From assembly GCA_019096195.1 (NCBI GenBank), contig JAGTXK010000064.1, forward strand, positions 186,001 through 250,000: a stretch of DNA of 64,000 nucleotides, in the 5' to 3' direction. Shown here piece by piece: positions 1 through 64,000 of this stretch. This stretch comes from Boletus sp. NGJ (lineage: Eukaryota; Basidiomycota; Agaricomycetes; Boletales; Boletaceae). How positions within the stretch are numbered: the first letter of the stretch is position 1; the number at the start of each line of letters is the position of its first letter. The translations under genes and the position numbers were made by a program. The notes under the pieces were generated by a model, which had not been told where the DNA came from, made no database searches, and worked only from the letters and a program-made list of their open reading frames with translations.

Positions 1-1508
1 ACGTCCATGTGCCGAGTATGTCGTCCGTAACCCATCCAATGAGCTGATTATCGGTTAGTATCACCGTCCGATCACACGACTATCATAGGCTAACACTAAC
101 CTTCAGCATGCCGGACGCTCAGTAGTGCAAAAGCCTTGGCCGAGGGTCTTCCGAATGCCACTGGCATCTCGCTCGACGTCAATTCCGTGGCCGACCTCGA
201 GGCACAGGTGGCTGCCCACGATCTCGTCATTTCCCTGATCCCTTATACCTACCATGCTGCAGTTATCAAAGCTGCCATCAAGGGAAATACCCATGTTGTG
301 ACGACGAGTTATGTCTCGCCTGGAATGAGAGATCTTGATGAAGAGGCCAAGGCAGCAGGGATTGTAGTCATGAACGAGATTGGTCTTGACCCTGGTATTG
401 ATCACCTTTACGCTGTAAAGACCATTTCGGAGGTGCATGAAAAGGGCGGAAAGGTGAGAATCGAGATTTTTGACGACAAGCGGCATTGATGACCATCAAT
501 GTGGATAGATCAAGCAGTTCCTGTCATACTGTGGTGGGTTGCCTGCGCCGGAATGTTCGGGAAATCCCTTGGGGTACAAGTTTTCTTGGTCGTCACGAGG
601 TGTTCTCCTGGCTTTGTTGAACTCGGCTTCATACCTATCAGGAGGCAAGCAGCTCGACATCATTGGAAGCGACCTCATGGAATACGCCAAGCCGTACTTC
701 ATCTCCCCCGCGTTCGCCTTCGTGGCCTACCCCAACCGCAACTCGGTTCCCTTCCGCGAGTTCTACAACATTCCAGAGGCAGAGACCATCGTTCGTGGCA
801 CTTTGCGCTACCAGGGATTCCCCGAATTCATCAAAGCTTTGGTCGACTTGGGCTTCCTTGACGCCACCGAGAAGGGATGGCTAACGGCTGATCTCACGTG
901 GGCAGAGGTCACTCAGAAAGCCATCGGTGCCAATGACGCGTCTGAGAGGTGAATAGTGACACACCTTTCGTGGGTCGTTACTGACCACCCACTCAGCTCG
1001 CTCGTATCCCACATCAAGTCTGTCTGCAAGTTCCCCAACGAAGGCGAGAGCACTCGCATTATATCTGGCTTCCGATGGATCGGGTTGTTCTCGACCAAGA
1101 AAGTCTCTCCGAGAGAAAAGAACTTGTTAGATACCCTCTGCGGACAACTGGAAGGATTGATGAGGTACGAGCAAGGCGAACGTGATCTTGTCATGCTCCA
1201 GCACAAGTTTGTCGTGGAATGGGCCGACGGAACGGAGGTAAGGACCTTCATCGGATGACACGAGAACGAAATGTGCTGACAGCGATAAGCAAACCCTGAC
1301 GTCGACGCTTGAGCAATACGGAAGCCCCTCTGGTCACTCGGCCATGGCGCTGACTGTCGGTGTTCCGTGTGGAATTGCTACCCAGCTCGTCCTGGATGGT
1401 GTGATCCATACCCCGGGCGTTCACGCGCCGTACACCAAGGAGATTTGCGAGCCCATCCGAGCCATATTGGAGAGCGAAGGGTTGGGTCTCGTCGAGAGAG
1501 TTTTGTAG
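1..1508 (+). CDS. LYS9: Saccharopine dehydrogenase (NADP+, L-glutamate-forming), 5' end outside window
   Basis: This enzyme makes saccharopine from 2-aminoadipate semialdehyde and glutamate in the fungal aminoadipate route to lysine; it is expected in the cytosol. Five exons can be read: 1-53, 107-453, 518-948, 997-1237 and 1290-1508, with GT-AG introns of 49-64 bp and matching phases. The protein carries the Rossmann-domain tail (VISLIPYTYHAAVIKAA, NEIGLDPGIDHLYA), the central substrate domain (FLSYCGGLPAPECSGNPLGY) and a C-terminal segment ending GLGLVERVL before TAG at 1506-1508. The N-terminal nucleotide-binding start lies left of position 1, so the gene is cut by the window and not broken. 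RAM1 follows 145 bp downstream on the same strand. Family assignment is from remembered LYS9 sequences and is firm. Confidence 0.93.
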
Positions 1509-1653
1509 AGGTAGAAAATAGAAGTGCTGTATGTATCGGTAATAGTAACAAGACTCTCGACCACATTCAACTTGGATGACCACACGCCTGTGGAGGTTAT
1601 TGAGTTCGAACTCGGCTGCCCTTTGAGCCACTCGTCCTTGTCCATTGCCCGTG

Positions 1654-3598
1654 ATGGCCCAACCGCGACGATCATTAGACGATCAACACCCCACAGAGAC
1701 CTCTGACCTCCAAGCAAAAACAGAGTCGATCCTCCTCAAACATGTCCCACTCAATCCAGAGTCTCTGCCACCCCTGCAACGGCAACAGCATCTTCAATAC
1801 CTCGTCCGAAGCCTCGTACAAGGCTTCCCATCGCGCTACATCAGTCAAGACGCCAGCCAACCATGGCTTCTGTACTGGACACTCCAAAGCTTCTGCGCGA
1901 TGGGTGTGGTCTTGGACCCCGATAACAAGCAACGGTGCGCGAAACCGTCTCTCTCTCTCTGATTACAGCAAACGGTTTAGCTGACGTGTTCTGTCTACCT
2001 TCAGCGCAATCGACAAGATTCTGGCGTGGCAGCATCCCGAGGGTGGGTTCGGTGGTGGGCCGGGACAAGCGGCGCATCTCCTCCCCACCTACGCCTCTGT
2101 CTGCTCTTTGGCGATCGTTGGCCGACCAGGGCCGGGAGGAGGCTGGGATCAAATCGACAGGTATGTTCAAAGTCGTTGCCGTTGCCATTTTCACTTCTCG
2201 CACGCCCCGCTGACACGCTGACCTACCACAGGGAGAAACTTTACGCCTTCTTCATGTCTCTCAAACAGCCCGACGGGTCCTTTCTCGTCGCTCACGAAGC
2301 CGAGATAGATGTCCGGTAACGTGTCTCGCTCGCATCCCTCTTTCCATTCACCATTTCTCACATACGTATTCACGTCGACCGGTTGCACGTAGTGGAACGT
2401 ACTGTTTGCTTGTCGTCGCGCATCTCTTGGATCTACTCACCCCCGAGCTCCTCGATGGGACGCCTGCGTTCGTTGCGTCATGCCAAACCTACGAGGGGGG
2501 GTTTTCCTCTGCTTCGCAGCCCTATTACGCCGTGGACGCAGACGGGGGGAAAACGCTCCTCGACGACGTCCGGCCACCCCTCGGTGAAGCACATGGGGGA
2601 TACACCTTTTGCGCGCTCGCCTCGTGGATCATGTTAAAACCCTACCTCGACCTAACACAGCATCGTTCGACGACACAAGGCCGCCCGTCGATCGACTATA
2701 GGAGCTTGTTGCGGTGGCTCGTGCAGATGCAAGGCGCTGAGATCGAATTGGGCGGGTTCCGGGGTCGGACAAACAAGCTCGTCGATGGGTGTTATTCATG
2801 GTGGGTTGGGGGTTGTTTCGCATTGCTTGCATCGCAAGGCATCGGTGGAGGTGGAGGCGGTCACGCACACGATGCCGCCGCACACGATACGACTGTGCCC
2901 GCGGACGGGGGACGACGACGTGGATGGTGAGCACCTCACTTTTTAGTGCCATATCGAGTCTCGCGCGGGAATTCGTCGGGTAACGCATTACGCTCATAGA
3001 GTCTGTGTGGAACAAACCGGCACTGCAAAGATTCATCTTGTGTGCGGCGCAGCACCCGGCTGCAGGTCTCCGTGACAAACCACCCAAGTAGCACTTTTTT
3101 CCCGTCTACGGATAATTGGATGCGCTGACAAGGGTTATTGATTGCGACGACGGGCAGGAGCGCGGACGCGTACCATACGTTGTATTGTCTCGCTGGGTTC
3201 TCGGTTGCTCAGCATTGTGTCAACCCTTCACCGGCTCGACGGGCCCAGGTCGATCAGGCGTGGCGGGAGGGTTCAGGTGATGATGCGCTTATTATCCCTC
3301 GTGCGTCGGTGATGGATGCTGAACGATTTGGCCAGATGCATCGCATCAGCAACTTCGCAGAACCTCATTTGTGGACGCACTCGCATGGACTGAAGAGGAG
3401 GGGGCGTCGCATATTCTTGGCGGTGCGGTGAATCGGGTGGTACGTGTCCCCGATATCGCTCCATATGTCAGCCTTCTCAAGCTACTACCCCCGCCCTCTT
3501 GTTAGAATGCCACTCACCCTGTGTTCAACCTTACCATCACCCACACGGAAGGCATGATGTCACATTTCTACAAGCAAACTATTCCAAACCATAAATGA
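1654..3598 (+). CDS. RAM1: Protein farnesyltransferase beta subunit
   Basis: This is the catalytic beta subunit that, with RAM2, farnesylates CaaX proteins such as Ras and mating pheromones. Exons 1654-1934, 2005-2160, 2232-2315 and 2393 to about 2926 join in phase and give the repeated helical-barrel motifs (WQHPEGGFGGGPGQ, TYEGGFSSASQPYYAV). The zinc ligands of the family are visible: Asp and Cys in KLVDGCYSWW and His in AGFSVAQH. Later exons start near 3000 and 3158 and the last is 3506-3598, ending in IPNHK and TGA. Two joints are not clean. Between about 2830 and 2926 the frame must change in a Gly/His-rich stretch to reach the DDDVD end that splices well to 3000. Near 3310-3360 a short intron is needed to reach FVDALAWTEEE. 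These may be errors, unusual splicing or true damage. The start at 1654 is the first ATG in the conserved frame. Confidence 0.88.
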
Positions 3599-3753
3599 GG
3601 GCGATAGTTTTAACAATACAACAATAGCAAACTAGTATCATGTACATGCACGATGGGATCGATAACTCAATGTGCACTCGAAACGTCTCCAGCCATGTAA
3701 GATAAAAAATTGAAACACGAGCGATAATATAAATAAACATACACGACCGAGAG

Positions 3754-5515
3754 TTACGCGATGATGCAAGAATCGTTTGTCTTGGTATCCCCCTTGTCCA
3801 TCAAAAGACGATTCCGTACGCGTAGGTCCTCGACTTCCTCTTGCAATGCGCGCGACCGCTCCTTTTCCTCTCGCCTGAGTTGTATCAACGCCGGAAGTAA
3901 CCCTTCGACGGCCCGCCACGCCAAGCATCGCTTTTGAAGCGGAGACTGTAGGCCGTTGGGCAAGACCCGATTATCCTGGCAGCCAAACTCGGTCCAGGTG
4001 ATTCCCATCTCCAACGAACACCGAGAGGGGCAAATCCGACTCAAAAACGTCGCGACCGCGCTCGTATCGCGAACCTGGGAGGTACCGACGGAAAACGTCT
4101 GGAGGGCGCCAAAGGACTCGAGTGGGGCATAGGACGAAGGGATTTCAGCTTCGGTGGCGTTGATGTAGAGGCCGAGGAGGCGTAAACGGGGGCAGTGTTT
4201 TGCAAAGGGAAGGAGCGCGCGGAGATCGAGGGTGAACGCGTCTTCGTCGAGGAAGAGCGGTTCCGCGTTCAACATGAGGCTCTCCAAGTTTGGCCATTTA
4301 CTGGCCATGTCCTCGAGCTCGTCTAGCGTGATCCTGAGTGGGTATTTGTGCACGATTTCAAAGGAGGATAGATTTGGAAAGGTGAGGATGGGTTTGATAG
4401 TATCGTAAGAAAGCCGTTCGCCTGCCAGGTTGTCGAAGGGTAGGTCTTTGTAGTAAAGCTGAAGGTTGAGCTTTGATAAAAGTTGACATTGTTGGGACAG
4501 CGTGTTAAGAAAGGTGTGCACTTCCGTCGGTGTGTGGTCGGTGTACGAGTTGACGTATAACGTTGTGAGGTAGATGGGCGCGAAACTCGAGTGGAAGAAA
4601 CGATCGAGATCGTCAATTCTGGCAGACAGATTGAGCTCGCGTAGACATGGAAATGCGCCATCCGTGAGCACGGGGGCAAAGGAAGCTACATTGGTTGGGT
4701 TACCATATCCAAGCTTGAGGTCTTGACTAAAGTCCACGACACTTATGTTCTTGGCTCGGGAGAGTTCCTCGATGACTGCAGATGTATAATGAAATTCTGG
4801 TAGCGTGATCTTCTCGAGCTCTGGCAAGTTTTGCAGAAGAATACGGAGCTCAGCGTCAATTGGTTTACCAGGATAAGTGACAAAGAGTGCGAGGGTGCGC
4901 AGATGAGGTGCACGTGCACATAGATCGGTATAGAAATCCGGCCGGGGGTGCAGCAGTTGAGAGGGTGTAGTGACGGAGAGGTGTCTGAGACGACGATGAA
5001 GGAATAATTTGCAGCGTTCCATGTGAGCGGGGGTAGTATATATCCATTCCAGGGTGTGCATGTTGGGCAAGATCTCCAAGGACGTTCGCGTTCTGGCGAC
5101 GTCGTCCAACAAGGGCCATATTTCAAGTTCATAATTTTCAGGGCGGAACTTGAAGGAGCGAACGCGAGAGGCATACTTTTCGAACTTGGACCAGTCGCTG
5201 GCTTCTGGAAGTGTCTCAAAGACCTGTCGAAATAAGATGAGTCAGGAGCGAGAGTCCAGAGTAGCGAAATGAACTGCTCACGTATTCGAACGCGTCTTCT
5301 TGGGGACATATGGGTTTCAGTAAACGGAAGAGGTGGAGGAGGTCATCGACCTCTTTCCAGACGATGTCGAGGGCTATGTTGGACCATCGTTTGCAGACAC
5401 AAGCGTTTCGGACGTTGGAGTCCCTATCCAAGAAGTTGAAGATGATATCGAGGAGTTCGCTGATGAAGAGAACGCGATGGGCAGATGGGCAGTCGGTCGA
5501 CGTGATTGACCTCAT
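3754..5515 (-). CDS. F-box protein with leucine-rich-like repeats, 567 aa
   Basis: Likely a substrate adaptor of an SCF ubiquitin ligase; the substrate is not readable. Exon 1 (5282-5515) encodes an N-terminal F-box (LFISELLDIIFNFLDRDSN, then CKRWSNIALDIVWKEVDDL). A 58 bp intron leads to one long exon (3754-5223). The long exon holds irregular Leu-rich repeats about 30-40 residues apart (LRELNLSARIDDLDRFF, LRLLGLYINATEAEI) and ends with a charged coiled-coil-like tail rich in Glu and Arg. This is the usual agaricomycete design: F-box, then a degenerate LRR fan, then a short tail. The start at 5515 is the ATG directly before the F-box. An upstream in-frame extension exists but has no F-box-family sequence. 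It is transcribed away from the transporter at 6207, so the two share a 691 bp upstream region. Confidence 0.8.
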
Positions 5516-6206
5516 TATGGGATTTAGAGAGCGGTGCGAATGACTTGTGGTTGACCAGGACCGTGGGATCGCTCGAATACTACTTAGCCGCCTGCACCGC
5601 CAACATTGTATCAATGCACCAATCCACAGGGTAAATGGACAATGGCCGGTGAGTAATGCCCCGCTGCAGTCCTGTGTCACTACTCATGAACACGCGGAAC
5701 CGTGACAGCGCGAGATATCCGTCCCAGCGTGGAAGCAATTCACCTAAACATTACCCTCTCTTATCAGTGCGGGCGGCAGGGGCGGCAGGACGGTACCTAT
5801 GTTTATCTTAGTGCCAACGCCCATCCTCCGTGAAAATGCAAAGTGCCATCCTGTACTTTGTTGGTTCCAAACTTCTCGATGGCAACCGCTGTCTAGATTG
5901 CGCTACCGTGTGCTGCGCAATATTCTCGGACAGATACTCTGGCCCCCAGCGCCAGTCCATCGCTCGTGTAATCGTGCTCTCACACTATCAACGGTTGTGT
6001 TGATGAACTTCGGGAACTCCACGCGTTACTGATAACGCTCACTCTAAGAATATCCATGGGGTTTCTCCAACAAGCAATATGAACCACATGCAATCAAATC
6101 CCCGTGTACCGCCTTATTCAAGCGGTATTTGGCTCACAGGCAGCCCTCGGATGCGCTATCCTTTAAAGCGACAGATTCCCAGTCCCACTCTTTCCCCCGT
6201 GTCGCT
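5516..6206. promoter_or_regulatory. Divergent intergenic region between F-box gene and transporter
   Basis: No coding segment is recognisable here. Because the F-box gene starts at 5515 leftward and the transporter at 6207 rightward, the stretch must hold both promoters. I see no clear TATA box or repeated operator-like site. Confidence 0.5.
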
Positions 6207-8343
6207 ATGGCCCAACCTGCTGCTTTTCAAGCTCACGACCCTCGCGTGCACCTTCAAGAGAAAAACGACGACGTCGCCCCAGAGCACTTTGTCCTCGCAG
6301 ATGGTTTGGCACCCAACATTGAGACATATCTCCACTACGCCCGCGAACAACGAGACAAGGAGATTGCCGAAGTCCGCAGAGAAGGTCACCGTCCCCCGAC
6401 TGGCTGGCTGAGCGAGTTGTTCGGGCTCAATCGACTCGCTCGCGACCAAGATTCATTCGTTTCCGAGAAAAAGGCAGAGTCCGATGAGGCCGCCGTTCTC
6501 GCTGTCACTCCTGCCGAGTACCGTGCCGCTTCCGGCTCATTAAGGACGGCTTCTTGGGGTGCCGTCTTCTATCTCATCACTACTGGTACGACAGAGTTAC
6601 CCAAGTTGTTTGTACCCATCTGATTAGTAAGCCAGATATCCTTGGCCCCTACACGACGCCTTTCGCATTTGCGCAGGTGGGATATGGCCCCGGTGTTGCA
6701 TGTTTTGTCGTTTTTGGTGTTATGGCCGCCTACAGCGGTCTCCTCCTCTGGCACTTGTTCTTGAAACTTGACTCCGAGAGGTTCCCCCTGAGATCCTTCG
6801 GCGATCTTGGATATCGTATCTACGGGAGTTGGTTCCGGATCTGTATGTCTCTCGTAACCTTTTACAAGCACGTTATATTGACGACCTCGCAGTGTGCAAT
6901 GTTTTGCAAAGCTTGCAACTCATCGTTAACGTCGCTCTCATCATCCTCGGAAACGGTCAGGGTCTTTCGCAAATGGCACAGTTCAATGTATGTATTTTCA
7001 CCGCCACTATCCCCAAAGTTTACAGATTCCTTACGAGATCAGCTTTGCTTCAGTGTTTGTAACATCGTCTGGATGCTAGCTGGTCGGTCATGTCCGTATG
7101 GTTTGAACAAGAATGCTCACATTCTTCCGTAGGCATGATTCTGGGTCAGATCAGGACATTGCAAAAGTTTGGCTGGGTTGCAAACTTCTCCATTTGGCTC
7201 AACATTATTACCTTGGTCATAACGATGGGTGCTGTTGCACACACACCACCCAATTACGCGGCAGCACAAAGTGCTTATAATATTACTGCAGGGCCAGTGG
7301 AGACTGTGGCTATCAACCCACAGCCTTTCGAGCTGCAACTTAACGGAATCATGCAGATCGTATTCTCGTATGGTGGCGCGTAAGTCTACCTTCGCTAGGT
7401 CTTGAGTGTGGCCTCATCGAGAGCTTATCCTAGAATGATCTTCGTCGAATTCATGGCTGAGATGCGGCGACCAATGGACTTCTGGAAGGCGATGGCTTGC
7501 GCGCAGGTGTTCATCACCGTCGTGTACATGTTCTTCGGCTTGTTCGTCTACTCGTACCAAGGCCAATTTGTTCTCATCGTAAGCATGTTGCCTGCCACTT
7601 CCTAGACAAGTGGTTGACCTGTAATTTGCAATCAGCTTGCGAACCAGGGCATTTCTCTTTACAGTTTACAGACGGCGACCAACGCCATTTCTCTCGTAGC
7701 AGCTCTCATTGCCGCCGCGTTATATGGGAACATTGGCATCAAAGTTATCTACCAAAATATCCTGGTGGAATTATTCCGTGCCCCGCCCTTGACGGTGAAG
7801 GCCGGAAAGTACCTCTTCGCTGTTTTGGTGATCGTTTACTGGTCACTCGCATACGTCATCGGCTCTGCTATCCCCCAGTTCAGCAATCTCTCCGCCCTTG
7901 TTGCTGCCGTCTGCATCTTCCGTACGATTTTCGTTTGGGTGTCTGACCCGCGCTGACGCTCTTTTCGCAGAATTCACATACACCTTCCCACCTTTCATGA
8001 TTCTCGGCTACGTTATGCAGGTTGATGCGATGTCACACGACAGTCCATATGATGTCAACAATCCCCGTGCATCCAGAATTGATAGCTGGTGGAGCATTTA
8101 CCGATGGGTACGCGGCTGTACGTTCACCCATGATCCGATCCTTTTTTTTTATCTTCATTAATCGCCCCTTCTTTGCTTACAGACAAGAGGCACTTTCTCT
8201 TCAATACTTGGAACGTGGTCCTTAGCCTTGCGTGTCTGGCGACCGCAACACTGGCGGCGTACTCTTCCGTCACGTCGATCATTACAGATTTCCAGACGGG
8301 TACCTCTGGAACGACATTTGGCTGCATTTCCCCTCTCCAATAA
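6207..8343 (+). CDS. AAAP-family amino acid transporter, 568 aa
   Basis: An integral membrane permease of the amino acid/auxin permease (Aa_trans) family, probably a proton-coupled carrier of neutral amino acids in the plasma or vacuolar membrane. Nine exons join in phase (6207-6585, 6636-6842, 6893-6987, 7043-7082, 7133-7379, 7434-7578, 7636-7921, 7971-8117, 8183-8343). A soluble N-terminus of about 110 residues precedes roughly ten or eleven hydrophobic segments, including PGVACFVVFGVMAAYSGLLL, ANFSIWLNIITLVITMGAV and AQVFITVVYMFFGLFVYSYQ. Family-typical motifs are the first-helix region ILGPYTTPFAFAQVGYGPG and the central FSYGGA followed by MIFVEFMAEMRRP. Substrate cannot be told from sequence. 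Exons 3 to 7 are duplicated at 14.8-15.9 kb as a decayed copy; this one is the intact source. Confidence 0.88.
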
Positions 8344-8838
8344 CTGGTGAGGACCTTGCTTGATTCAATATCCGGTCTCGGGGGATTACGATTACGATGT
8401 GTATATGTTTTACATTTTCATGCACAGTTGAAGGGCTTCAGGCGTGTTTAAGCGTCGATGTAGTTCTACGTTGGATCTGAATGACTTTAGCGACAAGATA
8501 CACTTTTTGATGCTGCATCTTCGCTCAGTCGCGAAACCTGGTGCTGCTAGTGATGGCCGTTGTTAGTACAACTCGATGTGTGTAAGTTTGGATTCAACTC
8601 GTGAGTACAGATAAACTCCGATCGTATACAACATTGATAACGGTGACGATGATACTGTGCGAATAGATTATTGTAAGTTACTTTGAGTACATCCTGCCAC
8701 CGTGACGGTAAAACCAACCGGGGTACACAAATTTGAGTAACAGCGCGCACGGAAAAGCACGTCACGAACCATAAAGCTGATCCACTAGGCACCAATATGT
8801 ATATAGAGGATCCGTTGATCAAAGGGTATGTCACTTGA
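8344..8838. other. Intergenic region between two convergent genes
   Basis: The transporter ends at 8343 and the CHAT gene ends at 8839 on the other strand, so this holds both 3' ends. I recognise no gene or repeat in it. Confidence 0.5.
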
Positions 8839-10815
8839 TCAGATACTTCTCATCGTCTTGTGCAACGCCAGCGCTGCTTGCATATGATCCAGACGACTCG
8901 ACTCGCCAATCATATTGTCATAAAACTTGGACGTGATCTCGTTGGTGTGCGCATCGTCCACAGCCCACATCGTCCCAATGACCGAACGGAACCCGGCAAA
9001 CTGCATCGCGGCAGCAAGATGGATGACCTCGTCCGGACTTTCCTCGTCTCCAACGGTCGTATGGCAAGCAGACAAGTACGCGAACTTGGCGTCCGGTAAG
9101 TCGTATCGCATGATGTTTTCGATCGTCAATAGTCTGTCCAACGCAAACCCACTCAAATGGGGGATCCCATGACAGGCAAGGTGAACAAATTCATTCTTGC
9201 TCAATTCTTCACCAACTTTGGCGATGGTGGCGTCCTGGTCCTGAACACAAGTGAGCGTAGCGACCGACCCGACACGTTGTGATACAGTGGATAGCTCAGT
9301 ATTCACTGAATCGAGTTTGTTCTGTCCTGGAGCCTGTGCCCGGCCGATATTCAAAAAACGATGTCGTTCTATGGATGGATTCGATGGCCTCTCCTGTCGA
9401 GCACGAATGAGGGCTGTCAATGTCGGTATATGGAGATCTGAGAGCATCGGTTGGCCCCTCCTAAAGGAGCCGGCAGCATGCAGTGGAAGAAGAGAGAACT
9501 CGGCGGTCGGGCACCACCAAATACGCGATCTGTGGGAATAGAACTTCTGCAGAATGTTCATGATTGGAAAAACGATAACATCCCAGAGTTCTCGTAGAAA
9601 CGCCATAATACCCCTCTTCACATCACTGAATTTGGAAAGGTGGATCAGAGAACGAAGTTGCAAGGAGAGTTCAGAGACGTCGGCTTTCGTGATGGAGAGA
9701 GGAATGTGGATGGGATCTTGGTGGGATAGAAGTAGCAGTGCATCGCAACTGTATTGGCTTGCATTCACGATGATGACTGGTCCAGCAGTCGCTGCCGCCT
9801 GGAGATCTGAGAAGCATCGGGGGTGGAGGAAATGGGAGAGGCCAGGCAACTGGCGAATATCAGCGAGGACATCCTGCAAATGGATGCCCAGACGCCACGC
9901 CCGATCTTGCTGAGAGTTACTGTCGGGAGGGGCATCAGACACACCACGAAGGAGGGATGTCACCTGGGTGAACTTCTGTGCCAATTCCTTCCTTGTGCTG
10001 CTACATCATCAAGAGGAGAGCGAAGGCAGATTAGCTGACTCCAGAAGACACTGCGCCCTTGTTCAAGGAGCTCGATTGCATTGGTGGGATTGCCATAGCG
10101 AAGACACGCAGAAAATGCATCAATTGCTAGAGATGTTATGAGCTCTTTGAGTAGTGCAAGATTCTGAGGCAGTGATGGGAGAATGGCGAAATGGCGACCA
10201 CTGAGGCGCAAAAATGTTTGGTAGGCCAAAACTGTGGTACTGTGTTTGCACTCTTCGGCTTTCTGGATCCATTCTTGCACGAATTGGAAATCAGCGAGAA
10301 ACACTGTTTGAGAGACCTTGGAGAGTTAGCAATATACATTGATTGTTTCCTGGAGGTCACTGATGTCATGCACGGGTGAGTGTTTGAATCGAGCATGGAG
10401 GCAGAAAGCAAGGTTGCCCAAGGACGCAGCTCGACAAGGATGATCCTGCGGGTAAAGCTCCAATACGCTGCATCGGAGGGCAATTGCCTCCTCGAGGTCA
10501 GGCAGCCTTCCGAGCCGGCTGAAACGGCTCCAGAGGATATTCGCGAGGCTGCCCAGATTGGGCTTGATCAGGATGCCCTTGCGGACGAAGTTCCAATGCA
10601 CTATGCCCAAGGGAGATCGCCTCGTCGATGTCAGCTCTATCTCCTCTTTGGTTGAACTGGTGACGGAGTAAACGAGCAAGTTCATGTAGTGATTTAACTC
10701 GATTGGGATGCCCTTTGGGATGGAGTTGTAGTTCATTGCGGCAGAGGTTAATTTGCTCGTCAAGTTCAGACATTGGTGTAGAATAAATGGCGTGGATCAA
10801 TCGTATCCTGTTCAA
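8839..10815 (-). pseudogene. TPR-CHAT (caspase-like) protein gene, probably decayed
   Basis: The CHAT domain is a caspase-HetF-associated Cys-His protease fold, which in fungi often sits behind TPR repeats. The reverse strand encodes TPR-like repeats first (ALELRPQGHPDQAQ, CSVLELYPQDHPCRAASLGN), then a linker with AIELLEQGRSVFWSQLICLR. A CHAT domain occupies most of 8839-9984. Its putative catalytic pair is kept: His in FVHLACHG and Cys in FAYLSACHTTVGDEE. The C-terminal half is one clean 381-residue frame, but the TPR part and the join to the CHAT part lie in different frames with no plausible introns at two places. I therefore call it decayed or mis-sequenced, not a sure gene. Pieces of it recur at 12.19-13.18 kb and 63.43-64.0 kb. 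Function in this organism is unknown; fungal CHAT proteins have been linked to regulated cell death. Confidence 0.7.
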
Positions 10816-11562
10816 ACGTCAAATAACTCCAGTTAGCTAGTCTTTTGGATGGCAGGCATACCTCTGGAATAGCCTTCTTTGCAGTCAGTGGTCGCTAAAG
10901 GTGAGGAAGTATTCGAGCACTGCATCCAAGCACCATGAGGCAACTGACGCCCGTGTCTTCTGATAAGTTCCCATCTCGTTCCGAATTAAATATTAGATAT
11001 GAAGATTCGGTAGTTGATCTGTTGGGAAAGACATTAAACAGAATGTATGCACTTCCTTCCCGAGTCTGACTCGGATGTCTGGCCACGACGTGTGTATAGT
11101 CAATGGCCCGAATTGTCTTGCAGAGCTATAAGGTCCAGCCAGCGCCGCAGTTAGCACTAATACCTGTCCTACCCATGGGCTTAGCTCTGCAGAGAAAATT
11201 GATGTTGTTGGTTCATCATGGCAAGTTTACATCAACCACCTTGAAAACATCCGGGAGACTCATTCCATCTTGGGTATGTTTTGTGCACTGTACTTGTCAT
11301 TTGAGCCCAGCTGCAGCGCTGAATCTTTGGATACTCCGAGTCGAGATGGACGATTTGGACGTTGCAGGTGATAGCTCATGGTGCCGTCGACGTGTATAGA
11401 CCCTCTGACATTGCCCTCGTTTTCCCCATTTCTTCGCGTCCTCAAAAATCCCCGCCATCCCAGGGAAAGTTCCAAGTCCAAGAAGATCATTCAAGTTGTT
11501 CACCATAGAATGAAGACCGTGCGTGCGTCGTGAAAAATGGTATGTATGACATCTATCAGGAC
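10816..11562. other. No gene recognised
   Basis: Between the CHAT gene and the TatD remnant I find no convincing coding exon. The right part holds one copy of a segment repeated at 14.4 kb, listed separately. Short open frames here do not resemble a known family. Confidence 0.45.
11309..11480. repeat. Diverged duplicate segment, copy 1 (partner 14375-14541)
   Basis: This stretch matches 14375-14541 in the same orientation, with long shared blocks such as gacgatttggacgttgca and agaccctctgacatt. The copies differ by scattered substitutions and small indels. Frames on both strands are open in places, but none is kept in both copies in a way that shows coding. Together with the transporter and CHAT duplications it shows that this neighbourhood was copied and shuffled in pieces. 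Confidence 0.75.
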
Positions 11563-12191
11563 CTACGGTATACCATACACCGACCGTGCTTTCTGATTCG
11601 CCTGCTGCATCGCATTCATCTCCGACGAGGCCCGCCGTGAAATTAGCGATCCACGGGATCATCGCGGTATGACAGAGCGGCAGTCTCCACTTGAACCCGG
11701 AAGTGATCCGTAGAGATTGGAGGGCACCATAAATGGCGCGTCCGTCTCTAGAAGGATGCGCGGACCGGCCGGGCCTGTGGTTCCAGCCATGTGACAGACG
11801 AGCGCGGGTGTTGAGGTTGGTGGCATAAGAGATGACGCCTGTGATTCCGATGTAGAGTGGGTTCAAAGTCGTTTTGCGAATTCGGGCGAGTCGGGAAAGC
11901 AGTGGATATGGATCTACGTTTGAACGAAGAAAGAGAAAACAAAGGCGAATGTCATCGAGGGAAGAGAGGAGCGATAGGGACGCGCACCTTGTGATCGGCA
12001 GGCACGTGTCGCTTCAATATCCGTTCAGTGTCTTCCTCTGCTTCTCGAGTGTGAATCGTGAGTGGCTTTCTGAGCTTGACGGCCTCGCAGAGTTGCCTCA
12101 CAAAGACGCGTTGTTGGATGTCGCTAGGCGAGTTATCGTAGTGGTAATCGAGACCGATCTCTCCCTGTCCCACACAGCAGGGATGTGGAGG
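11563..12191 (-). pseudogene. TatD-type metal-dependent hydrolase, 5'-truncated remnant
   Basis: TatD/Scn1 proteins are TIM-barrel metal-dependent deoxyribonucleases. Exon 11988 to about 12185 encodes the conserved EIGLDYHYD and LRKPLTIHTREAEED segments. After a 74 bp intron, the next exon (from 11913) gives IHIHCF, then YIGITGVISYATNLNTRA and ILLETDAPFMVPSNLYGSL, and reaches a TatD-like end ARSVYGIP before a stop at 11563-11565. The middle part (RLPLCHTAMIPW) is in another frame, so at least two frame changes are needed. The N-terminal HxH metal site is missing: upstream, the sequence turns abruptly into a CHAT-gene copy at about 12192. Family recognition is good; loss of function is an inference from truncation plus frame breaks. 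Confidence 0.7.
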
Positions 12192-13180
12192 ATCCACAGC
12201 CCACATTGTCCCAATGACCGAACGGAACCCAGCAAACTGCATCGCGGCAGCAAGATGGATGACCTCGTCCGGACTCTCCTCGTCTCCAACAGTCGTATGG
12301 CAAGCAGACAGATAATAAACTTGGCGTCCGGTTAGTCGTATCGCATGATGTTTTCGATCGTCAATAGTCTGTCCAACGCAAACCCGGACTCAAATGGATT
12401 CTTCTCATGGGGGATCCCATGACAGGCAAGGTGAACAAATTCGTTCTTGCTCAATTCTTCACCAACTTTAGCGATGGTGGCGCCCTGGTCCCGAACACAA
12501 GTGAGCGTAGCGACCGACCCGACACGCTGTGATACAGTGGATAGCTCAGTATTCACCGAATCGAGTTTGTTCTGTCCTGGAGCCTGTGTCCGGCCGATAA
12601 TCAAGAACCGATGTCGTTCTATGGATGGATCCGATGGCCTCTCCTGTCGAGCACGAATGAGGGCTGTCAATGTCGGTGTATAGGAGGAAATATAGAGATC
12701 TGAGAGCATTGGTTGGCCCCTCCTAAAGGAGCCGGCAGCATGCAGTGGAAGAAGAGAGAACTCGGCGGTCGGGCACCACCAAATACGCGATCTGTGGGAA
12801 TAGAACTTCTGCAGAATGTTCATGATTGGAAAAACGATAACATCCCAGAGTTCTCGTAGAAACGCCATAATATCCCTCTTCACATCACTGGATTTGGAAA
12901 GGCGGATAAGAGAACGAAGCTGCAAGAAGAGTTCAGAGACGTCGGCTTTCGTGATGGAGAGAGGAATGTGGATGGGATCTTGATGGGATAGAAGTAGCAG
13001 TGCATCCCAGCTGTATCGACTTGCATTCGCGATGATGACTGGTCCTGGAGATCTGAGAAGCATGGTACTGTGTTCGCACTCTTCGGCGTTCTCGACCCAT
13101 TCTTTGGTGCATTCGAGATCAGCGAGAAACACTGAGGCCAATATACATTGCATGTTTCCTGGAGGTCGCTGTTGCACCGC
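12192..13180 (-). pseudogene. Second CHAT gene copy, partial
   Basis: This is a near-copy of the 8.8-10.8 kb CHAT gene. It keeps a 293-residue open frame with NEFVHLACHGIPHEKNPFES, IERHRFLIIGRTQAPGQNKL and WWCPTAEFSLLPLHAAGSFR. The segment of the other copy at about 9.8-10.24 kb is missing here, so the CHAT part joins straight onto the linker containing FLADLECTKEWVENAEECEH. The catalytic-Cys segment (LSACHT in copy 1) is also absent: after IENIMRYD the frame changes and the text resumes as MQFAGFRSVIGTMWAVD before fusing to the TatD remnant. It cannot be an active CHAT protease. It keeps the insert SSYTPTL, which the other copy lacks, so neither copy is simply derived from the present form of the other. 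Confidence 0.75.
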
Positions 13181-13227
13181 GGTCGTGTTCGAACTCCGCC
13201 CACGCTTCGACAACTACAACGTTCGCC

Positions 13228-13900
13228 ATGAATACCCGAATTCAACAGTTCAGCACTTCAGTGCGGGTCTGTGGGTTCATATCAAACATTGGGAAGCAGC
13301 CCATCCCAATACCACCAAATGTCGCCCTCACAGCATCCTCGACCTCCCTCACCGTCAAGGGACCACTTGGCGAAACAACCGTCCCTCTCGAGCCGTACAT
13401 GCATCTCTCCTTCCTTCAACCAGACGTATTGTCTCTTACCGTCGGGGATGGCGCTGTTAAGCATCAGCGTGCGATGTGGGGCACGACGCGATCACTGATA
13501 AATAATGCCATCACCGGGATGTCCAGCGGTTTCTCTAAACCGCTGTACCTAGTCGGCGTCGGATACAGGGCTGCATTAGAGGATGACCCACGAGGGACCG
13601 TCGCAGGTGGAAACGGCAAAAGGCTTAACCTCAAGCTCGGACACTCCCACAACATCTTTGTGCCCATCCCTACTCACATCACCGCTGAAGTGCCTTCAGC
13701 CACCAAGATTGTGGTCAGCAGCACGAACAACGTCGCTTTGGGCCACTTTGCTGCCAAAATTCGAAGATTACGTCCCCCTGAGCCATACAAGGGAAAAGTA
13801 AGTTTAACCCCGCAACCTTCCATCCTCTGCTTACATGGTCTGAAAGGGCGTTTTCATCGGCGATGAGACGATACGCCTAAAGGCGATAAAAAAGAAGTAG
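13228..13900 (+). CDS. Mitochondrial large-subunit ribosomal protein uL6, 207 aa
   Basis: A bacterial-type L6 of the mitochondrial ribosome. Exon 1 (13228-13797) and exon 2 (13847-13900) are joined by a 49 bp intron. The two L6 repeats are clear: the N-terminal GKQPIPIPPNVALT followed by TSLTVKGPLGE, and the second with LVGVGYRAALEDDPRG. The usual end follows (IRRLRPPEPYKGK, GVFIGDETIRLKAIKKK). The first dozen residues (MNTRIQQFSTSVR) have the Arg/Ser/Thr-rich look of a mitochondrial targeting signal. The size fits the family. It sits within a rearranged patch between a CHAT copy and a transporter copy yet is intact. Confidence 0.93.
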
Positions 13901-14812
13901 ATTATCTGACCACTTTCCCCGAATACTTACATTCTTCTTACCTTCCTCGTTGCACTGGCAAAAAAAACCTCGTTACGTCAACGTTATCATCGTGATCATC
14001 ATCGAGTAATTTCCGCCCGTCTCCTCCGTGTTCCGTAGTGTGTTTCACACTCTGAGTCAGCCACAGGAGCCCAGGTAAGTGAACTGCGGCATGACCATGG
14101 GACATCGTGTTGGCTTGTGGTGGCGTTTCGAGCCGTGTGTGATCACTGAAATAAACGTGGCAGCATGGGGATTTGTTTCGCAGCTTGTTTCAAGTGACCG
14201 AGGAGCATTCCGACAACTCTTGATGACATGGACTTGGGCGTGTCCCAACAATTGATATAACTTCTAGGTTACGCGGTGGAGAGTCCCTCTATCCAACTAC
14301 CCGACGTATCGCTCCGATTCACTCCGCCATCACACATGTTGCTGTATATTCAGTCCGTTTCCGTCACGGAGTTCAGCTGCAACGCTGGATTTTTGGATAT
14401 CTCCAAGTCGAGCTGGACGATTTGGACGTTGCAAGCGACAGCCCACGGTACCGTCGACGTGGATAGACCCTCTGACATTACCCCCGTTCTCCCATCTCTT
14501 CGCGCCCCCAAACCCGCCATCGCAGGGAAAAGTCCAAGTCACAGGACTCGAACGGTGGCCTAACATTGTGAAACCGTGATATATTGCCAAAATTGATTGC
14601 ACAGGTTACAGTAACTGAGGGTGTAGTCAGTCTTGTGGGAGTTTGGGTCGGGATAGGAAAGACGACATCCGGTAGACCCAGCGCAAGTGCTCGGGTCCGC
14701 AGACGTGATAAAAAATCCGATGGACTTTGGTAAATGACGGTCAAGGTGATCAAGGGAAAGTATCGTTCCCTCGAAGAGTTCACCGTGCGTCCGGACTGGT
14801 CTCACTCGCAAC
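13901..14812. other. Gene-free stretch with one repeat copy
   Basis: Downstream of the uL6 gene I find no gene I can name. It includes the repeat at 14375-14541. A Cys-containing open frame on the reverse strand near 14580-14720 (CAGSTGCRLSYPDPNSH) could be an exon of a secreted protein, but no start, signal peptide or partner exon is evident. Confidence 0.4.
14375..14541. repeat. Diverged duplicate segment, copy 2 (partner 11309-11480)
   Basis: See the partner copy. This one lies about 270 bp upstream of the decayed transporter copy, whereas copy 1 lies next to the TatD remnant. The neighbours of the two copies differ, which argues for several separate duplication or shuffling events. Confidence 0.75.
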
Positions 14813-15868
14813 GTGGACCTCGCAGTGTGCCAAAGTTTTGCAAGGTTTACAACTTATCATTAACGTCAGTCTCATCATCCTATCGAACGGCCAAGGTCTC
14901 TCGCAAATGACAAAGTTCGATGTATGTATTTTCACCGTCATTATCCCCAAAGTTTACAGGTTCCTTACGAGATCAGCTTTACTTCAGCGTTTGTCACATC
15001 GTCCGGATGCTAGCTGGTCGGTCATGTCCGTATGGTTCGAACAAGAATGCTCACGGTCTTCCGTAGGCATGATTCTGGGTCAGATCAGAACACTGTAAAA
15101 GTTTGGTTGGATTGCAAATTTTTCCATTTGGCCCAACATTATTACCTTGGTGATAACGATGGGTGCTGTTGTACACACACCACCCAACTACATGGCAGCG
15201 GCAGCGGCTGTTTATAATATTACTGCAGGGCCAGTGGAGACTGTGGTTATCAATCCACAGCCTTTCGAGCTGCAACTTAACGGAATCATGCAGATCGTAT
15301 TCTCGTATGGTGGCGCGTAAGTCTACCTTCGCTAGGTCTTGAGTGTGGCCTCATCGAGAGCTTATCCTAGAATGATCTTCGTCGAATTCATGGCTGAGAT
15401 GCGGCGACCGATGGACTTCTGGAAGGCGATGGCTTGCGCGCAGGTGTTCATCACCGTCGTGTACATGTTCTTCGGCTTGTTCGTCTACTCGTACCAAGGC
15501 CAATTTGTTCTCATCGTAAGCGTGTTGCCTGCCACTCCCTAGACAAGTGGTTGACCTGTAATTTGAAATCAGCTTGCGAACCAGGGCATTTCTCTTTACA
15601 GTTTGACAGACGGCGACCAACGCCATTTCTCTCGTAGCAAGCGTCTCATTGCCGCCGCGTTATATGGGAACATTGGCATCAAAGTTATCTACCAAAATAT
15701 CCTGGTGGAATTATTCCGTGCTCCCGCCCTTGACGGTGAAGGCCGGAAAGTACCTCTTCGCTGTTTTGGTGATCGTTTACTGGTCACTCGCATACGTCAT
15801 CGGTTCCGCTATCCCCCAGTTCAGCAACCGTCTGCATCCTCCGTACGATGTTCCTTTGGGTGTGTGAA
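14813..15868 (+). pseudogene. Partial copy of the AAAP transporter
   Basis: This segment matches exons 3 to 7 of the transporter at 6893-7930, introns included, in the same orientation. The exon around AQVFITVVYMFFGLFVYSYQ is unchanged at protein level. The first two exons and the last two (start, first helix, C-terminus) are missing. The first matching exon is out of frame after a single-base change near its start, an in-frame stop appears at 15098-15100 where the intact gene reads a Leu codon, and a deletion near 15830 removes part of the LSALVAAV helix. It therefore cannot make a carrier. Intron sequences remain very similar to the parent, which points to a fairly recent DNA-level duplication and not a processed copy. 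Confidence 0.88.
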
Positions 15869-17421
15869 GTACAGGTCAGGTGCTGCAAACCCCCAAAGTG
15901 ACGAATTCAAGCTTATCGTCACAGGATCACATCCGCGAAGTGCATGAAAACAAAAAAAGACTGTCCGCGCGCCGCCATCGGTTAGTTGACATCAGACAAC
16001 GAACACGAACATTGTTCACAAGGGGGTACTAGCACCGACCGCGTCGGCGCAAAAAACTTGCCTGACTGAGCCATCCCTCTGAGAAGGGCAGATTTCTTGA
16101 CCAGGTTATGTCTCTGGTTGTGCCTCGACATAGCCCAGATATGAGCCATGTTCGCGATCATTTCTTTTTGCCTTTTTGAGTCCCACGTGATCACGCTTAC
16201 TTTCTTCGTGAGCACACCGCGGACACGCGACTTGTTCCGTTTGAATTTTGAGACCCTCCTTCAATGGCAATTCCGAAACTTGAGGTTTGACTGTCTACGA
16301 AACAGCCGACGCCCCCCGCAACTCATAACCTCGTAATGCATGGATTAATTGGATATAGCACAAGCACAGCGCCGGGGGTAGTGTGCCGAGAACCGCGCAT
16401 CGCTTCATGACGTTCTGCCATCATGTGGGACCCGCGGACGATGGACTTTTGTGCATGTCTTGCATCGTGCCTGTGTCTCACCCCCATCGCAACGTTACGG
16501 TTATTACATGCTCTCGTTTTGATTACCGTCCCGAGTTGGGGTGTCGGGGCGTTCTGCCAACGCTTGATGGGACCTTCAATGATTCGAACACGCACTCGGT
16601 CCGGTGCCAGGGCGTCATCGCCTTAGTGAGATACGGTCTCCCCCCGAGGGCCGGAGGCAATGACTATGATTCCGTCTGGCGCGCGCGATGGCGAACAGCG
16701 TCATGTCGTATGTCACACTGACTCGGTCGCTTCATCCACACAATTGCCATGATGGAGGCATTTATTTTATAATAGGTATTTGTTTATTGTTTAAGTAAGT
16801 AAGAATGGCGGTACGGGGTTTCAAACATCGACCTCGGTGCCCGTGTTCTCACCATCCCTTTGTTTCTCAAGTGACCGATCCAGTCCAAGCCCACGAGGGC
16901 ACCGGAGAAACTCTCACCGCGCTGGTAGAGCGGCGGTTGACGGGTTGAGGTTGGGAGTCCACAAGGTGGTTGCTAGACGTGTGCCGCGAGGGATATGATT
17001 CAAGTCATCTCACCACGATGGCGACGGCCTTTGATCATATACGTTTTGCATGGCACCCAGGACGAAACTGGACAAGGGAATGAAATCCGAGGCCGAGCAT
17101 CCAGGAAATAACACCGCTCATCATATTCAATCATGATTCCTTTGATGATTCAGATGATAATAGAATTCCACAACGTTGCGGTACACTAGAGTACTACATG
17201 GGTCACATGTCTAGTAGTAATATCGGAGAATAATAGAAAAAAAAGCGAGACATCTAGCCGCAGACATATAAGTGTGTTGTGTCCTTCTGACACGTTACAT
17301 AGTAAAGTGGGAAATTAGCGAAAAAACAGAGAGCGTTGTGATGTGTGTACAGGATGAATAACAAATAGTGAACAGCAGCAGACAATACCCCAACCCCTCC
17401 ACACCGATCACGGAGAGACTT
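15869..17421. other. Gene-free stretch, about 1.55 kb
   Basis: No conserved coding exon, tandem array or RNA gene is recognisable. Short open frames on both strands have no family resemblance. The right end contains the 3' flank of the NRPS-like gene. Confidence 0.5.
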
Positions 17422-20400
17422 TTATAGGCCACGCGCTTCGAGACGGCTGCGGAAGATCTTTTGGAAACCAGGAACGTGGTCAAAGTCCATGAGCGTGTAG
17501 TGCTGTCCGGGAACATCGGTGTACGCGGGCTCGCCACGGCTGTAACCTGACCAAGGCTTGAGCTGGTTGTTCAACCAGTCCTCCTTGGTACCACGGAGCG
17601 GGTTGGCATAGAAGACATCGACGGACGCTGAAATCAAAGCATGTCAGTACGGATGGGCAAATGAGCAAAGACGATCGACTCACAAACTGAGCTACTTGGG
17701 ATCGTATGTCTTACCACACTCGATCAACGAGCCGGCGATGTCAACCCAGTGGTCGAGCTTCTCGGGCGTGAGCTGGAGTTCGAGGAGACGCTCGGGAGGA
17801 GACAACTTCCAGACGACGTCGAGCTGCTCCTTGCGCGTGAGGGGCCTCAATGCCGGTGCGAGGTCGTTGGCGTCTTGCTTGCTCACGAGACTGAGGAAGT
17901 ATGAAAGGTTGAGCATACCGCCCGTCCAGTCGATCTCGTGCATCCGGTCTGCAATGTTGGGAGGAATGTTGATGAGACCGGTGAACTTGACTTCATCGCC
18001 CATGGCTTCGAGTCGCTTGGCAACTTCGAATGCAACGACACCACCGTACGAGTAACCGGCGATGGCATAGGGACCGTGAGGCTGCGTCCGCTTGACAGCT
18101 GCAGCGTAAGAGGAAACCATCTCGTCCATAGATGTAAAGAATGGATGCCCGGGTTCGAAACCCCGCGCACGGAATGCGTAGAAAGGCCGCTCGTTCTGGA
18201 AGTATTTGGCGAGGTTGACGAAGATGAGAACTTCACCGACACCGGGGTGAACCATGAAGATGGGGGTCTTGTTACCGGTGAGGTTGAGGGGGACGATGGG
18301 ATCATACTCCTCGGTGCTCGCATCCTTGGAAACCAAGGAGTTTACATATTTCGCCAAGCTGGAAAGGACGGGGTGCTTCAGGATCTGGATGGTGGGTATC
18401 TCGGGCAACTCAAACGCAGTCTCTCCCTCGCGCTTGAGCCTGATAACGTCAATGGAGGTACCGCCAAGTTCGAAGAAGTTGTCGCTGGCAGACATGTCGC
18501 TTACGTTGAGGTTGAAGATGCCGGCGTAGATGCAAGCCAAGATCTTCTCGGTCTCAGTGGATGGGGCAACGAAGCTGGCACCGCGTGCGATGCTCAACAA
18601 CTCCTCGGCGCGGGCGATGTGCTTGGCAAGTCCACCCTGCTTGAATTGGTTGACGAGACGAGCCCTGGAAAGCTTTCCAAGGGTGGTCTTCTCCATTTGA
18701 TCAGCGGGGACGGGGATGATGAGTTGCGGGGGAAGAGTGATCATCTTCACAGAGACATCGCGGAGAGCACGGTGGGTAGCGAAGAGCTTGGCGGGAGCAT
18801 CCTCGCCGTTGAGATCGAATGTCGGCGAGTAGAAAACGACGAAACCCTCAGTCTCTTGGCCGGGCGCACGGTAGGGTGCAGCAGCGAGGAATGAGTGAGT
18901 GACACCCTCGACCGTCTGGAGGTGTGTCTCCAGTTCTGGGATACCGTACGAGACACCATGTACAATGACAGTGTCCTTGATACGGCCGCTCAATCTCATC
19001 TTGCCGTTTTCGATGATACCGACATCACCAGTGCGGTACCAACCGCCCTCGACAAAGCTGGAAGACGTTGCTTCGGGGTTGCTGTAGTACCGCACAAAGA
19101 TCATTGGACCGCGGACTTGGAGTTCCCCGCTCTGGCCATCAGGGCGGGGAGTAACACCGTCTTCGGGATTCACGATCCGCACCTCGCACCCGGGAACGGG
19201 CGTGCCAAGCTCCAAGAACTCATATGCGGGAGGTGTGGCCAACACATCAATGGGGTCGTAGATGCATCCAGCGCTGAAACAGTTCCATTTAGGATTGCAA
19301 TCATCATGATGCACAACCGTAACTTACCAGGTTTCGGTCATACCGAATCCAGCAGAGATGACGAACGAGGCATCGCCATTCTTCGCGAGGTTCTTCAGGG
19401 TTCTGTTGAAGGCAACAGCGGTGTTGCTGACAACTGCTTCACCACCACTGTTGATGCGCCTAAGGGAAGTAAGGTCGAATTTCCCGAAGAGGTCGGTGCG
19501 TTTCTCGAGGTCGCGTGTGATTTTAGCGAGCAAGAAGTTGGGTGCGAATGCGACCTCGATTGACTGCGTGAGGTTAAACAACAATCAGACGCATGAAACT
19601 CGGAGCACTATTAATCACAAACCTTTTCCTCGATCAAGCGAAGGTATCGCAAGGGGTCAGAGAGAATGGCAGACGCGTGAACGTGCAGCTGCGAAGCACC
19701 GTATACGAGTGGTGTGAAATGCATTTCGAGGGATCCAGCGACGTGGTCAAATCCGACCCCTGGTTCCACGTTAGCACACCATCTGATAGGCAATCATAAA
19801 ACTCACAGTTCATGATCTTGGACTCTGAAGTGAGGCCGTAGCTCCGGCCCTTGGCATAGCACGCAGCGATGATAGTGCGGTGGGTGTGTACGACAGCCTT
19901 GGAGAAACCAGTCGACCCGGAAGTCAAGAAAAGGATGGCTTCATCGTCAGGTTTTGGGACGTGGACAGCAAAGTCTGTGCCCAATGTCTCAGCTGAAGCT
20001 TTCAGCTCGGAGAGCAAGTGGATGTCGAGGCCAGAGATGGACTGCACTTGGTCAGCGCCACTCTCGTTCGTCAACCAGGTTGCCGAAGAGAAAAGGTTTT
20101 TGATGTGAGCGACGTGACCCTCCTTGTGGGCCTGCTGAGCACTCAAGGCGGGCTGCAAGCAAGGCACGCAGCCAGCGAGGATACAGGCCCAAACAGCCGC
20201 CATGTTGTCCTCGTGCTCAGTGAGGTAAACGACGATTACTGATCCAGCGGGCTTGCCCCAGGCACGGATAGCCTTTGCGAGGGAAAGGGCATATTGACTG
20301 AATTCGTAGAAAGTCTTTGTTTGAATGGAAGAGTCGTGGGCCGAGGAGGAGACGAAGCCCAGTTGATGGTGAGGGTATTGGTGGACAGCGCGAGAGAGCA

Positions 20401-20476
20401 CATCAAGGAGAGTCTCTCGGGCGATATGAATGGCCTCGACAGGGGCGACGGACGAAGAAACTGCGACGGAGGCCAT
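17422..20476 (-). CDS. NRPS-like A-T-TE enzyme, quinone/atromentin synthetase type, 935 aa
   Basis: Such enzymes adenylate an aryl-pyruvic acid, load it on the carrier Ser and let the thioesterase condense two units to a quinone, furanone or related core. Five exons (19807-20476, 19623-19759, 19328-19563, 17715-19273, 17422-17627) join in phase. The adenylation domain spans residues about 20-560: FLTSGSTGFSKAVVHTH, then FDHVAGSLEMHF, FAPNFLLAKI, GFGMTETCAG, GGWYRTGDVG and TTLGKLSRARL. A carrier domain follows with DNFFELGGTSIDVIRLK (Ser in GGTS). The thioesterase has the nucleophile elbow AIAGYSYGGVVAFE, and the C-terminus PLRGTKEDWLNNQLKPW to HYTLMDFDHVPGFQKIFR matches remembered AtrA-type enzymes. 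There is no condensation or reductase domain, so it is neither a full NRPS nor Lys2. Length fits the family. Substrate specificity cannot be read. Confidence 0.9.
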
Positions 20477-23400
20477 GAGTGATGGATGTATAGAAAGGTA
20501 GGTTGAGAGGTATTATGAGTGTACGTCGACGTCTAGGAGAAAGGACTTGGATGATGGGATGCATCAGGCTGCTTGAACCACTCTTTATACGTTACGGGAG
20601 GTGGATCACAAATTGTGATGATTGAACCGCCAAACACACATAGCTGTGTGAACGACCAGATTCAGATTCGAAACACGAATTTGGATGAGTAAACGGTGAG
20701 TTACGTCCCCGGATCAGGCAGGGACCAAAAATCCGCTTACGGTCCGTCGCGGTGGACCGCGTACCACGCCGATCGAAGATTGGGTTGGCAAATGGAAGCA
20801 TTGCGCCATGGGCCGTGCCTGCGATACTATGGCACTGCCAGGCAACGGTCGATGATAGAGTGGAGAAGAGTCAGAAGACGGCGCTGCACGACCTCGAGCG
20901 CGTCATCCGGCCATGCTGACGTGACTAACCTGCAATAAAATGGAGGCGATGCAAGCAGTGAATAGCCGATTCGATTCAGCAAGTGAACCAGCTCACGCAT
21001 GTCGGTCATCATCTCTCGTGAAGCCCCGAAGAATCGAAGACCCGATGAGTGACTTGGTGTACCAAATTTCAGTCGTACACCGCGATAGCCCGGTAGTTCC
21101 AATGACTTTCTTGCTTCCTCAATTGGGCCACCCAACTGCCCTTCGCCGCAGAGGACGGACTTGCGCCGACATTGGTCGCCAAATCGTCGTCCGGTAGAGT
21201 CGGCGACTCCATTCGTCCGTGGTCTTTTCGGGTTGTGGCGAGCACCGGCCACTCACTGCACATGGACAGTTTGATGGAGGTACGTTAGTGATACACAAAG
21301 CCATCCTGATAACCACAGGAAGACAAGTCATCATCTTGCTCGCAAACACCAATCGCAATCGCCCCTAGTAGAAAATATGACATAAGAGTTCATATGCATT
21401 AGTTCTGTCGGCGAACATTCGGTCGATTTTGTAGAGAAGCTTTAGGGTGTCCTACTGTCTCTATATTCCGTGACCGGCTCGTACTAAGGGTCCTCTATAG
21501 CTTGCACGTGCAAATATGGCATGATTAGCGCCCAATACGCGACTCTCCAATGTGGGTCGTTTAACTCCATTCAAAGTTTAACGTCACCATGACGGGGCAC
21601 TACCAGCTCTCACTATCGAGACTCGGACGGCTCATCGAAACGACTCACTACTGGGCCACCATATCTCCTACATTTCAGGGGGATTACTGATCATCCGTCA
21701 GCTTCGCATTGACAAGCTCAACATAGGATGAACGGCGTTCGTGGGGTTCAAGCTAGCCAAACTAGTGAGACGACCGTGTGCTTCCCGCATAGGTTTTCTA
21801 TGAATGGGTGTGCGCACACTGCCTTTCGGCTGCAGCTGTAGATACTCATAATATCCGCAGATCGTCGCAATGTGTTATTCCGTCGGGCCAAGAGTTTCTG
21901 CAGATTGCAACAAAAGTCACTTAAATGCCCCCGCGGAGACTAAGCGGGGCTATCTAACTTTTTTTCGTGTGCAGAGTCTTTCTGCGAGATATTCAAAAAC
22001 CATAGGAACCGACTTGCCGGTGAACGGTCAGATCGCTCCCTCTTGGCGCCGACAACTGAAGTCTCCAGCCACCATCAAAATGTAAGCGACGATTATCCTT
22101 GGCTGTGTCTACGGCCGCGTGTGGTGTTGTATCAGGGACCCTACTGTTATACTCCGCCAAATGAGTAAGAAAAACCACTCTCATGTGGCTCGGAAGATCA
22201 TTTACCTACACATTGACAACCTTCAGACTTCTTTTGAGAAGCATCATAACGTCGGTGTCTACGCAGAACCATCGGATTGTGCCACTCACCGTTGATCGGG
22301 CCAAGCATAGATGAGCAATTGTAGTTTGCCCACACTTGTCCGGCATCTGATTTTCAGACCCATCGACTCCAAACCACCAACTTTTCTCAATCATTCTGCG
22401 GATCTTCTATCTGATTCTCCGCAACTGTCATGGCGACGACGTGCTGTGAGTTCAAGGACAGAAAGACACATTGACATATCTATTTTATAAGACGACCCTA
22501 CCGATTGTTCAGCTTGCTTCACAATCATGGCAGTACCAGCTGACATACATCTTCTCGTCACGTCGTCCGCCATCAGCGCCCAGTGTACTGGTGCCCGCAA
22601 TGCGGACGATTATTTCGGTTGTTTCAACCACCGACGGTCACTGGATACGGTACAGTCTCTTTTTCTTTGGGCTTCTCACTGAAGAAATTCCGAAAGAAGC
22701 TGAGAATCAGACATCTTGGGCCGTTTGCCGGTGCCATTAGATCGCATCACGAACAACATGGACCATACTCTGATTGGCACGATAGATCGCTCGTTGGGCT
22801 TTGGCGGTCAAACTATATCTGCGGCGAGGTCTTTAGCTGAAGGGCCGTAACAGTTCTTTCGTTGTTCGACCTGCTCACTCTAGCATCTCCGAGGATGATA
22901 TCTTGGTAAGCTTCTGAAATGCTCTTTAACTGTCACATGGCTGATCAGTAAGTCTCTTGCTTTTCATTTCACCTCTAATACCCGAGTACTATGATGGATC
23001 AAATAGCCAAGCCCGCACTCGGCACGGTTTTTATACCATTCAGATGAGCCACCTTTTGAGCCACACTCGGAGGATTGTGCATTCTCTTCTTCGATGGTCG
23101 ATAAACCTGGTCGTGGCAACTGCATGTGTCTTCTGGGCCGACGTAGATCTTCAGTGCTAACAGAAGGGTTGGTACATGTGTTGCCTCGGGAGAAAATGCC
23201 GCCGAACAAAGATCGGAAGAGCTATACCTCTCAGAGACCCCTGTCAGTTGGAACAGAGCAGACAAGGATCAAGAAGTTCCAGTGGCCTTTGGGATCCCAC
23301 TTTGAATTATTCGAGTTAGTGAATAAATTGAGGCTGTTTCATCCACAGCAACATGGATTGGTTCCTAATGATGACGTTACCTGTGGTCGTTACTGTTGGC

Positions 23401-24378
23401 GACCGCAAGCTCGTGCTGTTTAGCCCCGACCCGAGCCGCCAACGCGTTTGTTATCTATTTCAAACTTTTCCATCATTCGTCACGCGACACTGTGTCGTGT
23501 TCTCCCATCACAGTTTCCATCTTGCAGTTTGACATTCGTGCCACCACATCATGTCATAGCGTTGCCTGAGTACACAATACCTTTTTCTCGTACCCTTTGC
23601 CCTTGCCGTACTGTATATAAGAGAGACCGCTCGTTATCGCGGCACCTCAGTCCGTTGCTTTTCGCGCATGACGACTGAGTCGAACACTTCGATAGCCGTC
23701 GCCCGCTGTCCATTCTTTTAGCCTTTAGTTACTGGAGTATTCAAACTGCATGTTCAACTGAATAGCCGCAAGGACAGCCATTTGTGGCGATAATCAATCG
23801 ACGACGGCTAGTTCCCACGATGACCGGTCCAATCGGACGACATTCCACGTACCCTGTGACGGGATTGATGAGTCCGCGGTCGATACGTGCACTGGGTAGC
23901 AAACAGACCAAGTAAACCCGATCAAAGGACGATACGCACGTACAGCTCCGGATACATAATCTCTGAGGACCCGGACGAAGTAACAGTCCAGCTGTGGTGG
24001 TGCGACAACGTGGTCGAATCAAAGCCTTCACTCCTTACAGTAGCGTGGGGTAGACTGCGTTTTGTTATACACTTGGTTAGGTATCCAGAGGCACAGGATC
24101 GCGGACGCGAACAATCACTTTCAAAGGCAGATAGCGCGGACAAAGAAATAAAGAAAGAAAGCCGAATGATCCTTCAAGCCATCCTAGGGTCCAGATTCTT
24201 AGCACCAGGCTCTCGTTTTGTCAGCTTGTCTTTGAAATCACAGTCCCCAGCGCTCGTCCTTATCAACAACAGGCTATCCCAGTAAATTCTCTCTCCTCCT
24301 TTCTAGTCACTCGTATCTCAACTCCCCTGGTTTTTGTACAGATATTATCACTGCAATCTGAGTCATCGTTATTCGACA
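20477..24378. other. Gene-poor stretch, about 3.9 kb
   Basis: No domain, multi-exon pattern or array is recognisable between the divergent NRPS-like and oxidoreductase genes. The longest reverse frame (20827-21252) has mixed composition but no family resemblance. A frame at 22583-22840 begins with a CPQC motif but lacks any wider zinc-finger pattern. Base composition is less GC-biased than in the genes. It could be regulatory DNA or strongly decayed sequence. Confidence 0.45.
20582..20591 (-). promoter_or_regulatory. Possible TATA-like element of the NRPS-like gene
   Basis: On the reverse strand the motif GTATAAAG lies about 110 bp upstream of the start codon at 20476, a reasonable core-promoter distance in fungi. 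Support is motif and position only. Confidence 0.3.
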
Positions 24379-25661
24379 ATGCAGGCGCTTAGATTCGAAA
24401 AGACCGGTTCGTTCGACGAGCTCGCCATCCGCACTATCGCGAAGCCTTTGCTCGCTCCAGGCGAGGCGCTCGTCCGGGTGAAGGCCGCAGGGATCAACGG
24501 GGTGAGCCATCTCCCACTTTCTGGTGCCCATCTCCCTTCCCGTTCCACCATCACGGGTACCCGTCTTCACCAACACTCCATTCAAAGTGACGAACGCTAA
24601 CTCCCTCTTCTACTTTCCCTTTGGTCCCCGCGCTTATGCGACAAGTCCGATGCAGCAGCCGTTTTGGGTATTTTGCCCTTTGTGACGACGCCACGCACCC
24701 CCGGCCGAGATTTTTCCGGTGAAGTCGTAGAAGCGTTGGATGATATGGGTGCGCCCGCGAACGCGTGGATCGGTGGGCACGTGTGGGGTACCGGCAGCTC
24801 GCGGGGGTTCACCTTTGACGGAACGTTTGCAGAGTGAGAACCCGCGCCCAGAGTCCACGTGGTTTCTGATGTGTTTTCCTTCGTTCGACTTAGGTTTGTC
24901 AAGGTCCCCTTGGCCGTACTGAGCCGCAAGCCTGAGACACTGAGTCACGTCGAAGCTGCGAGCATGACGCTCCCGTGGCTCTGTGCATGGATCACGGTCG
25001 ATACGCTCGCCAACGTCAAGGAGGGAGATAATGTCATCATCATCGGTGCGTAGGGTTCTCTTCTCCCATATGGCTTGAAGTGATAACCCATGTACTTGGC
25101 ATTCGCGCGTCTACAGGTGCTCGCGGTGGTATTGGTTCCGCCGCGGCACAGCTTTGCAGAGACCGAGGGGCTCGTATATTCGGGAGCTATACCTCCCTTG
25201 CAAACGTGGCTCCACCACCGTACCTGACACCAATCGAGCTCACATCCAACACGGCTATACGCGATGCCATAGCAAAAGAAGGTCTTCAAAACAAGATTGA
25301 TGTCCTACTTGACTGCGCAGGGTATGAACACCCTTTCAACGACGCACTCTTCACCATGACACCAAACGGCTCCGGCCGTGTGGTCGTGATGGCCGTACAC
25401 GCAAAGGACGGCTTGTTCCCAATCAACATGCGCACCTTTTATACCAAGGCGTTGACGCTCAAGGGCATGCTGTCGAGCATTCTCAACCCGACTGAAATCA
25501 AGGACTTCCTGGACCTGCTTGCTGCAAAGATCGACAGTGGTACATTCCAGGGACCACAGGCAGTAAACACTGTCGACATCAAGGACATACCTGCGGTGAC
25601 CGGCGCACTGAAAGAGATATTGACGCGGTCCTCGCACCTCCGTTCAGTCATTGTCCCTTGA
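24379..25661 (+). CDS. Medium-chain dehydrogenase/reductase (quinone oxidoreductase or alcohol dehydrogenase-like), 335 aa
   Basis: An NAD(P)H-dependent MDR enzyme. Four exons (24379-24501, 24646-24833, 24894-25045, 25117-25661) join in phase. The GroES-like catalytic fold begins MQALRFEKTGSFDELAIR and includes RTPGRDFSGEVVEAL. The Rossmann segment is EGDNVIIIGARGGIGSAAAQ, with the GxxGxxG-like nucleotide loop, followed by IDVLLDCAGYEHPF. The four-Cys structural zinc lobe and the catalytic Cys/His pair of true zinc alcohol dehydrogenases are not seen, which fits the zinc-independent quinone reductase (RTN4IP1/ZTA1-like) branch. It is divergent from the A-T-TE gene and convergent with the aminotransferase. 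Mushroom atromentin loci also carry an alcohol-dehydrogenase-like gene, so a role in the same pathway is possible but inferred. Confidence 0.88.
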
Positions 25662-25854
25662 GCAACGAGTGAACCAATCCGGTTTTCTTCGGAACAACCA
25701 AAAGTGGATCGTATGTTGTAGTGTGCTGATGTGATGCTTGAAACATTTAACATATGATTGTTGTACTTACCACTTGTGCAAACTGCTCGTGTAATGTCAT
25801 GCCTTTTTGTGAGACCCCGCACCACGTCCTCGGAAACTGTCGTGTCGTGAGGCC

Positions 25855-26380
25855 GATTTGGTGCGAGGCCCGTTTTTCGTCGGATCCCCGCAGGTTTATG
25901 AAACGCTTTTCAGGAACCTGAGACCGGGTGGTTCGATTTTCCTCGCCGTCGCCTGAATCGCGTCGCGAGTGACCGATTCAAGAAAAGTTCTCGTCCCGCG
26001 GTGGATCCAACTTGTGTGTGGCGCCAGTTTTTTTCATGATGCTTTTTCGGGGTACCGGGAGAAAGAGGTGTTCGAATTGTTTCTCGCTGGCATCCGAGTC
26101 GTGTCGCGAGCCTGGTCGATCCAACAAGTTTTTGTTCCGCATTCTCAGTGTATATACATGACGCCGAGTTTCTCACGTGATTCCGCTACTAATTGTTCGG
26201 CATACTGGGAGGGGGGAGTTCAATTTTTTTCTCGCTGTCGTCTGAATCGCATCGCAACCACTGGGTCGATTCAACAAGCTCTTGTTCCGCATGGAAACGC
26301 GATCCTCACTTGCTTGTGCGTGTGTGATGTCAATGATACCCGGTTGCTCACGAGATTCCCCCCCACCGTCCTTTGAAACG

Positions 26381-26422
<42 letters not shown>

Positions 26423-26480
26423 TTTTTTTCGGTGGTGGGGCTCCGGCATTTCTTGCGGTCGTGTCGCGGGGTCGATTGTC
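25855..26480. repeat. Degenerate tandem repeat, about 145 bp period, roughly four copies
   Basis: A module reading TTCGATTTTCCTCGC, then a tcGCGTCGCGA-like core, then GATTCAA and TCTCGTCCCGC recurs at about 25930, 26070, 26218 and 26440. Spacing is near 145 bp, longer before the last copy where the poly-T lies. Copies share blocks such as GTCGATTCAACAAGCTCTTG and GTCGATCCAACAAGTTTTTG, and each is preceded by a ctcACGtGATTCC-like block. It has no open frame in common. It sits in the convergent gap between the oxidoreductase and the aminotransferase. Confidence 0.65.
26382..26421. repeat. Poly-T tract, 40 bases, followed by G and seven more T
   Basis: An uninterrupted run of T inside the degenerate repeat array. 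On the reverse strand it is a poly-A run. I see no SINE or LINE body attached at its side, so a retroposed tail is only one possibility. Confidence 0.9.
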
Positions 26481-26927
26481 GACATAAAACACGATCCAAC
26501 TCCCAAACTCGCATCTCTGCAAGTGGATGACACGTATGTATGAGACTCCCGTTTGCCGCACCGCTCACCTCTTGAGTGCAGCGCCAAAGAGCGCCAAGAA
26601 TCCACAGGGAACTGCCGGAATAATGACGGAGGATAGTGAGAAATTGGTTTTTTGTTAATACTCTCATAAACATACGTTCACGCTATCCCGACACACGCTT
26701 GGTTTCCCACGAATGTCACAGGGTATGATTGCACACGAAATTGGTTATCCTCTCTAGTTACAACGACCCCCCATGGATAATCAACGACTAGGTTTGAGTG
26801 AGTGAATAATAAGTATGTATAGTGCAAGTCGACGCAAATATTAGTGCGGACAGTCTCGTGCCCAAATAACCATCGATGGAGGAGATCTCAAAATGCGATA
26901 TACTTTCCTCATCAAGAATGCAAGGTA

Positions 26928-28677
26928 TCACAAAAAGAACTCTTCGAGACCACGGCCAAAGATGGTCAAACCGTTCTCGATCGTCTCGTCCGTCCCGACG
27001 AACGTGGCGCGGAAGTAGTTGACGCGCTGCCGTCAATTGTGAGCCTCGAATGCAACGAACACAAAGAGCGGGGGACATACATCAGCAATATGGCCGTCAG
27101 AGGATACACGGCCCGAACGGTCCACGATCGCAAAGGTAGACGCGGGCATCATCACCAAGCCACAGTCAAGAAGTTTACGGAACAGTTCGTCCATCAACTC
27201 CGCGGTGTTTGACGCGGGCACTCCAAGAACTTTGGAGTCTTCCAATACCCTGTAGCGGGGATGACGATCGAGATTGATCTTGATCCATACAAACATGCCA
27301 GATTGCGGAACTTCCGCCGACGCAAGGCCAGAACCAGCTACTTCGCGTTCGAACGCGTCCATGAAGAGGTTACGTCGACGCTCGTACTCGCGGCAAAGAG
27401 ATGACACCCATTTCATGAATCCGTCCATGCCCCAGCCTTGGCTTCCGAGCAGCTCCGCAATAAAGGCCTGTCCAAGGCCATGTGGGTGTTGCGAGGAAGA
27501 GTCGGTAAGCATGTCTAGTTTGTCTGCAAAGAACTCGTTGCTCGTAACCCAGCCCAGCCGCATTCCCGGAGCAAGGATTTTGCTGAAGCTGTACAAAGCA
27601 AGGGTGAGATTCAGACGGTTATCATTCAATTCAGCAGGACTAACCTGTCTAGGCGCATGACACGGCCATCGTAGTCCATAGAAAGGAAAGAGCGTGGAAG
27701 GACCTCGGCCATGGCGCGGGTGAAACCATACTGCTCGACGGTTGTTTGTCGGACATCAAGATCATATTGCAGGAAAAAGTATGGGTCATCCTCTAGAATG
27801 ATAACGTCCCAATCACGTGCGATTTGGTATATTTGCCGCCGTCTCTCGAGGGAGAGAGTACTTCCAGTCGGGTTTTGAGAGCAGCTGATTATAAACTTGA
27901 GTTTAAACAACAATGGCTTAGCGTCCTCGAATGACGTACGGGATAGTGTAAAGAACGTGGGGGCGTTTCCCATGCGAGGCTTCATCCCAATTAGCTAGGA
28001 TCCGCTCCATATCGGATGGTATGAGACCATCCTTGTCCATTCGAATCGGTACCCAGTCAATACCGAGAGGAAGGGCTGCATTGGTCATGGCGGAGAACGT
28101 GAATTCCTCACAGAGGAATGAGTCACCGGGATCACCCAAGAGCCGGAAGCACTTTGTGAGAGCATCGGCGTTACCGAGACTCAAGGAAACCGTGTGCTTC
28201 GGCGGTGCATGGATCCGATCATTAAGCTCTGCAAGGGTATCTCGTACTTGCTTTAACCCCGCACCGGCGCCGTAGGCCATGGCGGTTCTGAGGCTCAACG
28301 CGCAAGGCTCGTCCTTGTGGGACGAGATGATCTGCTGTTCCCCAGTGCCTGCTCTCCAGGTTTGAACAGGGTCCTGCTCACGGACAGAAGGCACGACGAA
28401 ATTCATCTCGGTGACCGGGTACAGCGTGTGGTGTGGGTCACCTGTAAGGCGAAATGAATGTGGGTAAGAACTCGTTCAAATGAGCGATGCCGAACACCAT
28501 ACCATTGCCCATGTTGATCGTTCCGGGCTTGACTTGGGCGACCTTCCAAATGGCCTTGATGGGGTTTGGGAGTCTAGCTCTAGCTTCCGCCGAAAGGTGA
28601 CGGGAGAGATCAGGCTGGCGGCGCTTCAAGGCAATGTCGCCAGCTCTGTCATGGTAGGTTGATGAGACGTAAACCAT
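26928..28677 (-). CDS. Aro8-like aminotransferase class I/II (aromatic amino acid or 2-aminoadipate), 507 aa
   Basis: A PLP-dependent fold-type I enzyme. Five exons (28503-28677, 27940-28441, 27645-27884, 27081-27588, 26928-27026) join in phase. Motifs in order are NMGNGDPHHTLYP, RTAMAYGAGAGLKQVRDTL, LSLGNADALTKCFRLLGDPG, YTIPCSQNPTGSTLSLERRR (Asn that contacts PLP), DVIILEDDPYFFLQYD (Asp), SFSKILAPGMRLGW (PLP Lys in SK) and NYFRATFVG (substrate-carboxylate Arg). The class contains Aro8 phenylalanine/tyrosine and 2-aminoadipate aminotransferases and is close to AtrD, which makes 4-hydroxyphenylpyruvate for atromentin synthetase. Its position 6.5 kb from the A-T-TE gene favours aryl-pyruvate supply. 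A housekeeping role in aromatic or lysine metabolism is the main alternative. Confidence 0.9.
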
Positions 28678-29489
28678 GGTAAAAAAAATTCTATCTAAGG
28701 TAGAGAAAAGGAGGAGGGGGAAAGTGGTATAGTACGACGATTGACCGGGTCTGTTTTTCAATGGTCGGGGAGGGACCACTGCCCTCGGTACGCATATTTT
28801 GTTTACGACATGTTGGCAATGTGACCAGAGCGGCGCGGACGGCGATGCTGGTTGAGCACTGTCGTCGGTAGGGATCTCGATGGGGTTGCTCGTATTCCCG
28901 ATCAGGATAAGAAATGCCAAGACATTTTTGCCTAAATCCGCATGACGAGATCTCTCCAATGGCTGTTGCCCCGGTATGGAAATCGAACCAGTTCACCCGC
29001 CACACTCTTGGCACGCAGATCTTCGTGGCGAACAAACGAGCCGATCCAAACGTAACAACAACTTCGCTGCCAAGAGATCATAATCTGCGAAGCCGATGCA
29101 GAACAATACACCCAATCGCAGAAATGCAGTGGCGCACTTGGCGAACGGTCCAACCCCGCCCATCCATGTGTCCCTCCGACGGCGATTCTCCGCTCAGAGT
29201 TGACTAAAGCCAGAGAAGGGTTGGTCGTAATGCAACCACCGCCATCCATGTACTCCATCCGGACAGCTTACCAACAGATTGGGGCTCATGACACACGTGT
29301 TTATCATCCACCATATGGTTTACCACCCTAAGGTACGCCGAACCTGGATAAGATATCAATACTGCCCGCCATACAGGCATCGGAAAAAAAATGTCCATGG
29401 AAAAATGACAATGTATCACGAAAAGCCGTAATATGACCCCCCGTCGGCGTTGCGTCCCTGCCTGGGGCCAATTCGCCTATTCGGCTGCA
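28678..29489. other. No gene recognised
   Basis: This 0.8 kb stretch holds the upstream region of the aminotransferase and the 3' flank of the membrane protein. No promoter motif stands out. Confidence 0.5.
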
Positions 29490-30314
29490 TCAAGCAGCCT
29501 CCAGTCCAGCTGCACACAATCCGCATCCAATGCACTCCAAACAAGCTGGCGACACCTTGTGAACGGCTCATCTGGACAACTGGAATAACGACAACTTACC
29601 AAGTCCTCCGCAGCACGCGCACAGGTAACACGGACAGCAGAGCGGGTTCGAAAACGAGCCTACATTTGGGAAATCATGCACGTCAGTGCGGTCCTCACCC
29701 TGACGTGATGGTAACTTGCCTTTGCAGCACCAGTAACTAAGCATGATACCCATGATGAGCACCACGGCCAACCCGACGAAAATGATAATCAGATAGACTG
29801 TTTTGGGCCCCACAACCTTTCAGTTGCCGCTGACAATCAATATGTATGGGGATAACTCACGTTTGTTCTGGGTGAAGCTTGACTGTGAACTGGTCTGCCT
29901 CTTGCCCAATGGGCTGCCACTCACATCAGCCCCTAGGCTGATCAAGTCATACAGGTCGATATCGGATACACATGAGATGGCCAGGGTAGCTCCGACGGCA
30001 AGAAGCAAAAGCGCAATTGGAGCCAGCAACCTCTGTAATCTCGCCTGGTGGCAGGCACGGTGTCGAGCAGGGTCAGAGTCTGCGGAGCTGCAGCCACACT
30101 GCCGCTCGGAACTCAAATGAATCTGGCATTGGTTGGAAGATTTCTCGTCATTGCACAACTCAACACTATACGCGTTCATTGAGCTTGGAAGAGGTTGTGT
30201 CGAGACTGGGCCCATGGTATCCGTGGTTACGTTGATCAATGTCGTGGTTGAAGATGGAACGCAGTGAAAAGTGCGGTGGCGCGTTGCTCCGTTAGACACC
30301 GCCACGCCCGACAT
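29490..30314 (-). CDS. Hypothetical membrane protein with Cys-rich C-terminal tail
   Basis: No family recognised. Starting at ATG 30314, the frame has a Ser/Thr-rich N-terminal half and a hydrophobic segment LAPIALLLLAVGATLAISC. A downstream exon has a second strong membrane segment (TVYLIIIFVGLAVVLIMGIM) followed by SYWCC. A GC-AG intron (donor gcaagt) would then join to FSNPLCCPCYLCACCGG, and a 54 bp intron to ACLECIGCGLCAAGLEAA and a stop at 29490-29492. About fourteen Cys in the last 45 residues suggest palmitoylation or metal binding. The join of the first two exons is not in phase with the obvious donor at 29861, so the model there is wrong or the gene is damaged. Its start lies 92 bp downstream of the aldo-keto reductase stop on the same strand. 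Confidence 0.5.
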
Positions 30315-30405
30315 CTTGCCGGCCCGGTCAATACAAATTACATAATAATTCAATGCCCCTGTGCAGCCCCAACTCCCAATCCACCAATCATCAGCTTTCT
30401 GAGAG

Positions 30406-31726
30406 TCACTGTGGCGCTCCGGCGCACTCGCCTGTTGCACCCGCCGCATCGATCGCATCAATGTCTTCCTGTGTTAATTCTGGCAAGTCCATCATAGCAC
30501 ACTGAGAGCATTGGTAAATGTCGGAAGCGGGTACGTACCGATATCGCCCGCCGCTAGATATCCTTGCAAGCGTGCCTTCTTGGAGCTCATGCTGATGCGG
30601 CGTGCAAAAACAAGTAATGAGCGAAGAAATGTGGTGGCTGTCCGATGAATTACGTACGTGACAACAACGGCACCTTTAGCTTTGGTCCAAGCCAAAAGCA
30701 CTTGATCCGTCGTGACTCCGAGCCTTGAGGCAATTTCACTCAAAGGCGCATCCACTGGACCCCCGGGTTGATGGGTAATCGGGCTGTGTGGTGAAGATTA
30801 GACGGCGGGGGTATCTCAAGTCGGCACGGGTGGGAACGAACATCAAAGCGCTGTAAGCCTCAATCACAATGCCGTACCTCGCTGCGTATTCCAAAATGGG
30901 GCGTTGACGGCGGTACACATAGGGGTGCAAGAGGATCTACCACCATATGGTTAGAATGGGTTTGCGCTCGAGTGGGTTGTATCCTATAATACGGACTTGG
31001 TTCACAGCTGGCTTGATTTTAGCGGAAGCGATCAGTATCTCAAGATCCTTTTTGTCAAAGTTGCTGACACCAATACTCCTGGATGTTTTGTAAGTCTCCG
31101 CAGCAAGGAAAATCGGGAATACCGAAAAGGTGCACCTTGCCAGACCAGCTTCCTTGAGCTTTTCCATCCTGGCCCAAGCTGTGGGGATGTCGGGAACGGC
31201 CAGGCGTGGCGCATGAATCAGATACAGATCAACATATTCTACCCCAAGCTACAAACATGGACGTGAGAAACGGTCACCGATTTGCCATGATCGGACCCTT
31301 TTCAGGAGCTCACGTTGGCAACACTGTTGTGAATCGACGTCTCAAAGTCCAAGCCGTTTGTACCAGAGTACTTGGTGGTGATGAAGACGTCTGCACGAGA
31401 AAGGCCAGTCTCCCGCAAGGCAGTACCAGCCTCTGCTTCATTTCGGTAGGCTTGCGCGGTATCTGGTCACACGATAAGCTCTATCGCCCGCCCAGGCAGC
31501 TCTAGCTCCTGGAGGGTCCAAACCTCACCGATATGGTTGAATCCATTATGCAACGCTTGTGTCACCTGATCAATGGAACTTTGACCATTTCCCACTTTCC
31601 ATGTTCCATATGCGATGCTGGGCATAGAGTACCCTGCATGACCAAGTTCGAGTGGTAACTGAGGACATATGGAGCCTGGAAGATAATTTACTTACCAGAG
31701 TCCAGGCGAATCGGGTCCCAAGGCAT
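30406..31726 (-). CDS. Aldo-keto reductase, 275 aa
   Basis: An NADPH-dependent carbonyl reductase with a TIM-barrel fold. Nine exons joined in phase give an uninterrupted 275-residue protein. The catalytic tetrad is visible: Asp and Tyr in HIDTAQAYRNE, Lys in FITTKYSG and His in DLYLIHAP. The family signature SIGVSNFDKKDLEIL and the barrel strand YGIVIEAYSALIPI follow. The C-terminal cofactor region is short (GAVVVTMSSKKARLQGYL, then ELTQEDIDAIDAAG). Exons are 31696-31726, 31529-31633, 31314-31462, 31136-31248, 30997-31078, 30842-30936, 30658-30783, 30539-30591 and 30406-30479. It sits beside the aminotransferase and may act in the same small-molecule pathway, but general carbonyl detoxification is equally possible. 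Substrate not readable. Confidence 0.87.
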
Positions 31727-32036
31727 GTTAACGTGCAAGTAACAGTGAGCAACGAGATGGTGGGTGAACGAGGGAAGAAGAGATAACCAAGAGGGTGTTT
31801 GAAGCAGCCACACGGATCACTTTCTCATACTCATTTCTAGAAGGATATCAATAGGCATCGTTGGGTAAAACTTGAAGCGGAGACGAGAGATTGTCAGGAG
31901 TACATCGTACAATTATAGTCGCTGGCATCAAGGGCAAATCAGCATGCATGACCTGTTGTTGCCTGGCTCACATTACCGCAACCATCTAGCCAACTTGCCT
32001 GACCCAGGAAACGCGATGCGTCGAGGTTATCAACAA

Positions 32037-32664
32037 TCACTGGCTAATACCGTCATCTTGTGCTGCGGCTGTCCCATGGTCCCCGGTATCAATCGTGCCA
32101 GGGGCGGGAAACCATCCCCACGTCGCCAAGTTGACTCGGAGATCGCCCGTTCGACCGTCGGTGACTTCGACGCCCTCTGCCTCAAGTGCGTCGCGTTGGC
32201 GTTGTGCACCAGTTGTCCCTGGGCCACGTGAAGAGATCGTTCCAGCTGCTGAGATCACTCTATGCCAAGGCACGGGCGGTGTCACATCCGGAGATAGGAA
32301 TTTCAAGGCTATCCATGGTCAGCTTTATGAAGGAGACAACGTATGACGACGAACCTTGGCCAACATGTCGCGAATGTCTGGGCATGCCAATCAACTTTGC
32401 AATGTGGCCTGCGATTTACTTATCGGTGGAAAATTAGCACAGAGTAATGGCCACTGCGTACTATAGCTTGTTACTTTTTGTGGAGGAATTCTGTACTGAC
32501 AAACGTGAGGCTCTTCATGAAATTTGGCGTGCAATTTCTAGGAAAGCGTACTGTCGCACGACATGGTACACCTGCGTGATCAACGAATCCGCTTCCATTC
32601 AGCCAAGGGCGTCGACATAGTAGAGCACTGTACTTACCGCGGCGTGAAACTCTGCGCTATCCAT
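32037..32664 (-). CDS. Alkyltransferase-like DNA-lesion binding protein (ATL), 128 aa
   Basis: ATL proteins resemble O6-methylguanine-DNA methyltransferase, flip out alkylated guanines and hand them to nucleotide excision repair, but cannot transfer the alkyl group. Four exons (32638-32664, 32462-32495, 32355-32408, 32037-32308) join in phase. The protein reads MDSAEFHAA, RIPPQKVTSYSHIAKLIG, MPRHSRHVGQALKFL, then VPWHRVISAAGTISSRGPG. The active-site PCHR of true methyltransferases is PWHR here, the ATL hallmark. The C-terminal lock RVNLATWGWFP is also present. Size is right for the family (yeast Atl1 is about 108). The protein acts in the nucleus. It lies about 1.3 kb from the Nudix-viperin pair on the same strand. 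Confidence 0.9.
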
Positions 32665-34007
32665 CACTTCCTTGATAACTTAGCACAGACGAGATTCACC
32701 GAGGGATTCAGAACGCTGAGGGATTTCTCGGCTGATGGCGACAAAACCATCCCACGCTACTGTAGAGCCACGCCCCGCTCGAGAGTCGAGAGTAGGCTGG
32801 TTCAAGAATTTGGCGAGGCTTCCAACGTCTTCCATTGGCAGTACAATCGGGTTCACGCCATCTCTTGATCGCTTCTTAGAGCTTCCAACATCCCTAATTA
32901 TTTCCAGGTCACTATGACCACTTTCGATGGTCCTGCATTTGAAGTAACATGCTCATACCACGCAAGATCCGAACGTCCTTGGTCACCATGACGAGAAAAG
33001 GCGGACAGGAAGCACGTACACACACACTCTGTGATCCAGATACCGTAGCCACAAATCCGTACCAGTGCACCTCCCTCGAGGATCCCCATCGCGACAACAC
33101 CTGTCCGGAGGTCTCCGTTCGTTCGTTCCATGTGCGTTCTCCAGCACGATGCTTCCAACATCATCTTTTTCTTGGCAAGACTGTCTACCATACTCGAGGG
33201 AGGACCGTTTCCAAAGAAGAAGAAAAAGGTCAGAATCTCTGTTACAATGGACGGATGCTATAGAGAGGGAGGGCTTGGCCCCAAGGTGCTTCCGCTGCAG
33301 ATCTGCACGTCAAGTCGCTTTCAGCACGAGTGGAACGATACGGAATAACAACGGATCAGAATCATCAGATGTCCACCCGACGCGCATCATCGAATCCATC
33401 ACGAACCTCGTGGCGTCCTCGTACGCGTTGACGGTGACGCATGCAACTCGTTCGTGGAATGCATCTGTCGCGATGGGTTCGCTCGCCGGGTCAGGTTACT
33501 TTGGGATAGTTCCTTGCCACCGGGTAAATGACGTGACTAGGTCAGGTTCCATTCCATTCCTGCCATGCTTCTTATCGCTCAGCACGTTTGCTTCGCATGA
33601 TCCTAACGTGGGTGGGTCGAACGGGCAGATTGAGATGCTCGATAGGCATTGCAATCTTTGTTATCAACTGGTATCACATGGTCGACATCCTATCAACGTC
33701 GGTGTACGCTATCTCGGGGAGGACCAGACCTACAGACCATATCTGCAACCCTATGGTACCATTCTTTGTTCTCGGGAATCGTCCGGCCAAGCCTGCGTAT
33801 GGGCCGGGTGTGGTGTAATGAAGTCATACTGAATGGTAATTACGATCGCTCGGATGTTTGAGGCGCGTTCGAAGCAACGAGTGAACTCCGGCAGCGCCTT
33901 GCCCTAAGCTTGATTCATACGACGGCGGTCGGTCAAATTTGATAAATCAATCAATGAGACAGACACTTGGAATCGAGAGATAAGAAATATATTCGTGGTC
34001 AATGTCT
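32665..34007. other. No gene recognised, about 1.3 kb
   Basis: A 255-codon open frame runs through 33065-33832 on the + strand, but it has no conserved motif and its composition (many Ser, Arg, His) is unlike the neighbouring genes. I do not call it. The reverse strand has only short frames. Confidence 0.45.
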
Positions 34008-35349
34008 TCAGGGTACAGGTAAAACAACGGGTCTCCTCATAGCCATGCAGACTTCAAGATACCCGGGGTCGGATTCAGGCGTGATAATTCCCCGTCGTAC
34101 GCAGAAATCAACCAATGCCATCGCAGAGCTTGGCTTGAACTGTTCCTGGAGCAAGCGCTGCATGACCTCCTCAACGTCCATCAACTTGAACGCGTCGACC
34201 TCTCCATCCTCGGCGTTCGTGCGCGGTGCGATGACGCCATCGTCCGGGAGGCGGAGCTCGTAGAGGTAGTAAATCCCGGGTAGAATCCATTTCGAGGGGG
34301 ACCGGTTCATGAAGTTGAGCATTCCGGTAGAGCGTGCGTGTTTCTTGACAAAATCAGACGGAAGGGAGGCTTCTTCTGTGCATTCGCGGATAATGGTTTC
34401 ATCGGGCGTCTCCCCGAGTCCCATCCCACCTCCTACAGTGCAGTCGTACCGGCCAGGCCATCTGGATTGAAAGCAAATCAGATCACGAACAGGATATAGT
34501 CGAATCGACCCACGTGCTCTTCGATAATGACCGGCGAGGGATCCAGAGTTTCGTTTTTCTTGTTACAGGACAATCATAAAAGGCTGCGTTTTTGTGTGGA
34601 TGAAGAACATTGGCAAGCGGCGACAAAGAAGCTCACCCGTAAGGAGGCAACCAAAGTTGGCAAATCCAAACAGAGGGAGTGCAGCGCGTTCGATCCCAAA
34701 TGCGAGACTCGACGTAGAATCAATACGTTCCCGTCGAGGTGTATACACGGGGTATGTCTCGTTGTTCCAACCTAATGTACTGATCTGAATCCATTGGAAC
34801 ATGGTAGAAACAGAGACCCATACCTTTCAAAATATCTGGGAAGAGACCCTCGATTTTCCACCTTTCCAAAATTACACGCATGGCGTGCGTCCTGGTCTCA
34901 AAGTCAGCGAGATGATCTGCAAAGCAGATCGCCCAAGGGGAATCGTCCGGTCTAACAAGTATGTTCCAGATCGATTGTTTCCCGCTTTCTTGGTGGTTTT
35001 TGAAAATTTCCTGCGCGACTTTGGGCCTTACGAAACCGATGGGGCTCGAGAGAGAAGTTGAATGCAGGAACATTGGGAGGAGCTGTTCTTCCTCCTCGTG
35101 CGGGACTTGGCCGGCATTGCACGATGCACAGTGGGTTAGAGCAGGGTCGTTGAGGGGGCCTGCAGGGAGAGCAAGGTTGATCGCGGCACGTACTAGCGGT
35201 AGTACGCTACGACGATGTCGACTAGTAGCAGTCGCGGTGGTCCCAGTGAGCGAACCGAGCGGCCTATTTTTCGCCTTGGTGACATGGAGTAGAGTTGGCT
35301 TACACCCACGGGTCCACGTGCCAACGTGTTTTCCGAGGCGGAGGTGCAT
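34008..35349 (-). CDS. Nudix hydrolase with N-terminal DUF4743-type domain, 394 aa
   Basis: A Nudix pyrophosphohydrolase of the class related to S. pombe Tnr3 and yeast YJR142W, acting on nucleoside-diphosphate-linked or thiamine-pyrophosphate-like substrates. Four exons (34824-35349, 34637-34771, 34514-34583, 34008-34461) join in phase. The N-terminal part has PIGFVRPKVAQEI and the motif NETYPVYTPRRERI to AFGIERAALPLFGF. The Nudix domain starts at TKLWIPRRSLSKSTWPGRYD. The Nudix box is GGMGLGETPDETIIRECTEE: the G-x5-E-x7-RE-xx-EE pattern is intact, but the next G is replaced by Ser (EEASL). The start at 35349 is the first ATG in frame; a later start is possible because the first 50 residues look low-complexity. 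The gene ends toward ATL and begins 163 bp from the viperin 1 stop, all on one strand. Confidence 0.85.
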
Positions 35350-35511
35350 TCTTGAGAGGCGGGCCGCTGAGTTTTAGCGGGGTGTTTCGGCCAGAAATTC
35401 AAGTTGTTCACGAGCAACACACTTGGGGTACAACACAATTATCATACAATCGCGGCGGGATACCGTGGATTTTGGATCCATCCAAGCGATAATCATCCAA
35501 CAAAAGCCAGT

Positions 35512-36626
35512 CTACCACTCAAGAGACTCTTGGGCCTCTCTCTTCCAGTCGAAGATTCCCCCGCGATCCTTGAATGCCTGCTCATCAAAGCCCGAGTCCT
35601 GCAGCGCGTTCTGTACGCCCACTTCCAACAATGATCTTCCAGGTTTCTTTCCCCCGTCCTGGCAGTTCAAAAATCTAATCCACCGGTCAGCTCTCCGATG
35701 ACTATTCATCGTGGAAATATCCCACCTCATCCGTTCGTCCAAGTTCAAGTAAGAGTCTTTCATGGACTCATTGTCCTCTGGGACCAGGCACTTTTGAGGG
35801 GCATGGCGGGCGAGAAAGGCCTGAAACTGTCCCTTCGTGATGATAAGATTCCGGGCATCACGAAGCGAGCCTGTCTCTGCGCCCGTATTTTCCGAGTCTA
35901 ATAAAAGCACTTGGAAAACCTGACCAATCAGATAAATCAATGCCTCGTCTAGACCATCATGTGGACACCATAGGGTGGCGTGGCGTACCTTCCAGCGGAA
36001 CGGTGCAAGTTGCTCTATTTGGTCATTCATATCTTCTTCCCAGTTATTGCTGAGGGGAAGATATTTAGCGGCGGTATGGTCGACTGCAACGGACATACAC
36101 ACATGGTGACAACGGTGTTGATCTTGACTCTGATCCCCCTATCTTTAGCCCACTGAGCAACTTTGAATACATTGTCGATGTGGGTCGTAGAAGTCCCGTT
36201 TTCCGCACGACCCTGCTTGACGTTGGTCTCTACGTCAAAAGAATCACAAGATATGGCCATGACGTCGAGATATTGGCCGTATATGTCCAACCATTTCTCG
36301 GTCACCTTCGAGCCGTTGTTCACAACGGAACACGACTCGATGTGGAGCTCCTCTTTACAGAACTTGAAGACCTCCCCGATATAGCGGGGCTGCAGAAACG
36401 GTTCACCACCACTGATGTTCAGTTTCTTCATCCCCGCATCGACAAGCATACGAAGTCCACGCTTGGCATCCTCGAGAGGGAGAATAAATTCATTCGTGTT
36501 GGTGTGGAAGCAAAAATGGCACTCGTAGTTGCAACGCCTGTTTGGAAACCAGTTCGCGGAAACTGGTACCTTTGCAGGGGCGGTGCTGAAGAAAGGAATC
36601 GACAGGTCGAGCCAGGTAAATTTCAT
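35512..36626 (-). CDS. Viperin-like radical SAM enzyme, paralogue 1, 313 aa
   Basis: Viperin (RSAD2) converts CTP, or another NTP in some lineages, to a 3'-deoxy-3',4'-didehydro nucleotide that terminates viral RNA chains. Exons 36103-36626, 35989-36049, 35726-35919 and 35512-35674 join in phase. The radical-SAM cluster motif is RRCNYECHFCFHT (CxxxCxxC). It is followed by the GGEP motif in KKLNISGGEPFLQPRYIGE, the NGS motif in SCSVVNNGSKVTEKW, and VMAISCDSFDVETNV, INTVVTINNWEEDM and LVPEDNESMKDSYL. The C-terminus ends in Trp (ESLEW), the residue known in human viperin to recruit CIAO1 for Fe-S loading. There is no long membrane-binding N-terminal helix as in vertebrates; the first residues are MKFTWLDLSIPFF. 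NTP specificity is not readable. Confidence 0.92.
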
Positions 36627-39600
36627 GTTGACGAGGATGATCTCAGCCTTGATTGACGTAGTAGGAAAGGGGTGGGGGAAAAGGAGACATACCAAGTTAG
36701 ACCTTTTATGTTTGAATTGTGGGGCAAATGAATCGCGGCGCAGTTCCATGGCAGATATATCGGGGAACTTTGTTGATCGGTCGCGGATAGTGCTTGTCAG
36801 AGTCATCCTTCCAACAATAAGGTTATGTCGTTGTACAAGTAGAGTCCTACTTCGTTTGACATCGTGGATGGAGTGCCCCAGAGAACAGTCATGCTGAGTA
36901 GGGCTTCATGATGAAGCCATGGATTCGCATTGTTACTACAGGATGGTGCACAGTGAAAGGTCCTTGGCCATGTAATCTTTACCACACCGGAACTGTCCCG
37001 AGGCCATTAATTGTAGGTACCAGTGTGCGTATATTATATAATGATGGGATTCCAGCTTGTCCTTGACGCTTACGAACCTTGTAGAACAACCTGCGACTAG
37101 GTCGGAATCATCTGTGATTGGGATAAGAGTCTTATTGAGAGCGAGGGTAAGGAACGAGGTGGAAATGTTCTAGGCAAGGGAAATGATACGAGGGCGTGTT
37201 CGTCAGGTGTCAAGGAACGACACTGGCACGAGCAAGTCCACTCCTGTGCACTAAGCAGAAAGGGACCCCTTCGCGGGGTAGATCTGGTTTAATTGCACTT
37301 CAAATCCACCGAACTCGTGGGGCTTGAATGAAATAATGCATCATCTAGATACTGGTGCAGCGCAAGGGACAGTTGTCCTAAATCAGACGTTGATGATAAG
37401 AGCTATCCCTCCAGATCGGACGCCATGTCACATACATACCTCGTGTTAGGTGGTTTCTTTGCGCCGAATTAATAAGGACGGAACATCCCCGGGCACGAGT
37501 TAGGTCCTAGAAATGATAGGCGCTATTCTGATAGGTTGTCCATAATGCCTTTAACTATTGCGTGTTGTTGCAACCCCATTTTCAAGTGCGGTTCCTGGTA
37601 AACTACGCCTCGAGTTTAGTCGCCACAGAGAATAAACTCACCACAGGATGTGCTAAACTAGTCAATTGCTGTATTGATGGGCCCCACATTGTACAGCGAT
37701 TGGCGTGCCGTCTGAACCAATGGCTCTTTCATGTTGATACGCGTCCTGTCTGGTGACGAGCGGTGAGTGTCCAATCCAAAAATGAGCGCCTTCAGGAGCC
37801 AGGTACCAACACTTGGCTGGGCAGCCAGTCTGAGTTGCAGTCGATTGTGTCGCGAAAAGACACATTTGCGCGCTAATACAGCAGCGAGGAAAGCCCGAAG
37901 AAAGGTGAGGGTTCTTTAGTATCACTACACCATTGACGAAGTAACGGAGAATCTTTTGAGCTCAGCTGCGAGCTCACGTAACAACGGCAATAAAGAATGA
38001 TGCTTCTGAGGCCACCAGGCAAAGAGTCAATCTTGTCGCAGGGTGTCATGTTCGGCATGGAAGCCGTATCGAGGATCCGATATACTCCGCTCCAAATACT
38101 CTATCTGTCGTCACCAGAGAGTGCGCTGCCGAAGAGAGCCGGGGCAGAGCGTTAATACTCAATCCCGGTGCAAGCTGAATCTACCACTGTCAGCATCCCA
38201 TGTCATTCTAAACCAATATCTCAGAAAGCCTCTAAAGGACCCATAGGACATGCCTGAGGCGAACCAGCACATGCCGCACGCCAAATTGCTTCGAATCTGA
38301 CTATGAATGTCTGCGGAATTCTCCTCGGGCCGCTTATGTCATCAGTTTCGCAGCCTCTGTCACAGTTCCCCTTTATCCATCGAGACAACGATGTGTAGAA
38401 TGCCGGCCAGTGAGAGGAATTAGGCGAGAACGTGCTGAGAACCACAACCCCGACTACACAGGACCATTGAAAACCCCTCGGAATTGAAGCTAACACTGTG
38501 CAGCAGCTGTGGCGCCGGAATCAGCCTGCTCAAAGCACTCATGGACAGCAGGCATCTGGATACATCAGTTAAGGTCGTGATTGTCCTTACTGCAGGCAAA
38601 CACGATCCTATCCAATGTATTGAACTGCCCAGCTGGTCTTTTTGGCGCGCACTCAACATATTCCTCGGACTATCTGGCATGACGTCTACGTCAATAATCA
38701 CGCGCACGTTTGGCACACACCAACGTAGACAAAGCTGCAACGCTGTGGTGAGTTGATTTTGCCGAGTCAAAGCGGATTATGGATCACTTGGCCAAAGCGG
38801 CGTGGCTTCTTTCAGCTCTGAACAATGGACGTATGTGGACGATGCGCCACAGTATTTGGTGTGGACCAGGTGTGGACGTCTAGACTGTCAGCCACATTTA
38901 TGGGTATTTAAGCTTGACCAACGCTGACTCCCTTCATCCAGTTTCTTGCCCTCTTCCTTTCCTCTCTTACTTGCCCGCCGCTCATGGCGAGCACTTTCTC
39001 TCGTCGTCCCTGCTATCCCTCTCATTCACTCTTATTATCTGGATGCCACACCTCGATATCGATGCTCCACCTCCAAGCGAGTCCGCACGCGAGCTGCCCG
39101 AATGGACCAATCGTCGCGACGACGTCGGGCTCTGTTAACTCCGAGTCGCCACTCCCGCCATTTGCGACCATGCCCGCGCAGTCGATTTTCGTTATTCACT
39201 CCGCCGATACCACGCTCATCCTCTATGGAAGACGGCACGCGAGATGCTCGAATCGAGAATAGACCGATTGTCGCGACCACAACGAACTCTGATCGATTGT
39301 GTCCTCGTCACTCCCGCCGTTTGCGACGATTCCTCGATTCTTCGACCCGATGCCCGATGCCGACGTGTTCATCGCCGGTCCCAGTTGGACAAGATACCAC
39401 GAACCAGAGTAGCCGCGAGACGCTACCTCTCGATGGCCGACATGTGTGATTATCATTATTACCCATTTCGGTGACCACGACACCGACGACAAGTATTGTA
39501 CGACTTCAAACACGCGACATACGATGTGCTCGACGCCCGCCTTCATCGGCAACTGTGCTACAAGACGACACTGAGCATCAAGATTACTTCAAGTGTGCGA

Positions 39601-40337
39601 CATACGATGCACTCGATGCCCGGCATTCATCGCAAACTAGGCCCCAAGACGACACTGAGCATCAAGATTGACAAACTCGCTTGTTCACTAATTTTACAGG
39701 GAATCCGACAAGCAAAATTCGATACTGTCCTCTCGGGTCGCGAGCTGCGCCACACCATGTGTGTCACGATCCATCTGATCGTGACACGCTGACCTCGGAT
39801 GAGATGGACGATGGTACGTTTTGCGTGGACTCTACTTTAGACGCGGTGCTAACGCCGCGACACAGAGAAGTTCCCGTCGCAAGTGGCTCCGAGCGAGAGG
39901 CTCAGTCTAATAAATGAAGTCAGACAGAGGGCGACGGGCGGGTTGGGAGAGTCGACTCGAACCCGATGCAAGCAAGAAAGGTGGGTTCTTCTGTTCTTTC
40001 CTGTTGATATTCGTTGACCGTCTGTCGTAGACAATCGGAATGCGACGTAGAAGAAGGGGGTTGAACTTCACTGAGGATCTAGCATTGGGAATAAGGTGCG
40101 TCCAGCAGTAGGGCATGTCTTTGATTCCAAAGGCGTCACTTGCTGTTGGACCCACCTTGTTTTCGACTGGCCTCTTTGAGTTGGCTGCTGCCTAGCGCGT
40201 CTTCACTTTATTGCAACCACATGAGACTACGTGATTTGCAGAGGCAAATTGCGTGACGTTACAAGAATCTACCAACAACACTAATTTCTTCTACCCGGTT
40301 TGATGAAACGTCAGCGCTTCAGCTTTCAAATTTTCAA
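36627..40337. other. Gene-poor stretch between the two viperin genes, about 3.7 kb
   Basis: I see no conserved exon on either strand. It holds the upstream region of viperin 1 on its left and small tandem repeats near 39.1-39.7 kb. A frame at 38946-39449 is Ser/Arg-rich and overlaps those repeats, so I read it as repeat-derived and not as a gene. Confidence 0.5.
39503..39669. repeat. Two-copy tandem repeat, unit about 83 bp
   Basis: Copies start at 39503 and 39586. Each begins acttcaa, contains gcgacatacgatg, and ends with acgacactgagcatcaagat; the ends are nearly identical and the middle is diverged. A looser two-fold similarity precedes it: about 39095-39230 and 39231-39320 share GCACGCGAG, cactcccgcc and tttgcgac blocks. 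Confidence 0.75.
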
Positions 40338-41464
40338 TCACCAGTCCAGAGGCTGGGATTCAGGCTCCCTTGTCCAGTCAAATATTCCACCGCGACTCAG
40401 GAAAGTCTTTTCATCGAACCCTGAGTCAAGAAGTGCTGTCTGAACACCGACTTCCATGATCGATCTGCCCGGTTTCTTGCCGCCGGCGCGACAATCCAAG
40501 AAACTGAAACACCGCGATCGCCATCTTAGCATTTAATGAATCCCAAAAAAATGCACACGCGTACCGCATCTCTTCGTCGATGAGCAAGTAGGAATCCTTC
40601 ATCGCATCATTGTCTTCCGGGACGAGAGACGTCTGCCCCGCGTGTCTATCAAGGAAGGCTTTGTATTGTTCCTTTGTGACCGTCAGGCTACGCGCGTCAC
40701 GAAGAGAATTGGAATCTGGCCCCGTGTTCTCCGAGTCCAGGAGCAAGACTTGGAACACCTGTTTGTGGGTTTAGCCGAGCTGGATAGACATCACGTCAAT
40801 GTGACAGCACGGCGAACCTTCCAGCGAAAAGGGGCAATCTCCTCGATCTGGTTATTCATATTCTCCTCCCAGTTATTGCTAACCAAGTTTCATCAGCGTC
40901 GAGCGCAGGTCGGAAGGGCAATGGAAATACTTGCATCGTTACGACCGTGTTGATCTTCAGTTTGATACCTCTCTCTTTCACCCACTGCGAAACCTTGAAC
41001 ACCGTGTTAACGTGGGTGGCAGCAGTGCCGTTTTCCGCTCTTCCCTGTTTGAGGTTCGTCTCTGGGTCGAACGAATCGCACGATATGGCCATAACGTCGA
41101 GATATTTGCCATACGTGTCCAACCAGTTCTCGGTCACTTTCGACCCGTTGTTCACGACGGAACACGACTCGAGGTAAAGCTCCTCTTTGCAGTACTTGAA
41201 CACTTCACCAATGTAACGGGGCTGAAGGAACGGCTCTCCACCGCTGATGTTGAGTTTCTTCATCCCAGCATTGGCGAGGAGACGAAGCGCGTATTTCGCG
41301 TCGTCGAGAGGGAGGATATAGTCGTTGGTGGAGGTATGAAAGCAAAAATCGCATTTGTAGTTGCAGACGCGATGGGGAAACCAGTTCACAGAAACTGGCA
41401 CGAATCCAGGCTTTGGAGTGGGTCTCACAAAGCGTGTCGATCGCACGTTAGCTTCCATCCACAT
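40338..41464 (-). CDS. Viperin-like radical SAM enzyme, paralogue 2, 316 aa
   Basis: Same family and exon plan as the gene at 35.5-36.6 kb: exons 40935-41464, 40818-40878, 40565-40758 and 40338-40503, with intron positions and phases identical to paralogue 1. Motifs are HRVCNYKCDFCFHT (CxxxCxxC), KKLNISGGEPFLQPRYIGE, SCSVVNNGSKVTENW, LLLDSENTGPDSNSLRDA and LVPEDNDAMKDSYL, with a final Trp in QPLDW. The first intron uses a GC donor (gcaagt) where paralogue 1 has GT. The N-terminus (MWMEANVRSTRFVRPTPKPG) differs fully from that of paralogue 1, so the two may differ in location or partner. It appears intact throughout. Which NTP it uses cannot be told. Confidence 0.92.
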
Positions 41465-41524
41465 GGTTGGTGTATGAGAGGGGGGAGAGTGCGGTTGAAT
41501 CGACGTGATATCGATGGGGCCCCT

Positions 41525-41533
41525 TAAATATTG
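41525..41533 (-). promoter_or_regulatory. Possible TATA-like element of viperin 2
   Basis: The reverse strand reads AATATTTAA about 60 bp upstream of the ATG at 41464. Support is motif plus distance only. Confidence 0.25.
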
Positions 41534-41552
41534 TGAATAGCTGTCAACAAAT

Positions 41553-42142
41553 TTACCTTGCTTTGTCTCGGAGATGAGGCGGTTTCAGAGTCACGCGCGA
41601 TGAAGCTTGCCGTTGGGACGTAAAGAGAGTGCTGAATAACACAATAGGTAAATTTTCTCGCAGATAGATAGCATCAGGGAGCTGCACTCGAGCCTTCTCC
41701 CAGCCAAAATGCACTTCTAATGATGCATAAATCCCATTTGCAAGACGCATACCGATACCGATACGAGGATGGCGGCCACATGTCTCGAGGATCAGGGTGT
41801 TTCTTGACAGGGACATCTGATGCTGTCTGTCTGTCTGTCATGTCAAACCAGGCGGTTACATACCTGTGATGCAGTCAAGTTGAGCAGATCGACACTGCTG
41901 GACAACGGAGTCATCGCGCCGTGCGTAAGAGACTAAATCCGAAAATGGGACGATGGAGGTGGAGTAAGTAACTTACGGAAGTAGAAATGAATCCGTGCGC
42001 AGCCAAATTTTTGTGCGTTGCAATTACTGTAACCTGGAGCTGCAAAGAAACAGGAGTCACTGGCCCAAGTAGGTAACCTAATCGATGGCACTTGAGGTGG
42101 TGGCGCAGAATATAAAGCAAGCGGAGTCCGAATATACATCAC
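41553..42142 (-). CDS. Fragment of a beta-strand-rich protein, possibly DNAJC11-like C-terminal region
   Basis: Two or three reverse-strand exons can be joined. One holds LGPVTPVSLQLQVTVIATHK and NLAAHGFISTS. A short exon holds SSVDLLNLTASQ, then a final one has NTLILETCGRHPRIGIGMRL and ASLEVHFGWEKARVQLPD, ending near 41553. The alternating pattern resembles the porin-like C-terminal part of DNAJC11-type mitochondrial proteins, recalled only loosely. No J domain or clear start is found upstream, so this would be a fragment. It lies just upstream of viperin 2 on the same strand. Treat both the gene and the family as uncertain. Confidence 0.3.
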
Positions 42143-42776
42143 GTGCTACCCTGCTCACGAGCCAATGCCTTGTTTGAAATGGAGTAATCGCTGACTTGTA
42201 CATGTACACGTCCATCATCTTGACTAGTGAGTCATGAGTATTGACGCGGCATGTTTGACATCTCCACTAGGCTGTTCTGTGGACCTGACCAGCGAGCCAC
42301 GCCCTCGTATCGTTGTTCTCGCAAGGATTACACGGATCTTCGAGACATCTCCGAGGCGGGTGACTATCTTCAAATGGAATGCTTGCCCAAACTCGCCCGT
42401 AGGCTGCAACCCCAGCCTATCAAAGACAGACAGACAGACACTATTTATTGAGGCTGGATCAGTTCTCACTCACGCAGGCACATGAACGCAGGGCATAGAT
42501 ATGGCCAAACCGATGCGCGAGACGACGCGCAGCAGGCCAGCGTAGCTGCTCGTACATGCAGCGCATCCTGGGTCGCCAGTCAACAAGTCATCTCCTGATG
42601 AGTCGCGAGCACCGTCATCGCAATCACCACAACCAGGTACCCACACTGCGCGGCTTGCCTTGGACTACCTTATCACTCACGGTATGAGCCATCTGGCTCA
42701 GCCCGAGTCAACAGCTGCTAGACCCGTGGAGTTCTATCCATACCGTGTTTAGCGACATATTGTCATTCTACCGGGG

Positions 42777-43100
42777 TTGGCTGATGAGACGACTGATCAG
42801 ATATCTACGGTCGCGGGACGCAACAAGTCGTCGAAATTGGATGCATTACTTGCGTTAGCGAAGACAAACGCAGATCTCTTCGAGGAAGTCATCGAAGTAT
42901 TAGATGGATCCCCAGTGGCCTGCGAGACTCTTCAAGAAAATTTCGTCCGGGCTTGTTTGCTTTACGAGTATCCTGCCGACCGGACGTTTGGCACTGCTAC
43001 ATCCCCATTGACCACAACTCTAAATATGGGTCACCCTCCTGCACCGTCATTCTTATCGAAACGGACACTGCTCAATTCAATGCGACCATCCCTTTCACTC
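42777..43100 (+). other. Possible exon of an unknown protein
   Basis: An open frame encodes an acidic, helical-looking stretch (SSKLDALLALAKTNADLFEE, VIEVLDGSPVACETLQENF). The preceding part of the same strand (42600-42760) also has an open stretch with ARLALDYLITHGMSHLAQ before a stop. The composition is protein-like but I recognise no family, start codon or splice plan. It could be an upstream exon of the ATL-like remnant, but nothing in it resembles ATL. Confidence 0.3.
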
Positions 43101-43126
43101 ACCCCTTTTACTAACTTCCCCGCCAG

Positions 43127-43504
43127 GTTTGCAATGTCATTCAGGTAATTCCCCCGCATAAAGTCACGAGCTGTGCGCATATCGCAAAGCTGCCCGCACA
43201 GCCAGGCGGGTCAGTGAAGTATACATGGTAATATGTCACCGGGTGCCAATGTGCTCTTGCAGTCGTCAAGTTCCTTGGATAGGCTTCCTCCCCCTTGCCA
43301 TGGCATCGCGTGATCTCGCCCTCGGGGTCATACCCTGCTGCGGTGATCTCGCCCGCGTACAAAGAAGCACTCGAGGTCGAGGGAGTACCAATATTCACTG
43401 GTTCATATGGTGAATCGCGCGTAGTTTTTGATCAACCTGGTTGGTTTCCCGAACATGTGTTCGATGTCTTGAAGACGAGTGGGGTACATCGGATTGAGTT
43501 CTGA
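43127..43504 (+). pseudogene. Second ATL-like (alkyltransferase-like) gene, apparently decayed
   Basis: The + strand encodes CNVIQVIPPHKVTSCAHIAKL, the equivalent of RIPPQKVTSYSHIAKL in the ATL at 32 kb. After an intron it continues with LPWHRVISPSGSYPAAVIS (PWHR again, not PCHR), EALEVEGVPIFTG and RVVFDQPGWFP, ending at TGA 43502-43504. The MPRHSRHVGQ segment is replaced by an unlike stretch. The segment VKFLG that should precede LPWHRV is followed by an in-frame TAG at 43280-43282, unless a later splice acceptor skips it. No convincing first exon was found. Best read as a diverged paralogue that is losing function, though a spliced product skipping VKFLG is possible. Confidence 0.6.
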
Positions 43505-43797
43505 GTCTCAGCTCTCGCTCTGTTTCCTCCATCTGACTTGTCCCTGAATATGAATCCCGAATCACTTCCATATCCTCTAAGATATCATTCATTCGTGTGC
43601 ATCGTATTCTCAGATTTCTCTGCCTCGCATTCAAATTATATTCAATCTTTTTTACGGTCATGATGAAAGTCATATCCTTGTGTTGTTCCTTTCGAATTTC
43701 GCTGAGTTTCAAACAGGGTCTGCCTCGGGGTGGACCAACAACAACACATAACCGGTTTCATGCTGCTCACTGTCTGACTTTCCACGAATCCACAGCC

Positions 43798-46784
43798 ATG
43801 TCAGAACGCCTCTACGCGTCGTGCGCGAAAGTCCTTGCTCTGTGTCAGGGCATAAAAGACGACCTGCCAGCTCTCCTTGATCCCGTTTCTGGATTTGCAC
43901 CCAGACTGCGACAGCTATGTCGCGATCAGTAAGTCCGCCCTACTCATATCGCAATGCACCCCATCCTAGACCGTGGTTCAACCAGAGTTGAAGAACTAGA
44001 GAGCGGCGCCACCTCGGACGTGTCTCGGGTCGAAATAGAGGCGCTACGGCTGGAAGCCAACACCTGGGGTCTACTGCAAGCACTCATGCCGTGCGTGGAC
44101 CCGTCTTTTCCTTTCGTCCGGTCATAAACCCCTGTGCAGCGCCCGAAAAACAGAGCCAGAACACCATCTCAATCCACGCACCATCCTCGCGCAGAACCCA
44201 TTCACACCAACGTTGACCCTCGCGCAAATGATCATGCACGCGTCGCCCTTGCTCACAGAGCTCGTCATCGTGCGCGAGTGGCTCCACGAGACTGCGTCAT
44301 CACCACAACATCCCGAAGCTACCACCGGGTACTGGAAGTTCACAAAACACAGCGTGATGCAGGCATTACGCACTGGACAGGGCACGAGAGAGGGACTCGT
44401 GACAGAGTTTGATCCGGATGCGGTGAATAGAGGGGCTGGCAAATCGTTGGCCGCAGATGACGCAGTGAGTGAACGTGCGTCTGCTCTTGGGAGACTGGGA
44501 ACTAAGTTTGTCCTTTCCAAGGCCTTTGAAAAGACGTTGACTCAGTCGCTGTATTCGTTCGTGCGCGGTGGGAGATTGGATGAAGCGGTGCAACTATGTC
44601 GAAAAGCCCACCAACCGTGGCGCGCTGCGAGTATTCGTGGGTCATTATTGTTCCAATGGCGAGCAATTGGTAAGTCACAGGAAGCTCAATTGGCGCGCTT
44701 GTACTCATTGTCTATGGAGCAAACGAACAACCCGAGGAAGGTTTCGAGGATGAAGAAGATACAGAGGGCTGGGAAGGCAACAGGCGGCGGCGACTGTGGA
44801 AGTCGACTTGTGTAAAAGCTGCTCTAAACGTAAAGAGGCGCCATCATCGCTCCTATCCAACTTGTCTTACATCTCTGTAGCCCAACTTGTCCGATCCCGA
44901 GCGAGTATTATATGCGGCACTCGCGCCAACCCCTCAAACATTCAACGTCCTGAAGTCAGCATGTCGGACCTGGGAAGATCATTTATGGGCTCAAATAAGC
45001 ATACTGTGCGAAGAGAAGCAAACCGCGGAGATGATTAAGTTGGGAGGAGGCTACTGGGAGGGTGGATTGGAGACACTCGAAGATTTGCCCATATCTATGG
45101 AAGATGCAGACGAAAAAGAGGAGGAGGAATGGGAGAAGGAAGCAAGTGCGGCGCTGGAGACACTTGGTGGTGTCAATGTCGATGATGGGTGAGATATTTG
45201 TTTCCTCCTCTCCGGTTCTCTTGAGTAACGATCTAGCAGTCCTCCCGCTGACAATGCTTTTCATGTTTCTCAATTGGCAATCATCCTCGACCGGTCACAC
45301 TCGTTGCTGGAGACATTCGCAGCCGGCCTGACGGACGGCGTATACGATTCTGAATCATCAGAGTACGTGTTCCCGTTCCTTCTACTAAGAAAGATTATGC
45401 ATTTGGGTGCTAGATACCCTACAATGACGCGATTTTTTGCCCACTTGTGTCTCTTCCTGCAATTGATTGACATTTCTGTACCACCATTGGCCACCCAAGT
45501 GATTTTGGAGGCGTACCTTCAAGTCCTCGAGGTCAGCATCGATGACAAACCGATCTGGAACATCATATTTACTGTCTCTGATCCAGCGTGCTGGTCAGCG
45601 CGACCTCATTGCCATGTACGCTGGTGCATTGGGTGATAATGCTGTGGAGCGTTATGCTATGTTCCTCACTTCCCTCGATGCCGATATCAAGGAAAGAAAA
45701 CTTGCACTGACACGTGCACGCGAACACGGTCTTGACGTAGACCGTGTTGCTATTGTCACTGCTGAGCGAACGATCGAGAAGTCCTTTGACGTTTGTGATG
45801 TCGTTTTGGTTTCTTGAATTGTGTTGACTTGCAGTTCGCTAGCTGCTACCTCAGTTGAAAGGCCCACTTCCATCGATCATCGCACTGCAAAATCCACCGT
45901 CGGAGGTGGAGACATTATTGCTCCGCTCCATAGAATGGACAATTTTCATGGAAGCTACCTATGACACTGCCCTCGAACAAGCTACAGTGATACTGCGATA
46001 CTTTCTTGGTATGTCTAGCGCCCTGACCTCGATCTACCGCTCATCCATACCAAGGTTCTGGACGTGTCGCTTTGGCGCGCGGCCTGTTGGACATGTTGCC
46101 GCGTGAACTCGCCTCGATCAACGAACCTGAAGAACGTGCAACAGAGTATCTGCACTACAGACAATTTTTCAACGTGTGGGGGCTTCTCGACCGAGTGGTA
46201 GAATGTCAGTCATTGGAAGCCTCTCTGATGAACAAGGATACTCGGATAGCGTGGCTGAAGGACTACAAGGTAATCCAATGTCTTTGACACTTCCGTAGCT
46301 AATGTCGCTTTCCATCAGGGTCTCATTGACCATGCATACGAGTCCATCGTGAAGCTGCTTACGTCTGACTGGATGCTACCAGATCAAAGCAACCCTGCCG
46401 GTTTGTGCTGTTCGTCATCTGCTACTTTTCCTTCTTATAGTGCCGCGCAGATCGCAGACATCATGAAATGCAACGCATCCGGCAAATTTACATACCCGAA
46501 CTTATTCTGCGATTACACGTCATGCTGTACTCTTCGAGGGAGCACATAACAGGGTTTGTCCCCACTTCACCAGCACTATCTCTCAAACTGACGCACGCGA
46601 CAGAAACCTCAAAATTGCGCTCGAACTCGTCAACATTGTCGCAGATTCGCGGTACAAGCTTTATGATGACTTTTTGCACCCGGATGGACGCAGGCTTGCG
46701 GAGTACCTAGGCGCAGTAAGACGGGCTGTGTTGGCGGGGCTGGAGAATGGTGGCTCGGATCCGTTCAAGGTTGTCTCTTCTTGA
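43798..46784 (+). CDS. NUP84: Nucleoporin Nup84/Nup107
   Basis: A scaffold subunit of the Y-shaped (Nup84/Nup107-160) complex of the nuclear pore. About a dozen exons can be followed, from MSERLYASCAKVLALCQGIK (ATG 43798) to LENGGSDPFKVVSS and TGA 46782-46784. Family features in order are an acidic N-terminal helix region, ASPLLTELVIVREWLHETAS, a long alpha-solenoid with RGGRLDEAVQLCRKAHQPWR and ASIRGSLLFQW (the strongest Nup84 signature), an acidic loop rich in Glu near 45110-45150, AGQRDLIAMYAGALGDNAVE, and the C-terminal RQIYIPELILRLHVMLYSS. The size fits a compact fungal Nup107. All introns seen are short GT-AG. No sign of damage. Exact borders of several middle exons were not fixed. Confidence 0.87.
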
Positions 46785-47467
46785 TATGTGTTGCTTCACG
46801 ACTAGAGACCTACGGAAATGGTTATCAGACCGAATCTGTACTAAGTATGCCCTCCAACCTGTTCGTCAGTTCAACAACGTTGAGAGTTTTACTCAACCCT
46901 TTCATTGTTCAGACAAAGGTATCATTTACATAGCATATTTTAGAGTACTGCAACCTTGAATGATTTCAAGCAAAAATGAGTGAGATGAATCGTCACTGCT
47001 GAATCTGAGTTTGAAGTTCTTTCTGAGTGTGCCGGCTCAGTGCACTCAGGGGGACAGTACTTGGAGCTGCTTCGCCTCGCAGGTTGACTTCAAGCAGTGG
47101 CCGACACCGACGCACCGCTCACTCCAAGATATCACCATTGGTACTCAGCGCACTTTCTCCGTCTACAACATGCAGCAACAAACCTCACCGGCACCGATCA
47201 TACCCTTCCACACCACCACTACCTCATTGTATATATCGCTATAGTACCATAATCCTCACCGTGACTGACGGAAGGCACAGTAGTTACGATGTCGCTTCGC
47301 AGGAAGCGGCTGTTAGCAACGGTAACAAGACAATTCCAGAAATGCAGTGGTGTCAGGGCAGGCTGATGCTGTGACAGGGCGGAGTCAAGGAAGGACCATC
47401 CGTTGCCACCTCCACCTCCACGCCTGGGGGAAGACTCAGTTATTGTCTATCTCACGCTCGAACCACC
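46785..47467. other. Intergenic region upstream of phospholipase D
   Basis: No coding segment recognised. A CT/AC-rich stretch (47200-47440) precedes the start at 47468 and probably contains the promoter. Confidence 0.5.
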
Positions 47468-50400
47468 ATGAACTTCCTAGACAAAGTCCTCGACTATGCC
47501 GAACGGCTCCCTGAAGGAATCGAACGTGCCCGCGATCAGGTAATCGGTATGTCCAGTATGCCATCCCTTCTTTTATCGTATCTTCACATGATACATTAGG
47601 CCTGTTGGATCCCGACCGTGAGTCCTTGATGAGTGCTTGCTCTAGGAGGGTTCAATCTAACCACAATTGGGTGCTGCAGGTCGCCACGATACCCCGCAAG
47701 AGAAACTCGATGACGAGGTTCGGGCCAGGATCAATGCTAGCCATCGATTTGAGAGCTTTGCGGGTCAGAGGCAAGACAACATGATCAAGTGGTACGGGAA
47801 TCATGACCTCCGCGCGCTGTGATGGGAGACTGAACTAGTGCGGCTTTTTCCCGTCGGCAAGGCACATTGATGGCCAAGACTACATGTGGGCTGTATCTGA
47901 GATGCTCGACAGCGCAAGGGACGTGATATTCATTCTGGTGGGTGCTCCCCTTTGACTACCCACGTTTTGTTCTCTCGCTGAGGCATGTGGACAGGATTGG
48001 TGGCTTACGCCGGAATTGTACCTTCGGTAAGTCACGCTGAGGTTCCGCAAGGACGAACGTGCGATCGGCTCATCTTCGCTTACCAGCCGGCCCCCGGCTC
48101 AGAATGAACAATGGCGTCTCGACAGGCTATTGCAGCGCAAGGCAGAACAAGGTGTCAAGATTTATGTCGTCGTTTACAAGGAAGTGACCGCGACAATGAG
48201 CATGAATTCAAAGCATACCAAGGCAAGGATTGCGAGGGTTGTGTATGTCGTACGCGAGTCTGACCGAGTTGATAGGCTGCGCTGGAAGCGCTCCATCCGA
48301 ATATTGCATGTATGCGTCACCCCGATCATATCGGTAGCAAGGGTATGTCGTGCGAAATTGTGTTTCATTTGGTGTTTCTCAGTCGTCATCCCTAGATACC
48401 GTCGAGTTCTGGTCCCATCATGAGAAGGTTCGAGGGTCATCATGGTTGTTATAGGTACTCTGACATATGGTTTGCGCGCAGGTCGTCGTGATCGACAATC
48501 ACTGCGCTTGTATTGGAGGGTTAGACTTGTGTTTCGGACGTTGGGATACTCACAATCACCCACTGGCTGACGTTCATCCAACTGACTTTGCTCGTACTCT
48601 CTTCCCCGGACAAGACTACAACAACGCTCGTGTCCTAGATTTCCAGGACGTCCCAAACTATGTTAGTAATGAGGTTTCCATCCTAGAGACTCCGAGGATG
48701 CCATGGCATGATGTGAGTTGTTTCCCGGAAGAGGGGTTTTGCTGGCTGAAGACCATGTTGTAGGTCCACATGACGATATGCGGTTCCGTGGTGCTCGATA
48801 TCTGTCAGCATTTCGTGGAGCGCTGGAATGAAATTAAGCGTCGCAAGGTATGCGTTGAAATACACGACCTCTGTTACCCAGGCTCAATCACCTCTTCTTA
48901 GTACCGTGATGATCCGTGCGTAGTGACAAATGTAGTGGTATCAACTCATTCACCCCGATCACAGGCGGTTCGATTGGCTTGCGCTTCCCCACAACGTTGA
49001 AGTTGCACCCGCCGAAGCTGTTGTTTGTATGTACTACCCCAACTAATTTCCCCTGTCAAGTCCGCATTTACGTATCTCCAGATCATCCTCACCGTGAGCA
49101 GTGGCACCAATTAGGCAGGAAGTTCAGGCAGCGCTTCCACCTCGATTTCGGTGACACGGTTGAACCCCCATACCCACCACCCCCACATGGGACATGTCGT
49201 GTCCAAGCCGTTCGCAGCGTGTCGGACTGGAGTCACGGTGTCCTTACCGAACATAGCATTCAGAATGCTTGTACGTTTTTGCTCGCTTTCCCGCTTTCAT
49301 ATCCTGTCTGAGCATGACCGATGTCTGTGATCATTGCCAGACATTCAATTGATTCGCGAAGCGAACCACTTCATCTATATCGGTAAGTTCCTGTACGTAC
49401 CTGTCTCCATTCAGTATTGATGGCGTAATGTTTGCCTCGTGATCATTGTTGTTGGTCACCCTCAACAGAGAATCAGTTCTTGTGCGTAACGCCCTGTCCG
49501 CATTGCGACTGGCCTGCTGAGGTGCTTATATCCAGTATATCCAATACCCGAAACGAAGGGCCAGTGAAGAACCAGATTGCAAAGGCGTTGTTGGAGCGCA
49601 TCATAGAGGCTGCCCGAGCTGGGAAGAAGTTCAAGGTCAGTGCGGCGTGCGAAGGGGATGATCAGCGTTCGCTAACGATATTGCTCCGCTGCACTAGGTC
49701 ATCGTTGTCATTCCCGAGGTTCCAGGTTTTGCGGGAGACATCAAGAATGAGACCGCGTTGAAGACGATCATGGCGGCACAGTATCGTACCATCAACAGGG
49801 GTGGACACAGTATCTATGAGGAGATCCGCAAGGCAGGCTACGAACCGTAAGTATCTCAGGCGCTGTAGTCGCGCTTTTCCATAGCCTCACGATCACCATT
49901 AGGATGGACTACATCCGGTTCTTCCATTTGCGCTCGTACGACCGTATCAACGCTCCAGTGTGTGAGTCAGCTCTGATTCATCTGTCGTCTGCATTCTTGA
50001 CGGAGGAATTTCCATGCATGACAGCGACCCTGATTGCGCAAATGGAAGAGTTTTCTGGTGTGACGTTCCATGAAGCGCAGATCGCACTTGCGCGTCAGTG
50101 GGTGGGGAGGAACTTTTACGGAAAAGACGTCCCTCATGAGGTCTATGTCAAAGTCCCACAGGAGGCGAAAGATGGTAACGTCACCACGGAAGAGACGCCT
50201 GTTAAGAAGGAAAAGGTACCTCTTCCCGAGTCCATCGAAGCCGCGAGGCAGGTCATTGCGCGGTTCGAGTCTGGTGCGCAGAACCTGCGGTCAGACGAGA
50301 TGGTGGCAGATTCGGTGTCTCATCATGCCCTGCAAGGGAGGCAGTCGTTGTCAGATGAGACATGGATGGGGTCGGAAGAGGAAGAGCTGAACTGGTGCGT

Positions 50401-51364
50401 GGATCCATGTTTGGTGAGGGATGGAAGCTGAAGGGCCGAGACAGTTTTGTTTCGGGACTGCTTTATATCCACAGCAAAGTCATGATTGTGGATGACAGAG
50501 TTGTCATTGTGGGTGTCAATCTCACGCCATGCTTACAATTGGGACTAACGAGGCGATCCAGATGGGATCTGCCAACTTCAATGACCGCAGCCAAAAGGTA
50601 ATTGCCACACTGCGAGCCCTGTGTCACGGGTCTTGGGCTGACCGATTGCGTAGGGTGACGGTGACTCTGAGATTGCACTGGTGGTGGAAGACGACGATAC
50701 GATCCAAACGACGATGGACGGGCGGCCCTACATGGCAGCTCGATTTGCTGCTACTTTGAGACGGAAATTGTTTAGAGGTAAGCCAGCCGTGTTGACACGA
50801 GATAACGCGTGAATCTGTCTGTCTGTCGCAGAGCACCTGGGTCTTATCGGGCCTCAGCACACCACTCATCGACCGGATTCGTTCATGCAACCGGCACCGA
50901 TACCCAATGACGATGAGACGTATTTGCCCGCGGATGCTGCGGTTGCTGACCCACTTGCGGATGAGACGCTTGATTTGTTGTTCAACACAGCACGTAAGAA
51001 CAGGGAGATATTCACCGAGTTGTTCCGACCTGTGCCAACGAACCTCGTACGATCGTGGTCAGCCTATGATGTGCGTAACTGTGATATTGACGCGGAGCGT
51101 CGAGTGGCTCACAAATGAGTAGAACTATGTACCAAAGGTGAAGATGGGACATGTCGTGCCCGGGATTCCTTTGCACCGTGTCAAGGAACGGCTCGGCCAG
51201 GTCAAGGGTTCTCTAGTCGAGTGCCCATTGGTGAGTGGCCCTTGGTCTCGGGGTCTGAAGCGAGCTGACAGAGGGATGTGCAGGACTTTTTAATTGATGA
51301 CAAAGATTTCGTGGAGGGAATCGATTGGATTGGACTCAACCCTACGCTGCCGGTGTACATCTAG
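47468..51364 (+). CDS. Phospholipase D (PLD1/Spo14 family)
   Basis: This enzyme hydrolyses phosphatidylcholine to phosphatidic acid at cell membranes. Many small exons run from MNFLDKVLDYAERLPEGIE (ATG 47468) to TLPVYI and TAG 51362-51364. Both HKD motifs are intact. The first has H-E-K (48419-48427), a spliced intron, then VVVIDNHCACIGGLDLCFGR (HxKxxxxD followed by GG). The second is LYIHSKVMIVDDRVVI (His codon at 50470) joined by an intron to GSANFNDRSQK. The second catalytic half also shows HFIYIENQFF and VIVVIPEVPGFAGDIKNETA. No PX or PH domain is seen before the catalytic part, so it is a shorter form than yeast Spo14. An insertion rich in Lys, Glu and Ser (about 50120-50390) separates the halves. 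Several middle exon borders were not fixed. Confidence 0.88.
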
Positions 51365-51628
51365 TAAGAGAATATGTAAAGGAGGTGTATCTAACGGAAG
51401 CTATAAATCTGCCTCGTATAAAGTGGGCATGTGTTGGTGCGGAGATTATCCAGTCTGAAGTTAGTAGACTCCATTTGGAATTGGCTTGAGTACCGTATAA
51501 TTAGTTCGTCATAATAATGTTAGTCATTCCGTCCCTTTTCTTCTTCTTTTCTTCGGCTCTAACTCAGCGTCTTCCCATCAACCACCACCAGCCACCACCG
51601 TTGTTGCTCATCATCATCATCCCCGACG

Positions 51629-54600
51629 ATGAGCTCGATGAGCGATTACACCCGTGGTCTTAACGACCCGTTCCTCTCCCACCTCATTGCTCTGCTTTCT
51701 ACTTACGAGCTATGTCCCATGTCTACCCCCCTGCCACGATACGACGGTCCCGGCGACTGGCAGACGGACACCATCCTCCGCTCCCTCTCTGCTGTTGCCC
51801 GCAGAATGTACACTGCTGAGGAAGCCCTCGCCTCCATAAAGGCCTCCGAATCCTGGCAAGCGAATGGGCCAGAGACTAAGAAAAGGCGCAGCGTAGGCGA
51901 CACTCCCATACCCTCCCCGTCCTCTTCTCAGGAAGACCATACTCCTTCTCTCTCCTCACAGCCTAACACGATGATCACCAAGCACGCAAGCACCGCTCGC
52001 AGCGGCTTCTTCTCAAGCAGGTCCGATACCACCCTCAGCAATGGCGATGGTTCGGTGGATGTCGAGATGTTGGCAGAGGGCGCAATGGTGGGCGTCGCTG
52101 ATGATGATCGCGCTCCGACTAGACCGATCAGCTCTCGCGTCCAGAATATGTCGTTATCGCTTGATAACATTCCCAACAATTTCGACCCCTCGAAGGTGCA
52201 ACGTACACTGTCAACCTCGTCTACCTCGGCACCCTCAACCGCTCATGTCGAGCACATGTCCTGTCCGACCTGTGGCAAGATCATTACGGATACGACGACG
52301 GTGACTCGCATCAATAGTAGTTTCAACGGATCTCCATCGGGATCGCCGCTCGTCGTTCCTCCCGGTCCTCTCGCTGCTGCTGCCTTTGAGAGCGGTATGA
52401 GTGCCGTCGAGGAACTGCGTTTGCTCAAGGCGCAAGTACAGGATGTCGCACGTGTTTGCAATGCTGTCGCTCGCGGTGACTTGTCACAAAAGATTACGGT
52501 TCCTGTTCAGGGTGTCGTCATGGTTCAGCTTAAGGACGTCATCAACACCATGGTATCTCCAGAACATATAACGAGATGAGTAATTTATACTTACTCAGGC
52601 AATCAGGTCGACAAATTGGGTCAGTTTGCCAAAGAAGTCACTCGTGTCAGTCAGGAAGTCGGTACGGAAGGGTAGGCTCTAGCCGACATGCTTTTTTCGG
52701 CCCGTCATTGAAAGTCCCTTTTTAGCAAATTGGGTGGTCAGGCTCTCGTTCTGGATGTCGAAGGCACATGGCGTGAATTGACGGGCGTCGTCAACAAGTT
52801 GGCCGCCAATTTGACGAATCAAGTTCGGAGTATCGCTAGGGTCACGAAAGCCGTCGCGTTGGGTGATTTGTCGAAGCAAATCGATGTCGATGCTCGCGGA
52901 GAAATCTTGGACTTGAAGAACACTGTCAATGGAATGGTCATCCGTCTCCGGGCATTAGCCGCCGAGGTCACTCGTGTCACGCTCGAAGTCGGTTCTCAAG
53001 GAAAGTTGGGTGGTCAAGCTCACGTACCTGATGTCGAGGGTGTTTGGTTTGAGTTGGTTCGGAATGTAAGTCACCGAGGGGTTACGAGACTGTTGGATGT
53101 TCATCTTGTTGCAGGTGAATCGGATGTGTTCGAGTTTGACGGATCAAGTGCGGTCTATCGCCAAGGTCACGACTGCTGTCGCCAAGGGCGACTTGACCCA
53201 GAAGATCGAAATCCAAGTCGAGGGTGAAATGTCGACGTTGAAGGGCACTGTCAATTCCATGGTGGACCAGTTGAGCGCGTTCGCATCTGAAGTCACGCGT
53301 GTCGCGTTGGAGGTCGGAACTCAAGGTATCTTGGGCGGTCAGGCTCGCGTCGAGGGTGTACAAGGAACTTGGGCAGATTTGACACGCAATGTCAATGTGA
53401 GATTTGCTCAAGTTGTGATCATTGGACTCTCCTGATGCTACGTTTTTGCAGAAAATGGCCAGCAATTTGACTGATCAAGTGCGGTCTATCTCGGAGGTTA
53501 CAAAGGCTGTGGCGCTGGGTGATTTGAGCAAAGTCGTCAACGTGGATGTTCAAGGAGAGATGCTTGATTTGAAGATGACCGTCAACTCTATGGTTGCCCA
53601 ATTGTCGACGCTCGCGAATGAGGTCACTCGTGTGTCTTTGGAAGTCGGAACGGAGGGCATTTTGGGAGGCCAGGCTTCTGTCCCTGATGTTCAGGGGATG
53701 TGGAAGGTTCGTCGTTGTCGTTAGCTAATGAGCCCGGATTGACATGCTCCTTGGCGACGGATAGGTCTTGACTGACAATGTCAACTTGATGGCCATGAAT
53801 TTGACGAACCAAGTGCGTTCTATCGCTGAAGTCACCAAAGCTGTCGCAGCTGGTGATTTAACAAGGAAGATTGAAGTCGATGTACGTGGGGAGATCAAGG
53901 AGTTGAAGGAAACTGTGAACGGCATGACTGAGAGTTTGAGCTTGTTCGCTGATGAAGTCACTCGTGTCGCAAGAGAAGTCGGAACGGAGGGACGATTGGG
54001 TGGTCAAGCCCGCGTGACCAATGTCGGTGGTACCTGGAAGGTGACTTCAAATTTTTGGTGGATGGAAAGAACTGTTTACTGAAAAACGTTGGCTGTAGGA
54101 TCTCACAGATAACGTCAACGTCATGGCTGCCAACGTGAGTGGTATATCGTTCCCAACTCGATTTGCGCTCACAGAGGGTGCCTCAGTTGACTTTACAAGT
54201 CCGAACCATCGCCGTCGCTACAGTAAGTTCACCGTCGTTTTTCACGTTCCAAGGGTTGAGCTGATTGTTTTGTTAGACCGCTGTCGCTCGTGGCGACTTG
54301 ACGCAACAAATTACTGGCGTCTCGGTATCCGGAGAGATGTTAAGCTTGGTCAACACCATCAACGACATGATTGCCCAATTGGCCATCTTCGCCAAGGAAG
54401 TCAAGAAGGTCGCCTTCGAGGTCGGTACGGAAGGTAAACTGGGTGTGCAAGCCGAAGTGGGCAACGTCCAGGGCATCTGGCAAGAAATTACGTGCGTTGG
54501 TGCCTCTCTTATGATGACGTACTTCATAGTCATCGATTGTTTGCTTGCGATGCAGAATGTCCGTCAACACCATGGCCGGAAACTTGACCACGCAAGTGCG

Positions 54601-56795
54601 TGGATTCGCCCAGATTTCGGCGGCGGCTATGGACGGTGATTTCACGCGGTTCATCACGGTCGAGGCGAGCGGAGAGATGGATTCATTGAAGACGCAGATC
54701 AATCAGATGGTGTTCAACTTGCGTGACTCTATCCAGAAGAACACCGCTGCAAGAGAAGCAGCCGAGTTGGCAAATAGGTCCAAATCCGAGTTTTTGGCGA
54801 ATATGTCGCACGAAATCAGGTATGAGGCGTGTTGCTGAATGTTGACATCTGTGGGTTACTGATACGCACAAAGAACGCCGATGAACGGTATTATCGGTAT
54901 GACAGAGCTGACTCTCGACTCAGATCTGAACAGATCACAGAGGGAGAGCTTATTACTAGTCCACTCGTTAGCCCGCTCGTTATTACTGATCATTGATGAT
55001 ATATTGGATATTTCCAAGAGTGGGTCCCTTGCGTTTAATGGCTGTTTTCAAACTCACATAATGTCACAGTTGAGGCTGGTCGTATGACTATGGAAGCAGT
55101 GTCTTATTCCCTCCGTCAGACGGTCTTCGGAATTCTGAAGACTTTGGTCGTCCGCGCGTCGCAGAACAATCTGGACCTCACTTATGATGTAGACCCCGAC
55201 ATTCCGGACCAGTTGATTGGTGATTCCCTTCGATTACGCCAGGTCATCACAAACCTCGTTGGCAATGCTATAAAGTTCACACCCTCAAAAGTAACGCGCA
55301 AAGGGCACGTCGCCCTCAGCACACGACTTCTGGCGCTGGACGACCAGAGTGTTACCCTGGAATTCTGTGTCACGGATACCGGTATCGGTATTGCCAAAGA
55401 CAAGCTGAACCTCATCTTCGATACCTTCTGTCAGGCAGACGGATCTACGACACGTGTGCGTATCGATGCCCTTTACTCACACCCTACACAAATAACTTAA
55501 TCACCGTTATTCGGCTCACAGGAATACGGTGGAACGGGTCTAGGTCTCTCAATTTCAAAACGCCTCGTCAACCTCATGCAAGGCAACATGTGGGTTGAGA
55601 GTGAGGTTGCGAAAGGCAGCAAGTTCTTCTTCACGATCACGTCCCAAATTAGCCAAAGCCCGATGGAGCACACCTTACAAAAAATGCAGCCATTCCAGCG
55701 GCGTGCAATCATGTTTGTCGATACGCTATGCGACACCACTGGCGTCGTGCAAAGAATTCAAGAACTTGGTCTAAAGGCATATATCACCCACGACATTTCC
55801 GACATTGCGGACAAAGAGCGCTGTCCCCACTTTGATACCATCGTCGTCGATTCTCTCACGATGGTATGCTGTGCGAATTTCGCCCCATTCATGCCATTTT
55901 GACCTCGTGTTGCACAGACGGAGAGTATAAGAGAATATGAACACCTGCGGTACATCCCCATTGTGTTGTTGGCACCGTCGATGCCCAGACTCAACCGTGA
56001 GCATAACCACCACTCTAATTACCTCCTGCTTTCTCAATAAGTACGGTTTTTTAGTCAAGTGGTGCTTGGACAACAGTATCAGCTCTCAAGTGACCACCCC
56101 AGTAACTGCACAAGATCTTGCATCCGCCTTGATTTCAGCCCTGGAGTCAAATACTGTATCTCCGGTTGCTGCCCCGAATGACATTGTCTTTGACATTCTC
56201 CTCGCCGAGGATAACATGGTCAACCAGAAATTAGCCGTGAAAATCTTGGAGAAATATGGCCACTCAGTGGAGATTGCTGAGAACGGCAGCTTGGCTGTAG
56301 ATGCGTTCAAGAAGAGAGTGTTGCTGAGCAAGGCGTTTGATATCATTCTTGTGAGTCGGCCCTCGGCTCTTGATGATCTGGGGTTTAACCCTATATATTA
56401 GATGGACGTGTCAATGCCATTCATGGGAGGAATGGAAGCCACAGAACTCATTCGAGCCTATGAACTCCACAAGGGTCTCTTGCGGACGCCAATCATTGCA
56501 CTTACGGCACACGCTAGTGCGTCTGCTTTACATGCCTGCTGATTCTAAAATTAAGGTCCCCTTTTAGTGATTGGTGACCGTGAACGATGCTTGCAGGCAG
56601 GGATGGACGATCACATCACGAGTGCGTACCTAGTTCATCTTTCGCCGAGACCTCACCGACCATTTGTCCCCGCCTGCAGAACCATTACGACGTGGTGACC
56701 TCTTGAACTCGATTAACAAACTCGCTGGCGAGCGCGCTCATATTGTCAAACAACATCATCTATTGCAAAGACCGCCCGCACTCATGACCCCATAA
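51629..56795 (+). CDS. Group III hybrid histidine kinase (Nik1/Os-1 type)
   Basis: A cytosolic osmosensor kinase upstream of the HOG pathway; the family is the known target through which dicarboximide and phenylpyrrole fungicides act. After an N-terminal region of about 250 residues (with a CPTCGKI pair) come HAMP-type units of about 92 residues. Seven can be counted by their GDL/GDF motif: [54 protein letters not shown] and MDGDFTRFI. Then follow the H box [20 protein letters not shown] (phospho-His), the N box [10 protein letters not shown], the G boxes DTGIGI and [13 protein letters not shown], and a receiver domain with [27 protein letters not shown] (phospho-Asp) and Lys in HITKPLR. It ends at TAA 56793-56795. 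All signature residues are present. About a dozen short introns interrupt it. Confidence 0.93.
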
Positions 56796-57861
56796 AAGGG
56801 TGTCACTTTGCCTATGAAATGTACCAGGCTCTTACTTTGATCTTACCCCCCGATATCCTACTTGCCATCGTCTTTTTTTTACTGTAGCATGAATGGTATC
56901 TCTTATGTCTCCAGAACTCATGACTCTCTCTCGAACTTACGCCTGTATTAGTTTTTGACTGACGTCTCGTGGTCGCTCGTTTATGTGTTGACTATGTAGT
57001 GTGGTTGAATGATATCTTATCATCCTCAACGTACATCACGAGCTGCCGTGTGGCGATGATGTTTGCGCTCGGTACGCTTGTGTGGAAAAATTCCTGCAGC
57101 AAGACTGATCCGACAAGTTCTTCGGTCATGCCGACGGACCACGGTGCCGCCAAGTAGCACTCAAGTTTGTACGCTCGATACTCAAAAGGGCACTCCATCG
57201 CTGCAACATGTGGCATCGCAACAGTGTTTTGACACTCGGAACGTGAAATGGATTGGGGGTTTCGCATGCCGAAAGATATCCAGCAGGACAAACTATAGCG
57301 AGGCATGGAGTCGGATCCGCTTGTGGTCGCGGTACCGACGGACTCGATGATCATTCAAGTTGACATGCCATCAGTCGGCAAAACAAAGCATACCATCTTG
57401 CCAAGATTATTGTGGAATGACTTTATGGGAAAACAATCCCGGGGCCAAGTCGAGCGCACGTCGGACCAACGGGAGACAATCAAAACTATTCAGGGTCCAG
57501 TAACGTATGATGCTGAGGAGTGTACTGGTCCTCGTGGGATGTTGTTGCGAGGGGGACCACGCCCCTGATTGGATTGTGCTGCTCGTTCCCAATGCTCGAC
57601 AAAGACGTCAAGAAGATCTTACATTATGTACATAGGTTGAATCTATGCGAAACGGTAACAAGAACATACTATGGCGAGCGAGCCGGCGCACAGCAAACAT
57701 CCGAACCGTCCCCGATGTATCCATCCATCACACTATGACAGATGGCGAACAGGGATGATATAAATATCGGATATTGTGGTGATGGAAGGAGGGGGCGAGA
57801 GGCGAACGGAATCTCGACGATACATCGATGAACCGTCACGTCGATCGATTTTTTTCTTGTT
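56796..57861. other. No gene recognised; left edge of a tandem duplication
   Basis: Holds the 3' flank of the kinase. From about 57636 it also holds the left part of a duplicated block (see repeat entries) that continues through the GPI-protein gene. An open frame at 57305-57568 has no family resemblance. Confidence 0.45.
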
Positions 57862-58597
57862 TCAGAGGGACATGAATGCGCCAACGAGGGTAGCGACGAT
57901 GCACACGGCCATGCTGCCACTGGTTTGGAGGCCGATACCACCGCCGGTGGGGACAAGTGGGTTGGCGCCGCTGCCACCGCTCGAAGAGGTACCGGTCGTG
58001 GTAGCCGGGGCGGCGCTACCTGTCGTTCCGCCAGTGGTGCCGCCCGTGGTCCCACCAGTCGTGCCACCAGAGCTAGAACCACCGCTGAGCTAAACATCGC
58101 GAGGGAAAATCATGAGCACCTTGAAATGACATGGAACAAAAAAAAAAAAAAAAGGTGCGACTCCTACCGTCAAGGCGCCATTGCAAGCCTCGTTCCAGCC
58201 ACTGATACTTGTCTGAGCCTCGCTCTGGACGGCGGGATCGGCGCTGACGATACAGCTCATGCATTGCTGCAACTGGCTCCCGATCGTGCTGGCGCATATG
58301 CAGTTGAGATCATCGTTGCAATTCTGGAGCAAAAGGTACAGGATGTTGCGGTTACGAAGAGGGCCAAAAAAATCGACTTACGGTCATGGTATTCACCACT
58401 TGACAAGGGGACTGGCATGCAGAGGGAAGAGAGCTGGGGTCAAATGATTGACGAACGACAAGCCCATTCGAAGTGGAACCCAGAGGTGTAACTGGGACCA
58501 CTGGATGTCAAGATGCAATCTAAAGCATGGATGAAATGAATCACATACACCGAGAAAGGACAGGAATAGCGTAAAGGAGTGGGTTAATTTGGACCAT
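57862..58597 (-). CDS. GPI-anchored eight-cysteine cell-surface protein, copy A
   Basis: A small secreted protein anchored in wall or membrane. ATG 58597 opens a signal-peptide-like start (MVQINPLLYAIPVLSR), interrupted by a 48 bp intron. The next part has SLPSACQSPCQVV. After a second intron comes NCNDDLNCICASTIGSQLQQ with CMSC and NEACNG. That makes eight Cys in a C-x3-C, C-x5-C-x-C, C-x2-C, C pattern, loosely like CFEM domains but not a clean match. A third intron leads to a Gly/Ser/Thr-rich stalk with repeated GGTT units, then GANPLVPTGGG and a hydrophobic tail ending GAFMSL before TGA at 57862-57864. The tail fits a GPI-attachment signal. Function unknown; a surface, adhesion or effector-like role is only a guess. 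Confidence 0.78.
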
Positions 58598-58667
58598 GGT
58601 GGAATACTACGAGGTAGATCAAAAGCGAAGGAAATTTTGAAAGAAAGAAAGGATGAGCAACGGATCC

Positions 58668-58675
58668 CTTAAATA
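58668..58675 (-). promoter_or_regulatory. TATA-like element of GPI protein A
   Basis: The reverse strand reads TATTTAAG about 75 bp upstream of the ATG at 58597. The paralogue has a TATA-like box at the matching place, which strengthens the call. Confidence 0.45.
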
Positions 58676-58679
58676 CAAG

Positions 58680-59926
58680 TCCGTCAGGGCGATTTGTCAC
58701 GGAATAGAATTGAAACCTCACCTCGGTTAGGTCCCGCAATGTTACCGACCCTGAACGCAAGTGGTGACCACACCTTGCAATTTTGGTCAGCAAATGACCG
58801 TGCAGAGTCAAGAGTCAGGACCCAGAGAGATACCACGACATCAATCAAATTCATTGTGATGAAGTAGCTAAGAGTAATTCGGACGTGATAAACAACTGGG
58901 TCAGATTGATTCAAATCTGATAGTGAGATCGATGCTTGAACACCTTACCTTTGTGACCTTTGTTATTCAGCTCGCTCGAGTCAGTGTCCGCTCGGCAGGT
59001 AAGCCTGAATACATACTCATAACCCACGTTCCACGTTTCATGAGAAAATTTGGGCGTTGCGAATACAAGTGTTCCACCTTGGCGGAGCAAGATATCGAAG
59101 TGGTGACGTAACACTTGAGATCTGGCAGTGCTTACACTGCCTACTGGTGTGGCTTGGCAGATACGTTCCATAGTTTGTTCCCAACACTGCTCGGCTACCG
59201 TATTCTTGAGCCTCATCCGGCTTGGAAGGACTCCCCGCAATGGTCAGTATGTCACGAGTGTCTCTCCGTTTTGACCCGAAAAACCTATGAAGTGTGCCTG
59301 TGCCAGTGGCGTCCGGTATGTTGAGGGTCAATTAGTTCCCTTGCTGAGATATGACCCTGGCAAGCTGCCCGGGCGCGCGCACAACGGTGTCGCGATCGTC
59401 CTTGACGAGTTCAAGCTCCTATAGCATTCACACTGCCGCAGTGATCCTAGTTTTAGGTAGATCACGACATGATGCCACGATGTCGTTGATCGCGTCCGCG
59501 TCGTCTACGAAGTGTGCGTCTCTAGCGCCCTAGCGAGTGCCGAGTGCGGCCTGCGAAAAGGAGGAGCAGGCGAGGCGCTCGATGCGAGGGAGCCAGCTCA
59601 CTGGCAAGGACGAGATGGCAGACGCCTAGCACTGTCAGCCAAAGCCGGTGACGAACCGACTCTGAGTGACAAGCCAACTAGTACTACACGGTGACGGTCG
59701 AGCAAAGCTTGTATTACGTACTTTTAGGTTGAATCCATGCGAAATGGTAACAAGGACATGCTATGTCGAGCGAGCTGGCGCACAGCAAACGTCCGAATCG
59801 TCCCTATATAGTATCCACCCCTCACACCATGACACAGTTGCGAACGGGGATCATATAAATGAGGGTGGGGATTAACTGGATCTCGAAGATACACCGTCGC
59901 GTCGATTATTTAAAAAAAATCTTGTT
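58680..59926. other. Gene-free part of the duplicated block
   Basis: Upstream DNA of GPI copy A and downstream DNA of copy B. No coding exon recognised. Most of it has a counterpart in the other copy at 60.8-61.4 kb, where it is shortened by deletions. Confidence 0.5.
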
Positions 59927-60727
59927 TCAGAGGGATATGAACGCGCCAACGAGGGCAGCGACCATGCATACCACCATGCTGCCACTAGTTTTGAGGCCGA
60001 CACCACCGCTGGCAGCAAGTGGGTTGGCGCCGCTACCACCGCTCGAAGAGGTACCGGTCGCGGTAGCTGGGGTGGTGCCACTTGTCGTTCCACCAGTCGT
60101 GCCGCTGGTGGTATCAACTGTCATTACACCAGTCGTGCCGCCGGTGGTACCAACCGCCGTTCCGGTTGTCCAACCAGTCGTGTCACCAGAGCTAGAACCA
60201 CCGCTGAGCTAAGTATCGTGAGCGCAAATTGTAAGCGCCTTGGAATGACATGGAACAAAAACGAAAAAAAGCGAAAAAAGGCAAAAACTACCTACAGTCA
60301 AGCTACCATTGCAGATTTCGTTCCAGCTGCTGATATCTCCCTGTGCCTCGTTCTGGTAGATGGGATCAGCGTTGGCGAGACAGCTCAAGCATTGCTGTAA
60401 CTCGTTCCCGAGGGTGCTGGTGCACATGCAGCTGAGATCATCGTTACAACTCTGGAGCAAAAGGTACAGGATGTTCAAGTCACGAGGAGGGCCAATGAAT
60501 CGACTTACGGACCCTGCAGAACCCACTACTTGGCAAGGGAATTGGCATGCAGAGGGAAGAGAGCTGGGGTCAAAGGATTGACGAACGACGAGCCCACTCG
60601 AGGCGGAATCTAGAGGGGTAACTGAGACCACTGGATGTCAAGATACAATCTAAGGCACGGATGAAATGAATCACATACACCGAGAAAGGACAGGAATAGC
60701 GTAAAGGAGCGGGTTAATCTGGACCAT
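59927..60727 (-). CDS. GPI-anchored eight-cysteine cell-surface protein, copy B
   Basis: Paralogue of the gene at 57862-58597 with the same plan. ATG 60727 gives MVQINPLLYAIPVLSR, then SLPSACQFPCQVV, then NCNDDLSCMCTSTLGNELQQ with CLSC and NEICNG. All eight Cys are kept while about one residue in five around them has changed. The stalk is longer and more Thr-rich (units of TTG, VGTTGG and TTSGTT), ending with GANPLAASGG and a hydrophobic tail that stops at 59927-59929. Conservation of Cys and signals with variation in the stalk fits a functional surface protein under diversification and not a dead copy. Neighbours are copy A and the mitochondrial carrier. Confidence 0.78.
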
Positions 60728-60801
60728 AGTGGAATACTGCGAGGTGGATCAGAAGCGAAGGAAAATTTTTGAACGAAAGAAAAGGATGAGCAACGCCTCC
60801 C

Positions 60802-60809
60802 TTATAAAT
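60802..60809 (-). promoter_or_regulatory. TATA-like element of GPI protein B
   Basis: The reverse strand reads ATTTATAA about 75 bp upstream of the ATG at 60727, matching the position of the element in copy A. Confidence 0.45.
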
Positions 60810-61445
60810 CTACACGTCCGTCGGTGGGTAATTGAAGCCTCACCTCGATTAGGACACAGATATTACACGGTGACCCTGAACGCAAGTGAGCGCGCCCGGT
60901 GATCACACCCTGCAATTTTGGTGACCGCGCAGAGTCAAGAGTCGAGATACCACGACTTCCATCTAATTCGTTATGATGAAGTAGGTGAGAGCAATTCGAA
61001 CGTGACAAACAACTGGGTCAGACTGATTCAAATTTGATGGTGAGTTTCCTCATCAATGCGTGAACACCTTACCTTTGACCGTTGTTATTCAGCTCGCCCT
61101 AGTCAGACTCACAACCCACTTTCCACGTTCATGAGAAATTTTGGGCGTTGCGAATACCAGTGTTCCACCTTGGCGGAGCAACATCTGCCAAAGATATCGA
61201 AGTTGTGACGTAACACTGATTTGAGATCCAGAGCTTACTGTGTGGCTCAGATATTATAGTAGGTTGCATAGCTGGTTCCCAACGTTACTCGGCCACCGTA
61301 TGCTTAAGCATGGCTTGGAAAGACCACCGTGGCATCCGGTGTGCTGAAGTTCCCTCGCTGAGTCGTGCTTCAGGTACCAGATATGACCTTGGCAAGCGCG
61401 CGCACAACGGCGTCGCGATCGTCCTCGACGAGTTCAAGTTCCTAG

Positions 61446-61793
61446 TGTTTGCTGCTAACATGATGATTGTAAAGGTGCGACAAAACAATCAAAGAAACAA
61501 TCTTACATGTATCATCATCTGGTTTTTCGTTACCCAGCTGGTATAGCCGAGCCAAAGTAGCACTGTACGAACCCCAATTTACGAATAGGAGCAAAGCACA
61601 CTACTAGGTTTGATTTTTGAACGGATAGTCTAAATCTTGGTTGGTCGACTTGGCAAACTTCAACAAGGCACGATTGCATCCCGGTCAAAATTTCATTAAA
61701 TGGACAATCTCACGCTTTATCGTTAGCATCACGCTTGGATTCGTCAGCGTGGGGGAGAGAAATGTTTGAGTGTTCGTTTCCCACTAACGCCTC
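61446..61793. other. Upstream region of the carrier gene
   Basis: Unique sequence between the duplicated block and the carrier start. No recognised motif. Confidence 0.4.
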
Positions 61794-63253
61794 ATGTCTG
61801 CCGAGTCGACCGCCAATCCAGAGGCCCAGCCTCTGCTGAGTCCCTTTAAGCCACCCACTTATCACGATGAACCTGTTCAGGACCCTTCTCGCCATGCGGG
61901 TGGCAGTGACGAGGAGTCCAATGATACCCTCGTCGCTGACGATGCCGACGCTCCGAAGCCGAGGTCATGGTCCACGATTGCGCTCCAGTTTGTCGTTGTG
62001 TTCTTGTCGCTCACCGTGGTGGCCCTCTTCATCAAGGGATTCATTGATGCGGATGATGTTGAGGTGTGGTTTTGTCTCGTTTCGCTGGGGGTTACTCACT
62101 CGTGGTTCATCTCCATGTCCCAGTTCGACTTGAGCAAGGCTCTCATGAGTGCACTCGGTGGTGGGCTCAGCGGTGCTGCAGGTGAGGATTTCGAGCATGG
62201 ATTCGAACGTTAACGGCAAATCATGTTCTCGTATCTAGCCATGGTCCTGCAGGTCTTTACCCTCATGGTAAATCCAGATGACTCTATATTAGCTGTGCTC
62301 AGTGGTCCCCCTTAGCCCTTGCGGACAGTCATGAACTATCAATACCGCTACGGAACGACGACGATTGAAGCGATCAAGACGCTGTATGCAGACGGTGGTT
62401 GGACAAGGTACTACCAGGGACTTGCCGCCGCACTGATTCAAGGACCTGTGTCGCGCTTCGGTGATACCGCAGCCAACGCCGGTATTCTCGCTCTCTTGCA
62501 GAGCAACACCTTTATGAGACGACTCCCGACGCTTGTCAAAACCGTTTTTGCCAGTGTGGCCGCGGCATGCTTCAGGATGGTTCTAACGCCGGTTGATACT
62601 ATCAAGACCACGATGCAAACCCAAGGCAAGGATGGTATACCGCTGCTCAGGGCTAGGGTTAGTCATCAACTTGCGGAGGCGACACAATCTCACGCACCCT
62701 GGTCTCTCGTGCCTAGGTCAAGAAATATGGTATTGGTTCTCTTTGGTACGGAGCCATAGCAACAGCAGCAGCCACATTCGTGGGCCACTACCCCGTAGGT
62801 CTCTCTTGCCCTGTTGCGCTATCCTTGAATCGACTTTGGATTTGTCTAGTGGTTCGGGACATACAATTACCTCGATGCGATTCTTCCCCTGCCCACCACC
62901 ATTCTTGAAAAGCTCTCTCGCTCGGCTTTGATCGGATTCGCAGCGTCCGTCGTTTCCGATACCGTCTCGAATTCCTTACGTGTAGTCAAGACCTACCGCC
63001 AAGTTAATGCTACACGCATTGGGTACATGGATGCAGCACGTGCGGTGATTGCTGTCGACGGCGTCAGGGGCTTATTTGGACGGGGCCTGAAAACGCGGAT
63101 CTTGGCCAACGGTCTACAGAGCATCATGTTTTCCATACTCTGGAAAATGTTTTTGGATTTGTGAGTACATGCATGTTAAGCGTGTTGCCGTTGTTTTTCG
63201 CCGTGGCGCTGACGAGTCCCTTGATTTACAGATGGAACGAGAAGACGAGTTGA
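61794..63253 (+). CDS. Mitochondrial carrier (SLC25 family) with N-terminal extension
   Basis: A solute carrier of the inner mitochondrial membrane or a relative relocated to another membrane. Exon 1 (61794-62063) encodes an acidic 60-residue leader and an extra hydrophobic segment (TIALQFVVVFLSLTVVALFI) not found in standard carriers. Exon 2 (62124-62181) and later exons give three carrier repeats: one with LMPLRTVMNYQYRYGTTT, one with FRMVLTPVDTIKTTMQTQGK (a clear PxDxxK signature), and a degenerate third with VVSDTVSNSLRVVKTYRQ. Each is followed by a Gly-rich matrix helix (GGWTRYYQGLAAALIQGP, RGLFGRGLKTRILANGLQ). It stops at 63251-63253. First and third signatures deviate from PxDxxK, as in carriers of unknown substrate. 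No substrate can be proposed. Confidence 0.82.
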
Positions 63254-63429
63254 TCGTATTGGAGTCCGTGATGAGCGTCAACGTCGACGCTCATACATCT
63301 GGATAATATCCGTGCTCAAGATATCTCATCTGGATTCAATTGGTTGATACCAGACATGTTCTTGCTACTGACACCGATAAATTTTGTATGCAGTATCTTG
63401 AGTGACACGTGTTGCGATGCTCTTTCGTG

Positions 63430-64000
63430 GATGGCCTCGCTCGGACCCTCCTCGTCTCCGACAGTCATATGAAAGGCAGACAGATATGCATACTGGGCGT
63501 ATCGCATGGTGTCTCCGACCTTTGACAATCTGACCGTACTCAAGCTATCGCTTCCGATCAGGAATCCCGTGTCAACCTGCAAGGTGAACGAGATCGTTCT
63601 AGTTCGATTCATCAACAACGCTGGCAATGATCGCGTCATGGTCTGAAACGCAAATAACTGTCGCGACGGCCTCCGACTCGGATACACTGGACGGTTCAAT
63701 GTCCACCAAAACGAGGTTGTTCTGCGCCTGCCCCCGAACCCCCCCCCAAAAAATATATATATCGCTCCATGGACGGATCGGATTACCTTTTCTGTCGGGC
63801 CGTCAAGGTCAGTGTATAGGAAGAAACATAAATATCGGAGAGAATCGGTTGGCCCTTTGTATACAAGCCGGCGGTGTTCCATGAAGAAGGGAGAACTCGG
63901 GGGTTGGGCACCACCGGATGTGCCCGATGATCGACGGGAACAAGACTCTTTGAAGGGCGTTCATGGTTGGGACCGTGTTTCCGAGTGGTCGCGTAGAAGC
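63430..64000 (-). pseudogene. Third CHAT-domain fragment, decayed, cut by window edge
   Basis: Reverse-strand text again resembles the CHAT gene family: GQPILSDIYVSSYTLTLTA matches GQPMLSDLYISSYTPTLTA of copy 2, and YAYLSAFHMTVGDEEGP matches FAYLSACHTTVGDEESP of copy 1. The catalytic Cys is Phe here (LSAF against LSAC), the His segment is not found, and matching pieces are in different frames. It is much more diverged from the other two copies than they are from each other, so it is an independent older relic of the same family. It may continue to the right of the window. Confidence 0.65.

Follow-up and report, generated by a model that had tools for sequence, protein, structure and literature searches.

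Gene structure and surroundings

Analysis of a 64,000-nt window of the Boletus sp. NGJ genome showed two adjoining viperin (SAND, radical-SAM nucleotide dehydratase) genes, here called A and B, arranged head to tail on the minus strand. Gene A (35512..36626) has four exons (36626-36103, 36049-35989, 35919-35726, and 35674-35512) and encodes 313 amino acids ending in SLEW. Gene B (40338..41464) also has four exons (41464-40935, 40878-40818, 40758-40565, and 40503-40338) and encodes 316 amino acids ending in PLDW. The span first predicted for the pair, 35512..41464, was exact, running from the final base of the A stop codon to the initial base of the B ATG. As also predicted, the three introns of each gene lie at homologous codons and in identical phases (2, 0, and 2). 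They occupy 36050..36102 (53 nt), 35920..35988 (69 nt), and 35675..35725 (51 nt) in A and 40879..40934 (56 nt), 40759..40817 (59 nt), and 40504..40564 (61 nt) in B. All are GT-AG except intron 1 of B. Both genes had been said to read through all of their exons; this is true of A with GT-AG introns only but of B solely with a GC-AG donor in intron 1 (GCAAGT...TAG). The frame of B, 316 codons with no stop or frameshift, depends on this donor; a nearby GT donor instead leads to a stop at codon 180. The exon bases preceding the GC donor are AT, compared to the usual AG.

The N-termini had been described as unrelated, which applies to the simplest gene models only because the open frame of A extends a further 93 codons upstream of the assumed start (36627..36905, minus strand) and contains two more in-frame ATGs. 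This stretch is either 5′ UTR or an unrecognized N-terminal extension, and the start codon of A is thus uncertain. A further 5′ intron in A, beginning at a GTATGT donor close to position 36692, would need a frame in which no ATG was seen by eye after the last stop in this stretch; it was dropped, not disproved. No amphipathic helix was found in the simple N-termini, the best 11-residue moment giving P values of 0.82 for A (with its uncertain start) and 0.09 for B against shuffled sequences, nor in A with the upstream start (P = 1.0).

The flanks of A and B have only short matches in common, at most 25 nt. The spacer between the genes (36920..40200) has no second copy in the assembly, except for a 47- to 48-nt piece that recurs at two other places, and the two open reading frames of >120 amino acids inside it matched no Pfam family at an E value of 0.01. 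Downstream lies a NUDIX gene (34008-34562; PF00293 match). An 84-residue piece upstream of the NUDIX gene matched ATG13 (E = 0.01), DUF4743 (E = 0.038), and DUF4829 (E = 0.17), all below the cutoff, and a functional link of the NUDIX gene to the pair, such as cleanup of ddh-nucleotides, was given no weight.

Family identity and relatives

Viperin is an ancient antiviral enzyme common to animals, fungi, and prokaryotes; in animals it makes a false RNA building block that acts against viruses. Both Boletus proteins carry the motifs named in the original prediction: CxxxCxxC (CNYECHFC in A and CNYKCDFC in B), SGGEP, NNGS, and a C-terminal Trp, which in the alignment ends an RGG tail (RGGIFDW...SLEW in A and RGGIFDW...PLDW in B). 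The radical-SAM domain PF04055 matched with 69.5 bits (A) and 64.7 bits (B). The viperin model NF038283 gave 239.4 and 242.8 bits, respectively, both above its cutoff of 180, which was not reached in any of 14 control genomes. The best-scoring family for both proteins was TIGR04278, the NCBIfam viperin model (384.9 bits, E = 3.1e-115 for A; 366.8 bits, E = 9.8e-110 for B), yet both scores are under its cutoff of 450. Both proteins resemble viperins of known structure; A matched chain 6q2p, which we take to be mouse viperin (51% identity, E = 1.3e-99). Among the six eukaryotic proteins aligned (A, B, and four others), 89 of 323 columns are invariant. In a 28-row alignment, Asn25, the three Cys, Glu75, Arg140, Lys195, Tyr252, and Arg297 of A are unchanged in every row, and Arg193 is unchanged in 27; these are sites for which we presume catalytic roles. 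By these scores and motifs both genes are viperins, and a chance match can be excluded. Human viperin reportedly loses its anti-HCV activity when W361 is deleted (PMC6480927).

The predicted placement in the viperin clade was borne out. A and B are sisters (support 100/99) within a group of six eukaryotic rows that separates from 22 prokaryotic rows with support of 100/100, the eukaryotic side holding only four sequences besides A and B. The prokaryotic rows, from the Heimdallarchaeota phylum, a Thermoplasmatales archaeon, a Micrarchaeon, and plasmids, for example, are what remained of 25 loci after three repeats were dropped. Partial loci (L018, L019, L023-L025, and L069), radical-SAM loci under the NF038283 cutoff (L026, L027, L029-L056, and L070-L075), and a second match over the cutoff without a locus in genome G439 were left out. 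NF038283 exceeded its cutoff in 2 of 395 and 13 of 227 genomes in two prokaryotic genome sets. No relative was found in two scans of viral contigs, and none of the 16 phage records with weak radical-SAM matches covers 80% of the query.

Comparison with known systems showed likenesses and differences in each case. Mammalian viperin (RSAD2/SAND; 6q2p and also 5vsl, which is listed as mouse viperin in a table of PMC8124187, as excerpted) shares with A and B the radical-SAM cluster motif, GGEP, NGS, a long loop with a cysteine, the RGG tail, and the terminal Trp. It differs in reading NYHF where they read NWFP, and in having Tyr308 where A has Arg and B has Glu; no amphipathic helix like that of animal viperin was found in the simple N-termini of A and B. 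The same table lists 6b4c as a viperin-like enzyme of Trichoderma virens; 6b4c, 7n7i, and 9dgw are identical over the aligned stretch. This enzyme has the cluster motif and RGG tail, and A is 49% identical to 9dgw, but its own loop (LDRNGQQPSKS) is two residues shorter than that of A and B, the mouse chain is at least as near to A, and the enzyme does not join A and B in the tree. Thielavia terrestris SAND (TtRSAD2) is, by its description in PMC9642334, another fungal radical-SAM nucleotide dehydratase, and the text seen of that paper mentions no second copy. The prokaryotic viperins share near-invariant columns with A and B; however, of the 6 plasmid loci fetched (from 17 matching records), 2, both cyanobacterial, have a nucleotide kinase immediately upstream, whereas none was seen beside A and B. 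Two viperins in one eukaryote are not unprecedented. In gibel carp, two homeologues were kept and diverged in expression and mechanism, although these arose by polyploidy in a vertebrate and A and B are a tandem pair (PMC8438203, in part). A survey excerpted from PMC10732462 counted 194 viperin-like proteins in 158 eukaryotic species, so some species must have more than one.

Constraint and changes at conserved sites

The A and B proteins are 73% identical. Their sisterhood in the tree and their shared intron codons and phases support an origin by gene duplication, and no third copy was found in a search of the 32.8-Mb assembly. Over 294 codons, dN was 0.148 and dS was 2.46, giving a dN/dS ratio of about 0.06 (bootstrap range, 0.033 to 0.111 over the 149 computable replicates of 200, the other 51 having failed or become saturated). 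These values support purifying selection on both copies. Four Tajima counts (11:15, 13:12, 11:15, and 13:12) showed no rate difference between them.

Departures from other viperins were nevertheless present. Of 122 columns invariant in the four other eukaryotic viperins, A or B departs at 33: 18 identically in both copies, 4 in A only, 5 in B only, and 6 in both but differently. The 18 identical changes are therefore most simply older than the duplication. Among 41 columns conserved at 90% in 26 other viperins, 37 match in both copies, and the two copies disagree at 2, both times conservatively. A good example of the shared changes, and one absent from the original prediction, is NWFP. Here His79 (mouse numbering), which is His in 25 of the 26 others (21 of the 22 prokaryotic rows among them), is Phe in both copies; Phe80 has become Pro and, farther on, Phe123 has become Ile. 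One conserved Gly is Asn in both, next to a loop insertion. The His79 site lies just ahead of the CxxxC loop and two positions from Asn77, a residue unchanged throughout the 28 rows, so the side chain at this site may point into the barrel. With His79 lost, NWFP present, and Phe123 changed, the activity of A and B should not be taken for granted.

The DSYL tyrosine is retained in both copies. The loop after it reads NCQDGGKKPGR in A, DCRAGGKKPGR in B, and NCTGGRKDPSK in mouse and is two residues shorter in 9dgw and 9dfu. Near this loop, the mouse Tyr308 site, invariant in the four other eukaryotes, is Arg258 in A and Glu260 in B, a charge difference. Over the aligned part, chain 9dfw is otherwise like 9dgw and has mouse letters at the loop and at an IVTGEN stretch. 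We read it as a specificity swap; no paper on it was found among open-license articles.

Probable reaction and retention of two copies

The pair looks like an old tandem duplication with both copies kept under purifying selection and, as far as sequence can tell, with little sign of different products; we put the probability that this is so and that they share one nucleotide-dehydratase reaction at about 60%. What the enzymes do, on which substrate, whether against viruses, and why both were kept we infer in part from general knowledge of viperin enzymology. Each is probably a soluble enzyme whose Fe-S cluster, held by CxxxCxxC and loaded with the help of the C-terminal Trp, would cleave SAM. 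The resulting 5′-deoxyadenosyl radical would abstract H4′ from a pyrimidine NTP, and loss of water would yield a 3′-deoxy-3′,4′-didehydro-NTP able to halt RNA synthesis, such as that carried out by the polymerase of a mycovirus. Both copies most likely make such a ddh-nucleotide, perhaps ddhCTP. CTP is our first guess for the substrate of both because their loop matches that of mouse in length and in its cysteine and is not of the shorter 9dgw/9dfu form. The characterized fungal enzyme is promiscuous, accepting CTP, UTP, and 5-Br-UTP (PMC9642334, in the portion available), and a CTP preference is therefore not secure. The copies would then differ in regulation, timing, amount, or place.

Divided roles had been proposed for the two genes. 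The part of the proposal that concerns different NTP substrates gains little from the sequences, given only two conservative differences in 41 conserved columns. We consider it unlikely that A and B dehydrate different NTPs, even though the Tyr308 site is Arg258 in A and Glu260 in B, the L(N/D)C loop has Asn in A and Asp in B, and prokaryotic viperins as a group yield ddhCTP, ddhGTP, and ddhUTP (PMC10732462, in part); 7n7h, a chain that groups with mouse, has the loop Asp too. It is slightly more doubtful that, ahead of the duplication, His79Phe, Phe80Pro, and Phe123Ile shifted the pair from NTP dehydration to a different radical-SAM reaction. The near-universal His79 and its possible position facing the barrel speak for such a shift; the 37 unchanged columns, the retained DSYL tyrosine, and the unambiguous grouping with viperins speak against it.

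Similarly improbable is a reading in which a rebuild ahead of the cluster loop (NYHF to NWFP, with His79 lost, and Phe123 to Ile) altered substrate or product before the duplication and the Arg/Glu split at the Tyr308 site followed, so that the pair would produce either a new chain terminator or two that differ from each other. Least probable of all is that one of the genes, B being the likelier, has recently become a pseudogene or yields no functional protein. The need for a GC-AG donor after an exon ending in AT fits this idea, but 316 open codons at a dS of about 2.4, an omega far under 0.5, and the even Tajima counts do not. The preferred reading remains two constrained copies with a probably shared reaction.

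Among open-license papers, no fungal viperin appeared by title or abstract start in the viperin and mycovirus literature, and nothing was found on a basidiomycete viperin, which may be in print elsewhere. Word searches of PMC11185175 and PMC12114427 for fungal and other terms returned none, and the literature searched held no test of viperin's role in fungi. The constrained tandem pair offers a natural test of that role. A response of both copies to mycovirus infection would mark fungal viperin as an immune gene; with expression like that of ordinary metabolism, it may not be one. The His79 change common to A and B is, in addition, a cheap probe of the residues that the reaction needs.

Gene models and family identity of the two copies

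Viperin genes A and B both lie on the minus strand of the window (contig C25, 186001-250000), which is part of an assembly of 32.8 Mb in 141 contigs. The gene content and the shortness of the introns point to a fungus, probably a basidiomycete. Each has four exons: A (36626-36103, 36049-35989, 35919-35726, and 35674-35512) encodes 313 residues and B (41464-40935, 40878-40818, 40758-40565, and 40503-40338) encodes 316, and the proteins are identical at 225 of 310 aligned residues. Introns 1, 2, and 3 measure 53, 69, and 51 nt in A, all GT-AG, and 56, 59, and 61 nt in B, where the first is GC-AG and the other two are GT-AG. As originally predicted, they fall at the same codons in both genes, with phases 2, 0, and 2. 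An amphipathic helix was not significant in the N-termini of the simple models (P = 0.82 for A, whose start is uncertain, and 0.09 for B), or in A with an upstream start (P = 1.0). The frame of A is open for 93 codons upstream of the assumed ATG, so an N-terminal extension or a 5′ untranslated region is possible.

Both proteins match Pfam Radical_SAM and exceed the 180-bit cutoff of the NCBIfam viperin model NF038283 (A, 239.4 bits; B, 242.8 bits). With the NCBIfam viperin model TIGR04278, A scored 384.9 bits (E = 3.1e-115) and B 366.8 bits (E = 9.8e-110), both under its cutoff of 450 bits. The solved relatives of A were, by descending score, 6q2p (E = 1.3e-99), which we take to be mouse viperin, 5vsl (E = 1.6e-99), 7n7h, 9dfw, 9dgw, 6b4c, 7n7i, 9dfn, and 9dfu. 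Of these, 5vsl is mouse viperin and 6b4c is from Trichoderma virens (PMC8124187). Identity of A was 51% to mouse viperin, 49% to 7n7h, 49% to 9dgw, and 45% to 9dfu. A tree was built from A, B, four further eukaryotic chains, and 22 viperins of prokaryotes. All six eukaryotic sequences clustered with support of 100/100, which groups both proteins with the eukaryotic viperins compared. A paired with B (100/99), mouse viperin with 7n7h, and 9dgw with 9dfu; the tree left the branching order of the three pairs open. No third viperin copy was found in the assembly, where a search with A returned eight pieces, every one an exon of A or B; further radical-SAM matches lie on contigs C81, C22, and C130.

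Constraint on both copies and age of the duplication

That one copy is a pseudogene was considered. Both genes had been predicted to read through, and neither model contains a stop or a frameshift; for B, this holds only with the GC-AG intron 1, whose noncanonical donor is GCAAGT (40929-40934, minus strand), and an alternative GT donor 4 bases on leads to a frame stop at codon 180. From residue 20 onward, dN between A and B was 0.148 and dS 2.46, and omega was 0.033 to 0.111 in the 149 of 200 bootstrap replicates that were computable (the remaining 51 were not); exons 2 to 4 alone yielded no dS. Neither copy evolved faster in Tajima counts with four outgroups (11:15, 13:12, 11:15, and 13:12). 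The intact frames, the low omega, and the even counts appear to speak against a pseudogene.

Synonymous sites are close to saturation (dS, 2.39 to 2.46). A and B are separated by about as much branch length (0.12 + 0.19) as mouse viperin is from 7n7h (0.13 + 0.20), which argues that the duplication is not recent. The long repeats common to the A and B units (families D1 and D2) are both inside the genes, and outside the genes the flanks share only matches of ≤25 nt, off the 4.83-kb register.

Fungal viperins were already known and grouped with animal viperins in a survey of eukaryotes that covered 194 proteins from 158 species (PMC10732462), numbers that imply more than one copy in some species. 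As with A and B, two copies are retained in one fish (PMC8438203). The A/B pair is a sound but modest finding. In the open-licence literature, a search for viperin in fungi and basidiomycetes returned nothing, and one for viperin with mycovirus returned no fungal viperin study by title or start of abstract. One prokaryote also has two copies: a genome (G439) in the set from the phylum of Heimdallarchaeota locus L015 has two matches above the NF038283 cutoff, on contigs C11 and C5.

Substrate and reaction

Animal viperin makes ddhCTP and prokaryotic viperins make ddhCTP, ddhGTP, and ddhUTP (PMC10732462); a Thielavia enzyme uses CTP, UTP, and 5-Br-UTP (PMC9642334). In A and B, the loop after the DSYL tyrosine has the mouse length, with a Cys, and chain 9dfw has the mouse letters at this loop and one other stretch, which would weakly support CTP as the substrate of both.

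A or B deviates at 4 of the 41 columns conserved at ≥90% in the 26 other viperins. Two of the deviations are shared: Phe replaces His79 (mouse numbering), and Asn replaces a Gly next to a loop insertion, in a less certain part of the alignment. The other two each affect one copy, with Tyr for Phe in B and Leu for Ile in A. The four other eukaryotic rows all agree at 122 columns, and A or B is altered at 33 of them: 18 show the same change in both copies, 4 are changed in A alone, 5 in B alone, and 6 in both but unlike. The simplest reading is that over half of these alterations predate the duplication. The copies had been suggested to divide roles, for example by NTP substrate; no pattern indicating different nucleobases was seen. 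The sole sharp difference near the possible base-choosing loop is at the Tyr308 position, Arg in A and Glu in B. This position is variable among the prokaryotic rows, which suggests that its tyrosine is dispensable for the reaction itself. All 28 rows share the tyrosine of DSYL (mouse 302), presumably the catalytic one.

A testable oddity common to both copies, missed in the original prediction, is the loss of His79: NWFP stands in A and B in place of the NYHF shared by the other four eukaryotic sequences. Trp for Tyr occurs in 10 of the 22 prokaryotic rows, whereas His79 is retained in 25 of the 26 other viperins. The site is directly ahead of the cluster loop, two residues past Asn77, which is invariant (28 of 28 rows).

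Surroundings of the pair

On the minus strand, A is followed by a NUDIX open reading frame (ORF; profile match), and exons of nuclear pore protein 84/107 lie upstream of B on the plus strand. No nucleotide kinase turned up next to the pair among those ORFs of the window that were scanned; in plasmids, one is directly upstream of viperin in two of the six loci fetched. The only assembly match of the A-B spacer, in a search that skips simple repeats, was a 47- to 48-nt piece at two places. Other stretches in the window are duplicated at 92 to 93% and 74% identity; local duplication is therefore common here. Two CHAT-domain (PF12770) ORFs on the minus strand (8839-10005 and 12332-13213) are 92.6% identical in DNA over 854 columns (8957-9783 versus 12193-13045), a third stretch (63428-63915) is 66 to 67% alike, and a duplicated stretch of ∼1.06 kb (6883-7946 and 14816-15867; 92% identity) flanks the two CHAT ORFs. 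Another, of ∼1.6 kb, is at 57607-59231 and 59697-61324 (74% identity). An NRPS-like ORF (17692-19323, minus strand) combines a thioesterase with a phosphopantetheine domain and also matches AMP-binding slightly under the cutoff.
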